Positions 1 through 42,035 of a stretch of 42,035 nucleotides of DNA are shown here, piece after piece. The notes beneath the pieces are model-generated. The model had not been told where the DNA came from. It was given only the letters and a program-made list of their open reading frames with translations, and searched no databases. The stretch's first letter is position 1. Each line of letters starts with the position of its first letter. This stretch comes from Nitrospira sp. (GTDB taxonomy: Bacteria > Nitrospirota > Nitrospiria > Nitrospirales > Nitrospiraceae). Location of the stretch: NCBI GenBank assembly GCA_005116955.1, contig SWDI01000005.1:264928-306962 (forward strand). Reading direction: 5' to 3'. A program made the position numbers and the translations under genes.

Positions 1-66
1 TATGCCTTTATAATTTATAGTCGCTCTGGGCCGGTTTGTATGTGGGGTTAGACCAGAAAGGAATAG

Positions 67-210
67 CCTGCCCAAAGGAGGTTACGCGCGCAGCCGCCTG
101 TCCGCCTCTGGTCGTGCCAGGGATTGGTCCTCACCGGCGGATTACTGACGGTGATCGCCCCCGTCTGGTTGATCGAACGGGCCTTCGATCTACAGCTGAT
201 TCCCCTATAA
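67..210 (+). other. Possible C-terminal remnant of a membrane protein
   Basis: After an in-frame TAG at 64-66 the frame is open to a TAA at 208-210. Its last 30 or so codons read like a final transmembrane helix with a short tail (...GLLTVIAPVWLIERAFDLQLIPL). There is no convincing start codon or ribosome site. It could be the decayed or frameshifted end of a gene entering from the left, or chance. The rest of 1-300 holds nothing I can recognise. Confidence 0.2.
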
Positions 211-300
211 CCGAGTGCTCAGACTAAAGGCTCAGTGTCTGCAGTTACGTGATGGGGCCATCATAGGGGAAACAGAGGCTGCGAGTATGCAATTCGCTGC

Positions 301-1068
301 TTACCATTGACCTGGGATCTTCCCCTTGCGCCTTTCTCTGAAAGCCAAAGCACTTTCGGCTATTCTTCGCATGAGAAGACCATCGGGGCTTCCCTGTAAG
401 GAACGGGTAAGGATAGTTAACGGCTTGCCCGCTTGTAAGTGAAGTTCGGACAGGAACTCTGGTACCGGTCTCTTATCCACTTTGATGTAGGTCACGAAAC
501 CAGACAGATAGAATCGATAAAAGGAAATGTGATCGAACTTCTCAGGATGAGGGTCAAGCATGCCCGTCATGGAAACATCTTCAAATCGAGCAAGAATCAC
601 CGCAAACTCCTGAGAATCTCCAGGCTCACTTGCGAGAACCATCTCTCCAAGGCGCTTTTCAAAAGGACCAGCTGAAATCCGTTTATAAAAATTGTGGCTT
701 GATATAGACGCTCGCCATAGGAGAGAAACAAAAAAGAGTTTCAGATTTGTATAATTGACTTCTTCTAAGCTCCAGGCGACTGTCCGCGCTTGATGGGTAA
801 TTGGGGTTGCTTCTTGAAACCGTTGAAGTAGCACCTGCTGCCCGTAATCATCCCATGGGGCTATCCTTTGGTCGCACTCACCACAAAGGATCGTAGAATC
901 ATAAATGCCCACTGGCATTCGTTTCGGGAAACTGCCTGGGGAATTGCCATGCATCTCAGGTGCGACATTCTCAGATCTGAGTAATCGAAAGAACCCTTCT
1001 GGAATTATATGAGCCTTTATTAGCTTTTTTTCTTGCAGGCACAATCTGCAAGTCTGCGTATTACTCAT
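301..1068 (-). CDS. Hypothetical protein with HNH-like zinc-binding N-terminus
   Basis: The protein has 255 residues. The first 65 carry CRLC, then KAHIIP, then CGEC: two CxxC pairs around an A-H-I-I-P segment, the layout of treble-clef HNH nucleases and related zinc-binding proteins. The remaining roughly 190 residues match nothing I recognise. The ATG at 1066-1068 is used, although the bases before it form only a weak ribosome site. It stands alone: the next gene on the same strand starts at 2680. A nuclease role is possible, but the sequence shows only the zinc-binding pattern, and stand-alone proteins of this type are usually annotated as hypothetical. Confidence 0.6.
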   Translation of the reverse strand: MSNTQTCRLCLQEKKLIKAHIIPEGFFRLLRSENVAPEMHGNSPGSFPKRMPVGIYDSTILCGECDQRIAPWDDYGQQVLLQRFQEATPITHQARTVAWSLEEVNYTNLKLFFVSLLWRASISSHNFYKRISAGPFEKRLGEMVLASEPGDSQEFAVILARFEDVSMTGMLDPHPEKFDHISFYRFYLSGFVTYIKVDKRPVPEFLSELHLQAGKPLTILTRSLQGSPDGLLMRRIAESALAFRERRKGKIPGQW

Positions 1069-1270
1069 ACCGAGAGAATACCATGGTTAGATTGTGGCCA
1101 AACTGTGGCAGAGCTATCGTGTCCGACGTGATTTCATCGGTTCATCCCCTACCTCTTGATCCTCTGTAATTGATTGAGAACGAAATGATGAGGGACTATC
1201 GAAACCTACAGTCTCTGGGTCTGTGGAGGATTTAAATCTCGCGCTCTCGGTCTCCCAGATAGTCGTCTCT

Positions 1271-2680
1271 TTATTCCCCCTGAATCGGGATGTACATGAT
1301 GTTGCCCTGGCGGTTCACGAGCAGGAGCGCGAGGTCGGTGGGTTTGAGGGGATCGGCAAGGCGCTGCAGGATCGAAAAACTGTGTATCTGCTGCCGGTTC
1401 AATTCCAGCACGACGTCGCCTGGTTGCAGGCCGGAGGCTTCAGCGAGGCTGCCTTCTTCAATATCCGTTACCACCACGCCGCTACTCACCGGCAAATCCA
1501 TCTGGCGTGCGAGAGGTGGCGTCACATCATCGAAGACCACGCCCGCGAGGGGATGGACCGTCGATGCCGTCGACGCAGCCTGACTTTTCTTCGTCCGTTC
1601 ACGCGGCGCTTCTTGAATGACCAGCTCAGCCTGATAACCCTTGCCCTCCCGGATAAGGTCCAGACGATGTTTGCTGCCGATCGGTGATTGCGCCACCAAG
1701 TTCCGCAGCTGGCCGCTGTCCATAACATCGCGCCCGTCGAAGCGCACCACGACATCGCCCCGCTTGAGGCCGGCTCGTTCCGCAGAACCCTTCGCTTGCA
1801 CATCGGTGACAATGGCTCCCTTGACGTCCGGCAGGCGCAAAATTTTTCCAAGTGGAGGGCTGACATCTTGCGTCGAGGCCCCCAAAAATCCTCGCACCAC
1901 ACGGCCTGTCTTAATGAGGCTCTGCATGGCCGCACGGGCCATGTTACTGGGAATCGCGAACCCGACCCCCACGCTTCCGCCGGTCGGACTGGCGATGGCC
2001 GTATTGATCCCGATCAGCTCGCCCTGGATATTCACGAGGGCGCCGCCAGAATTCCCAGGGTTGATCGGTGCGTCGGTCTGGATGAAGTCTTCGAAGTCCG
2101 CCACACCGACATCCGCGCGACCAACCGCGCTGACAATGCCGAAGGTGACGGTGCGGCTCAATCCCAGCGGGTTCCCGATGGCGAGCACAAAGTCGCCGAC
2201 GGCCAGATGGCTTGAATCCCCCCAGGTCGCAATCGGCAGATTCGACGCGTGAATCTTCACGACCGCCACGTCGGTTTTTGGATCCGTCGCGACAACCTTC
2301 CCTTTGTATTGACGGCGATCCGCCAGAATCACTTCCACATCGACGGCATCGGCGACCACATGGTTATTCGTGATGATGTAGCCGTCTGGCGAGACAATCA
2401 CCCCAGACCCCTGCCCATACTGGCGACGCGACGGAGGCTCTTTGAACAACCCGAACGGCAACGCCTCATCACTGAACGCCTGGTCACGCACCATCACGGT
2501 TGATGCAATACTTACCACCGCCGGAATGACTTTAGTGGCCGTCCCTTTGACTTGGCTCTGTAAATCCTGGCCGTTGACCGCTGGAACCTGTTGGCTGCCG
2601 GCTAGGCCCAAACCGGGACCTAACAGACTGCTCACAATTCCTCCGATGACCATCGGCATGATGAGTCTGCTACTGTTCAC
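1271..2680 (-). CDS. degP: Periplasmic HtrA/DegP-type serine protease
   Basis: This is a trypsin-like serine protease with two PDZ domains, which degrades or refolds damaged proteins in the cell envelope. The chosen start is the GTG at 2678-2680, seven bases after an AAGAGG ribosome site and directly before a hydrophobic export segment; the longer frame back to 2773 adds a cysteine-rich, non-signal-like stretch. In the resulting 469-residue protein the catalytic triad is His107 (TNNHVV), Asp137 (TDVAV) and Ser211 (GNSGG). PDZ1 covers about 265-360 and PDZ2 about 385-465, separated by a basic Ser/Thr/Ala linker. The length is normal for DegP/DegQ. It is monocistronic by spacing. The family assignment is secure; the exact paralogue (DegP, DegQ, MucD) cannot be decided here. 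Confidence 0.93.
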   Translation of the reverse strand: MNSSRLIMPMVIGGIVSSLLGPGLGLAGSQQVPAVNGQDLQSQVKGTATKVIPAVVSIASTVMVRDQAFSDEALPFGLFKEPPSRRQYGQGSGVIVSPDGYIITNNHVVADAVDVEVILADRRQYKGKVVATDPKTDVAVVKIHASNLPIATWGDSSHLAVGDFVLAIGNPLGLSRTVTFGIVSAVGRADVGVADFEDFIQTDAPINPGNSGGALVNIQGELIGINTAIASPTGGSVGVGFAIPSNMARAAMQSLIKTGRVVRGFLGASTQDVSPPLGKILRLPDVKGAIVTDVQAKGSAERAGLKRGDVVVRFDGRDVMDSGQLRNLVAQSPIGSKHRLDLIREGKGYQAELVIQEAPRERTKKSQAASTASTVHPLAGVVFDDVTPPLARQMDLPVSSGVVVTDIEEGSLAEASGLQPGDVVLELNRQQIHSFSILQRLADPLKPTDLALLLVNRQGNIMYIPIQGE

Positions 2681-2948
2681 AACGATGCCTCTTGTGCATG
2701 AACTAGTGCCACGCGTTTCCCAATGCCGTGGCCAGCCTATCATGCACGACCAGCACACGCATTCACAATTCAATATGACGTCAACAACAAATAGTACCCA
2801 CCGTCAGATAGGGTGTACATACTGTGCCCGCCTTGGCATCAAGACAGGACCTTCCTTTGCACCGCCGGAAGATACGCATGCCATTGTGTTACGATCATCC
2901 ACGCTTCGCTGGTAACCGTCGGATTGACTCTTACCCAAGAGGTGCCCC

Positions 2949-3686
2949 ATGACACCTCCCGCAATCGTCGTTGCACTCATTCTGCTCTGGTCCGTTTCAG
3001 GGATGCATGTCTCTCCTGGGCATGCCGAAGACGCCAAGTTTGGAACCCCCAAGGGGGATGAAGGCACCAGGATTTTTAAAGCCACTGAGCACCCCTTTTA
3101 CAGCGGCGAATTTCGCCTCAAGGGTGATCGGGCAACGCTCGTTGGACGCATGGCTGATACGACGCCCTGGGATCATCTGGACTATGCGGGCAAACACCTG
3201 AATGCGGTGAAGGGAACGATTGAGATCGAGGTAAACGAACACACCAACCAGGGACGAGTGGTGGCTGAATTCGTCGAGGGAGCTGACCAGTATCGCGTGA
3301 TGTTCGATCGATTTGCCGCAAAAACTCCCCTTCAGAGCGGCGGTGTCGCCACCAGAATCTACGAACATGGGGATTCAAATAACGGCGACCCGCTCTATCC
3401 AAAAACCTGGTTGTACCTGAGTGGCTGGGGCACTGCGACGATGTATAAGAATGATCAGGTGCTCTACAAAGACTATGACGCACACTTCATGGTCATGGAG
3501 CGGTCTCGCGATCCAAAGACGCATGAGGTCCACTACCCGGTCAAACGCACTATGCCCGGTGGCGAAACCGATCCTGCCGGCATGGAAATCGATTTATGGG
3601 TGCGCTCAAAAGAACAAAACGGCAATAACTTTCCACCCTTTGAAACATTTGTTCATCTCTGTTGGGAAGAAGTGACCTGGCGATAG
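2949..3686 (+). CDS. Exported protein of unknown function
   Basis: The protein has 245 residues with a clear signal peptide (hydrophobic core about 4-20, probable cleavage after HAEDA near residue 28). An AGAGGTG ribosome site lies a few bases before the ATG. The mature part is soluble, rich in charged and aromatic residues, and contains one Cys (HLCWEEV) near the end. I recognise no catalytic motif or repeat. It lies between convergent and divergent neighbours and has no evident operon partner. A periplasmic or secreted location is the only functional statement the sequence supports. Confidence 0.75.
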   Translation: MTPPAIVVALILLWSVSGMHVSPGHAEDAKFGTPKGDEGTRIFKATEHPFYSGEFRLKGDRATLVGRMADTTPWDHLDYAGKHLNAVKGTIEIEVNEHTNQGRVVAEFVEGADQYRVMFDRFAAKTPLQSGGVATRIYEHGDSNNGDPLYPKTWLYLSGWGTATMYKNDQVLYKDYDAHFMVMERSRDPKTHEVHYPVKRTMPGGETDPAGMEIDLWVRSKEQNGNNFPPFETFVHLCWEEVTWR

Positions 3687-3739
3687 ACTAGGGACCTTCG
3701 ATCCCAGCCCTATGCATTCGTGATAACCCGGGCTTTCCC

Positions 3740-4070
3740 TCATGTCCTAGGCGCATACATGATGATCATCATACCGGCCGAGACAAAGCATGGCGTCCAT
3801 CGCGTCATAGCGATCCAGACGAACTCCATCGATGCTCCAGCCCCATAACAGGGACAACACGATAAACATTCCACCATACGCGGCATAGACACGCCCAAAG
3901 TGAGCCGACTGCAGGGTAGGAATGATGCCATACAGGATCAGGACAACAGCGCCGATCACGGCATACATCCACGGCCGGCCCTCCCTGAACGACAGCCACA
4001 TCAAGTACCCGCCACCGATTTCACACAAGCCCGCAAGCACAAACAGTCCGAGAGAAACCGGAAGCGACAT
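3740..4070 (-). CDS. ynfA: YnfA/UPF0060 small membrane protein, frameshifted near its end
   Basis: This is a four-helix inner-membrane protein of the YnfA (UPF0060, SMR-like) family; features such as [10 protein letters not shown] and [11 protein letters not shown] match the family. The start at 4068-4070 has an ideal AAGGAG site. Read straight, the frame ends at 3747 with a foreign tail after DAM ([13 protein letters not shown]). Dropping one base near 3788 restores the expected last helix ([14 protein letters not shown]) and a stop at 3740-3742, and gives exactly the spacing seen in E. coli YnfA between LYD and GM. So one base appears inserted. This is either a recent mutation or a sequencing error. 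The gene follows copB in the same direction; transport function in this family is poorly defined. Confidence 0.8.
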
Positions 4071-4147
4071 GGTTATCTCCTTTGCTCTAAGCGCTCGTGT
4101 CCAACAAACAAGGTTTTTGCAAGCTGGTTCCCAACTGGCCGCACCGA

Positions 4148-5026
4148 TCAAAACCACCCCCTCAAGCCAACCACGAATCGGATCTGACTCGGGTCTCCCC
4201 CCTGTTGGCGCACGAGCCTGGCAGTCTCACCGAAACTGCGGTCGAAAGACAGGCCGATGTAAGGGGCAAACTTCCGATGAATTTCGTAGCGCAGGCGAGC
4301 CCCAAATTCCAGATTGTTCAACCCGGAGCCGGTTGTAAACTCTTCCACCCGTTGGATAGCCATGTTTGTTTGAAAGCGGCCCTGAAGGATGAGACGTTGA
4401 GTGAGCAGAAAATCTTTCGTATACGAGAGACGAGCCGAGATAGCACCACTCTGATCGATGAATAGCGACGATTCAAACTCGTAGTTGTACGGTACAATTC
4501 CCTGTAGCCCGATCACCCCCAAGCCGCGCGTCACATTCTGATTTCGAAACGACTGGGTTTCCATCCTGCCGCCGACTTGAATGTCGTAATGTTTCCACAG
4601 GAACCGGCCATAGAGCAGTTGGAAATCAACGTCGTAGTCCGCTTTGAAGGCCGTATCTTGCTGACCTTCGCTCTTAAACCACAGCCGGTTGTGATCGCCG
4701 CCATACCAGCCCTCGAGATCCCAACGGTAGTCACTGTTGCTTCCTTCTCCCCCAGTGCGGGGGCGATATTCGAGAACATCCACCAATGTGAAGAGACGGC
4801 GTTCCTGGTCGTTCACCGGACTGGGCCAATCCAATTGTGAAATTCCATGCACCCGAGGCTTGTCCTGTGTCTGGTTCGGCTTGACCATCGTGGCGTCCCC
4901 TGAAACAGACGACCGATGTCCATGCTCAGATTCCGCCGCGACGGTCCCCACTCCCAGACCTATGCTCAGCGCACAGACGACAAACCTCCCCCAGCACTGT
5001 CGGATCGTTATCCCCACTGGTCCCAT
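4148..5026 (-). CDS. copB: Copper resistance outer-membrane protein CopB
   Basis: CopB/PcoB is an outer-membrane beta-barrel that accompanies the multicopper oxidase CopA in periplasmic copper tolerance. With the ATG at 5024-5026 the protein has 292 residues: a signal sequence of about 30 residues, a short His/Met-containing linker, then alternating barrel strands ([18 protein letters not shown], ...[10 protein letters not shown]..., [17 protein letters not shown]) and the terminal phenylalanine typical of outer-membrane proteins. The longer frame to 5227 overlaps copA and is not used. It starts 10 bases after the copA stop, so the two are surely cotranscribed. Its N-terminal Met/His-rich region is shorter than in plasmid-borne PcoB. 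Confidence 0.88.
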
Positions 5027-5036
5027 CTCTGGCTGG

Positions 5037-6854
5037 TTATGGATCCACCTGAACGATGCGGAACATCCCTGATTCCATATGCAGGAGGAGATGACAGTGA
5101 AAGGCCCAAGGCCCTGGTGCATCGGCGCTGACGACAACAGACAACCGTTCAGCTGGTTTGACCACGACGGTATGTTTGCGTGGAAGGTAGGCCCCTGAAC
5201 CGTTTTCGAGATACATCCACATCCCATGCAGGTGGAGCGGATGCTCCATCATCGTATCGTTGACGAATATTAGCCGCAGGCGCTCGCCGTAGCGAACACG
5301 AATGGGCTCCGGTGCATCCGAATACTTCTTGCCATCGAATGACCACATATAGCGTTGCATGTGGCCGGTGAGATGAAGTTCGATCTCCCGTTCCGGCGCT
5401 CGTTGGTCTTGATACGGAACAAGGCTTTTCAAGTCGGTATAGAGGAGGATACGCCGAGAGCTCTGTTCAAATCCTCTTCCTGGTTCATGCATCCGGTTTT
5501 GTGAGTGTTCAGCTACCGTTTGGTTGCCGGTTCCGTGGTGATCGGGGCCATGCTTAACTGGTATCGCACCTAAGATCGGTGAACGATCTCGACCATGGCC
5601 CTCCGGAGCATATTTCATATCTTCACCGTGCATCGGACCATGATCGTTCGAATCACCAGGAAGATTCATGCTGGACTTTTCCAGGGCATGGCCAGTATGG
5701 CCGTTGCCGTGATCCGCCATTCCCATGTCTTCCATGGTTCGAAGCGGACGGGCACGGTGTTCAGGAATTTCCCCTTCCATTCCAGATCGAGGGGCGAGCG
5801 TTCCGCGAGCATAGCCGCTCCGATCCATGGTTTCGGCAAAAATCGTATAGGCACGGTCCTCGGTTGCCTGAACAATAACGTCGTAGGTTTCTGCAGGACC
5901 AAAGCGGAACTCTTCAATAGCAACCGGCTGCACATTCTGGCCGTCTGCCTGTACCACCGTCATCGTCAAACCAGGAATGCGAACATCATAAAACGTCATC
6001 GCAGCAGCATTAATGAAACGCAGCCGCACCCGTTCGCCCTGACGAAAGAGACCGGTCCAGTTATGAGCAGGTGGCAATCCATTCATCAGGTACGTGAAGG
6101 TCGAGGCGGTGACGTCGGCGAAGTCCGTGGGGTCCATCCGCATCTCGTCCCACATCACGTAATTCCGCAGCGCAGGCCAGAGTCCCCATCTTACTGCGTC
6201 TGCAAGAAACTCCCGCGCATCGCGCTTTTGGAAGTTGTAGTAGCCCGAGAATTTCTTGAGGTTGTCCAGCATGACCTCAGAGGACTCTCCGCTCCACTCA
6301 GAGAGCATCACGACATAGTCGCGGTCATACTGAAAGGGCTCCGGCTCAATGGGGTCGAGAATCATCGCCCCGTACATGCCTTGCAATTCTTGACCACCAG
6401 AATGGCTGTGATACCAGTAGGTTCCGCTCTGTTTGACGGGAAATCGATAGGTGAACGTAGTTCCCGGCTCAATGCCGCTGAAACTGACCCCTGGCACACC
6501 ATCCATGTGCGAGGGCAAGAGTATTCCATGCCAGTGAATCGAGGAGACCTCTTTGAGATGGTTCGTGACGTTGAGGGTTACTTCTTGACCTTCCTTCAAG
6601 CGGATGAGCGGTCCCGGGATCGTTCCGTTGATCGTCATGGCGGTTCCCACCTGCTCGTCCATGGACATGGAGCGTTCACTGAGCACCAAGTCGATTAGCT
6701 CCCCGCTCAGCACCACCGATTCCGTACCAACCGACGTGACAGGACGTACCCCATGCCCAGCGCATGCAGAGACGAGCGGTTGGATCGCGGCAAGCAATCC
6801 CAGCGCACTCGCTCGCTTCAGCACAAAACGTCTCGACATCTTCTCGTCATGCAT
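5037..6854 (-). CDS. copA: Periplasmic multicopper oxidase CopA
   Basis: This multicopper oxidase of the CopA/PcoA type probably oxidises Cu(I) and sequesters copper in the periplasm. A twin-arginine signal (SRRFVLK, residues 7-13) indicates folded export. The copper ligands are visible: HWHG (His107, His109), YWYHSH (His149, His151), HPLHLHG (His538, His541, His543) and HCHLLLHM (His586, Cys587, His588, His592). Residues about 370-460 form a His/Met/Gly-rich insert (several DHG, MHG and GHG units) of the kind that binds extra copper. The protein has 605 residues, the family's usual length. An alternative ATG at codon 6 would still keep the Tat motif. It stands upstream of copB and downstream of an RND efflux pair, which fits a copper-detoxification operon. 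Confidence 0.95.
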   Translation of the reverse strand: MHDEKMSRRFVLKRASALGLLAAIQPLVSACAGHGVRPVTSVGTESVVLSGELIDLVLSERSMSMDEQVGTAMTINGTIPGPLIRLKEGQEVTLNVTNHLKEVSSIHWHGILLPSHMDGVPGVSFSGIEPGTTFTYRFPVKQSGTYWYHSHSGGQELQGMYGAMILDPIEPEPFQYDRDYVVMLSEWSGESSEVMLDNLKKFSGYYNFQKRDAREFLADAVRWGLWPALRNYVMWDEMRMDPTDFADVTASTFTYLMNGLPPAHNWTGLFRQGERVRLRFINAAAMTFYDVRIPGLTMTVVQADGQNVQPVAIEEFRFGPAETYDVIVQATEDRAYTIFAETMDRSGYARGTLAPRSGMEGEIPEHRARPLRTMEDMGMADHGNGHTGHALEKSSMNLPGDSNDHGPMHGEDMKYAPEGHGRDRSPILGAIPVKHGPDHHGTGNQTVAEHSQNRMHEPGRGFEQSSRRILLYTDLKSLVPYQDQRAPEREIELHLTGHMQRYMWSFDGKKYSDAPEPIRVRYGERLRLIFVNDTMMEHPLHLHGMWMYLENGSGAYLPRKHTVVVKPAERLSVVVSADAPGPWAFHCHLLLHMESGMFRIVQVDP

Positions 6855-6938
6855 CGCTTCTATCCACGATCAGTACAGTGCGCGACTCCCACAGTATCGA
6901 TTCTCTTCGGGCGTCAATCCGGACTGTTTTCGTGATCA

Positions 6939-9900
6939 TCATGACAGCGCGACTTTTTCGCTGAGACTGGAGTTCGCTGCCTGTCCGTTAACATCGCCGG
7001 CTCGCTGTTCGACACGTTGCTCAATCCACCGATACAAAACCGGCAGCACAAGCAACGTCAACGCCGTGGACGACATCAATCCACCGATCACGACCGTGGC
7101 CAACGGCCGTTGAATTTCTGAACCCGGGCCGTTCGCGAAAAGTAACGGCGTCAATCCTAGTGCCGCCACGAAGGCGGTCATCAACACTGGGCGCAACCGC
7201 AAGACCATCCCGATCAACACCGCTTCATCCAGTGGCAGGCCTTGTTCCCGTAGCTGGTTAATGTAGGCGATCTTCACCACTCCATTAAGCACTGCCACAC
7301 CAAACAAGGCAATGAACCCGACGGAGGCCGGAACCGAGAGATAGAGTCCGCCGATCAGCAACGCCACGAGACCTCCGACCATGGCAAACGGAATCGCGAG
7401 GACAATCAGCACGGCTTGCCGAAGATTGCCGAACGTCACATACAGAAGAAGAATAATGATCCCGATAACCACCGGCACCACGACGGCCAGACGAGCCATC
7501 GCCCGCTGCTGGTTTTCGAACTGTCCTCCCCATGTGACGTAATAGCCGGATGGAAGCGGCACCGTAGTGGACACGATGGCCTGGGCTTCCTTGACAGCGC
7601 CGACCAGATCACGCCCGACGACATTGGCCTCGATGACGATACGCCGGCTGGCCTGCTCCCGTCCGACCTGGGCGGGCCCCTCCACGATTTGAATGTCGGC
7701 GAGCTCCCTCAACGGGATACGGGATCCGTCGGGAGCCGTCACCCACAGAGAAGCGATCGACTCCACATCAGCCCGTCGCTCCTCAGGAAATCGTATTCGG
7801 ATCGGAAACCGCCGTTGCTCTTCAAAGACTTCTCCGGCGCTGATGCCGGCACCGACCGCTTCGATCACGTGCGTGATATTGGCGACGCTGATCCCATGAC
7901 GAGCCACCATGGATCGATCGATGTCGAGCTTGAGATAGTACAGCCCTGCAACCTGTTCGACACGGAGATCGGAGATGCCCGCCACCTGCCGCATCGCGCG
8001 AGCAATGTCGTCCGCCGTTGCTTGCAGCACGCCCAGGTCGTCGCCGAAGAGTTTGACCGCCACTTGTGATCGAACTCCCGAGACTAATTCGTCGACCCGC
8101 ATCGCGATCGGCTGAGATAACCCAAAGGCGATGCCGGGGACCTGCCTGAGCCGTTGACGGACCTGCTCCTCGATCTCCTTCTTGCTCTGCACGGTCCATT
8201 CACCTTCGGGCTTGAGGAGGACATACATGTCGCTGAGTTCCATGCCCATGGGATCCGTTCCCAATTCATTCGCACCGGTACGTGACACGACGGACCGCAC
8301 CTCGGGAATGGTCATCAAGAGCCGTTCGACCTCACCCGTGATGGAGAGCGATTCAGTGAGGCTGATACTCGGCAAACGAACCAGATTGACGACGATCGAG
8401 CCTTCATCCATGATGGGCACGAACTCTCGCCCGATGAAGGGAATCAGTGCCACCCCGCAGATCAGTACGCCGCCTGCCCCGGCGACAATGACGGAGGTTC
8501 TCTGAAAAGCCCAGGCCAAGAGTCGCCGATACAGACCCCGCCCCCGTTCCAACGCGTGCCCGCCTTCCGTTGCGGCACGGGGCTGCATCAGCAAAAGAGC
8601 CAGTACCGGCACGACGGTCATGGAAAGCGCGAGCGAGCTCAGCAACACAATCACCACCGTCAAAGCCAGCGGCACGAACATCTTGCCTTCAATACCTTGG
8701 AGCATCAGCAACGGCACGAACGTCAGGGCGATAATCAACTCTCCGAACAAGCTCGGCCGTCGTACCTCCAGCACCGCCCGAAGGATCACCGGCAGCCGTT
8801 CTGCAACCGTCTTGGACGGCGCCTGCCGTGCGGCGTCTTGACCCAAATGCCGCTCCACGTTCTCCACCTGCACGATCGCCGCATCGACGATCATCCCCAG
8901 TGAAATCGCCAATCCGCCCAGCGACATCAAATTGGCGGAGAGGCCGACGTGTTTCATGATGAGGAATGTGATCAGAGTCGCCATCGGCAGCATGAGCGCA
9001 ACAACGACTGCGCCACGCAAGTTTCTCAAAAAGAGATAGAGGATGCCCACAACGACGGCAGCCCCCTCCAGCAAGGCTCGCTCCACGGTTTCCAGCGCCC
9101 TGGTGACCAGCTCGATGCGATCGTAGAACGACGTGATGGTCACACCAGCTGGCAACACCCGATTGATCAGCGTCACCTTCTCTTTGACGGCGGACATGAC
9201 CTCGCGGCTGTTTCCCCCGCGCAACATGACGGCAATCCCCTCAAGAACCTCGCCCTTTCCATCTCGAGTGACGCCTCCCAGCCGAACCGCGTGTCCCAAG
9301 CGAACCTGCGCCACGTCTCGGAGATAGATCGGCGTTCCTTTGCGGGCGGCGACCACGATACGTTCCAAGTCCTCCACGGAACGCGCCAGGCCTTGCCCGT
9401 ACACGACCAGCTTGTCGCCCCCCTTTTCGATATAACTTCCCCCGGCATTTTGGTTGTTCTCCGTCACGGCTGTTTGCACTTCGCGCAAGGTCAGGCCTAG
9501 GCTCGTCAACCGGTCAGGATCCACAAGCACGTCGTACTGTTTGGCCAACCCGCCCAACGTGTCTACATCCGCAAGCCCCGGCACCGCGCGGAGCATCGGC
9601 CGGATCACCCAGTCCTGCAGCGTGCGGAGTTCTTGAAGATTCTGGGTCGGCCCTTCCACGAGGTACATGAAGGCTTCACTGAGTCCGGTGCTCACGGGAC
9701 CGAGCATGGGTTCAGCCTCTCGCGGAAGTTGTGTCCGCGATTGCACCAACTTCTCCAAAATCAGCTGCCGGGCGAAATAAATGTCCACGGCGTCCTCGAA
9801 GACGACCGTAATCACCGAAATCCCAAATCTCGACACGGACCGCAACTCGGTTTTCCCCGGCAGATTGGTCAATTCTATCTCCAGCGGAAAGGTCACCAGA

Positions 9901-10088
9901 CGTTCGATTTCCAATGGCGCCAACGAAGGCGCCCTGGTGATGACTTGAACCTGGACCGGCGTGACATCGGGGAAGGCATCGATCGGTAAATGGTGAAACG
10001 CCGCGGCCCCTGCCAGAATCAGCACCAGCGACGCAAGGAGCACGAGAAGCCGTTGTTCCAACACCAAGCGGAGTATTCGTTCCATCAT
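6939..10088 (-). CDS. cusA: Heavy-metal RND efflux transporter, CusA/CzcA family
   Basis: This is an inner-membrane resistance-nodulation-division pump of 1049 residues that drives metal ions or periplasmic metal out of the cell through a tripartite complex. It shows the HME-RND hallmarks: a first helix followed by PIDAFPDVTPVQVQV, a large periplasmic loop, the TM4 segment GMIVDAAIVQVENVE carrying the proton-relay acidic residues, and a second symmetrical half. Segment TDPMGMELSDMY contains several methionines, which would suit copper or silver. The start overlaps the stop of the adaptor gene by four bases (ATGA). No outer-membrane TolC-type partner is present. The substrate is inferred from neighbouring copA, copB and a Cu-ATPase; CzcA-type Zn/Co/Cd specificity cannot be excluded. 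Confidence 0.92.
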   Translation of the reverse strand: MMERILRLVLEQRLLVLLASLVLILAGAAAFHHLPIDAFPDVTPVQVQVITRAPSLAPLEIERLVTFPLEIELTNLPGKTELRSVSRFGISVITVVFEDAVDIYFARQLILEKLVQSRTQLPREAEPMLGPVSTGLSEAFMYLVEGPTQNLQELRTLQDWVIRPMLRAVPGLADVDTLGGLAKQYDVLVDPDRLTSLGLTLREVQTAVTENNQNAGGSYIEKGGDKLVVYGQGLARSVEDLERIVVAARKGTPIYLRDVAQVRLGHAVRLGGVTRDGKGEVLEGIAVMLRGGNSREVMSAVKEKVTLINRVLPAGVTITSFYDRIELVTRALETVERALLEGAAVVVGILYLFLRNLRGAVVVALMLPMATLITFLIMKHVGLSANLMSLGGLAISLGMIVDAAIVQVENVERHLGQDAARQAPSKTVAERLPVILRAVLEVRRPSLFGELIIALTFVPLLMLQGIEGKMFVPLALTVVIVLLSSLALSMTVVPVLALLLMQPRAATEGGHALERGRGLYRRLLAWAFQRTSVIVAGAGGVLICGVALIPFIGREFVPIMDEGSIVVNLVRLPSISLTESLSITGEVERLLMTIPEVRSVVSRTGANELGTDPMGMELSDMYVLLKPEGEWTVQSKKEIEEQVRQRLRQVPGIAFGLSQPIAMRVDELVSGVRSQVAVKLFGDDLGVLQATADDIARAMRQVAGISDLRVEQVAGLYYLKLDIDRSMVARHGISVANITHVIEAVGAGISAGEVFEEQRRFPIRIRFPEERRADVESIASLWVTAPDGSRIPLRELADIQIVEGPAQVGREQASRRIVIEANVVGRDLVGAVKEAQAIVSTTVPLPSGYYVTWGGQFENQQRAMARLAVVVPVVIGIIILLLYVTFGNLRQAVLIVLAIPFAMVGGLVALLIGGLYLSVPASVGFIALFGVAVLNGVVKIAYINQLREQGLPLDEAVLIGMVLRLRPVLMTAFVAALGLTPLLFANGPGSEIQRPLATVVIGGLMSSTALTLLVLPVLYRWIEQRVEQRAGDVNGQAANSSLSEKVALS

Positions 10089-11305
10089 AACGGCCCACCC
10101 ATCGACATCTGCTCACGAAGAGCCTCGGACTTGAGCGCATAGCTGCCTTGCGTGACGACTTCGTCGCCGTCTTTCAATCCGCTCTTGACCTCGATGTAGT
10201 CAGTCGACGACTCTCCGATCTTCACTTCGCGCGATTCAAACCGGCGGGGTCCACGCGCCAGGAATACGATCGTGCGACTTCCGACTTGCTGAACGGCCGC
10301 GCGGGGAACGGCTAAGACCGATTCTTCCTGCGCAAGCAATGTCACCTCCGCGAACATTTCCGGACGTAACCGTCGGTCGGGGTTGGGAATCTCCGAACGT
10401 GCCGTGACCGTTCTGGTGGCCGGATCGATCACGGCCCCGACATAGGTAATGGCGCCATGGAACACCGTCTCCGGATACGCTGAGACTCGAACCTCGACAG
10501 CAAGACCTGTTTTCAGTTTCCCGACCTGCTGTTCCGGAAAGTCCGCCCGGACCCAGACCGTCGAGAGGTCCGCCACGGCGAAGAGTGTTTTGTTCGGATC
10601 GACCACTTCTCCGACGGTCGCATTTCGCTCGATGATTTCACCGGAGAAGGGAGCGCGCAGAAAGACCTGGGCCACTTCCGCATGGGGCAATGTCTCGGCA
10701 GCCAGTCGTTCGATTTCTCGTTCCGCCATCCCGAGCAAGTGGAGTTTTTCTTCGGCTTCATAGAGCTCGGCCTTCGCATTCTCATGGTCGGCTTCACGTC
10801 GCTGATATTCACTAACCCCGACCGCCCCCTCGGCCAAGAGCGCCTTGGCCCGCTCGAGGGCCTTCTCCGCCACTCTCATCGCCGTCCGTCTTTTGCGATA
10901 TGCCAACTGGGCCTCGCCGAATGCGGGGCTATCGAGCAGAAGAAGCCGATCTCCGGATCGAACGCGATCCCCAAGGTTGACATTCACGGCAACGATGCGT
11001 CCAGGAACTCGCGGGCTGAGGTGAGCGAGCCGATTCTCGTTCGGCAAGATCTTTCCCCCTTGGGCTTTAAGGGATACTCGAATGGGGTGGAATTGCGCAC
11101 GGTCCGTGTGGATCTGTGTGAGCGCGGCACTGCCCTCGGGCAATTCAATGATGGCGGGTTGGGCGGACGACTTCGTGGTGTGCGGACTCGGCTTCGGCGC
11201 GTCGCCTTGTGTCGGCTGACATGAGACGTATGCCACACCAACCGTTATGGCTATGACGATCCGGCAAGCGAATCCTGGTGAAGGCCCCTTCCAGGAAGAG
11301 ATCAT
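10085..11305 (-). CDS. cusB: RND efflux periplasmic adaptor lipoprotein, CusB/CzcB family
   Basis: This membrane-fusion protein links the RND pump to an outer-membrane channel. The start at 11303-11305 follows a GGGGAGG site and gives 406 residues; the longer frame to 11353 has no such support. A lipobox-like AYVSC (Cys29) suggests lipid anchoring. The order is beta-barrel and lipoyl half (RVPGRIVAVNVNLGDRV), a coiled-coil hairpin of about 70 residues (AYRKRRTAMRVAEKALERAK...), the second lipoyl half (LRAPFSGEIIERNATVGE), then beta-barrel and membrane-proximal domains. It overlaps the pump gene by four bases, so the two are translationally coupled. The methionine-rich copper site of E. coli CusB is not obvious. 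Confidence 0.92.
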   Translation of the reverse strand: MISSWKGPSPGFACRIVIAITVGVAYVSCQPTQGDAPKPSPHTTKSSAQPAIIELPEGSAALTQIHTDRAQFHPIRVSLKAQGGKILPNENRLAHLSPRVPGRIVAVNVNLGDRVRSGDRLLLLDSPAFGEAQLAYRKRRTAMRVAEKALERAKALLAEGAVGVSEYQRREADHENAKAELYEAEEKLHLLGMAEREIERLAAETLPHAEVAQVFLRAPFSGEIIERNATVGEVVDPNKTLFAVADLSTVWVRADFPEQQVGKLKTGLAVEVRVSAYPETVFHGAITYVGAVIDPATRTVTARSEIPNPDRRLRPEMFAEVTLLAQEESVLAVPRAAVQQVGSRTIVFLARGPRRFESREVKIGESSTDYIEVKSGLKDGDEVVTQGSYALKSEALREQMSMGGPL

Positions 11306-11371
11306 GGCAGTCCTCCCCTCGCCACTGTAGGCGTCTATCGTTCTGCTGGGCACGACGAATGTCCACGAAAT

Positions 11372-11800
11372 CTAGACAAGAGGGCGAGGCGGACCGCGAG
11401 AAAAGATGGGGTCTGGAGACGGCACGGATGGCTGAACGGAGACGATGTTCGGTGGCGCCCAAGAACAGGCTTCGGCAGCTGAACCGACGGCACACACAAA
11501 CCCGAGCACCTTGGCAAAGAGCTGTGTGAGAGATTTTTGATCCGACGAATCGTGAAGCAGTGATAAGCAGAACTCGGTGTGCCCATCACCTACGTGCGCA
11601 GACGGTGCACGCTCGCCGACATTCTCCTGCACTGAATGGCCCGCTCGAACGACTCGCCGATGGTTATCGAATTCGCAGTCAAGATCCGGAGACCACACCG
11701 TGTGCACGGTGCCTCCGTGAATGTGTCCCGATTGTCCGTGGCGGTGATCCGCTTCGGGGTGGACGTGAAAGAAGGGGACAACCAGCATCCACACCCCCAC
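11372..11800 (-). CDS. DUF2946-like His-rich small exported protein (copper cluster copy)
   Basis: The frame is 142 codons from a GTG at 11798-11800, but the true start is uncertain: the sequence before it continues a plausible signal peptide back to an ATT codon just after an in-frame TGA. It has a hydrophobic N-terminus ending in PFFHVHPEADHRHG, several His-rich stretches (HGQSGHIHGG), cysteines in the second half, and a C-terminal SRGPPRP. The Arg-x-Pro-Pro end and His-rich middle are features I associate with DUF2946 small proteins, and three others occur in this window. It sits 66 bases upstream of the adaptor gene, so it is probably the first gene of the efflux operon. A role in periplasmic metal binding is inferred, not shown. 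Confidence 0.6.
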   Translation of the reverse strand: MGVWMLVVPFFHVHPEADHRHGQSGHIHGGTVHTVWSPDLDCEFDNHRRVVRAGHSVQENVGERAPSAHVGDGHTEFCLSLLHDSSDQKSLTQLFAKVLGFVCAVGSAAEACSWAPPNIVSVQPSVPSPDPIFSRGPPRPLV

Positions 11801-11993
11801 CCATCCGAAGACCGCCGTGCGAGCTGATGAGCGAATTCAACAAGGTATTCTCATCACAGCCTCAGCCTAGCACGATTCTGAATTGTCATCAATCACACGA
11901 GAATGACGAACCAGTCATTGGCGTAGGCCATCGTAAACTCACCTAGCAACATGCGTATGAGACCCATCGGTCCGGCATGAACCAGTCAGAAAC

Positions 11994-12146
11994 TCACCGT
12001 ACATCCTCGAATTCCCAGAAATGCATCGCGGGCATGCCGCGAACGCTGATGGGCGCCGGGATAGCCATGCACGTGATTTCCTCAGGCAGGCTGTCTTTGA
12101 GTGCCTCAAGCGTGACCTCAGCATTCTCATCAAAGGGCGGTTTCAA
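11994..12146 (-). CDS. Possible 50-residue ORF of unknown function
   Basis: A frame from a TTG at 12144-12146 to a TGA at 11994-11996 encodes an acidic peptide beginning LKPPFDENAEVTLEALKDSL and ending MHFWEFEDVR. Its codon pattern and amino-acid composition look coding rather than random. There is no clear ribosome site and an in-frame TAG stands three bases before the TTG-containing codon pair, so it may be a remnant of a longer gene. It lies in the 426-base stretch between the Cu-ATPase and the DUF2946-like gene, where nothing else is recognisable. Confidence 0.3.
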   Translation of the reverse strand: MKPPFDENAEVTLEALKDSLPEEITCMAIPAPISVRGMPAMHFWEFEDVR

Positions 12147-12226
12147 GTCCTACGTGCAACAGGTGAATGAAGGTGAGGGGAACAATTGCACGAGGAGGTG
12201 TACTGTTATTGGATAGTCAAGGCGTG

Positions 12227-14851
12227 TTACAGAGGTAACCTCCGCAACCGAAGCGCGTTCGCGATGACTGAGACGGAACTAAACGTCATGGCAGCACTAG
12301 CGATCATTGGGCTCAAGAGCACCCCGACGAACGGATAGAGAACCCCGGCGGCGATCGGAACTCCCAATGTGTTGTAGACGAACGCGAAGAAAAGGTTCTG
12401 GCGAATGTTCTTCATCGTCCCTCGACTCAACCGGCGCGCTCTGGCGATGGCTCGAAGATCGCCCTTCACCAGCGTCACACCCGCGCTTTCCATCGCCACA
12501 TCAGTCCCGGTTCCCATGGCAATCCCCACGTGCGCCTGCGCCAAAGCCGGCGCATCGTTGATCCCATCTCCCGCCATGGCCACGACATGTCCGTCTGCTT
12601 GGAACCGCTTGATGACCGCCGCCTTTTGCTCGGGCAAGACATCGGCCTGCACTTCATCGATCTGGAGCCTGCGCGCCACCGCCTCAGCGGTCGTCCGGTT
12701 GTCACCGGTCAGCATCACGATCCGCAGTCCTTCACGATGCAATAAATCGATGGCCTCCGGCGTGGTGGGCTTGACCGGATCAGCCACGCCCAGCAACCCT
12801 GCCGGCTTGCCATCGATTGCCGCGAACATCACGGTCTGGCCCTCACGTCTTAAAGGTTCAGCCTGCGCCAACAAGGCCGTCGTCTCGATGTTCGACTCGT
12901 TGAGAAACAGAGCTGTCCCCACGGTCACCACACGGCCCTCAACCGTCCCCGTGACTCCTTTCCCCGTGAGTGAACGAAAACCCTGTGCCTTCGCGGCAAC
13001 GATTCCCTTGTCTCGTGCACCAGACACGATCGCCGCCGCCAAGGGATGCTCGCTGCCTTGCTCCAACCCAGCTACTAACTTCAGAAGCTCCGTCTCGCGA
13101 AAATCCGGTAACGGAGCGACCGTCATGAGACGAGGCTTGCCCTCCGTCAGCGTGCCAGTTTTGTCTACAACGAGAATGTCCACCTTTGCCAAGGTCTCCA
13201 GCGCTTCCGCGTTTCGGATCAACACCCCTGCCGTCGCGCCACGTCCGGTGCCGACCATGATCGACATGGGTGTCGCAAGTCCCAATGCACAGGGACAGGC
13301 GATGATCAACACCGCAACCGCGTTCAATAACGCATAGGCCATACGCGGTTCGGGACCAAGGAACGCCCACATCGTGAAGGTGACGAGGGCAACAAGGATC
13401 ACGATCGGTACAAAATACCCAGCCACGACATCAGCCAACCGTTGAATCGGTGCGCGCGTGCGCTGCGCTTCGCTGACCATGCGGACAATTTGAGAGAGCA
13501 ACGTCTCGCAACCGACTCGCTCGGCCCGCATGACGAAACTGCCCGTTCCATTGACGGTCGCCCCCACCACTTTCTGTCCTGCTCGCTTTTCCACGGGAAT
13601 CGATTCACCGGTGACCATCGATTCGTCGACGGTACTCATCCCATCCACCACCACTCCATCGACGGGTATCTTCTCACCTGGTCGGACGCGTAATTGGTCC
13701 CCCACCTGGACCTGGTCCAATGGAATATCCTCTTCGCGATCAGCCCGGACAATCCGCGCCGTCTTTGGCGCGAGCCCTAAGAGCGCCTTGAGGGCGCTGC
13801 TGGTTTGACTCCGAGCCCGTAATTCCAGCACCTGCCCCAGCAAAACCAGCGCGATGATGGCTACCGCTGGTTCAAAGTAGACGGCGAGCGCTCCGCCGTG
13901 ACCACGGAACGAATCAGGGAACAGGCCTGGCGCGAGAGTTGCCACGACGCTGTAGAAATAGGCCGCACCGGTACCAAGACCGATGAGGGTAAACATATTC
14001 AAGTGGCGATTGACGAGCGAGGCCCACGCTCGTTCAAACAACGGCCACCCAACCCAGAACACCACCGGCGTCGCCAGCGCGAACTGAAACCAGACCAGTG
14101 CTCTTCCTGAAAAGAGGTGCTGCAACGGCTGACTCGGCATCATCTCTGAAACCATCAACGCCAGGATGGGCAAGCCAAGCACAACGCTCTGCCAAAATCG
14201 GCGAGTCATGTCGACCAGCTCGGGATTGGCTTCTTCCATTGTCACCGTACGAGGCTCCAAGGCCATCCCGCAGATCGAGCAACTCCCAGGATCAACCTGC
14301 ACAATTTCTGGATGCATGGGACAGGTATATTCGGTCCGCGTGCTCGCAACCGTCACGTCCGCTGGCTCCAGCGCCATCCCGCAGACAGGGCAAGCGCCCG
14401 GCTTGGTTTCCGACACCTCTGGATCCATCGGGCAGACATATTGGACGCTGCCGCCGGCTGGGCCAGGCGTCGGCTTCGGAATGCGCTGGTCAGGTGGGGT
14501 CAGATAATAGTCGGAATCGGCTCTGAATTTTTCTAGACATCGAGTGGCACAGAAGTAATACGTCTTCCCTCCATATTCGTACGAACCGGCTGCAGTGGCC
14601 GGTTGCACTGTCATACCACACACGGGATCGATCTCACCCGGCGTCGCCTGCACCATCATCGGCAGCGGCTTCCGCGGAGCAGGCATGGTGATGAGAGTGA
14701 GCGGCTTCTGGCTCAGCGCCCGGTCGGGGTCGGCACGAAACCGTTCCAGACATGACACGGCGCAAAAATAATAGGTCGTGCCGTTATGGTCATACCGACC
14801 GGCCGCCTTGGCCGGATCAACCGTCATACCGCAGATAGGATCAATCGCCAT
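12227..14851 (-). CDS. copA: Cu(I)-exporting P1B-type ATPase with two YHS and two heavy-metal-binding domains
   Basis: The protein has 874 residues from the ATG at 14849-14851. It pumps Cu(I) out of the cytoplasm at the cost of ATP. Four metal modules precede the core: YHS domains at about 4-44 and 75-115 (DPxCGMTV...YYFC..xC) and two CPMxPE...CxxCGMAL domains at about 139-162 and 176-200. The core has CPC at 519-521, [11 protein letters not shown] with the phosphorylated Asp563, the nucleotide-binding domain, and [10 protein letters not shown]. The YN...P motif near the end and the [17 protein letters not shown] segment are the Cu(I) (P1B-1) signature. Classical HMA domains are absent. It lies 51 bases downstream of a DsbA-like gene on the same strand. 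The name follows the ATPase usage and is distinct from the multicopper oxidase also called CopA. Confidence 0.95.
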
Positions 14852-14902
14852 TATCAACGGGCCTCTTCTCGTCCCCTTCTACTATTCCCCTTTCACTCCT
14901 CA

Positions 14903-15559
14903 CTACTTCTTCGCATCCGCTTCGAGAATGCTCCGGATAATGATGATGACGTTCTCAGGTGTCATGTTCGCACCATCGACCTTGATATTCCCGTCCAGCA
15001 AGAGCGACGGCGTGGATGACACCTTGATCCGTTCACCCCATCGACGCCCCTCTTCGAACAGTTTGGCAGGTTTTCCACTTTCCATTCCCATTTCGAACGT
15101 GTTGACGTCCAACCCGACCTCCCGGATCAACATGGCACGAATGGAACGATCCAGCACCCCATCAAGTTTTTCCTTGTGAATGATGCGAAACAAGACGGCC
15201 TTCATCTGATCGCCTTTGCCCATCAGCTTCGCCTGCTCATACATGTCGAACGGGGTCGGTAGCTTCCCGGGAATCACGGGAAATCCAACCATGGTGACTT
15301 CGACCTTATTCCCAAATTCCTTCAGTAGCAGAGGGACCCCTGTCTCCTCGAAGTGATGACAATGCGGGCAATAGAAATCCGCAAATTCGATCGCCTTCAC
15401 CTTGCCTGCTTGATGAGTCGACGGCTCATCCTTGAGGATCTCGAACTTGCCCTTCAGTACCGGCTTGTCCACAGCGGCACTCACCGGTGCATGCACAAAC
15501 CCAATCGCACCCACAGCTACAAGCACACACGTCCAGATCGACATCGTCCGACCGTTCAT
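14903..15559 (-). CDS. DsbA-family thiol:disulfide oxidoreductase
   Basis: This is an exported thioredoxin-fold protein of 218 residues. A signal peptide covers about 1-29. The active site CPHC is at Cys64-Cys67 in FADFYCPHCHHFEETG, followed by an inserted helical domain and the cis-proline region (SSTPSLLLDGN). It should oxidise cysteine pairs in periplasmic proteins. The start has a strong AAAGGAG site eight bases upstream. It is the first gene of the minus-strand copper block. Copper promotes wrong disulfides, and the neighbouring proteins carry Cys-rich domains, so linkage to metal stress is reasonable but inferred. It might alternatively be DsbG/DsbC-like, but the size and CPHC favour DsbA. 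Confidence 0.88.
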   Translation of the reverse strand: MNGRTMSIWTCVLVAVGAIGFVHAPVSAAVDKPVLKGKFEILKDEPSTHQAGKVKAIEFADFYCPHCHHFEETGVPLLLKEFGNKVEVTMVGFPVIPGKLPTPFDMYEQAKLMGKGDQMKAVLFRIIHKEKLDGVLDRSIRAMLIREVGLDVNTFEMGMESGKPAKLFEEGRRWGERIKVSSTPSLLLDGNIKVDGANMTPENVIIIIRSILEADAKK

Positions 15560-15641
15560 CTGAAACTCCTTTCACGAGTAAGATAGTCGTGCCCCATTAT
15601 AGCGGATGGAGCGCCTCCTTGTGCTCTGTTATACTGTTGTC

Positions 15642-16184
15642 ATGCGAATATCTTGGCCTGTTTCGATCCCGTCGGTGTTGTTGATTGTATCTGGCTGTGC
15701 CTCAAACGGGCACCTGACTGGCGTCATGCCTGCAGCCCCTTCTCAGATCAGTTATGCGCAGGTGCAGGAAACACCAGGATCATACAACGGACAGCCGGTG
15801 ACGTTCGGAGGGAAGGTGCTGGGCGCACGGCGCTTGAAGGAGGGGACGAGGATCGAAATTCTTCAATTGGCACTGGACTCCTCTCTCCAGCCAACGATGG
15901 ACCTCAGCAAATCCCAGGGCCGATTCATCGCGATGCAGAAGCAATTCCTTGATCCTGCAACGATCCCCCCCGGTACATTTGTAACCGTTACAGGAGAGAT
16001 GGCTGGGTCTGTCACTCTCCCACTCGATGAGACGGAGTACACCTACCCACTTCTCAACGTCACCAATCTGCGCGTGTGGACCGAGAACGACGAGGAGCCT
16101 CCTCGCATTCGCCGTCCCATCGGCCCTGGCCCCTATTGGGGACCCTACTGGTCTCCATACTGGCACGCCTGGCCCTACTATTGA
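15642..16184 (+). CDS. Slp-family outer-membrane lipoprotein
   Basis: The protein has 180 residues with a lipoprotein signal (LLIVSGC, Cys19). The mature part follows the Slp pattern: SYAQVQETPGSYNGQPVTFGGKVLGARRLKEGTRIEILQ is split here as SYAQVQETPGSYNGQPV then FGGKVL, later SQGRFIAM, FLDPATIPPGTFVTVTGE and YTYPLLNVTNLRVW. The tail is rich in Pro, Tyr and Trp (GPYWGPYW repeats). Slp proteins are starvation-inducible outer-membrane lipoproteins of unknown mechanism. No ribosome site precedes the ATG; a TATACT at 15630-15635 would place transcription start at about the A of the ATG, so the message may be leaderless. The gene is divergent from dsbA with 82 bases between. Confidence 0.82.
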   Translation: MRISWPVSIPSVLLIVSGCASNGHLTGVMPAAPSQISYAQVQETPGSYNGQPVTFGGKVLGARRLKEGTRIEILQLALDSSLQPTMDLSKSQGRFIAMQKQFLDPATIPPGTFVTVTGEMAGSVTLPLDETEYTYPLLNVTNLRVWTENDEEPPRIRRPIGPGPYWGPYWSPYWHAWPYY

Positions 16185-16323
16185 TGAGCCTCATCGGTCA
16201 AGCGACCGTCATATGCCCACCCCTCAGACCAGACATTTCCTATTGGCACCCAACATCTCAGGGGCAAGATACCTGCCCGATGGAGAAGCACAGATGACAA
16301 AGATAGCTCGTCGGGAGGATCGA

Positions 16324-17013
16324 ATGAAAAAACACGGCTCCTCGAACCTAAGCTCGTCCGTCGTGAACACACTGAAGGAACACATCGTTCACTGGCACTA
16401 CCCGCCGGAACACCGGTTAACCGAAGACGAATTGTGCAAGACCTTCGGCGTGAGCCGCAGTCCAGTTCGGGAGGCGCTCCGGGTGTTGGCAGCTGATGGC
16501 TTCGTTAAAAAACTGCCGAATCGGAGTTACGCGGTCAAGCAGTATAGCATCGAAGAAATCGAGGAGCTGTATGAGGTGCGCCTAGCCCTGGAGCTCTATA
16601 CCGTCGAACGCCTCGCGACCAAGAAACAGACGACACAGCTTGCTGCCGATCTTGCCGACCTTAAACAAACCTGGACTGAACTTTTGAAGGAATCGTCCAA
16701 GAAACCAGAGGAATTCGCCATCCTGGACACACTCTTTCACGATACACTGGCCCGAGCACTGGGAAATAAATCCCTTCTGCAGCACCTTCGGACCATCAAT
16801 GAACGCCTCAGGCTGTTTCGAATGCTCGATTTTGAGAGACGCGACCGCGCTAAACACACCTGCCACCAACATCTGGAGATTTTGGATCGGATTGTGGCTA
16901 AGGATGCCCCAGGCGCGCGTGCCGCCATGCAGATGAATATCGAGGAAGGACGCCGCCTCATCCCTACAACGATCAAAGATGCGCTGGCCAGGGCTTACTT
17001 AAAGAATACCTAA
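16324..17013 (+). CDS. GntR-family regulator, FCD (FadR-type) subgroup, copy 1
   Basis: The protein has 229 residues from the ATG at 16324, which follows GGGAGG by five bases; an ATG at 16294 is a second candidate. The N-terminal winged helix (LTEDELCKTFGVSRSPVREALRVLAADGFV) is textbook GntR. The C-terminal all-helical FCD domain keeps an Asp-x3-His pair (LDTLFH) and a later His (CHQHLEIL), both usual metal or effector ligands, while the usual last His appears replaced by Asn (MQMNIEEG). By eye about two thirds of residues match copy 2, and the recognition helices are nearly identical, so both may bind the same operator. It probably controls the ureide locus downstream. The 16185-16323 gap shows no palindrome. 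Confidence 0.92.
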   Translation: MKKHGSSNLSSSVVNTLKEHIVHWHYPPEHRLTEDELCKTFGVSRSPVREALRVLAADGFVKKLPNRSYAVKQYSIEEIEELYEVRLALELYTVERLATKKQTTQLAADLADLKQTWTELLKESSKKPEEFAILDTLFHDTLARALGNKSLLQHLRTINERLRLFRMLDFERRDRAKHTCHQHLEILDRIVAKDAPGARAAMQMNIEEGRRLIPTTIKDALARAYLKNT

Positions 17014-17134
17014 ATTGTACTGCATAATCTCTGGAACGATGGTCGGCATCTTGGGTTTACCTCGCCCCACCCCCTCCCAACGCTTGACATTTTTCATACC
17101 GTGAGAGCGAGCACGAGCAGGACGTCCAGGCAGA

Positions 17135-17164
17135 TTGAACTTAGTAGACCTAATTGTATACAAT
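17135..17164 (+). promoter_or_regulatory. Promoter with palindromic GntR-type operator
   Basis: TTGAAC at 17135-17140 and TATACA at 17157-17162 are spaced by 16 bases and make a reasonable sigma-70 promoter. The -10 box lies inside a perfect 12-base palindrome, ATTGTATACAAT (17153-17164). FCD-type GntR proteins typically bind such short palindromes built on TGT/ACA, so repression of the second regulator by itself or its twin is likely. It lies 104 bases before the ATG at 17269. A nearly identical site occurs before fdrA. The rest of the 255-base gap shows no other clear element apart from an isolated TTGACA at 17084. Confidence 0.6.
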
Positions 17165-17268
17165 CAATAGGGCTGGTGCCGCCGGAAATAAACCCGGTTT
17201 GTCTGTCCGCACAGCATGTGACATCCACCTTGGGTTATTCCTGAGGTTCAGACTCGCGAAAGAATATC

Positions 17269-17979
17269 ATGATTCGCAATGACCGAATCGTAGAAGAAGA
17301 ACCATCCAACCTTAGTTCATCGATTGTCGCCACACTGAAAGAACAGATCATTCACTGGCACTACCCACCCGAACATCGGCTGACCGAAATCGAACTCTGC
17401 AAGACATTCAACGTGAGTCGGAGCCCTGTCCGGGAAGCGCTCCGTGTACTGGCAACCGATGGATTCGTAAAGAAATTGCCGAATCGCGGCTACGTGGTCA
17501 GGCAGCATAACATCGTTGAGATCGAGGAGCTGTATGAAGTGCGACTAGCCCTGGAACTCTATGCCGTCGAATGCTTAGCAAAGAGGGGTCCGCTCAACAA
17601 AAATGATGGGGAGGACTTGGTTAAGTTAAAGCGGACCTGGACTGGCCTGCTGAACGGATCTTCCAAGAAAGCCGAGGAACTCGCCAGACTAGACACTCAG
17701 TTTCACGAGACACTCGCCCAAGCTGCAGGAAACAAGATGCTCTTGCGGCACCTTCGGACCATCAACGAGCGCTTGATGCTTTTTCGTATGATCGATTTCG
17801 ACAAGACGGATCGAGCCAAGAGCACATGCCATCAACATCTTAAAATCCTGAAGTGCATAACAGCCCAGGATACGCCTGGAGCACGGGCGACAATGCAACA
17901 AAACATCGAAGAGGGACGCAACAACGTCCATACGGCGATCAAGGATGCATTAGCCAGAGCCTACTCGATGAAAACCTAA
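17269..17979 (+). CDS. GntR-family regulator, FCD (FadR-type) subgroup, copy 2
   Basis: The protein has 236 residues and is a tandem paralogue of the preceding gene. The winged helix (LTEIELCKTFNVSRSPVREALRVLATDGFV) and the FCD domain with LDTQFH and CHQHLKIL are conserved. The segment after residue 100 (KRGPLNKNDGEDLVKL) and the C-terminal ligand region differ most from copy 1, which suggests that the two sense different effectors or respond differently to one. Its own promoter holds the palindrome at 17153-17164. It lies 38 bases before the DUF2877 gene and could be cotranscribed with it. Role inferred: ligand-responsive control of the transporter and catabolic genes that follow. Confidence 0.92.
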   Translation: MIRNDRIVEEEPSNLSSSIVATLKEQIIHWHYPPEHRLTEIELCKTFNVSRSPVREALRVLATDGFVKKLPNRGYVVRQHNIVEIEELYEVRLALELYAVECLAKRGPLNKNDGEDLVKLKRTWTGLLNGSSKKAEELARLDTQFHETLAQAAGNKMLLRHLRTINERLMLFRMIDFDKTDRAKSTCHQHLKILKCITAQDTPGARATMQQNIEEGRNNVHTAIKDALARAYSMKT

Positions 17980-18017
17980 TGAGCGCCCCGTAATTTCGGG
18001 ACGATGGGGTACCCATC

Positions 18018-18998
18018 GTGCGTGTTCAGGCCCTTTCGGTCGGCATTCAGGTACCGCGCCATCCTTTCAGCGGAACCGTGCACAGTGTGTTCCGCCAGGC
18101 CTGCAACCTATGGCTAGAGACTGATACACTATTGACCCTACTTTCATGCCAGAAAGGTAATGTCCCTCACGGCATTCGCTTAGACACCTCATCTCATTTT
18201 GACTTCCTACATACCCTTCGAGTTGGACAATCAGCCGCATGTCGGGGAGGAATACTCCGCATCGACGGAGCTGATTGTTCCGTCGATCTGCGACCTGCAC
18301 GCCCCTGGCACATCGATCTCAAAGGGTTGTACATCGATCTTTGCCGACCCACTCAGGCTCAATCCTGGGCAGTTGCTTGGTCCGAATTGAAATCGCATCA
18401 TTGTAAAAGTGGCATGTCGGAGAATCTTGGTGCCTTTTTCCTATCGGAAGGACGACCTGCCACACCAGTGGCCTCGGAGATTCTTCTCCAACAGGGAGCT
18501 TACACTATCCCGTCACTCCTACAGACGACATGTCGCCTCCAATTAAGAGAGTCCATGATCTCCGTTCAATCACTGATCGGACTTGGATACGGATTGACTC
18601 CCTCAGGCGATGATTTTCTCGTGGGTTATTTGGCCGGATTATGGTGCACGGCAGGGGCCAACCTATCTCGGATCCAATTTCTGATGGCCTTAGGCTCTGA
18701 ACTGTCACAAGTGTCACGGAATACCAATGATATTAGCTGCACCTATCTCCGATCCGCAGCCAAGGGCCATGTCTCGGAACCGATCGCGAAATTAGCGCAG
18801 CGACTGACCCAGGCAAACGATATGAGCAACATCAGGGCAGCCACGCAAGCCGCGTTGCAAGTCGGCCATACTTCTGGCTCCGACGGGGTGTTAGGCCTGC
18901 TGTTGGGCTGTCTTGTGTGGCAGGGCCTGCCTCCGCATCTCATTTTCAGTGACCTTCTTCGTTTGTCTGTTATCTGCAATTCAAGATCCCAACCATGA
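18018..18998 (+). CDS. allH: DUF2877 protein, AllH-like subunit of a carbamoyltransferase
   Basis: The protein has 326 residues from a GTG at 18018-18020. The signature GLGYGLTPSGDDFLVGYLAGL is split as GLGYGLTPSGDDFL at about 188-201 followed by the helix VGYLAGLW; this Gly/Asp motif defines DUF2877. In E. coli the DUF2877 protein YlbF (AllH) works with FdrA (AllF) and YlbE (AllG) as an oxamate carbamoyltransferase that turns oxalurate and phosphate into oxamate and carbamoyl phosphate. Here it precedes fdrA and the DUF1116 gene instead of following them, with 290 bases between. The start is the least certain point; no strong ribosome site is visible. The family is secure; the substrate in this organism is unknown. 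Confidence 0.85.
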   Translation: MRVQALSVGIQVPRHPFSGTVHSVFRQACNLWLETDTLLTLLSCQKGNVPHGIRLDTSSHFDFLHTLRVGQSAACRGGILRIDGADCSVDLRPARPWHIDLKGLYIDLCRPTQAQSWAVAWSELKSHHCKSGMSENLGAFFLSEGRPATPVASEILLQQGAYTIPSLLQTTCRLQLRESMISVQSLIGLGYGLTPSGDDFLVGYLAGLWCTAGANLSRIQFLMALGSELSQVSRNTNDISCTYLRSAAKGHVSEPIAKLAQRLTQANDMSNIRAATQAALQVGHTSGSDGVLGLLLGCLVWQGLPPHLIFSDLLRLSVICNSRSQP

Positions 18999-19089
18999 AA
19001 CTAGAATCGAAAGACGCAAGAGGTGATGAAACGATGTCCGTTCATCGAGTGACTCGGCCTATGACCCGAACTCAGGCTTTGCCCTTGAC

Positions 19090-19101
19090 TTGGTATACAA
19101 T
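19090..19101 (+). promoter_or_regulatory. Second copy of the GntR-type operator, before fdrA
   Basis: TTGGTATACAAT differs from the perfect palindrome at 17153-17164 in the first and fourth bases only. It follows TTGACT (19085-19090), a possible -35 box, in the 290-base gap between the DUF2877 gene and fdrA. A binding protein here would overlap or flank the -35 region of an fdrA promoter. I could not fix a convincing -10 box (TATCAG at 19127 paired with TTGTGT at 19104 is one option). The rest of 18999-19288 shows nothing else. Confidence 0.5.
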
Positions 19102-19288
19102 CTTGTGTTCAAGTTGGCTGTCTGAGTATCAGATATTAAGTCGGCCGTTCGTTCCTTATTCTTCGACGAGGCATCACGCTGCTGGATTGGACGTTCGCCA
19201 CATAAGCCATCGGCGGGAGGTCAACTCACCCGCCTGACGTTGACGCTGTGAGCCTGCCAAGGCGAAGCGTCGATGGGGGACCATCTAC

Positions 19289-20845
19289 ATGGCCAGGGCG
19301 ACAAAAATAATCCGGAACTTCTACCGCGACTCCGTCTCGTTGATGCAGCTGTCTTCCACGATTACCAAACTGCCCGGCGTGGAACAAGCGTCGGCCATCA
19401 TGGCCTCTCCCAACAATGTGACACTTCTCGTGGAAGCGGGCCTGTTGGCGAAACCCGTTGAAGCTGGCGCCAACGACTTGTTGATCGCTCTTCAAGGAAA
19501 TGCCGAGGCACTTGAATCGGCGCTTACTGCGGCAGAATCCGCGCTGAAGCAACCTTCCCCTTCGTCGACCGGCAATGAACAATCACGCGGCATGTCTCCC
19601 CGCAGCATCGAGATGGGGCTCGGGAACCTCATCGGCGCAAACCTCGTTTTGATCTCCACGCCGGGCGAGTACGCTGCGGCGGAGGCCTTCAAGGCGTTGG
19701 GGCTCGGCCTCAATGTCATGCTCTTTAGTGACAACATCGAGATCAAGGACGAGATCGCACTCAAACGGTTCGCCCAGGAGCGTGATCTCATTGTCATGGG
19801 CCCGGACTGCGGAACCGCCATTATCAATGGCATCCCGCTTGCGTTCGCGAATGTGGTGCGTCGCGGAGTCATCGGTGTCGTCGCCGCATCTGGCACTGGC
19901 CTCCAACAGGTAACCTGCCTGGTCGACCGATGGGGCAGTGGCATCTCCCAGGCGATCGGAACGGGTGGACACGATCTGCACCGCGATGTCGGCGGTATGT
20001 CCATGCTTCAGGGCCTTAAGGCGCTGGCAGCCGATCCCTCCACCTCCGTGATTGTGCTCATTTCTAAACCTCCGTCACCAGAGGTAGCCAGCAAGGTACT
20101 GGGGGTAGCCAGCGGCGCAGGCAAGCCGGTAGTCGTCAATTTTCTTGGTGCCGATCCCGATCAGGTGAGACGCGGGAATATTTACCCCGCCGCGACACTC
20201 GAGGATGCAGCAGCGGCGGCGGCGGCGCTCGCCAACGGCCAACCTCCCGAAGCCAGGCGAGCGAGTGTGCCCCCTTTTTCCATCACACCTCTTGCTCCGC
20301 AGCAGCGATACGTTCGGGGCCTCTATAGCGGCGGCACCTTTTGCTACGAGGCTTCGCTCATCCTGAAAAAAGAACTGGGGCAGATCAATTCCAACACTCC
20401 AGTGGAGCCAGGGGATCGCTTGAGCGATGTCTGGACCAGTCAAAAGCACACGGTCATTGATCTGGGCGACGATCTCTTCACTCGTGGACGCCCCCATCCC
20501 ATGATCGACCACCGGCTCCGCAATGAGCGGCTGATCAAGGAAGCCAGCGATCCCGAGGTGGCGGTGATCCTGCTGGACGTTGTCCTTGGCTACGGATCTC
20601 ACCCAGATCCTGCCGCTGAAATGGTCCCGGCGATTCAGAAGGCGCGTGATCTTGCCACTAAAGCAGGCAGACATCTGGCCATCATGGGATTCGTCTGCGG
20701 CACAGCAGCGGACCCTCAGAATCTGTCCAGACAGGAAACAGCTTTTCGAGAGGTCGGGGTCACCCTTGCGGAGAGCAACGCTCAGGCTGTGCGCATGGCT
20801 GCCTCTATGGTGCTGGAGGCTGGCGCCGTCGGAGGGCGATTGTGA
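19289..20845 (+). CDS. fdrA: FdrA/AllF, succinyl-CoA-synthetase-like subunit of a carbamoyltransferase
   Basis: The protein has 518 residues, with a GGGGGA site eight bases before the ATG. FdrA has the fold of the succinyl-CoA synthetase alpha and beta halves but lacks the phosphohistidine loop of true synthetases. Visible features are the N-terminal SSTITKLPGVEQASAIMAS segment, a Rossmann-like domain, MGPDCGTAIING near residue 170, AIGTGGHDLHRDVGG near 222, a nucleotide-type loop, and a second half containing VVLGYGSHPDPA. In E. coli it is AllF, one subunit of the oxamate carbamoyltransferase of anaerobic allantoin use. The next gene starts inside its stop (GTGA overlap). No allantoinase, allantoate or ureidoglycolate gene is in the window, so the native substrate may be another ureide. 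Confidence 0.93.
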   Translation: MARATKIIRNFYRDSVSLMQLSSTITKLPGVEQASAIMASPNNVTLLVEAGLLAKPVEAGANDLLIALQGNAEALESALTAAESALKQPSPSSTGNEQSRGMSPRSIEMGLGNLIGANLVLISTPGEYAAAEAFKALGLGLNVMLFSDNIEIKDEIALKRFAQERDLIVMGPDCGTAIINGIPLAFANVVRRGVIGVVAASGTGLQQVTCLVDRWGSGISQAIGTGGHDLHRDVGGMSMLQGLKALAADPSTSVIVLISKPPSPEVASKVLGVASGAGKPVVVNFLGADPDQVRRGNIYPAATLEDAAAAAAALANGQPPEARRASVPPFSITPLAPQQRYVRGLYSGGTFCYEASLILKKELGQINSNTPVEPGDRLSDVWTSQKHTVIDLGDDLFTRGRPHPMIDHRLRNERLIKEASDPEVAVILLDVVLGYGSHPDPAAEMVPAIQKARDLATKAGRHLAIMGFVCGTAADPQNLSRQETAFREVGVTLAESNAQAVRMAASMVLEAGAVGGRL

Positions 20846-22254
20846 TACAGGCCCTGTTTCAAGAGAAGCTCCATGTCTTGAATGTCGGCCTATCTTCTTT
20901 CGCCGATTCAATCACGAGGGCAGGCGGTTCTGTGCTACAGATTGAATGGGCCCCTCCCGCTCAGGGGCAGCAGGAGGTCGGTCGCGCTTTGGCCCGGTTG
21001 GTCAACCTGCTCTCCGTCGAAACCGCCAACCAGACAGCATTCGATGCCTACCAATCAGCCCAGCCAGTGTTGAAGGGCGTGGGCACCGCCGGCCAGGTGC
21101 TGCCCAACATCACAGAACGAATGATCCTGCACAGTGGTCCTCCCATTGCCTGGAAGGAGATGTGCGGGCCCATGAAGGGAGCCATCGTCGGGGCGATTCT
21201 CTATGAAGGCTGGGCCGAGAATCTCGCCAGGGCGGAGGCCATGGCCTCCAGCGGTGACATCACGTTCGAGCCGTGCCACCACCACAATGCCGTCGGACCG
21301 ATGGCCGGGATCATCAGCCCATCCATGCCGGTCTGGATGGTGACCAATACGACCAACGGCCATCAGGCGTTCTGCAACTTTAACGAGGGCCTCGGCAAGG
21401 CGCTCAGGTTCGGCGCCAATGGTCCGGACGTGATCACCCGTCTGAAATGGATGGGGCAGGTACTCGCACCAGCCCTGCGAGCGAGCATTGAACTCCTAGG
21501 CGGGATCGACCTCAAGCCTATGATGGCGCAGGCCCTCCACATGGGCGACGAAGTACATAATCGTAACGCCGCTGCCTCCTCGCTGTTTCTAAAACGTCTC
21601 ATTTCAGCTTTATTGAAGACACGCACCTCCGCTGCCGACATCGCGGCGGTCGTCGAGTTCATCGCCGGCAACGACCACTTCTTCTTAAATCTGTCCATGG
21701 CAGCATGTAAAGCGATGACCGACGCAGCCCATGGCGTTCCAGGCAGCAGCATGGTCACAGCCATGGCCCGCAACGGAGTCGAGTTCGGCATTAGAGTCAG
21801 CGGCACCGGGAGCAGATGGTTTACGGCACCAGCCCCAGTCGTCGATGGACTCTTCTTTCCCGGATACAGCACGGCCGACGCAGCACCTGATCTGGGAGAT
21901 AGTGCCATCACCGAAACCGCCGGTGTCGGCGGATTTGCCATGGCGGCGTCCCCGGCCATCGTCAAGTTTGTCGGCGGCACGCCGCAGGACGCGATCGACA
22001 ACACCATGGCCATGACGCATATCACTGTTGGCCGCAACAATGCCTTCACGCTGCCGGCACTGAACTTTGCCGGCTCACCGGCGGGCATCGACATCCGAAA
22101 GGTCGTCGATACCGGTATTCAACCGATCATCAATACAGGGATTGCCCATCGCGAAGCAGGGGTCGGGCAAATTGGAGCAGGGATCACTCGTGCTCCCCTC
22201 GCCTGCTTCACACAAGCCGTGTCTGCGCTGGCCAAGTTGGTAAGTGCGACGTAA
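20842..22254 (+). CDS. allG: DUF1116 protein, YlbE/AllG-like subunit of a carbamoyltransferase
   Basis: The protein has 470 residues from a GTG that overlaps the fdrA stop by four bases, implying coupled translation and a fixed subunit ratio. It carries the DUF1116 landmarks: VLNVGLSSFADSI at the start, a CHHHNAVGPMAG cluster near residues 143-154 that may form the active centre, then GVEFGIRVSG and FAMAASPAIVKFVGG. E. coli YlbE (AllG) is a subunit of the oxamate carbamoyltransferase. The C-terminus (GVGQIGAGITRAPLACF) is typical. Together with FdrA, the DUF2877 protein and the carbamate kinase just downstream it should produce and use carbamoyl phosphate. Confidence 0.92.
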   Translation: MIQALFQEKLHVLNVGLSSFADSITRAGGSVLQIEWAPPAQGQQEVGRALARLVNLLSVETANQTAFDAYQSAQPVLKGVGTAGQVLPNITERMILHSGPPIAWKEMCGPMKGAIVGAILYEGWAENLARAEAMASSGDITFEPCHHHNAVGPMAGIISPSMPVWMVTNTTNGHQAFCNFNEGLGKALRFGANGPDVITRLKWMGQVLAPALRASIELLGGIDLKPMMAQALHMGDEVHNRNAAASSLFLKRLISALLKTRTSAADIAAVVEFIAGNDHFFLNLSMAACKAMTDAAHGVPGSSMVTAMARNGVEFGIRVSGTGSRWFTAPAPVVDGLFFPGYSTADAAPDLGDSAITETAGVGGFAMAASPAIVKFVGGTPQDAIDNTMAMTHITVGRNNAFTLPALNFAGSPAGIDIRKVVDTGIQPIINTGIAHREAGVGQIGAGITRAPLACFTQAVSALAKLVSAT

Positions 22255-22272
22255 CACACTCGAAGGAACCCT

Positions 22273-23223
22273 ATGGGAACCGCTAACAAACTTGCCGTCG
22301 TCGCTGTCGGAGGCAACGCGCTGATCCGCGACAAGGATCACGAATCGATTCAGGATCAAAGTCGTGAGGCGGTGATCACGACACATCACATCGCGGAGAT
22401 GATCGCAGCCGGGTGGAATGTCGTCATCACCCATGGGACCGGTCCTCAGGTCGGCTTCATTCTGCGCCGCTCCGAATTAGCCTTAGAGGAAGTTCCTCCC
22501 GTACCGATGGACTATGCCGATGCCGATCTGCAGGGCGGCATCGGATACATGTTCCTCAAAGCCCTCTACAACGAATTTCGCAAGCAAAAGATCGATCGGA
22601 AGGCGGTAGCCATCATCACGCAGACCTTGGTGGACCGACACGACCCGGCATTTGCCAATCCCTCTAAACCGATCGGATCTCAGATGGACGAACAGACCGC
22701 GCAACGGCTCGCTTCTCGCCAAGGATGGGTGGTCAAGGAAGATGCGGGACGCGGGTGGCGGCGAGTTGTGCCGTCGCCGCAGCCAAAGACCATTGTCGAA
22801 TTGGCGGCCATCAACCTCTTGGCTCGGGCTGGATTTGTCGTCATTGCTTGCGGTGGCGGTGGGATTCCTGTGATTCAAGACGAGGAAGGGAACCTGATTG
22901 GCGTCGAAGCTGTCATTGACAAGGACTTGGCGTCAAGCCTGCTGGCCCGTGGTATTGGGGCTGATTTGTTGCTGGTCTCCACAGGGGTCGAGAAGGTGGC
23001 CATCAACTTCAATAAGCCTAACCGGCGATGGCTGGAACGTATGACCGTGGCTGAAGCCAAGAAACATTATGCGGACAATCAATTCGATAGAGGCAGTATG
23101 GGACCGAAGATTCAGGCAGTAATTGAATTCATAGAAGGGGGAGGGCAAACCGGGCTGATCACCAATCCTGAGAATATCGGCCGCGCCCTGGCCGGCGAAA
23201 CGGGAACATTTATTGTGAAGTAA
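22273..23223 (+). CDS. arcC: Carbamate kinase
   Basis: Carbamate kinase converts carbamoyl phosphate and ADP to ATP, CO2 and ammonia. The protein has 316 residues, the normal length. Visible family motifs are VAVGGNALI (residues 9-17), VITHGTGPQVGF, the DADLQGGIGYM loop, ACGGGGIPVI, AVIDKDLAS, STGVEKVAINF and GSMGPKIQAVIEF. An AAGGA site precedes the ATG, 18 bases after the DUF1116 gene. Placement next to the carbamoyltransferase genes matches allK in E. coli allantoin loci. No arginine deiminase or ornithine carbamoyltransferase is nearby, so carbamoyl phosphate most likely comes from the FdrA-type enzyme. This step would give energy by substrate-level phosphorylation as well as free ammonia. 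Confidence 0.96.
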   Translation: MGTANKLAVVAVGGNALIRDKDHESIQDQSREAVITTHHIAEMIAAGWNVVITHGTGPQVGFILRRSELALEEVPPVPMDYADADLQGGIGYMFLKALYNEFRKQKIDRKAVAIITQTLVDRHDPAFANPSKPIGSQMDEQTAQRLASRQGWVVKEDAGRGWRRVVPSPQPKTIVELAAINLLARAGFVVIACGGGGIPVIQDEEGNLIGVEAVIDKDLASSLLARGIGADLLLVSTGVEKVAINFNKPNRRWLERMTVAEAKKHYADNQFDRGSMGPKIQAVIEFIEGGGQTGLITNPENIGRALAGETGTFIVK

Positions 23224-23235
23224 CGCAGCACGCCT

Positions 23236-23398
23236 AGGATGCTCAAAAAGGCTGCCCAGCAAGGCCGCAGCGAGTGAAAAGGCGAGGCGTAGTCAATATC
23301 ACCCGCCCGCCCCGAGCTGCTCAGGCAGCTCTTGCCCGATGGTACATTGAGCCTTTGAGCGATGCGAGAACGCAGCTGGCGGACTTTTTCAGCATCCT
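23236..23398. repeat. Palindromic intergenic element, copy A
   Basis: The element is 163 bases long with near-perfect terminal inverted repeats: AGGATGCTCAAAAAG on the left and CTTTTTCAGCATCCT on the right. The similarity of the two arms continues inward for about 50 bases, so the whole can fold into a long imperfect hairpin. Its centre holds a separate stem, GAGCTGC-TCAG-GCAGCTC at 23314-23331. It separates arcC from the transporter genes and could act as an attenuator or mRNA stability element. A fuller relative lies at 37648-37767 and a right-end fragment at 30596-30637. Confidence 0.85.
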
Positions 23399-23438
23399 AG
23401 TAGGTCGCCATACACATCTCACCCTGAGGGAGGGGCAT

Positions 23439-24575
23439 ATGTCCGAATCACGCAAACTGACGAGACGCCAAGTACTACAGGGGACTGCAGCTGCCGGGGC
23501 GCTGGGCATGTTGGGCAACGTGGAGTGGATCGGCCAAGCCTGGGGCGCATCGGACAAGGTGAAGATGGGCTTCATCTTTGTAGGTCCACGAGACGACTAT
23601 GGGTACAATCAGGCACATTTTGAAGGGAAAGCGGCGGTCGCCAAGCTGGATTGGGTAAAAGCCTTCGACGAAGAAAAGGTCCCGGAGACCATCGAGGTCC
23701 AAAAAACCATGGAAAGTATGGTCAAGCTGGACGGGGCTCAAGTGTTGTTTCCCACTTCCTTCGGTTATTTCGATCCCCATATAATCAAGGTCGCGCCACT
23801 ATTTCCCAACATCCAGTTTTTGCATTGCGGGGGGCTGTACCAAGAGGGCAAACACCCCAAGAACGTCGGAAGTTACTTTGGCTTCATTGATGAGTCGCAA
23901 TATATCGCCGGCATCGTCGCAGGCGGAATGAGCAAGAGCGGGAAGCTGGGGTTTGTGGCGGCGAAGCCCATTCCGCAAGTGTTGCGCAACATCAACAACT
24001 ATACCCTCGGTGCCCGCAGCATCAGACCCAACTGTACGACCAATGTGATTTTTACGGGCGACTGGTCGCTGCCGGTCCGTGAAGCGGAAGCCACGAACAG
24101 TTTGGTCGACCAAGGCATCGATGTCATCACTTGCCACGTCGACAGCCCCAAGGTCGTCATCACAACCGCCGAAAAACGAGGCATCTACTGCACCGGGTAT
24201 CACTGCAACCAATCCAAGCTTGCCCCGAAAGGGTATCTCACAGGAGCGGAATGGAATTGGGCCAAGGTCTACATGGATTATGCCGACATGATTCGAAAAG
24301 GGCAGACTGTACCTCATCTCGTGCGTGGTGGTTTAAAGGAAGGAATCGTCAAGGTATCGGACTATAACCAGGTCGTCACCGACGCTGTTCGCAAACAAGC
24401 CGACGCCGCCAAAGACAAATTCATGGGTGGGGGGATGGTCGTGTACAAGGGCCCGATCAAAGACAATGCCGGTCGCGTCGTCATTGCTGCAGGCAAGGAA
24501 CATGTCCAGACGGATATCTGGCTGGAAAGTATGGATTGGCTGGTCGAGGGAGTCATCGGTTCAACCAAGTCGTGA
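23439..24575 (+). CDS. BMP-family ABC transporter substrate-binding protein
   Basis: The protein has 378 residues from the ATG at 23439, which has a GAGGGAGGGG ribosome site; the longer frame back to 23274 runs through the palindromic repeat and is rejected. The leader has a twin-arginine-like motif (TRRQVLQG) and a hydrophobic core, so export may go by Tat. The mature protein is a BMP/Med-type (PF02608) periplasmic binding protein: KMGFIFVGPRDDYGYNQAH, GAQVLFPTSFGYFDP, HCGGLYQEGKHPKNVGSYFGFIDESQYIAGIVAG. Known BMP proteins bind nucleosides and related heterocycles or, in some branches, purine breakdown products. Genes for two permeases and an ATPase follow, making a complete importer. The ligand is not readable from the sequence; a ureide would suit the context. 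Confidence 0.92.
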   Translation: MSESRKLTRRQVLQGTAAAGALGMLGNVEWIGQAWGASDKVKMGFIFVGPRDDYGYNQAHFEGKAAVAKLDWVKAFDEEKVPETIEVQKTMESMVKLDGAQVLFPTSFGYFDPHIIKVAPLFPNIQFLHCGGLYQEGKHPKNVGSYFGFIDESQYIAGIVAGGMSKSGKLGFVAAKPIPQVLRNINNYTLGARSIRPNCTTNVIFTGDWSLPVREAEATNSLVDQGIDVITCHVDSPKVVITTAEKRGIYCTGYHCNQSKLAPKGYLTGAEWNWAKVYMDYADMIRKGQTVPHLVRGGLKEGIVKVSDYNQVVTDAVRKQADAAKDKFMGGGMVVYKGPIKDNAGRVVIAAGKEHVQTDIWLESMDWLVEGVIGSTKS

Positions 24576-25636
24576 GCATAGCCGTGCCACAGACCTTGAA
24601 TAAAGCGCTGGAACCGTTCCTCATCATCGTCGGATCCCTGACGGTCTCGATGGTGTTATTCGGAATCTTTGTGGCGTCGGCCGGAGCCGACCCGTTCGAG
24701 GTCTATCAGACCATGTATCGTGCCGCCTTCGGCACCTCATTTTCCTGGCAGAACACGTTGGTGCGAGCCGCGCCGTTGATGCTGACAGCCCTCTGTACCG
24801 CACTGCCGGGGTATCTGGGCTTGATTATTATCGGAGGCGAAGGCGCCGTCGTCATGGGTGGCCTCTTCGCAGCCATTGTGGCTCTCACCATGCCCACAGC
24901 TCCTCCCATAGTCGTTCTGACCACCATGGCACTGGCCGGCATGATAGCCGGCGGCGTGTGGCTTATGATTGGAGGAGCATTGCGGCACTATCGCGCCGTC
25001 AATGAAACCATCAGCAGCCTGTTGCTGAACTACATCGCCATCGCCCTGCTGAACCACCTTGTCACCAGCACCTTTCGCGATCCTGAAAGCCTCAACCATC
25101 CTTCGACCCATCATATCGGAGAGGCCAACATGATCGGTGTGATTCCTGGAACAGATCTTCACTGGGGATTGGTGTTCGGTATCGTAGCCTGTGTCATCGC
25201 ATGGTTTCTCATGCATCACACCGTCTTCGGCTTCGCGTCTCAAATCGCCGGGGGCAATGTGCGCGCGGCCCAGGTCGCAGGCTTGCCGGTTGGACGGCTG
25301 ATTTTGATCATCTGTTGCGCGGCAGGAGCGGCAGGTGGACTGGCAGGGATGCTGGAAGTGGCGGCCATACACGGCAGAGCCAATGATACCCTCAATGCCA
25401 ATTATGGATACGCCGGCATTCTCGTCGCCTTTGTGGCACGCAATAATCCATTAGCCATCATTCCCGTTGCCGTCTTACTGGGAGGCATTCGCGCCAGCAG
25501 CGGGTTATTGCAGCGTACGCATGAGTTACCCGATGCGACCGTGCTCGTCATGCAGGGAATCATTTTCCTCGTCATTCTCTTTAGCGAAACCCTGTACGGT
25601 CGTTTTTCGAGATTGCAGAAACAAGGAGCATCCTGA
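24572..25636 (+). CDS. ABC transporter permease, BMP/nucleoside-type, first subunit
   Basis: The protein has 354 residues from a GTG that overlaps the preceding stop by four bases. It is a hydrophobic protein with 8-10 predicted helices of the BPD_transp_2 (YufP-like) family: ALCTALPGYLGLIIIGGEGAVVMGG is split here as LPGYLGLIIIGGEGAVVMG, with AVNETISSLLLNYIAIALL and AGGNVRAAQVAGLPVGR further on. The NETISSLLLNYIA segment is the usual contact region of the nucleoside-type permeases. It pairs with the next gene to form the membrane channel. The longer upstream frame from 24536 lies inside the binding-protein gene and is not used. Confidence 0.92.
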   Translation: MSIAVPQTLNKALEPFLIIVGSLTVSMVLFGIFVASAGADPFEVYQTMYRAAFGTSFSWQNTLVRAAPLMLTALCTALPGYLGLIIIGGEGAVVMGGLFAAIVALTMPTAPPIVVLTTMALAGMIAGGVWLMIGGALRHYRAVNETISSLLLNYIAIALLNHLVTSTFRDPESLNHPSTHHIGEANMIGVIPGTDLHWGLVFGIVACVIAWFLMHHTVFGFASQIAGGNVRAAQVAGLPVGRLILIICCAAGAAGGLAGMLEVAAIHGRANDTLNANYGYAGILVAFVARNNPLAIIPVAVLLGGIRASSGLLQRTHELPDATVLVMQGIIFLVILFSETLYGRFSRLQKQGAS

Positions 25637-26553
25637 TGGAAGTCGGGTGGTGGGGAGTGCTCATCGCCGTACTCGGTGGAGCGATTCGAATCGGTACGCC
25701 GTTTCTGTTTGTGTCGCTGGGCGAATGCTTGACCGAGAAAAGCGGCCGCATCAATTTGGGCCTAGAAGGCACACTGGTCATGGGCGCCATGACCGGCTAC
25801 GCCGTCTCACTGCATAGTGGGTCTCCGTGGTTGGGAGTCTTGTGTGCCGGCCTGGCAGGCATGGTGCTCGGGGCCTTACACAGCTGGATCTGCAGTTTCC
25901 AACGAGTCAACGACATCGCAGTCGGGATCGCAATGATGCTCTTCGGCACGGGGTTAGCCTTTTTTCTGGGGAAGCCCTATATCCAGCCATCTGCGCCTCG
26001 ATTACCCTCGATCGATCTCGGCGCGTGGAGTGATATTCCGCAGCTCCAGGCGGCTCTGCAGATCAATGCCTTGTTTCTGGTCGGGATCGTTGTCGCGGTC
26101 GTACTCGGATGGATGTTGAAGAACACGGCATGGGGATTAAAGGTCCGGGTCGTCGGCGAAAGCGCCGATGCGGCACGCGCCCTAGGATTGCCAGTTGATC
26201 GTATACGGATCCTCAGCACGGCTCAAGGAGGATTCTTGGCCGGAATCGGTGGGTCCTATCTCTCCCTCTACTACCCATTCAACTGGAGCGAAGGCCTTTC
26301 GAGCGGGCAGGGGCTGATGGCGGTGGCGCTGGTGATCTTTGCCCGCTGGCAACCGATCGGCTGCCTCTGGGTATCGCTCTTGTGGGGAGGGGCGGCTGCG
26401 TTAGGGCCATCCTTGCAATCCGTGGGAGTCACAGGAGGATATTATATCTTCAACGCCATCCCCTACATCATGACGCTGGCTATGATGATCATCACCTGCT
26501 CTCCCAAACGGACTCTCGTGGGAGTCCCGCGTGAGTTGACTGTGACTCGTTAG
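25636..26553 (+). CDS. ABC transporter permease, BMP/nucleoside-type, second subunit
   Basis: The protein has 305 residues and resembles YufQ. Its ATG shares one base with the stop of the first permease (TGATG). Family motifs are GTPFLFVSLGECLTEKSGRINLGLEG, given here as LGECLTEKSGRINLGLEG, then RVNDIAVGIAMMLFGTG and GESADAARALGLPVDRIR. The strongly hydrophobic helices and a short cytoplasmic tail fit an inner-membrane permease. It forms a heterodimer with the product of the previous gene. The next gene follows after 47 bases. Confidence 0.92.
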   Translation: MEVGWWGVLIAVLGGAIRIGTPFLFVSLGECLTEKSGRINLGLEGTLVMGAMTGYAVSLHSGSPWLGVLCAGLAGMVLGALHSWICSFQRVNDIAVGIAMMLFGTGLAFFLGKPYIQPSAPRLPSIDLGAWSDIPQLQAALQINALFLVGIVVAVVLGWMLKNTAWGLKVRVVGESADAARALGLPVDRIRILSTAQGGFLAGIGGSYLSLYYPFNWSEGLSSGQGLMAVALVIFARWQPIGCLWVSLLWGGAAALGPSLQSVGVTGGYYIFNAIPYIMTLAMMIITCSPKRTLVGVPRELTVTR

Positions 26554-26600
26554 GACACATCGCATGGCAGACCCCGCTCTACACAGTGAAGAGGTGAACG

Positions 26601-27284
26601 ATGGATAAGAAATATGTCGCATCCAATCCCTACCCCTATCCATACAATGGGGATTTACGGCCGGATAATTCTGTCTTTCTCATTATCGATATGCAGACGG
26701 ATTTTTGCGGCAAGGGTGGCTATGTCGACAAGATGGGCTACGACATTTCTCTCACCCGAGCCCCGATCGCCCATATCCTCAAGGTGCTGTCGAAAGCCAG
26801 AACCATTGGCATGCATATCTTCCACACGAGAGAAGGCCATCGTCCGGACTTGGCAGATCTACCGGACAATAAGCGGTGGCGCAGCCGGAGAATCGGAGCC
26901 GGCATCGGAGATCCCGGTCCTTGCGGGAAAATCCTGGTTCGAGGGGAGCCTGGATGGGAGATCATCCCTGAACTCGCTCCTAAACCGGGCGAACCCATCA
27001 TCGATAAGCCTGGCAAAGGCTCGTTTTGGGCGACCGATCTGGAGATGTTGCTGAGACTTCGCGGCATCCAAAATGTGATCTTGGCCGGGATCACCACCGA
27101 TGTCTGTGTCCATACCACCATGCGCGAAGCGAATGATCGTGGTTTCGAATGTCTCTTACTGGAAGACTGTTGCGGCGCAACTGATTTGGGAAATCATCAG
27201 GCTGCGATCAAGATGGTCACCATGCAGGGCGGAGTGTTCGGCGCCGTGGCAAAATCTGACGGCCTATTAGAGGCGCTTTCATGA
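26601..27284 (+). CDS. biuH: Biuret-hydrolase-like cysteine hydrolase (isochorismatase family)
   Basis: The protein has 227 residues, with a GAAGAGGTG site before the ATG. The cysteine-hydrolase triad is Asp30 (IIDMQTDFC), Lys136 ([10 protein letters not shown]) and Cys169 ([17 protein letters not shown]). From memory, the biuret hydrolase BiuH of Rhizobium leguminosarum has Asp36, Lys142 and Cys175, a constant offset of six, and long stretches such as [27 protein letters not shown] and [11 protein letters not shown] agree with that protein. BiuH hydrolyses biuret to allophanate and ammonia (EC 3.5.1.84). It sits between the permease and ATPase genes of an importer. Related isochorismatase-fold enzymes (RutB, N-carbamoylsarcosine amidase) are less alike. 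I consider biuret the best guess, with closely related ureides possible. Confidence 0.85.
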
Positions 27285-28804
27285 CGGATGGAGCTCCTCC
27301 AGATTTGCAGGCGTTGGGGATTACCAAACGCTTCGGACCACTCGTGGCCTTGAAGGACGTGAACTTCCACCTCCGATCAGGTCAATTCCATGCCCTGCTC
27401 GGTGAAAACGGCGCGGGCAAAAGCACCCTGGTCAAATGCATCATGGGGTATTACCACCCTGATGAGGGGAAAATTGTATTGGATCAGCAAGCGGTCACGA
27501 TCCATAGCCCTCGCGACGCACAGACTTTCGGGATCGGCATGGTGTATCAGCAATTTACTCTGATCCCCAACATGACGGTCCTCGAGAACCTGGTGATCTC
27601 CAAGGCCAAGTTGGACCCCGTCATCAATTGGCAGCAGGAAGAGCATCAGCTGACACAGTTCATGGACACAATGCCGTTCAAGGTATCGCTCTCCACTCGC
27701 GTCAGTTCGCTTGCCGCAGGCGAAAAACAAAAAGTGGAAATCCTTAAACAACTCGCGCTGCGGAACCGCATCCTTATTTTGGACGAACCAACCTCGGTCC
27801 TGACCCCACAAGAAGCGGATGAAGTCCTGGGCCATCTCCGGGCCATGACCTTGGCGAAACAAGTGAGTGTCCTCATCATTACCCACAAGCTTCGCGAAGT
27901 GGCGGCCTTTGCTGACGAAGTGACCGTCCTTCGCAAGGGACAATTCGTGGGTTCAGGAAACGTCTCGGGATTGAACGTCTCTCAGATGGCGGAGATGATG
28001 GTAGGTTCGGAAGTGACGGCGAAGCCGAAACAACGGACCGTCCTGTCAAAGAAAGTTCCAAAGCTGGTCCTACAAGATATCCGTGTCAAGGATGATATCG
28101 GGGTGGAAGTCGTGCGCGGGCTGCATCTCACCATCCATGAAGGCGAGATCGTCGGAGTGGCGGGGGTATCGGGCAATGGCCAGCGAGAACTGGTCGAGAT
28201 CCTGTCTGGGCAACGCCAGACCACGTCCGGCACGATCCACGTGCAGGATCAGCCTTTTCAGCCGACTCGCGAGCAGATCATGCGGCACAAGATTTTTTGC
28301 CTGCCTGAAGAACCGCTCCAGAACACGTGCGTCGGACGCATGACGGTGGCGGAGAACCTCGCCTTTCGGAATTTCGATCGTGAACCTCACGCGGTGGGCG
28401 GCTGGCTCATCAGCCGCCCGGCACTGCGCCGCAGCGCGTTCGGGCTGATCGAGCGCTACAACATCAAACCACCCTATCCCGACACGCCCATTCAGTCGCT
28501 CTCGGGAGGCAACATACAGCGGGCAGTCCTGGCGCGAGAGCTGTCGGCGGAGGTAGAGATTCTGATCATCGCCAACCCCTGTTTCGGGCTGGATTTTCTG
28601 GCCATGGAGGAAATTCGTCTGCAGATTGTCGCCGCGCGCAATCGCGGGACGGCCGTGTTGCTGGTCAGCGAAGATCTCGACGAAATCCTGGAGCTGTCCG
28701 ACCGCACGGTGGTCATGTTCAACGGGCAACTCGTCTATGAAACCACGTCGTCCGGCGCCGACCTGGCGATCATTGGGCGACACATGACAGGACATACGAC
28801 ATGA
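27281..28804 (+). CDS. ABC transporter ATP-binding protein with two ATPase domains, BMP/nucleoside-type
   Basis: The protein has 507 residues and overlaps both neighbours by four bases. Domain 1 has Walker [10 protein letters not shown] (41-49), the signature [15 protein letters not shown] and Walker [15 protein letters not shown]. Domain 2 has a degenerate Walker A (GVSGNGQRE), a good signature ([14 protein letters not shown]) and a degenerate Walker B ([12 protein letters not shown]). This asymmetric double ATPase is standard for the YufO/sugar-nucleoside group. It energises the importer formed by the BMP protein and two permeases. Its position between two cysteine-hydrolase genes, with overlaps at both ends, ties uptake and breakdown into one transcript. 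Confidence 0.95.
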
Positions 28805-29499
28805 ATACCGTCATCGCATCTCCTTATCCTTATCCATTGCCGGCGAAAGGCTCAGGCAATCACGTGGCATTGGTGATCATTGATATGCAGCGCGATTTCG
28901 TCGAGCAGGGCGGATTCGGCGCGGCGCTTGGGAATACGGTCGAACATCTGCAGAAAATTGTGCCGACCGTCGCGAAACTCCTCAAGACTTTTCGTGAGTT
29001 GGGATTGCCGGTGATTCACACGAGGGAGGGCCATCGCCCCGATCTCTCAGATTGTCCGCCGGCCAAGAGACGGCGTGGAGAGTCCACGCTCCGCATCGGC
29101 GACCCCGGTCCGATGGGACGCATTCTGGTTTTGGGAGAGCCGGGAAACGATATCGTCCCGGAGCTGCACCCTGCGACCGGCGAACTCGTCATTGACAAGC
29201 CGGGCAAGGGGGCATTCTACGCCACCAATTTACAGGAACGTCTGAAGACGCTCGGCATCACTCACCTGGTGTTTACCGGCGTCACGACGGAAGTCTGTGT
29301 GCAAACCAGCATGAGAGAAGCCAACGACCGAGGTTTTGAATGTCTCCTGGTCGAGGATGGGACGGAAAGCTATTTCCCCGAGTTTAAACAGGCCACAGTC
29401 CGCATGATCCAATCGCAAGGCGGCATTGTCGGCTGGGTCACATCGGCTGATCGTCTCATCGAATCTCTTCAGCAGACCTATGCAGGGAGCACCTCGTGA
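28801..29499 (+). CDS. Second cysteine hydrolase (isochorismatase family), paralogue of the biuret-hydrolase-like gene
   Basis: The protein has 232 residues; its ATG overlaps the ATPase stop (ATGA). The triad is Asp28 (IIDMQRDFV), Lys133 ([10 protein letters not shown]) and Cys166 ([17 protein letters not shown]). It shares [24 protein letters not shown] and [13 protein letters not shown] with the preceding hydrolase but lacks its [11 protein letters not shown] and CCGATD segments and has [11 protein letters not shown] instead. It therefore probably acts on a different, related substrate. Triuret hydrolase, which makes the precursor of biuret, belongs to the same family and is known next to biuret hydrolase in some soil bacteria, so it is a leading candidate. 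Ureidoacrylate-type or other amide hydrolysis cannot be excluded. Confidence 0.85.
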
Positions 29500-29891
29500 A
29501 TCAGAACGGCGTGCTGCTCGCGGTCAACGGCACGCTGATGCGAGGACTCAAACTTAACCACAACATGGTGGCGGCCAAGGCAACGTTTGTTCGGGAGACG
29601 ATGACCGAGTCAACATATCGGCTCTGGACGATCAACGACGTGCATCCCGCGATGCTGCGCGTCACCGATGGGACCGGCGTGAAGGTGGCGGTCGAAGTCT
29701 GGTCAGTACCCACTGTAGGGCTGGCGGGGATCTTGCTGAACGAACCCCCGGGTCTGTGCATCGGAAAGGTGCGGTTGGAAGACGGGAGCATTGTCTTGGG
29801 CGTGTTGGGTGAGCCAGCGCTCGTCGAAGGTCATCGGGAGATCACCGAATTCGGTGGCTGGCGGTCATATATAGCCCAGCATCCCCGCTAG
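29496..29891 (+). CDS. Stand-alone allophanate-hydrolase C-terminal-like domain protein
   Basis: The protein has 131 residues from a GTG overlapping the previous stop (GTGA). Its layout matches the C-terminal domain of allophanate hydrolases (AtzF, yeast DUR1,2): an [18 protein letters not shown] start, [24 protein letters not shown] and the ending [12 protein letters not shown], comparable to the HFGGWRAYLA ending of AtzF. That domain, with a gamma-glutamylcyclotransferase-like fold, decarboxylates N-carboxycarbamate in the two-step breakdown of allophanate. The amidase domain that normally precedes it is absent here and nowhere else in the window. Its presence at the end of the operon is the strongest independent hint that allophanate-type chemistry is involved. 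It may act on another N-carboxylated product. Confidence 0.75.
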
Positions 29892-29912
29892 GACTTCTCA
29901 AACAAGAAGTCC
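29891..29912 (+). terminator. Hairpin at the end of the ureide operon
   Basis: GGACTTCT and AGAAGTCC form a perfect eight-base stem with a CAAACA loop, beginning in the last base of the TAG stop. No U-run follows, so it is a poor intrinsic terminator; it may protect the mRNA 3' end or assist Rho-dependent ending. Confidence 0.4.
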
Positions 29913-30015
29913 CGTATGATGCATACGGTTCAAGGCTACAGCCTCTTCGAATAGGACCGAGCATACGCCGGTTCTGTGGATCAGATTGATTTGTCACGGA
30001 CGCTGGCCAGAATTA

Positions 30016-30048
30016 AAGAGGGAGGTTGCGATTTCGCACCTCCCTCTT
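30016..30048 (-). terminator. Intrinsic terminator of the SmbP-like gene
   Basis: On the minus strand a long stem (AAGAGGGAGGT-GCGA paired with TCGC-ACCTCCCTCTT, one bulged base) is followed by TTTAATTCT. It lies 13 bases after the stop of the gene ending at 30061. It could also stop transcripts arriving from the plus strand, where the bases after the stem are less U-rich. Confidence 0.75.
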
Positions 30049-30060
30049 CCCCGACAGAGT

Positions 30061-30360
30061 TTACTTCGCCTTGCCTTTTGGCTTTGCCGAAGCCTGTTCG
30101 GCATGCGCGAGGGACTCCTCCGCATGCTTCATTGATTCCTTGGCATGTTCAAGCGCTTCCTTCGCGTGAGGGTCGTTGCTGCCCTGTATCGCTTCTTCCA
30201 GATGCTTAATGGCCTCTTTCTCGTGCGCAATTCCTTCCTTCGCGTGCTTGATGGTTTCCTGCACATGCCCAGCGCCCTTGGCAAATGCGACACTCGAAAC
30301 CCCACCCGCGAGAAGACTGCAGACCGCAACCGCAACAACACCAGCTTTCAATTGTGTCAT
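30061..30360 (-). CDS. SmbP-like small periplasmic metal-binding protein
   Basis: The protein has 99 residues from the ATG at 30358-30360 (GGAGGGGG site); the longer frame to 30564 has no export signal at its start. A signal peptide ends at about residue 28 (SSVAFA). The mature protein is an amphipathic helix-rich repeat of the form HAKEA/HLEEA/HAEES with a His about every seven to ten residues, ending in a Lys-rich tail. This resembles SmbP of Nitrosomonas europaea, a four-helix periplasmic protein that binds several copper ions. A role in copper buffering fits the two copper-related groups in the window. It is a single gene with its own terminator. Confidence 0.8.
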   Translation of the reverse strand: MTQLKAGVVAVAVCSLLAGGVSSVAFAKGAGHVQETIKHAKEGIAHEKEAIKHLEEAIQGSNDPHAKEALEHAKESMKHAEESLAHAEQASAKPKGKAK

Positions 30361-30595
30361 ACCCCCTCCACATGGTTTGATTGATGACGTCCGAACCCTG
30401 GGACAAGTATACACAGAGTATGCCCTCAGGCAAACATCATCGTCCCAAGCGTCGCACGCACACAACTTTAGGAAATGGATTGTGCTGTGTGTCCCCGAAG
30501 GGCCAGGGAGTCGGAAGGAGGCAACCACCGACTCCCTGGTCAGGCCTGGAAGAAGAGTGCGCAACTACCAGACCCGTTTCCTTTGATTATCCACC

Positions 30596-30637
30596 GAGTG
30601 ACGCGAGAACGCCGCTGGCGGACTTTTTCAGCATCCT
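30596..30637. repeat. Palindromic intergenic element, right-end fragment (copy C)
   Basis: Forty-two bases match the right arm of copies A and B (GCGAGAACGC-GCTGGCGGA-CTTTTTCAGCATCCT). The left arm is missing, so this copy is truncated. Confidence 0.75.
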
Positions 30638-30664
30638 GTTAGACATCTTCGACAGAAATGAGCC

Positions 30665-30733
30665 GGGGCGGAGGTAGACGGAGGCAACACCTGCGCCCCG
30701 GATCGGTCCGAGCGAGGGGGCGGCTCGACCGGA
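30665..30733. repeat. GC-rich double-hairpin module, copy 1
   Basis: GGGGCG at 30665-30670 pairs with CGCCCC at 30694-30699; a second, decayed stem follows around TCCGAGC and GCTCG. It lies 27 bases after the truncated palindromic element. It resembles copies 2 and 3 in layout and wording, though it is the most degenerate. Confidence 0.55.
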
Positions 30734-30934
30734 CATCGATAGCTCGATACTTCTCGAATGGATCGGAATCATTCAATCATTTCTTCCATCACAGATACAT
30801 GCCGATGATCACAAGTATCCTCAACATCAGGCTCACCAGCACACGGCATTGAGGTACAGTCCTGCCCTGTGAAGACCATAAGAGCCAGGCGCTGACTCGT
30901 ATTGCCGGTACATTAGGCTTGCTGAAAATATAGG

Positions 30935-31004
30935 GCGGGGTAAAGGAGGAGGCAGTCAACCTTCACCCCGCGCTTAGTCCGAGCCGGAGGGCCGCCTGCT
31001 CGGA
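30935..31004. repeat. GC-rich double-hairpin module, copy 2
   Basis: GCGGGGT at 30935-30941 pairs perfectly with ACCCCGC at 30965-30971. TCCGAGC at 30978-30984 pairs with GCTCGGA at 30998-31004 around a CGGAGGGC-type loop. The same second stem and loop recur at 37822-37848. Confidence 0.7.
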
Positions 31005-31090
31005 CGGTTTACCTAAACAGTTTGGTTATGAAATAGACGCACTCAGGCTGCATTCATACCAGCGCGCAGAGCACGGCCACGCGGTACGGA

Positions 31091-31462
31091 TTAGCCAATT
31101 CTGACGAAGAAAACCGAAGGAGGTGCCCGCGAATGGATCGCGGAGGAAGATGTGGCGTAAGGAAGTCCGGCTGAAGTGAATTCTGCTGGCCCACTCACCA
31201 AATCTCTGACAGCTGGTTGTGGGCCACCTTCCGCTATGGTGTCCGCTGTAGCCTGACAAGCCCAGGCACAGAACTGGTCTGTGGCAGATGAGCCGTCGTC
31301 TGCGTGATGGTGATGGTGATCATTCAACACCTGCTGAGCATGCGTAACCATGCAGCTGGCGTTCATCCCCGAAAGCGCCACATAGATCAATGCCACACCG
31401 ACGATCACGGTGTGATGGATCAACCTATCTGGATATTTCCTGTACCTCATCATCGCAATCAT
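31091..31462 (-). CDS. DUF2946-like His-rich small membrane or exported protein (second copy)
   Basis: The frame has 123 codons with candidate starts at codons 1, 4 and 5 and no clear ribosome site. An N-terminal hydrophobic segment (HHTVIVGVALIYVALSGM) is followed by HDHHHHH-like histidines (DHHHHHADDG), then FCAWACQATAD and, near the end, HSRAPPSVFF. The same C-A-W-A-C-Q and S-R-A-P-P elements appear in the protein at 34487-34792. This supports a real family. The gene stands 25 bases downstream of an HTH protein gene on the same strand. A metal-binding role is likely from the histidines and cysteines, but not established. Confidence 0.6.
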   Translation of the reverse strand: MIAMMRYRKYPDRLIHHTVIVGVALIYVALSGMNASCMVTHAQQVLNDHHHHHADDGSSATDQFCAWACQATADTIAEGGPQPAVRDLVSGPAEFTSAGLPYATSSSAIHSRAPPSVFFVRIG

Positions 31463-31487
31463 TTATATGTGAATCTTCAAATACTGT

Positions 31488-31793
31488 CTACCGACGTTTG
31501 CTCATGGATGCTACAGTCGGGTCAAGAAAAGCAGTGGATAGCTTATGAATGTATTGATCGCTGCCATGAACCGCCACATCACTCTGATTCGCTTCAATCA
31601 AACTCGTGATTGAAGCGTGAAAAATGCGCACACTGCCCTTGCCAATCTTTGTCCCTCGTAATCGCCCTTCCTCTACCCATCGATAGATCGTCCAGCGACT
31701 GACTGAGAGCACAGCAGCAGCTTCTCCCACTCGCAGCAATGTTTTTTCCTTGGTGCCAGTCAACGCTCTGCTTGCTTTATCCGTCATAAGCAT
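31488..31793 (-). CDS. Excisionase-type helix-turn-helix DNA-binding protein
   Basis: The protein has 101 residues with an AAGGAGGTG site before the ATG at 31791-31793. Residues 20-65 (LLRVGEAAAVLSVSRWTIYRWVEEGRLRG, given in two parts as GEAAAVLSVSRWTIYRW and VEEGRLRGTKIG) form an HTH_17/MerR-like winged helix of the excisionase family. The tail is unfamiliar. No integrase or phage gene is present, so it is more likely a small transcription regulator or a leftover of a mobile element than an active excisionase. It may control the adjacent DUF2946-like gene. Confidence 0.8.
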   Translation of the reverse strand: MLMTDKASRALTGTKEKTLLRVGEAAAVLSVSRWTIYRWVEEGRLRGTKIGKGSVRIFHASITSLIEANQSDVAVHGSDQYIHKLSTAFLDPTVASMSKRR

Positions 31794-32018
31794 TGCACAC
31801 CTCCTTCATGAACGTGGCAGGTTTCCTTAGTTCTTGAACTGTATGGGCTTCACTCGCTTCGCTCCATCTCTCGCTGAAGAAACAGCACGGGGCAGAGACC
31901 AATGGACATGCGCCTCCACCCCGCACTGGCCGAGAGTTGAAACCACCAAACTCGAACCGATCACCGATCCTTTTATTCCGAGTAAGGGAGTCATGCTTCG
32001 ATCGCTCGTATCACTCTA

Positions 32019-33968
32019 CTAAAAGAGCCCAAGCGTGACACCGCCGTAAATTGCCCGTCCGTATCCAGCGAAGAAAATCTGTTGGCCTGCAGCCGCGGCA
32101 TGATTTTCACCACCGATGACCTGTCCAGAGGCGGCATATTTCGTATCGGCTACGTTATCGACTTCGATAAACACTTTCGCGAATCGGAACCATGACGATT
32201 TTGGAATTTCGATATTCTTGTACACATTGACGTTCCCGATCACATAGGAGGGAAATCCAAACGTATTACTGTTATTCAAGAAATAGCTGTTGGAATAGTT
32301 GCCTTCGATCCACGCGCCCAACCCCGCCGGCGCATGGTAGTACTCCAGCTTGCCGTTCAAGATGTCGGTCGGCACATTCGGCACATGTTTTCCATCACGG
32401 ACCAGGAATCCGGCAGCCGTCCGATCCGAGAAATTAATGTACTCCGAGTCGATATGTGTATAGGCGCCGGAGACCCGCAGCCCCGTCACCGGCCGCCAAT
32501 CGGCGAAGACTTCGACTCCGCGGTACCGGGAAGAGTCGGCATTCACTGAAGCCGTGTTATTCCCGGAAATAACCTGCGTAATGATTTCGTCTTTATAAAA
32601 GGTGTAAAACGCAGCGACATGGACCAACAACGTCGGATGCAGCTTCATCTCCGTGCCGATTTCCAAGTTCAGGTTTTTCTGTGGCTTCAAGCTAAAGTTG
32701 GTGCCAGGTTGCCCTGTGATGGGATCACGCAGCAGGGCAGCGAATTGTGGGATGCCGTACCCGGTCGACGCCCTGATCCAATAGCGGTAGTCAGGTGACG
32801 GTTTCCAGGTGATTGACCCTTCTGGTGCCCAGTTGGAAAAGGTGCGGTTCGCGCTCGAGCGTGAAGCCAACGCACCGGTCGCATCGTAGTTCGTGGCATG
32901 CACGCTGAGGCGAGACTGTTCAAACCCGAGCCCAACCGCCAAGATCCAGTTCGGCAAGAATTCCAATTCCTCGCGGATACGGCCACCGATATTGAAAATG
33001 GACCCACGGCTGTTCTGGATCAACGTCCCTTTGGTCCCAAAGCTATCCGCCAGATTCTGTAAGGAGTTGCCCTTCTGCTCCATTTGATTGACGAAGAAAC
33101 CCACATAGCTCCGCAAAGGCAAGGCCCCCAACTTACCGTCATGACGTAAATCGGCATAGCTCTTGTAGTTGGGGTTCGTGTTCTCGCTCACTTGCGAAAA
33201 TGACTGCTGGATATCCTTGACGTCGTAATCCGCCTCGACGGTCAAGACGGTATTCGCATCGATCTGCCGCTCGTAGATTCCGCCGACAATCGTGCGCCGA
33301 TCGACCCGACTTTGATTGAGCAAAAGCGCATTGGCGCAGCCGCCGCTGAACGTTCCAGGCGTACACGTTGTCTGAGCACCGCCGGCCTGCCGCTCATCGG
33401 AAAAAAACTGATTCTGCGTGAGTCTCGTCGGTACTTTCGTGTTGAGCCAATTGGTGATGGCCTTGAAGTAGAAATTCTGCCGGTCATCGATCTTGTAGCG
33501 AACATTGAAGTTGAGTGTTTGGGTGCTGAAATTGCTGTGCCTGATATAGCCGTCTTCCGATGAATGACTCCCGAACATGGCGATATCGAACTTCTCCGTT
33601 TCCTGACCGATGGCAACCCCGTACTTCTGATATCCATAGGACCCGCCCGAAAAGAAGGTCTCCAGCCCGCGAATGTCGCTGCCTCGCCTGGTGCGGAAGT
33701 GGACCATCCCACCCAACGCATAATTGTCGTACAGGGAGGAGGACGCGCCTCGAATCACTTCCACGCTTCGCATGAACCACGGATCATGAATGTCGAGCCG
33801 CGAAAGGCCGTCGGATTGGGTCTGGATGAATCCGTCTTCGTAGACCTTGATATCCCGAATAGCAAAGGTCGTCTTGGCGCCCTGCCCACGGATCATCATG
33901 CTGAAGTCGCGAGGCCCGTTGGCCTGCCGCAGCACCACACCGGGAAGTGATTCCATGGATTCCTTCAT
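32019..33968 (-). CDS. TonB-dependent outer-membrane receptor, main part (frameshifted from its N-terminus)
   Basis: This 649-codon frame holds most of the plug domain (SLPGVVLRQANGPRDF, MIRGQGAKTTFAIRD, RSVEVIRGASSSLYDNYALGG) and the whole 22-strand barrel, ending in the aromatic residue expected of outer-membrane proteins (TLGLF). It lacks a signal peptide and the first plug strands; these are in the overlapping frame 33965-34381. Joining the two frames near 34000-34030 gives a normal receptor. TonB, a BNR protein and a TlpA-like thioredoxin are encoded upstream on the same strand, so the receptor probably imports a metal chelate energised by that TonB. The substrate (siderophore, copper chelate or other) is not readable. 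Confidence 0.85.
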   Translation of the reverse strand: MKESMESLPGVVLRQANGPRDFSMMIRGQGAKTTFAIRDIKVYEDGFIQTQSDGLSRLDIHDPWFMRSVEVIRGASSSLYDNYALGGMVHFRTRRGSDIRGLETFFSGGSYGYQKYGVAIGQETEKFDIAMFGSHSSEDGYIRHSNFSTQTLNFNVRYKIDDRQNFYFKAITNWLNTKVPTRLTQNQFFSDERQAGGAQTTCTPGTFSGGCANALLLNQSRVDRRTIVGGIYERQIDANTVLTVEADYDVKDIQQSFSQVSENTNPNYKSYADLRHDGKLGALPLRSYVGFFVNQMEQKGNSLQNLADSFGTKGTLIQNSRGSIFNIGGRIREELEFLPNWILAVGLGFEQSRLSVHATNYDATGALASRSSANRTFSNWAPEGSITWKPSPDYRYWIRASTGYGIPQFAALLRDPITGQPGTNFSLKPQKNLNLEIGTEMKLHPTLLVHVAAFYTFYKDEIITQVISGNNTASVNADSSRYRGVEVFADWRPVTGLRVSGAYTHIDSEYINFSDRTAAGFLVRDGKHVPNVPTDILNGKLEYYHAPAGLGAWIEGNYSNSYFLNNSNTFGFPSYVIGNVNVYKNIEIPKSSWFRFAKVFIEVDNVADTKYAASGQVIGGENHAAAAGQQIFFAGYGRAIYGGVTLGLF

Positions 33969-34381
33969 GGTTCTGGACGGCTGCGACTCTGTTTCAGAAG
34001 GAAGCGTCGCGGAAAGCGAGCACCTTCCGGTCTCTTCTGTAGACGCTTGCTGACGATGCTCATATCAGACAGATCGAAATCCGGTTGTGTTTCAGTGGGA
34101 GTGACCATTTCGGCCTCTGCGGAAGGCGACTCGACCTTCTTCTCCTTGATGATGGGTTGGCGCTCCGCTTCCGGTTTCGTCGAATCTTTTTTCTGCTGTA
34201 ACTCGTCCAATTCCTGCAGAATGGTCTTGAGCTGATCGCGCAGCTCTCTCTCACGCGGCAAGGCGGACGGATCGGCAGAAGGCGCTTCTTGCGCGATTCC
34301 TTCGCCTCCGACTGCCAACAACGCGACTAAACCAACTGCCATCGTATATCCCACTCGAAACGCTCGTACCCCTCCAAACAT
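33965..34381 (-). CDS. N-terminal part of the TonB-dependent receptor (separated by a frameshift)
   Basis: The frame has 138 codons and a GGAGGGAG site before its ATG. It encodes a signal peptide (about 1-30), a short coiled-coil linker (RERELRDQLKTILQELDEL), a charged Ser/Pro/Glu linker and the start of a TonB-receptor plug (DLSDMSIVSKRLQKRPEG). After that the frame becomes Arg-rich nonsense (RFPRRFLLKQSRSRPEP). In the next frame the same bases encode LSATLPSETESQPSRT followed directly by MKESMESLPGVVLRQ, which is the expected continuation. A one-base deletion, or a two-base insertion, therefore splits the gene. It may be a sequencing error, a decayed gene, or less likely programmed slippage. 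Confidence 0.75.
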   Translation of the reverse strand: MFGGVRAFRVGYTMAVGLVALLAVGGEGIAQEAPSADPSALPRERELRDQLKTILQELDELQQKKDSTKPEAERQPIIKEKKVESPSAEAEMVTPTETQPDFDLSDMSIVSKRLQKRPEGARFPRRFLLKQSRSRPEP

Positions 34382-34486
34382 GATTGCTCACTCCCTCCAT
34401 GTGGTTGAAAGAAACCGGTCGACGCGGAACCCCCATAAGGATCCCCGTCCATAACCCGACAAACACGATGTGAATCTAGAAGATGA

Positions 34487-34792
34487 TTAGCGAGGCGGCG
34501 CGCGAGAACGAGAAACCGTGCTAACGAGACGGGCTTGGGGGGGTGCGCTCACCAGCCGCTGCATCGTCACGAAGATAATGCTGACGAGGGCTGGTGCGGT
34601 GGCATGAATGCCGACCGTTGGATTTACCTGACAGGCCCAGGCACAAAACATGGAGTGGCCGGCATGAGAAGAACCGTGGTGAGCATGATCCGCCTTGTCT
34701 CTCGGCATGAAGAGACAGCCTGCCGCCCCTACTGCAAGCACGCTGTAGAGCAGGACCATCCCGACAACCAGTGGTGCGAACCAACGCTTCAT
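34487..34792 (-). CDS. DUF2946-like His-rich small exported protein (third copy)
   Basis: The protein has 101 residues. An N-terminal membrane or signal segment (WFAPLVVGMVLLYSVLAVGAAG, given as VVGMVLLYSVLAVGAAG) precedes DKADHAHHGSSHAGHSMF, then FCAWACQVNPTVG, and it ends in SRSRAPPR. Its ATG overlaps the stop of the TlpA-like gene by four bases, so translation is coupled. With the other three members in this window it defines a family of small His/Cys proteins lying next to copper or thioredoxin genes. Confidence 0.7.
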   Translation of the reverse strand: MKRWFAPLVVGMVLLYSVLAVGAAGCLFMPRDKADHAHHGSSHAGHSMFCAWACQVNPTVGIHATAPALVSIIFVTMQRLVSAPPQARLVSTVSRSRAPPR

Positions 34793-35355
34793 GGCATGCC
34801 TTCAAGGACATGCCGCACCAGCGCGGCTGACTCTTCACTATCCCAGGCTCGAGGTCCGACGGCACGACCAATAGCTCGACCGTCTTGTGTAATGAGGACG
34901 GTCGTCGGCAAACCCCGCACCATGAAGGACCTCGAAACGTCTTCATGCTGATCGAACAGCACGGGCAGTCGGATGCCCAGATGATCGAGAAACTGCTTGA
35001 TCCCTAAGGGATGCATGTCCGTGGTAATCGTCACGACCTGAAACTGCGTGGGATCGAACTGTGACTGGAGTTTGGCAAGCGAGGGCATTTCCTCTTTACA
35101 AGGCCCGCACCACGTCGCCCAGAAGTTCAGGAGTACGACCTTCCCTGCCAGTTCTTTGGAGTGGACCGTTCCGCCATCGAGCCCCTGGAGGTCGAACGCT
35201 GCGATCGGTGCACCAGCCGTGATTCGTGTGACACGCAGCGCGGCAAAGGGATCGCTCGCTGCGGTAGCAGCATGTAGCGAAGCGCCGGCGTCAAGAGTCA
35301 GCAGACACCCGGAAAGAAATAGACCACTCAGCAAATCGCGTGTTTTACGGTCCAT
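34789..35355 (-). CDS. TlpA-like periplasmic thioredoxin
   Basis: The protein has 188 residues with an N-terminal signal or anchor (LLSGLFLSGCLLTLDAG). The thioredoxin fold contains NFWATWCGPCKEEMP with Cys83 and Cys86, and a cis-proline in RGLPTTVLI. It belongs to the TlpA/ResA group, which reduce disulfides in exported proteins such as apocytochromes or copper-binding proteins. The start (GGAG three bases upstream) lies 11 bases inside the end of the BNR gene. Its position in a TonB and metal-uptake operon suggests it keeps the cysteines of the following His/Cys protein reduced. Confidence 0.88.
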   Translation of the reverse strand: MDRKTRDLLSGLFLSGCLLTLDAGASLHAATAASDPFAALRVTRITAGAPIAAFDLQGLDGGTVHSKELAGKVVLLNFWATWCGPCKEEMPSLAKLQSQFDPTQFQVVTITTDMHPLGIKQFLDHLGIRLPVLFDQHEDVSRSFMVRGLPTTVLITQDGRAIGRAVGPRAWDSEESAALVRHVLEGMP

Positions 35356-36622
35356 GATCTCCGGTCTTTTCCGCCGTCACGTTGACCAGTGGAAACTGCA
35401 TGGTTTGGAGAACCAGCCGGTGTGCCGGCATGGCATGTTCCTTCCACCCCATCACCACCGTTCCAGACTGATTGACTGCCACTGTCGGCGTCTGTCCATT
35501 TTTCTCGTTCAGCTTGATCGGCGCATTGAACGACCGACCACGATCGAGAGAAAAGCTGGCCACGACCTCCCGGCGAACAGGTGACTGTTCTTCCCAGACC
35601 ACGGCAATCCGTCCTGCCGGATCGACCGCCATCTGCGGATGGTCGGGGAAAGTCCCCTTGGAACGATTGAGCTGTTGCTTGTTTGAAAACGTTTTGCCCT
35701 GATCGTCGGAATAGGCCAGGTAGATCGCAGGCATCTCATCGGCGCCCTCGGTGTACCACACCACATAGAGCCGCCCTTGTCGATCAACCGCGAGGGAGGC
35801 CGGACGATGGGGGCAGGCCGGATAGACCCACCGATCATTGCCGACCACAACCGACGAAGAAAATGTTTCACCGCCGTCAGTCGATCGCGAGACGACAGTC
35901 TCACGAATATTGCCCTCGAAAATCTTTCGCCACGCGACGTAGGCCACTCCATCGGTAGATGTCGCAACTGTCGTCCTGCAGCAGACGCAGGTCTCGTCGT
36001 CGATCTTAAGGTTCTTCGCGATCGTGCGACCCTGATCCGTCGATCTCGCCACGAATGTTCCTGGTTCCTTTTTCCCTTCGCGGCCGTCGATCCAAGCCAT
36101 GTGCACAACCCCATCCGGGGCGACATGAATCGAATCGAACGTGTGCTGAATGACTTGACCGTCGTCGTTCACGAGCACTGATGGTACGAACGTCCGCCCT
36201 CCATCGGTGGATCGGCTGAGCCGCAGCTCTCCGGCAAACGGCTTCTCCGGCGTGATCTTCGGATGCGTCTGCGACCAGGTCACAAACACGTCATTCCCGC
36301 GAATAGCTACAGCTGGAGATTCTTGCCGATAATAGACATACTCGGTTGGCTGGTTGACGGGGACTGGAGTTCCAAGGGGACCACCTGGCTTGTCCGATTT
36401 CGCAAACAAGATCGTGCGGGTTTCCTTCTCTTCCTCCACCCAGGCAGCTGAGATAAATCCTTGGTTATCGATCTGAACCGACGGGCCGACCACGCTCTTC
36501 ACTTGGTGGACGGTCATGCTCTTAGGCCCCAGCCGGATGGCTGGCTCGGACGTCTCAGCCCACGCCGGTATCGCGACAAGCGATGGCAGCATCACAAGGA
36601 GTGCCGCAGCGAATCTCTTCAT
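35345..36622 (-). CDS. Exported BNR-repeat (sialidase-fold) propeller protein
   Basis: The protein has 425 residues from the ATG at 36620-36622 (AGGGGGA site) with a signal peptide ending at WAET. Five Asp-box motifs are visible: SRSTDGGRTF, ARSTDQGRTI, SRSTDGGETF, AYSDDQGKTF and SFSLDRGRSF. They indicate a six-bladed beta-propeller of the sialidase fold. The catalytic arginine triad and Tyr of true sialidases are not evident, so an enzymatic sialidase is unlikely; a periplasmic or surface binding role is more plausible. It lies between tonB and the TlpA-like gene on the same strand. Confidence 0.8.
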   Translation of the reverse strand: MKRFAAALLVMLPSLVAIPAWAETSEPAIRLGPKSMTVHQVKSVVGPSVQIDNQGFISAAWVEEEKETRTILFAKSDKPGGPLGTPVPVNQPTEYVYYRQESPAVAIRGNDVFVTWSQTHPKITPEKPFAGELRLSRSTDGGRTFVPSVLVNDDGQVIQHTFDSIHVAPDGVVHMAWIDGREGKKEPGTFVARSTDQGRTIAKNLKIDDETCVCCRTTVATSTDGVAYVAWRKIFEGNIRETVVSRSTDGGETFSSSVVVGNDRWVYPACPHRPASLAVDRQGRLYVVWYTEGADEMPAIYLAYSDDQGKTFSNKQQLNRSKGTFPDHPQMAVDPAGRIAVVWEEQSPVRREVVASFSLDRGRSFNAPIKLNEKNGQTPTVAVNQSGTVVMGWKEHAMPAHRLVLQTMQFPLVNVTAEKTGDHGP

Positions 36623-36684
36623 CAATCCCCCTTCATGATCGTGAATCTGTTCGAGTCCTTGATGACCATCAAATTCACCCACGC

Positions 36685-37575
36685 TCAGTTGGCTAAACTA
36701 TAGACAATCGGAAGGCTCACAACGATTTGCGGCTTGCCGATGGCATGTTTCATGTGAAGTGGACAGGCGAGTCTCACCGCCTCCATCGCCGCTGCATCGA
36801 GCGCGCTGTATCCCGAGCTTTTCAGGACAAAGACGTCTGCCAAGTGGCCATCAGCACGGATGACCGCCTTCAGAATCACCTTCCCCTCTTGACTATTCAT
36901 GCGGGCCGAATTCGGATAGCGTTTGAGTTCCGCCACCCGCCGCCAGAGCGACTCGGCCAGCCACTGATGATCGATTTTAGCTTCAGCACTCGGTCCAGCA
37001 GCCCTGGTCACCTGCACCGGAGCGGCATCCACAGAACTATCCTGAGACGAAGCGAGTGCGGGAGCCTCTTGAGTAACAGGAGCTTCGGGAGAGGATGGAG
37101 GAGCTGCTGCAACCGACTCTTGCTGAACAGGAGGGGACTCGACCGGTTCGAGAGAAGCAACCACGGCAACCGGCTCGGACTTTGGCTCAGCGACTTCGGC
37201 GATCGATTGCTCAACCGGCTCTTCATGTACCTGAGGACGCTCCACCTTCTGTTCAATTGGTCGGACTGTTTCAATCGTCGGTCGCGGTGGCTCCGCAGCT
37301 TGTGCCGTCGCTCGTATTGGTTGGAGTATCTTCGGTACCGGAGGGGTCGCCTTTGCAGTCGGTTGGGGGGGAGGCACGACCGATTCAACGTGTTCTGTCC
37401 TGGGATTAGGCGTCGTTGCCTCTACCAAGGCCACGTCCCACTGGAAGACCTCCTCAGATAAGAGGGGCTTGACCTGCGTTGCAAACATCACCGCCAACCC
37501 AACCGCGAAGCCGTGCAACGTCAGCGAGATGCCCCAGGCTGGGAAAAAGAACCGATTGTCATCGACCGAGATCAT
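36685..37575 (-). CDS. tonB: TonB-family energy transducer
   Basis: The protein has 296 residues with a GGAAGGA site. It has one N-terminal membrane helix (ISLTLHGFAVGLAVMFAT), a long Pro/Glu/Ala/Val periplasmic spacer of about 150 residues and the TonB C-terminal domain (about 205-290): RVAELKRYPNSARMNSQEGKVILKAVI is split as LKRYPNSARMNSQEGKV then RADGHLADVFVLKSSGYSALD. It carries proton-motive energy to outer-membrane receptors. No exbB or exbD is in the window, so it must borrow a system elsewhere. It is the first gene of the minus-strand group leading to the receptor. Confidence 0.92.
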   Translation of the reverse strand: MISVDDNRFFFPAWGISLTLHGFAVGLAVMFATQVKPLLSEEVFQWDVALVEATTPNPRTEHVESVVPPPQPTAKATPPVPKILQPIRATAQAAEPPRPTIETVRPIEQKVERPQVHEEPVEQSIAEVAEPKSEPVAVVASLEPVESPPVQQESVAAAPPSSPEAPVTQEAPALASSQDSSVDAAPVQVTRAAGPSAEAKIDHQWLAESLWRRVAELKRYPNSARMNSQEGKVILKAVIRADGHLADVFVLKSSGYSALDAAAMEAVRLACPLHMKHAIGKPQIVVSLPIVYSLAN

Positions 37576-37647
37576 GTCGTATGTCCTTCCGCCACTTCAT
37601 AGACCACCACAAACATCAAGGTGCGAGACGATACTAACGCGTCACGC

Positions 37648-37767
37648 AGGATACTCAAAAAGCACGTCCGGCAAGGCCGCAGCGAGCAAAGAGGCGAGAC
37701 GTACGCTTCGGTACGTTGAGCCTCTGAGCGATGCGAGAACGCGGCTGGCGGACTTTTTCAGCATCCT
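37648..37767. repeat. Palindromic intergenic element, copy B
   Basis: The 120-base element has ends AGGATACTCAAAAAG and CTTTTTCAGCATCCT. The centre is a stem ACGTAC-GCTTCG-GTACGT (37699-37716), where copy A has a longer unrelated centre. The arms agree with copy A over most of their length. It is followed after 13 bases by the third GC module. Confidence 0.85.
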
Positions 37768-37780
37768 GCTGAGAAAGTGC

Positions 37781-37848
37781 GGGGCGGAGGCCAAGGGAGG
37801 TGCGCCTCCGTCCCACGCTGATCCGAGCCGGAGGGCAGCCTGCTCGGA
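37781..37848. repeat. GC-rich double-hairpin module, copy 3
   Basis: GGGGCGGAGG at 37781-37790 pairs with CCTCCGTCCC at 37805-37814 (one G-T), and TCCGAGC at 37822-37828 pairs with GCTCGGA at 37842-37848. It directly follows palindromic element B, as copy 1 follows fragment C. Confidence 0.7.
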
Positions 37849-37867
37849 CAAGACACTCTTCTTGCAA

Positions 37868-37969
37868 TCAATCACCTACCCATGGATGGGCAGCCGTGAA
37901 CCCGCTCATCATCACGATGACAAGCAACAATCCCCAAACTATGGCAGGTCGTCTTACGTTCATCGTCAT
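37868..37969 (-). CDS. Possible 33-residue membrane or exported peptide
   Basis: An ATG at 37967-37969, nine bases after the TlpA-like stop and preceded by AGACGG, opens a 33-codon frame. It has a basic start (MTMNVRRPAIVW) and a hydrophobic helix (GLLLVIVMMSGFTAAH), then ends HPWVGD. The shape is that of a small single-helix membrane protein or a bare signal peptide. It is probably cotranscribed with the upstream thioredoxin. I know of no family; conservation is needed to prove it real. Confidence 0.4.
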   Translation of the reverse strand: MTMNVRRPAIVWGLLLVIVMMSGFTAAHPWVGD

Positions 37970-37978
37970 GCCGTCTGG

Positions 37979-38530
37979 TTAGTGCAGAGAGGCCGCCTTC
38001 ATCGCTTCCGGTTTCTGAATCCGTGCCACCGCGTCGAGAATCACCTGCTCAGTCAGCAGACCGCCCTTGATATATTCTTGAACAACGCCCTTTTCGTCGA
38101 TAAACACGCTGACCGGCAATCCGAAGACTCCGAACTGGTTCGCGACTTTGTTGTCTCGATCCATCAACACCGGGAACGTATGCCCGTGTTGCTTGATGTG
38201 CTCTCGCACTTTGACCTCGTCTTCCAGTTCGTTGACTGCCAGCACCACGAAGCCCTTCTCCCGAAGCTTGTCATACGTGGCCTGCATCGCCGGCATTTCC
38301 GTCGTGCAGGGCTTGCACCAGGTCGCCCAAAAGTTCACAAGCACGACCTTGCCCCGATACTGGCTGAGACTCTGCTGCTTGCCTTCCAAATCAACCAAAC
38401 GAAAATCTTCGGCAGCCGTCCCGACCGTAGGGACCCGGGACCCCATCGCCCAGACCAGACTACTGCTGACCACAAGCGTGACGCTGAGGGCGAGCAACCC
38501 AAGCTTGGATGGATGGTGCGTTCTCATCAT
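37979..38530 (-). CDS. TlpA/ResA-like periplasmic thioredoxin, second gene
   Basis: The protein has 183 residues from the ATG at 38528-38530, seven bases after AAGGAG; an ATG at 38548 lacks such a site. A signal or anchor segment covers about 10-28. The active site NFWATWCKPCTTEMP has Cys72 and Cys75, and the fold continues through GVFGLPVSVFIDEKG with the cis-proline. It belongs to the TlpA/ResA group and is only distantly alike the thioredoxin at 34789-35355. The gap 38531-38812 holds nothing recognisable. Disulfide reduction in the periplasm, perhaps for copper or cytochrome maturation, is inferred. Confidence 0.9.
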   Translation of the reverse strand: MMRTHHPSKLGLLALSVTLVVSSSLVWAMGSRVPTVGTAAEDFRLVDLEGKQQSLSQYRGKVVLVNFWATWCKPCTTEMPAMQATYDKLREKGFVVLAVNELEDEVKVREHIKQHGHTFPVLMDRDNKVANQFGVFGLPVSVFIDEKGVVQEYIKGGLLTEQVILDAVARIQKPEAMKAASLH

Positions 38531-38812
38531 TGTCGTCTCCTTACCCACCGTCAGGGATTCGTGATGAACTACTTTTCGTCAACTGGAATGACTTGGTCAC
38601 ACTAAAATCGGTTGTCAATAATCTGAGTGAGTTCCCTGCGAAAGACCATGTAAGAGGTCTGTACCAACAACAGCGAGAATATGGAACGCGTGACTGCCAT
38701 TGATGTCCAGGACTCCCTCTCCCAGGAACAACATCGAATCGCCTACAGAGCGAGGAACCGCCGCGTGGTCACTTACGGCTCAATAGCCCTGACAAACGCG
38801 ACGAAGGCTTAT

Positions 38813-39118
38813 TTATGAGGAGATGGACGGAGGAGCGCGGCTGGAACAGATATGCAGGGGCTCAGAGAAAGAGCTACTGGAATGAACGATCGAAACAAGA
38901 GCGATGGGGTTCCGCTCGGCATGAATCACGACAACTTCAGTGTCGAGGACCGTACCAGCGGCACACATCCAGGAACAGAGCACCGTCCCATGTGTCGCCG
39001 CTTGATGCTGCGCATGATGTCCGGCATGTTCCGCCGATTGCGCTTGCGCCAATCCACCTATAGCGAGGACACATAGCACAAGAGACATCGACAGGAATTT
39101 GCGGAATGTGTGACCCAT
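38813..39118 (-). CDS. DUF2946-like His-rich small exported protein (fourth copy)
   Basis: The protein has 101 residues with a clear signal peptide (SMSLVLCVLAIGGLAQAQS). The mature part has HAGHHAQHQAATHG, then LCSWMCAAGTV and a CSSRAPPSISS ending. The C-S-W-M-C and S-R-A-P-P elements align with the copies at 31091-31462 and 34487-34792. It stands upstream of the second TlpA-like gene on the same strand, though 282 bases away. Confidence 0.65.
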   Translation of the reverse strand: MGHTFRKFLSMSLVLCVLAIGGLAQAQSAEHAGHHAQHQAATHGTVLCSWMCAAGTVLDTEVVVIHAERNPIALVSIVHSSSSFSEPLHICSSRAPPSISS

Positions 39119-39368
39119 GCTAGTAAGGCACTTCCTGAGTAGGACTATATTGACCTAGACATACCTACTGGTGCTATAGATGGGACAGTTCGCAAATAGT
39201 AGGCGACCAGAACAACACCTGTCAAGCCACCGAGGAGAGATACTGCCAGAGGATCAGGTAGGATTCACTGAAAAGATGCTGTATACTGCCTCGGCTATTT
39301 AAGGCACCGACACGTAATACATCTAGAACGACTTTCATCTCACTACATCATTCTCTATTATCATCCCT

Positions 39369-42035
39369 ATGGTTACGAAAGTACTCAATCTGATTTTCGG
39401 CAGCAAAAACGATCGCGAAATCAAAGCTCTACGACCAATCGTGGAGCAGATCAACGGCCTAGAGGCCAGTCTCACTCCACTCTCTGACGAGGCTTTGGCT
39501 GACAAGACTCAGGACTTCAAGAAGCGGCTTGCGGCCGGTCAGACATTGGACGATATCCTCCCCGAAGCCTTTGCCGTCTGTCGGGAAATGTCCCGGCGCA
39601 AGCTCAACATGCGGCATTTCGATGTCCAGCTGATCGGCGGCATGATTCTCAACCGCGGCCGGATCGCCGAAATGAAAACGGGCGAAGGGAAAACGCTCGT
39701 TGCAACATTAGCGATCTATCTGAACGCATTAGAGGGCAAAGGCGCCTATCTGGTCACCGTGAACGATTATCTCGCCAGACGTGACGCACAATGGATGGCC
39801 CAGCTCTATCATGCATTGGGGCTGTCCACCGGAATCATTCAGCACGACGCGTCATTCATCTATGACCCAACATTTGATGCATCCGATAAACGGCTGCAAC
39901 ATCTTCGACCATGCACCAGACCGGAAGCCTATCGCGCCGACATCACCTACGGAACGAACAACGAGTACGGATTCGACTATCTCCGCGATAACCTGGTGGT
40001 CAACGATTTGCGTCAATGTGTCCAGCGCGAGTTGAACTTCGCCATCGTCGACGAAGTTGACAGTATTTTGATCGACGAAGCGCGGACGCCGTTGATCATC
40101 TCGGGCCCGACCGACCAGACCACCGACCTCTATTACCGAATCAACGCGATTATTCCACAACTCAAAGCCGAAACAGACTACACCATCGAAGAAAAGACCA
40201 AGACCGCGTCACTGACGGAAGACGGCAATGTGCGCGTCGAAAAACTACTCGGCGTGGATAATCTGTACGACCCAGCCCACATGGACATGGTTCACCATGT
40301 AGTGAAAGCGTTACAAGCCTACACGCTCTATAAGCGAGACGTGGACTACGTCGTGAAGGACGGCGAAGTCATTATCGTGGATGAGTTTACCGGGCGCTTG
40401 ATGCCGGGCCGCCGGTGGAGCGATGGGCTGCATCAGGCCGTCGAGGCCAAAGAAGGCGTGAAGATCGCCAATGAAAATCAGACGCTTGCATCCGTGACCT
40501 TCCAGAATTATTTCCGCATGTACAAGAAGCTCAGCGGCATGACCGGCACCGCGGATACGGAAGCGGCTGAGTTCGCCAAGATCTACAACCTCGACGTCAA
40601 CGTTGTCCCCACCAACCGCCAAATGATTCGGCAAGATTATGCCGATGTGGTGTATCGGACGGAGAAAGAAAAATTCGCCGCGATTGTCGAAGAGATCAAA
40701 GACTGTCAGGAGCGTGGCCAGCCGGTGCTCGTTGGGACCATTTCCATTGAGAAATCTGAAAAAATTGCGGGCCTGCTAAGCCGCAATGGTGTGAAACATA
40801 ACGTCCTCAACGCGAAGCAGCATGAGCGAGAAGCCGAAATCGTCGCGCAAGCCGGGCGCAAAGGCGCGGTGACGATCGCCACCAACATGGCCGGACGCGG
40901 AACCGATATTCTGTTGGGCGGCAATCCTGATTTCATGTACAAGCAAGTCCTCTATCGAGAGGAGAACATCGCCGAGAGCCGCAAGCTCGAAATTTATGAA
41001 GGCATCCGGTCCGACTGTGCGAAGGATAAGCAGGATGTCATCGCGGCTGGCGGGCTTCACATCCTCGGCACCGAACGGCACGAGAGTCGCCGGATCGACA
41101 ATCAGCTTCGTGGACGGGCCGGTCGCCAGGGTGATCCAGGTACCTCTCGATTTTACCTGTCGTTGGAAGACGACCTGATGCGCATCTTCGCCTCCGAACG
41201 AGTGTCTCAGTTGATGCTCAAGCTCGGGATGGAAGAAGGAGTGCCCATCGAACACGGTATGGTAACCCGCGCAATCGCGAATGCGCAGAAGAAGGTCGAA
41301 GCCCATAACTTTGAAATCCGCAAGCAGCTCCTCGAATACGATGATGTCATGAACAAGCAGCGTGAAGTGATCTATCGTCACCGTCGTGCCGTACTGAGCG
41401 GAGAGAACTTGACCAACGATCTGCATGACATGATGGGAAGCTCGGTGGAATCGTCTCTTAGCGTGTATTGCCCCCCCGAACAATACCCGGAAGAGTGGGA
41501 CGTCAAAGGTTTGACCGAAGTCATGCATGGCCAGTTCGGCCTGGATATCACACAGGGCAAGCATGACGGTGGAGATTCTCTCCGGGATGTCGGGCGTGAT
41601 GCCTTACTGGAGGACCTTCGCACCCATGTTCGGGACGCCTATACCAAGAAGGAGCAAGAGCTGGGGCCTGACCTGATGCGCTTTCTTGAGAAGACATTCA
41701 TGCTCCAGGTCATCGATCATCATTGGAAGGACCATCTGTTAGGGATGGACCACTTGCGAGACGGCATCGGCCTTCGTGGCTACGGACAGAAAGATCCATT
41801 AGTTGAGTATAAGCGTGAGGGGTTCGATCTGTTCGCCGGCATGATGGACCGGGTCAAATCCGACACGCTTGATCGGCTCTTCCACGTGCAGGCCGTCCGC
41901 CATGAAGGTGAACAGTCGGCTCCTCCGCCGCAACCGATTATTTCGCAACCACCGCCCAAACTCATCTTGAACCGCGGCGACGAACCAATCACAGCACAGG
42001 CCCCCGCCCAGAGGACAGAAAACAAGGTTGGCCGT
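39369..42035 (+). CDS. secA: Preprotein translocase ATPase SecA (3' end beyond the window)
   Basis: 889 codons are present and the frame is open to the window's last base. SecA drives protein export through SecYEG. Visible features are Walker [11 protein letters not shown] (102-110), the DEAD-type box [13 protein letters not shown] (about 227-239), the preprotein cross-linking region, helicase motif [34 protein letters not shown], and the helical scaffold with [15 protein letters not shown]. The usual C-terminal zinc motif is not reached. The ATG has no obvious ribosome site. TATACT at 39282-39287 may be its -10 box. Parts of the 250-base gap before it show nothing else. Confidence 0.97.

Follow-up and report, generated by a model that had tools for sequence, protein, structure and literature searches.

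Triuret, biuret and cyanuric acid occur as impurities of fertiliser and arise from the oxidation of urate and the breakdown of s-triazines; the known routes hydrolyse them, so that the bond energy is wasted. In Herbaspirillum, triuret is degraded by TrtA, TrtB, BiuH and the allophanate hydrolase AtzF, and carboxybiuret is the common product of TrtA and cyanuric acid hydrolase; the roles of the TrtA and BiuH residues were described in the same study (PMC7948467). The carboxybiuret decarboxylase TrtB is reported to be absent in comammox (PMC12625717). The oxamic transcarbamylase of E. coli consists of the three subunits AllFGH and is accompanied by the carbamate kinase AllK (PMC11326118). Clusters of allFGHK, biuH and trtA were reported in comammox and archaeal ammonia oxidisers and read as oxalurate and triuret degradation with atzF (Rasmussen et al. 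2025, PMC12625717). GR 29 of E. coli BEN2908 was annotated with a CodB-like permease, a YqeA-like kinase, DUF1116, FdrA and a RutB-like hydrolase, and was read as pyrimidine use (RutB) plus an oxamate carbamoyltransferase (PMC12928451).

Here, an operon was analysed in a 42,035-nucleotide stretch (the window) of a comammox Nitrospira genome. We think it reasonably likely that this operon imports and degrades triuret and biuret with one energy-conserving step, in which AllFGH acts on a biuret-family ureide.

Gene content of the operon

All genes of the operon lie on the + strand. The region from 16312 to 23223 reads GntR-GntR-AllH-AllF-AllG-carbamate kinase, followed by a BMP-type ABC importer, the biuret hydrolase BiuH, the triuret hydrolase TrtA and, ending at 29891, a lone C-terminal domain of allophanate hydrolase (AH_C). 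The two regulators (16312..17013 and 17269..17979) are paralogues of the GntR/FCD family, each with PF00392 and PF07729. Several Nitrospira relatives also have regulator 1 in this upstream position; a longer ORF opens at 16027, and its initial stretch is probably noncoding, with the regulator beginning at 16312. Scans for promoters and terminators gave counts near chance.

The genes for the AllH-like subunit (DUF2877, 18018..18998; PF11392, 93 bits), the AllF-like subunit (FdrA, 19289..20845; NF004760, 503 bits against a cut-off of 433), the AllG-like subunit (DUF1116, 20842..22254; PF06545, 337 bits) and carbamate kinase (22273..23223; TIGR00746, 366 bits against a cut-off of 358) have intact reading frames, and the last 4 bases of the AllF gene are also the first 4 of the AllG gene. 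Domains of all three AllFGH subunits and an adjacent catabolic carbamate kinase were thus found. No allantoin genes were found in the operon, which bears out the initial annotation that these four genes occur here without them.

The same annotation held that amidases and an importer take the place of the allantoin genes. The importer is indeed there. It comprises a BMP/PnrA-type substrate-binding protein (23436..24575; PF02608, PF10518), whose ORF opens at 23274 and whose Tat signal follows the Met at 23436 in the translation, two permeases (24536..25636 and 25636..26553; 87-97% and 92-97% conserved in Nitrospira relatives) and an ATPase with two nucleotide-binding domains (27281..28804; 84-96% conserved). 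The supposed amidases are instead isochorismatase-family hydrolases, one BiuH and one triuret-hydrolase-like. BiuH (26601..27284; NF050097, 407 bits against a cut-off of 370) shares 74% identity with the solved BiuH 6AZO and carries the BiuH residues Y35, Y41 and D160 (TrtA numbering). The second hydrolase (28801..29499) shares 65% identity with the solved TrtA 6XIX and 47% with BiuH, and groups with TrtA (SH-aLRT 99). It carries the TrtA motif F35, N41 and E160, the catalytic D24, K129 and C162, and also Q202, and its product is accordingly predicted to be the triuret hydrolase TrtA.

The last ORF (29496..29891; PF21986, 133 bits) overlaps trtA and encodes a protein of 131 aa with AH_C alone, whose closest solved chain is 5C5Z. 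The amidase-signature domain that is fused to AH_C in AtzF is absent, and the protein is likely an N-carboxy decarboxylase.

The genome (3.65 Mb, 99.8% complete) was searched as a whole. No member of the ureidoglycolate dehydrogenase (AllD) family PF02615 was found in it, with a positive control in E. coli, so that an oxalurate supply via AllD is lacking; the best genome score for allantoinase (TIGR03178) was 245 bits against a cut-off of 358. Hence, there is no complete allantoin route elsewhere in the genome. Allophanate hydrolase is also absent, since the sole amidase-signature protein is GatA-like and encoded away from the operon. Urease is present. Cyanuric acid hydrolase gave no match in this genome and none in the control genomes either, so the gene may yet be present.

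Phylogeny and neighbours of AllFGH

In the AllG tree, the window AllG sits in a 54-member multi-phylum clade of biuret type (support 99/90), and long branches part this clade from the allantoin-linked AllG proteins, which form a branch of their own. The tree excludes two outliers, as a root placed on the highly divergent DUF1116 of Azospirillum proved misleading. All 46 labelled members of the clade are biuret-type and none is allantoin- or xanthine-type. The AllG tree requires 3 label changes (shuffled mean 24, minimum 19) and the AllF tree 2 (shuffled mean 22, minimum 16), with the window AllF likewise apart from its allantoin-linked counterparts. The suggestion that FdrA and DUF1116 would fall outside the allantoin-linked group and that their branch would track biuret-type genes therefore held in both trees, with triuret, biuret or cyanurate neighbours in every labelled case.

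Neighbours were counted at the 36 loci of the clade with sufficient flank. A TrtA-type hydrolase or a cyanuric acid hydrolase adjoins 34 of them, AH_C adjoins 30, and allantoin genes adjoin none. BiuH is missing from most clade loci. Among the neighbouring hydrolases, F35, N41 and E160 are each present in 36 of 37; most of those from outside Nitrospira form a third clade, of which two compared members are 58-59% identical to TrtA.

The position of DUF2877 before fdrA, given in the initial annotation as a sign of a variant enzyme, is correct as an observation. The argument from it fails because this is the commonest order, found at 29 of 35 loci of the biuret type and at 18 of 22 of the purine type; DUF2877 regularly follows DUF1116 in allantoin operons only. 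A variant enzyme is supported by the AllG and AllF trees, and gene context suggests that its substrate is altered.

Among the complete E. coli genomes, 1,542 of 5,426 (28%) have the same cassette, and in the type strain it is chromosomal. Its hydrolase has the TrtA residues and resembles RutB less than it does TrtA and BiuH. The E. coli cassette includes the 'UPEC-specific' protein c4763, for which a structure has been available since 2015. On two Klebsiella plasmids, ring-opening hydrolases cluster with AllFG and the kinase; they were considered as barbiturases, which was rejected because they score 580 and 551 bits as cyanuric acid hydrolase equivalogs (cut-off 360). One Klebsiella plasmid also carries an operon with a homologous importer, BiuH and TrtA, in which a full AtzF and a nitrilase-type gene replace the AllHFGK and AH_C of Nitrospira. 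An apparent gap at BiuH on plasmid pKqs_SB610_3 was dropped, as a second operon there has BiuH, TrtA and AtzF.

Proposed pathway and alternative substrates

What AllFGH acts on and in which direction, how AH_C reacts and which compounds are imported are inferred as follows. The importer would bring in triuret and biuret, and TrtA would deaminate triuret to carboxybiuret. AllFGH would transfer the terminal carbamoyl group of a biuret-family ureide to phosphate, as is known for oxalurate, and carbamate kinase would use the carbamoyl phosphate to form ATP, with release of ammonia and CO2. The best candidate reaction would be carboxybiuret + Pi -> carbamoyl phosphate + allophanate; carboxybiuret is H2N-CO-NH-CO-NH-COO- and oxalurate is H2N-CO-NH-CO-COO-. 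Biuret would enter as allophanate through BiuH. AH_C may remove the N-carboxylate from carboxybiuret or allophanate, and urea formed after this step would pass to the genome's urease.

Since the AllFGH genes adjoin triuret, biuret or cyanuric acid enzymes here and in dozens of unrelated bacteria, a substrate within the triuret/biuret/allophanate group is quite likely. Carboxybiuret itself is put forward tentatively from the same context, at slightly less than even chances, and gene context does not separate it from biuret or allophanate. Against the proposed pathway, several Nitrospira genomes retain TrtA, BiuH and AH_C yet lost AllHFGK, so that part of the pathway can do without AllFGH; genome G021 and a few other loci have AllFGH together with a complete AtzF, and most hydrolases from outside Nitrospira belong to the third clade rather than to TrtA itself.

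One unlikely alternative is that AllFGH splits allophanate (+ Pi -> carbamoyl phosphate + carbamate), with AllFGHK standing in for allophanate hydrolase and AH_C acting earlier as the carboxybiuret decarboxylase. It is consistent with the lack of the AtzF amidase domain in this genome and in all related genomes searched except G021, with the lack of a full AtzF in at least 8 of 16 genomes elsewhere that carry the cassette and AH_C, and with the overlap of AH_C and trtA, AH_C staying with TrtA where AllHFGK was lost. However, a strict replacement was rejected, because AllFGH and a full AtzF occur together in genome G021 and in several other loci or genomes; cyanuric acid clusters lacking BiuH, moreover, have no nearby source of allophanate.

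Equally doubtful is biuret as the substrate (+ Pi -> carbamoyl phosphate + urea), formed from carboxybiuret by AH_C or by spontaneous loss of CO2. The half-life of carboxybiuret before decarboxylation is about 20 minutes (PMC7948467), the genome's urease could take up the urea, and the rarity of BiuH at the clade loci fits; however, biuret and urea lack the carboxylate common to oxalurate and oxamate, and the Nitrospira BiuH would compete for biuret. Least probable is an ordinary module for oxalurate from other microbes (giving oxamate and carbamoyl phosphate) beside a separate triuret/biuret pathway, which is the published reading for ammonia oxidisers (PMC12625717) and fits the homology to the E. 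coli enzyme active on oxalurate and oxamate (PMC11326118), but is opposed by the long branches in the AllG tree, by the 54 loci in several phyla, which never adjoin allantoin genes but almost all have TrtA or cyanuric acid hydrolase nearby, and by E. coli, whose type strain has the cassette although the species already owns a separate allFGH copy for oxalurate.

We propose, with moderate confidence, that this widespread, horizontally shared AllFGH clade is a carboxybiuret (or allophanate or biuret) phosphorylase. TrtA or cyanuric acid hydrolase would act upstream of it and carbamate kinase downstream, in an ATP-yielding route for triuret and cyanuric acid that would take the place of the purely hydrolytic AtzEG/TrtB-BiuH-AtzF routes in nitrifiers, environmental bacteria and 28% of the complete genomes of E. 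coli. The enzymes probably split triuret, biuret or cyanuric acid, by-products of fertiliser and urate, and save the energy as ATP. If so, phosphorolysis with carbamate kinase would gain one ATP per molecule, and the comammox bacterium would obtain ATP besides ammonia as fuel. The uncharacterised E. coli cassette, c4763 included, would acquire a function, and the nitrifier annotations 'oxamate carbamoyltransferase' and 'allophanate hydrolase' would need correcting.

Comparison with described systems

The Nitrospira genes share the three subunits, the kinase and the proposed phosphorolysis chemistry with E. coli AllFGH/AllK, but their order is H-F-G-K instead of F-G-H-K, they belong to a separate clade, and their neighbours are TrtA, AH_C and BiuH with no allantoin genes. 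Nitrospira shares TrtA and BiuH, including the residues that mark each of them, with the Herbaspirillum pathway, whereas it has AllHFGK and a lone AH_C and lacks the AtzF amidase domain. By its genes (a TrtA-type hydrolase, AllHFGK, AH_C and a permease), GR 29 of BEN2908 is the same cassette. The comammox cluster itself, evidently from the same kind of organism, is already published (PMC12625717); here AllFGH joins the triuret pathway instead of serving oxalurate. New are the association across phyla, the carboxybiuret reading, the recognition of 'atzF' as a lone AH_C and the frequency of the cassette among complete E. coli genomes (28%).

The operon and its host genome

The source genome (3.65 Mb, 99.8% complete; window on contig C5) encodes an ammonia/methane monooxygenase family protein outside the window; this protein, together with close relatives that bear the name Nitrospira, identifies the organism as a comammox Nitrospira. 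The four genes for AllH/DUF2877, AllF/FdrA, AllG/DUF1116 and carbamate kinase (together AllHFGK) were all intact in the operon (window 16312-29891, forward strand). Two GntR-type regulators lie 5' of them, and a BMP-type ABC importer, BiuH, an importer ATPase, a TrtA-type hydrolase and an AH_C protein follow the kinase on the same strand, with four-base start/stop overlaps at several junctions. The gene order was conserved in relatives. Translations of the opposite strand further upstream (6939-14857) read as an RND-type efflux system for heavy metals and a P-type ATPase of the copper type.

BiuH scored 407 bits against the biuret hydrolase equivalog cut-off of 370, shared 74% identity with the Rhizobium enzyme of known structure and carried Y/Y/D at the three positions that discriminate it from TrtA. 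The second hydrolase was 65% identical to the solved Herbaspirillum TrtA and 47% to BiuH, contained F35, N41 and E160, and clustered with TrtA (SH-aLRT 99); the meaning of the discriminating residues was taken from PMC7948467. The AH_C protein (131 residues) consists only of the C-terminal domain of allophanate hydrolase, without the amidase part. Among solved chains it is closest to 5C5Z, that of c4763, a protein reportedly labelled uropathogen-specific in a paper that PMC7558591 cites. Only one amidase-signature protein was found in the source genome; we read it as GatA, and therefore the amidase domain of allophanate hydrolase is missing. The related genomes searched had one each, except G021 (two), G001 (a fragment) and G034 (none).

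The initial annotation had noted AllH, AllF, AllG and kinase genes without an allantoin pathway, which was confirmed. The AllD family (PF02615), the oxalurate source in E. coli, was absent from the whole source genome with a positive E. coli control, and the best allantoinase score in the genome was 245 bits against a cut-off of 358. Urease was present.

Phylogeny and gene context of AllG

Among 84,980 species genomes scanned, 80 AllG loci were found, to which plasmid, E. coli and Nitrospira-relative loci were added. The window fell inside a clade of 54 in the 94-row AllG tree (ultrafast bootstrap 99, SH-aLRT 90), spanning Nitrospirota, Proteobacteria, Mycobacteriaceae and Chloroflexi; record titles add an acidobacterium, a deltaproteobacterium and a 'Chryseobacterium'. 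Flanks were informative in 46 of the 54 members, and all 46 were of the biuret type, with no allantoin, xanthine-dehydrogenase or cyclase genes in any of them. Comparative genomics supports the earlier suggestion that this may be a variant enzyme with another carbamoyl donor. The gene order then cited as its sign, DUF2877 ahead of fdrA, was rejected as an argument. The remaining 40 rows comprised 4 allantoin-linked, 26 purine-type, 4 exceptional biuret-type and 6 without informative flanks. Along the AllG tree, gene context switched three times, where shuffled labels gave 24 switches on average and never fewer than 19; for AllF there were two switches, against a shuffled average of 22 and a minimum of 16.

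For 36 members of the clade the flanks reached 5.5 kb or more on each side (31 outside Nitrospira). Of these, a TrtA-type or cyanuric acid hydrolase was adjacent in 34 (29/31 outside Nitrospira), AH_C was present in 30 (25 stand-alone; 25/31 outside Nitrospira) and carbamate kinase in 32. All 37 hydrolases neighbouring AllFGH were nearer TrtA than BiuH, and F35, N41 and E160 were each found in 36 of them. On two Klebsiella plasmids the partner was instead a cyanuric acid hydrolase equivalog (580 and 551 bits, cut-off 360).

Of 5,426 complete E. coli genomes, 1,542 had the whole cassette of TrtA-type hydrolase, AllHFGK and AH_C (L014:8816-14780; L148:6001-11965), in most cases on the chromosome; ATCC 25922 and DSM 30083, the type strain, are among them. 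The cassette adjoins ysgA/udp in the type strain, some copies lie on ColV-type plasmids, and its AH_C protein corresponds to 5C5Z (c4763).

Several other loci with AllFGH-type genes were observed. A second large group (L101-L134, e.g. L134:6537-14678), from anaerobes and candidate phyla, occurs together with subunits of the xanthine-dehydrogenase type and a protein of the cyclase family. E. coli K-12 yahEFGIJ (L053:6601-13183) is another AllHFG-kinase set, whose AllG sits on the purine-type side of the tree and whose YahJ is an AtzC/cytosine-deaminase-like amidohydrolase. On Paenarthrobacter and Pseudomonas atrazine plasmids (L047:9001-11779, L048:9001-11485), a DUF1116 fragment and carbamate kinase precede atzC, which suggests an AllFGH-kinase-amidohydrolase cluster as the source from which atzC was captured. 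Very divergent DUF1116 genes, with no annotated FdrA partner nearby, occur in Rhodococcus (with SDR and glutamine-synthetase-like genes; L052:8225-14755) and Azospirillum (beside hpxZ; L054:8021-10233).

Proposed substrate and a possible replacement of AtzF

TrtA and cyanuric acid hydrolase act on different substrates and share the product carboxybiuret (PMC7948467). A module linked to either hydrolase would most simply act on carboxybiuret or a derivative. Biuret or allophanate is also a possible substrate. Carboxybiuret itself is oxalurate with one inserted NH; carbamoyl transfer to phosphate would convert carboxybiuret to allophanate as it would oxalurate to oxamate, in either case leaving a carboxylate-bearing amide. 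The resulting carbamoyl phosphate would pass to carbamate kinase, and the frequency of the kinase at the well-flanked loci fits this product.

Two distinct gene sets lie on the Klebsiella plasmid pKqs_SB610_3 (L145:11066-20689 and 31140-50000). One is a triuret/biuret operon with AtzF; the other is a cyanurate cluster that holds AllFG, DUF2877, kinase and another BMP importer. The first shares its importer (52-66% identity), BiuH (74%) and TrtA (61%) with the window, and where the window has AllHFGK and AH_C it carries a complete AtzF and a 'formamidase' of the nitrilase type. This exchange supports a functional replacement, though not a one-for-one swap. Of 16 other genomes with the cassette and AH_C, no fewer than 8 lacked a full AtzF and 6 have a full one elsewhere.

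Nitrospira G010, G024 and G031 retained the importer, BiuH, TrtA and AH_C and had neither AllHFGK nor AtzF, so AllFGHK is not essential. AllH remnants persist directly 5' of the importer in G010 and G031 (L039:7732-8025; L040:15964-16482), which shows that AllHFGK was lost and not gained late. Allophanate in such genomes may break down, or decarboxylation may turn it into urea, on which urease would act. In G021 (L043:4495-7162) AllHFGK is still present, a complete allophanate hydrolase replaces the lone AH_C, and the reading frame of TrtA is broken. At a contig end of G001 (L042:3-539), a 43-residue AllG fragment is joined to the importer ATPase, through either an assembly error or a deletion.

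Comparison with reported systems

Comammox bacteria were reported to carry allFGHK with biuH, trtA and atzF, and archaeal ammonia oxidisers allFGHK with biuH (PMC12625717, 2025); that study pointed out that the upstream purine genes were missing and suggested that oxalurate is used through cross-feeding. Because AH_C was stand-alone in 12 of the 13 AH_C-bearing genomes of the wider group and amidase-fused in one (G021), the comammox "atzF" is probably a lone AH_C domain in most cases. In E. coli, a region holding the cassette genes was interpreted as serving pyrimidine use plus oxamate carbamoyltransferase (PMC12928451, 2026). A biuret-family substrate for AllFGH, as we propose from gene context, appears in neither paper nor elsewhere in the literature searched, and relative to these the proposal is new. 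The contrast between pKqs_SB610_3 and the window is like the one that PMC12625717 drew when it compared ammonia-oxidising bacteria with comammox.

Follow-up and report, generated by a model that had tools for sequence, protein, structure and literature searches.

A candidate copper-uptake gene set under putative nascent-peptide sensor control in Nitrospira

A gene cluster in Nitrospira combines a TonB-dependent receptor with a TonB, a beta-propeller, thioredoxins and small His- and Cys-containing ORFs. What might such a set take up, and how might it be regulated? Nitrospira are important nitrite oxidisers, and the locus offers a handle on how they may obtain copper. We analysed a stretch of 42,035 nucleotides from Nitrospira sp. 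(contig SWDI01000005.1), referred to here as the window. We consider it probable that these genes serve copper uptake and are controlled by nascent-peptide sensors. The features concerned are as follows.

39196..39225, minus strand: promoter-like site TTGACA-18-TACTAT upstream of CruR3, 10/12 matches
38813..39118, minus strand: putative leader CruR3, 101 aa, with a hydrophobic N-terminus, a His cluster, CSWMC (38963-38977), a 41-residue linker and RAPP (38828-38839)
37979..38548, minus strand: TlpA/ResA-like periplasmic thioredoxin 1 (WCKPC), PF00578 4.5e-32
36685..37575, minus strand: TonB, 296 aa, PF03544 2.3e-15, TIGR01352 above cut-off
35345..36622, minus strand: sialidase-like beta-propeller of exported type, PF13088
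34789..35355, minus strand: TlpA/ResA-like periplasmic thioredoxin 2 (WCGPC), PF00578/PF08534, overlapping the propeller gene
34487..34792, minus strand: putative leader CruR2, 101 aa, the His/Cys protein of the preliminary description, with CAWAC (34631-34645), a 42-residue linker and RAPP (34493-34504), then one residue and the stop
34382..34486, minus strand: CruR2-receptor intergenic region, 105 nt, beginning in a C-over-G stretch
33965..34381, minus strand: receptor N-terminal part, 138 aa, found by tblastn with residues 1-120 of the receptor of a related locus, L038
32019..33968, minus strand: receptor plug and barrel, 649 aa, PF00593 5.6e-32, PF07715 5.5e-11
31488..31793, minus strand: excisionase-type helix-turn-helix protein, PF12728, TIGR01764
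31091..31462, minus strand: putative leader CruR1, 123 aa, with a five-His run, CAWAC (31256-31270), a 42-residue linker and RAPP (31118-31129)
30061..30360, minus strand: small metal-binding protein (SMBP), PF16785 36.2 bits, cut-off 29

The preliminary description saw five genes on one strand as one uptake unit. ORFs and Pfam/NCBIfam domains bear these out as real genes, all on the minus strand. Overlapping genes are indeed present, but there are two overlaps within 34487-37575 (minus strand) rather than one: 11 nt between propeller and thioredoxin, and 4 nt between thioredoxin and the His/Cys ORF. The receptor is a conserved neighbour in relatives, although it lies outside that interval and is frame-shifted here. 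The receptor gene spans 32019-34381 and is split in two, apparently through a one-base frameshift near 34022. Relatives have it whole; in L038 it is a single 788-aa ORF, with residues 121-788 showing 93% identity to the plug and barrel part in the window. Repeated loss of the receptor, considered for the apparently truncated copy in L037, was dropped because the contig turned out to carry a run of N at that point.

TonB is followed by propeller, TlpA-type thioredoxin, His/Cys ORF and TonB-dependent receptor in 42/50 loci (49 retrieved plus the window, nearly all Nitrospira), a count that is conditional on the propeller, because the loci were fetched with it as query, and that is not one of independent events, because the loci are related. 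The gene order is not unique to this genome, and the placing of receptor and TonB in one conserved unit is supported. The eight negative loci include three stopped by a contig edge (L059, L063, L081), one starting within the propeller (L084), one weak and unrelated match (L085) and two scored negative solely through an ORF start called too far upstream (L043, L060); in L082 the propeller and thioredoxin are swapped. Thioredoxin 1 has ResA as its best NCBIfam match (146.4 bits, below the cut-off of 170). Reduction in the periplasm, an idea of the preliminary description, may be the work of the thioredoxin. The propeller has matches with E < 1e-100 in 18/35 genomes of the genus searched, its own genome counted. 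Its AlphaFold2 model (mean pLDDT 86.5) matched generic sialidase/lectin propeller folds only. In an alignment of 28 sequences C213, C215, C216, C271, H161 and H273 are invariant, numbered on a 426-residue version that starts one codon earlier than the gene given above.

The His/Cys protein had been counted as a part of the uptake apparatus. This was not borne out; it is most likely a translated regulatory leader. The window has two paralogues of it, and all three carry a terminal RAPP, which the preliminary description missed. A hydrophobic N-terminus is visible in all three. C-x3-C and R[AG]PP occur together in 133/134 relatives found by phmmer alone, the remaining one having a run of N there. 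Six further leaders, mutually alike and all heading one kind of gene, were found by motif, giving 139. The Cys box is C-x3-C in 139/139 under a search pattern that also permitted C-x2-C, and the linker is exactly 41 (65 leaders) or 42 (74 leaders) residues in 139/139 under a search that permitted 34-52. Linker identity averages 22-29% with zero length change inside each of three groups; these figures cover the 130 unique leaders in the three named groups (136/139 are unique) and leave out three leaders with identical last 70 residues. Because the linker drifts in sequence and not in length across the 139 leaders, the idea of a tunnel ruler is testable by comparison. Among 39 diverse leaders only C50, C54, R97, P99 and P100 are invariant.

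The end motif is RAPP in 98/139 leaders, including 3/3 in the window, and RGPP in 41/139. It lies 1-8 residues from the stop in 138/139 and 25 residues from it in one. Elsewhere R[AG]PP is rare: it falls within 8 residues of the end in 5/5586 other ORFs, a set that is silent on the frequency of the full motif outside the family because every ORF under 260 aa with the full motif was excluded from it and counted as a leader. The full motif was found six times outside the similarity family by pattern alone, and R[AG]PP occurs anywhere in only 1/321 labelled neighbour genes. The first Pro codon is CCT in 67/139 leaders, against a background of 14%, and CCG in 25/139, against 55%. The reading frames of CruR2 and CruR3, the two covered by dN/dS, are under purifying selection (dN/dS < 1 for both; 0.09-0.16 for CruR3 against three relatives). 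In 58/59 genomes of the family there are 1-9 leaders per genome.

A downstream ORF was found for 135/139 leaders (three had none, and one met a contig end). These ORFs differ and include receptor, TonB, thioredoxin and outer-membrane protein genes; HMA-like neighbours scoring below the cut-off were also seen. CruR2 precedes the receptor in 49/56 cases, and the gap in these 49 CruR2-receptor pairs has a median of 109 nt. In the window the downstream gaps are 105 nt for CruR2, 264 nt for CruR3 (to the start of thioredoxin 1) and 730 nt for CruR1 (to the SMBP gene, whose presence on the same transcript is uncertain). CruR2 lies inside the operon and is not its first gene. A script found the 4-nt overlap of its start with the thioredoxin stop in 44/45 cases; the last, L079, reads ATGATG there.

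The preliminary description knew of no described system with these parts, which overlooks CruR and CutF. In the literature consulted, stalled nascent chains are described as metal sensors in these two proteobacterial cases, whose logic is opposite. In Bordetella pertussis the CruR (DUF2946) leader precedes the TonB-dependent receptor bfrG/crtA (PMC9426467), and CruR arrest in vitro has been reported (PMC12992588). RAPP is a published ribosome-arrest motif for which structures are available (PMC10951233), and genes with thioredoxin domains have been listed among the downstream neighbours of RAPP/RGPP ORFs (PMC12992588). Judged by their sequences, the window leaders resemble a variant form of such CruR/CutF-like copper-responsive upstream ORFs. 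They share with CruR, as reported, the small exported-type ORF, the Cys box and the C-terminal RAPP at a conserved distance, as well as a TonB-dependent receptor downstream, a gap of >100 nt and a C-over-G stretch at the leader end (PMC9426467). They differ in having C-x3-C where CruR has C-x2-C, and a spacing of 41/42 residues where CruR has about 45 (+/- one or two), equally invariant (PMC9426467). CruR is also reported in the first position of its operon (PMC9426467), whereas CruR2 is internal and overlaps the preceding gene; CruR3 has a conserved promoter-like site ahead. The Nitrospira leaders occur several per locus and fall under the Pfam DUF2946 cut-off (PF11162, 23.7 bits): two window leaders score 13.6 and 16.3 bits and the third has no match, CruR1 staying below the cut-off at E 0.017. 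PF11162 matches at E 0.01 in 11/39 genomes and above its cut-off in 0/39.

ApdA, ApdP and the RAPP/RGPP upstream ORFs found genome-wide likewise encode small proteins of exported type with the motif close to the C-terminus (PMC10951233, PMC12992588), and TonB-related, copper-related and thioredoxin genes are reported downstream of such ORFs (PMC12992588). ApdA and ApdP themselves are reported for protein-localization genes, unlike the Nitrospira leaders (PMC10951233). The main text of PMC12992588 contains 'Nitrospir' once, within a motif-frequency analysis. No Nitrospira precedent was recognised among the literature matches listed; supplementary tables, outside this scope, may hold unremarked leaders.

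What the receptor carries is less direct. A known siderophore or PQQ receptor was rejected, as the receptor reached no cut-off among the NCBIfam siderophore and PQQ-receptor models: TIGR01783 gave 114-118 bits (cut-off 223.5), and the PqqU equivalog NF041535 gave 175-201 bits (cut-off 1200). None of its NCBIfam matches is named for copper uptake, and the library may contain no such model. The nearest solved structure is PqqU/YncD (6v81, 9c4o), matched at 1.3e-55 over most of the receptor, plug and barrel included; the receptor differs from it in the RAPP leader ahead and in about 100 extra N-terminal residues (the match begins at L038 residue 133, profile position 31). The copper receptor CrtA (9RVQ/9RVX) shares the CruR-type leader ahead (PMC12914433), but its sequence match is weak and partial (9RVQ, 3.9e-9), and the propeller and thioredoxins stand in place of its PepSY_TM neighbour (PMC12914433). 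The receptor is nearest to PqqU and not to copper receptors, so the case for a copper cargo comes from the leader and the context. We infer copper as the cargo on these grounds; the earlier idea of copper-chelate uptake gains support for its copper link, mainly from the leader and not from the receptor. That copper only regulates the unit, because the cargo serves copper enzymes and is itself a quinone resembling PQQ or some unrelated chelate, seems unlikely. The PqqU structure match, set beside the weak and partial one to CrtA, favours it; the equivalog score far under its cut-off speaks against it, and the four invariant Cys of the propeller suit metal handling better. It concerns the cargo only and is compatible with the leader reading.

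Copper-gated expression of the receptor module is the best reading, and the surrounding RNA signals bear on how it might work. TTGACA is found in 13/14 loci (the window and 13 hand-picked of the 49), the exception being TTGACT in L050, the locus as carried by the cultured Nitrospira moscoviensis, and TAxxAT follows in 14/14; the window site alone is weak, because 6 such sites were found with 5.0 expected. C minus G is above 0 at the stop of 139/139 leaders; where seven neighbour genes end, it averages below 0. This excess is not exclusive to leaders, because some stops of secA (33%), propeller (23.6%) and TonB (14.6%) genes also reach the lowest CruR2-leader value (n=49). A rho gene is present, and the C-over-G stretch fits Rho-dependent termination. 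An intrinsic attenuator in the CruR2-receptor gap was rejected, as 34382-34486 holds no terminator-like site; one lies within CruR3 (38899-38917, minus strand), among 3 in the region with 8.4 expected. A known riboswitch was also rejected, with zero Rfam matches at gathering threshold in 29900-39400.

Under copper gating of this kind, transcription would probably run from upstream of CruR3 through thioredoxin 1, TonB, propeller, thioredoxin 2, CruR2 and receptor as one transcript. Every leader would be translated and its export begun, and the ribosome would stall at Arg-Ala/Gly-Pro-Pro with one Pro in the P site and the next in the A site. The second Cys of C-x3-C would then be 44-45 residues away, at about the mouth of the exit tunnel. 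At low copper the stalled ribosome would mask the C-rich end of the leader and prevent Rho loading, and the downstream gene would be made: the receptor for CruR2, or thioredoxin 1 and onwards for CruR3. At high copper, copper on the Cys box would pull or fold the emerging chain and relieve the stall; the ribosome would depart and Rho would terminate transcription within the intergenic region. The internal CruR2 could in this way switch off the receptor while TonB, propeller and thioredoxins stay on.

The direction of the response could be reversed, because CutF works in the opposite sense. In Rhodobacter capsulatus a hairpin hiding the Shine-Dalgarno sequence (SD) is opened and copper promotes expression (PMC9973294). 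A CutF-type scheme here, with copper lengthening the stall, opening mRNA structure over the receptor ribosome-binding site and switching the gene on, appears quite unlikely. In its favour, the C-x3-C box is shared with CutF, and the leaders fit the published CutF-like filters in size, strand, gap and end motif. Across 48 pairs (one 402-nt gap, a start-choice artefact, was left out), folding leaves most receptor SDs paired (unpaired probability < 0.3 in 35/48), and the RAPP codons pair with the SD region better than a segment 60 nt upstream does (-15.6 vs -13.9 kcal/mol). A specific counterpart of the CutF hairpin was nevertheless unsupported. The SD is unpaired at 0.21, against 0.23 after the upstream sequence is shuffled, and an SD-hiding hairpin was rejected on this result. 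Own RAPP-codon/SD duplexes were no stronger than cross-paired ones (-15.6 vs -16.4 kcal/mol, permutation p 0.99), so RAPP codons as an anti-SD for their own receptor were rejected as well. A copper-induced importer would also be odd physiology.

A sensor of periplasmic thiol/disulfide state (CxxxC oxidation) or of export, with the thioredoxins as matched outputs, would account for the two TlpA-like thioredoxins of the unit and recall the published RAPP/RGPP ORFs ahead of thioredoxin genes (PMC12992588). It is improbable in our view: the His cluster adjoining the Cys box, the receptor, TonB, SMBP and HMA-like (below cut-off) neighbours, and a Cys-to-His exchange in leaders near CobW/ZIP genes all point to metal. 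In a further alternative, very improbable, RAPP would be incidental and the His/Cys ORFs would encode plain copper binders of the periplasm, serving uptake as chaperone or buffer. The hydrophobic N-terminus, His clusters, two Cys and purifying selection on the reading frame speak for it; against it stand an end motif rare in other ORFs, a distance fixed despite an unconserved linker, and leaders that precede differing genes.

Nascent-peptide control by metal may extend beyond copper. In leaders beside CobW/ZIP/FUR genes, His replaces the second Cys at an unchanged distance, a sequence pattern which suggests zinc versions. CutF-like His-only members are reported to adjoin HupE/UreJ, and 'zinc' is absent from the main text of that paper (PMC9973294). 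Tentatively, with nearly even chances of being right, we propose that metal sensing by nascent chains in Nitrospira is modular, with a single sensor design in which boxes can be exchanged at a fixed ruler to RAPP/RGPP and several such sensors in series. The ruler would be 46-47 residues from the first ligand to Arg. The box would be C-x3-C for copper, as at the window locus; zinc sensors would have C-x-W-x2-H-H or C-x-W-x-D-H, and a box reading HAW, free of Cys, would be a further variant. The zinc-type boxes are found ahead of a TonB-dependent receptor, or in a FUR-CobW interval near a ZIP transporter with ALAD further on. Serial sensors would give each stretch of uptake genes its own metal gate, and internal ones would mean stepwise metal control within a single transcript. 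Set beside CruR and CutF, the locus would show a recently found kind of regulation with repeated leaders, one of them within an operon. Zinc-gated arrest peptides, if true, would be a new class, and the Cys-to-His exchange near zinc genes would open the metal selectivity of nascent-chain sensors to direct test. In many loci of the locus map, the receptor is followed by the excisionase-type helix-turn-helix gene.

The three small paralogous His/Cys ORFs ending in RAPP, which we named leaders CruR1, CruR2 and CruR3, lie among the following genes, listed in transcription order for the minus strand:

38813-39118, minus strand: leader CruR3, first
37979-38548, minus strand: thioredoxin 1 (TlpA-like), second
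36685-37575, minus strand: TonB, third
35345-36622, minus strand: propeller, fourth
34789-35355, minus strand: thioredoxin 2 (TlpA-like), fifth
34487-34792, minus strand: leader CruR2, the His/Cys protein of the preliminary description
33965-34381 and 32019-33968, minus strand: receptor, in two pieces
31488-31793, minus strand: excisionase-type HTH protein
31091-31462, minus strand: leader CruR1
30061-30360, minus strand: small metal-binding protein (SMBP), last of the 30-39 kb series
from 39369, plus strand: secA, recognised by sequence

Two copies of a 48-nt repeat (30591-30638 and 37721-37768) are 90% identical, and related stretches match the close relative L037 around 19643-19757. Genes for CopB, a multicopper oxidase, CusA/CusB-type proteins and a metal P-type ATPase lie at 4148-14857, all on one strand.

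The N-terminus of all three leaders is hydrophobic; each also carries a His cluster, the box C-[AS]-W-x-C and, C-terminally, RAPP. Across 49 related loci and the window, phmmer placed 134 ORFs in this family. The motif is present in 133; in the other (L083) a stretch of N covers the motif position. The motif search alone added six leaders, alike among themselves and all preceding one kind of gene. With a pattern that also permitted C-x2-C and linkers of 34-52 residues, C-x3-C was found in 139/139 leaders, followed by a linker of 41 residues in 65/139 or 42 in 74/139 and by RAPP (98/139) or RGPP (41/139). Linker length is constant inside each of the three groups; mean pairwise linker identity is 25% for CruR2 (n = 53), 22% for CruR3 (n = 65) and 29% for CruR1 (n = 12). 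In an alignment of 39 chosen leaders, five columns are invariant: the two Cys and the R, P and P of R-x-P-P. Elsewhere, R[AG]PP occurs at most 8 residues from the end in 5 of 5586 other ORFs (each at least 50 aa), and anywhere in 1 of 321 labelled neighbour genes. For CruR2, dN/dS is 0.10 against L037 and 0.26-0.41 against four relatives that are more distant; for CruR3 it is 0.09-0.16 against three relatives. With all values below 1, both reading frames are under purifying selection. The motif, linker and dN/dS data fit a ruler, a fixed residue distance from the metal box to the peptidyl-transferase centre, and fit an ordinary mature protein poorly.

The preliminary description had grouped TonB, propeller, thioredoxin, His/Cys protein and receptor as one unit, and their order is indeed conserved in relatives: TonB, propeller, thioredoxin 2, CruR2, receptor is kept in 42/50 loci (49 plus the window). 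Four of the eight exceptions lie at the edge or start of a contig (L059, L063, L081, L084), two are ORF-start artefacts (L043, L060), L082 has an exchanged gene order and L085 is unrelated. The titles of the 49 genome-collection loci read Nitrospira, Nitrospiraceae or Nitrospirota, except L085 (a planctomycete, weak match) and L070 (Nitrosospira). The module is not universal. Of the 35 genomes of the genus, 18 have a propeller match below 1e-100, and the same search found none in genome G019, where other leaders remain. At the positions of the window's 264- and 403-nt gaps, L037 has a gene of outer-membrane type and one more leader.

The receptor is next after 49/56 CruR2-type leaders (one such receptor is cut by N), at a median gap of 109 nt. 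The CruR2 start falls inside the thioredoxin 2 stop in 44/45 cases by script, and by eye in the 45th; CruR2 is thus an internal, overlapping leader. CruR3-type leaders precede TonB (19), the propeller (8), thioredoxin 1 (8) or other genes (30), many of the latter an outer-membrane-type protein whose single tested representative matches PF13557. Upstream of CruR3, TTGACA followed by TAxxAT aligns in the window and 13/13 hand-picked loci (TTGACT in L050). CruR1-type leaders are followed by a receptor (2), SMBP (1), others (5), no gene (3) or a contig end (1).

According to the CruR paper, copper lifts arrest at RAPP, Rho-dependent termination follows, and a C-over-G bubble lies where the leader ends (PMC9426467). 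Window-type leaders resemble CruR in both RAPP and the C excess. Every one of the 49 profiled CruR2 leaders has more C than G at its stop, as does the full set of leaders (139/139), and seven neighbour genes have a negative mean C minus G at their stops; the lowest CruR2 value is, however, also reached at 33% of the stops of secA, 23.6% of those of the propeller and 14.6% of those of TonB. For its first Pro, the motif uses CCT in 67/139 leaders (background 14%) and CCG in 25/139 (background 55%). Under CutF logic, a stall would instead open a hairpin hiding the ribosome-binding site (SD), and copper would promote expression. The receptor SD is mostly paired in folds (unpaired below 0.3 in 35/48), but no more with its own upstream sequence than with shuffled upstream sequence. 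The RAPP codons pair more strongly with SD regions than a control segment does, but not specifically with their own SD. A specific SD-shielding hairpin is therefore not supported by these predictions. An Rfam search gave no match, the CruR2-receptor gap holds no intrinsic-terminator match (one sits inside CruR3), and a rho gene is present. Because of these C-over-G, codon, SD, Rfam, terminator and rho results, we favour CruR logic over CutF logic as the probable mode of regulation.

PMC12992588 describes, across phyla, RAPP/RGPP upstream ORFs in front of genes related to TonB, copper and thioredoxin, and CruR and CutF leaders have likewise been published (CruR: PMC9426467). In the main-text literature searched, we found no description of a Nitrospira form in which leaders are serial and internal, of the exact 41/42 ruler with C-x3-C, or of a Cys-to-His exchange beside zinc genes.

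In most loci of relatives the receptor is a single ORF of about 750-830 aa. The window receptor (32019-34381) is split by a one-base frameshift near 34022, which may be real or may come from the assembly. The nearest solved structure to the receptor is PqqU (1.3e-55), with a score far under the equivalog level for PqqU; the match to the copper receptor CrtA (9RVQ) is weak and partial. In an alignment of 28 propeller sequences, among them four relatives with about 40% identity, four Cys (C-x-C-C, then another 55 residues further) as well as H161 and H273 are invariant. The structure model of the propeller is confident (86.5) and its fold generic. The propeller may hold a Cu(I) site which the TlpA-like thioredoxins would keep reduced.

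An alignment search found leaders at E 0.001 in 58/59 genomes of the family and at E 0.0001 in 51/148 genomes of the phylum. These 51 are all from the same class; among the genomes listed as sharing only the phylum, none has a leader at the latter threshold. Of the seven profile matches in the genome itself, three fall within the window and one beyond secA; contig C2 has one more and C6 the remaining two. The one just past secA (L093 3386-3715; C5:307397-307690) is a fourth copper-type leader pointing toward the secA end, without an obvious downstream gene, and is perhaps an orphan or remnant. On C2 (L094 2105-6855), a CruR1-type leader precedes an HTH-like protein and then three others that were named by eye: outer-membrane-type, 526-aa lipoprotein-like and TPR-like. 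This is a second gene set behind a CruR1-type leader.

Both C6 leaders have a changed metal box. The L096 leader (1287-1616; C6:140286-140612) ends in RAPP, has C-x-W-x2-H-H (ICQWVQHH) in place of C-x3-C, 47 residues from Cys to Arg, and a TonB-dependent receptor next downstream. Clear orthologues (E < 1e-20) occur in 54/58 genomes of the genus; E 0.001 gives 56/58, a number that includes a 39-residue fragment and a leader of the other C6 type. Box, distance and adjoining receptor are all kept in the 48 loci read (40 genomes; L111-L140, L153-L170), and an extra copy in L174 (genome G030) has H-N for H-H. This type is a possible zinc sensor. The L095 leader (1047-1448; C6:94639-94944) ends in RGPP, with C-x-W-x-D-H (VCAWLDH) at distance 46. 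Its neighbours are a FUR-family gene on one side and a CobW gene on the other, with a ZIP transporter gene nearby, an ALAD gene about 7 kb away and an amidohydrolase gene also further on. In the 11 loci of this type read (L141-L151), FUR is upstream in 11/11 and CobW downstream in 10/11, the eleventh being cut. From context alone, we infer zinc as the metal of the His-box leaders. Small RGPP-ending ORFs with a Cys-free box (NHAWLDH, IHAWLEW or DHAWLDH) were seen at L171 4303-4656, L172 14782-15132, L173 15861-16211 and L174 9672-9986; by eye, the distance from NHAWLDH in L171 is 46.
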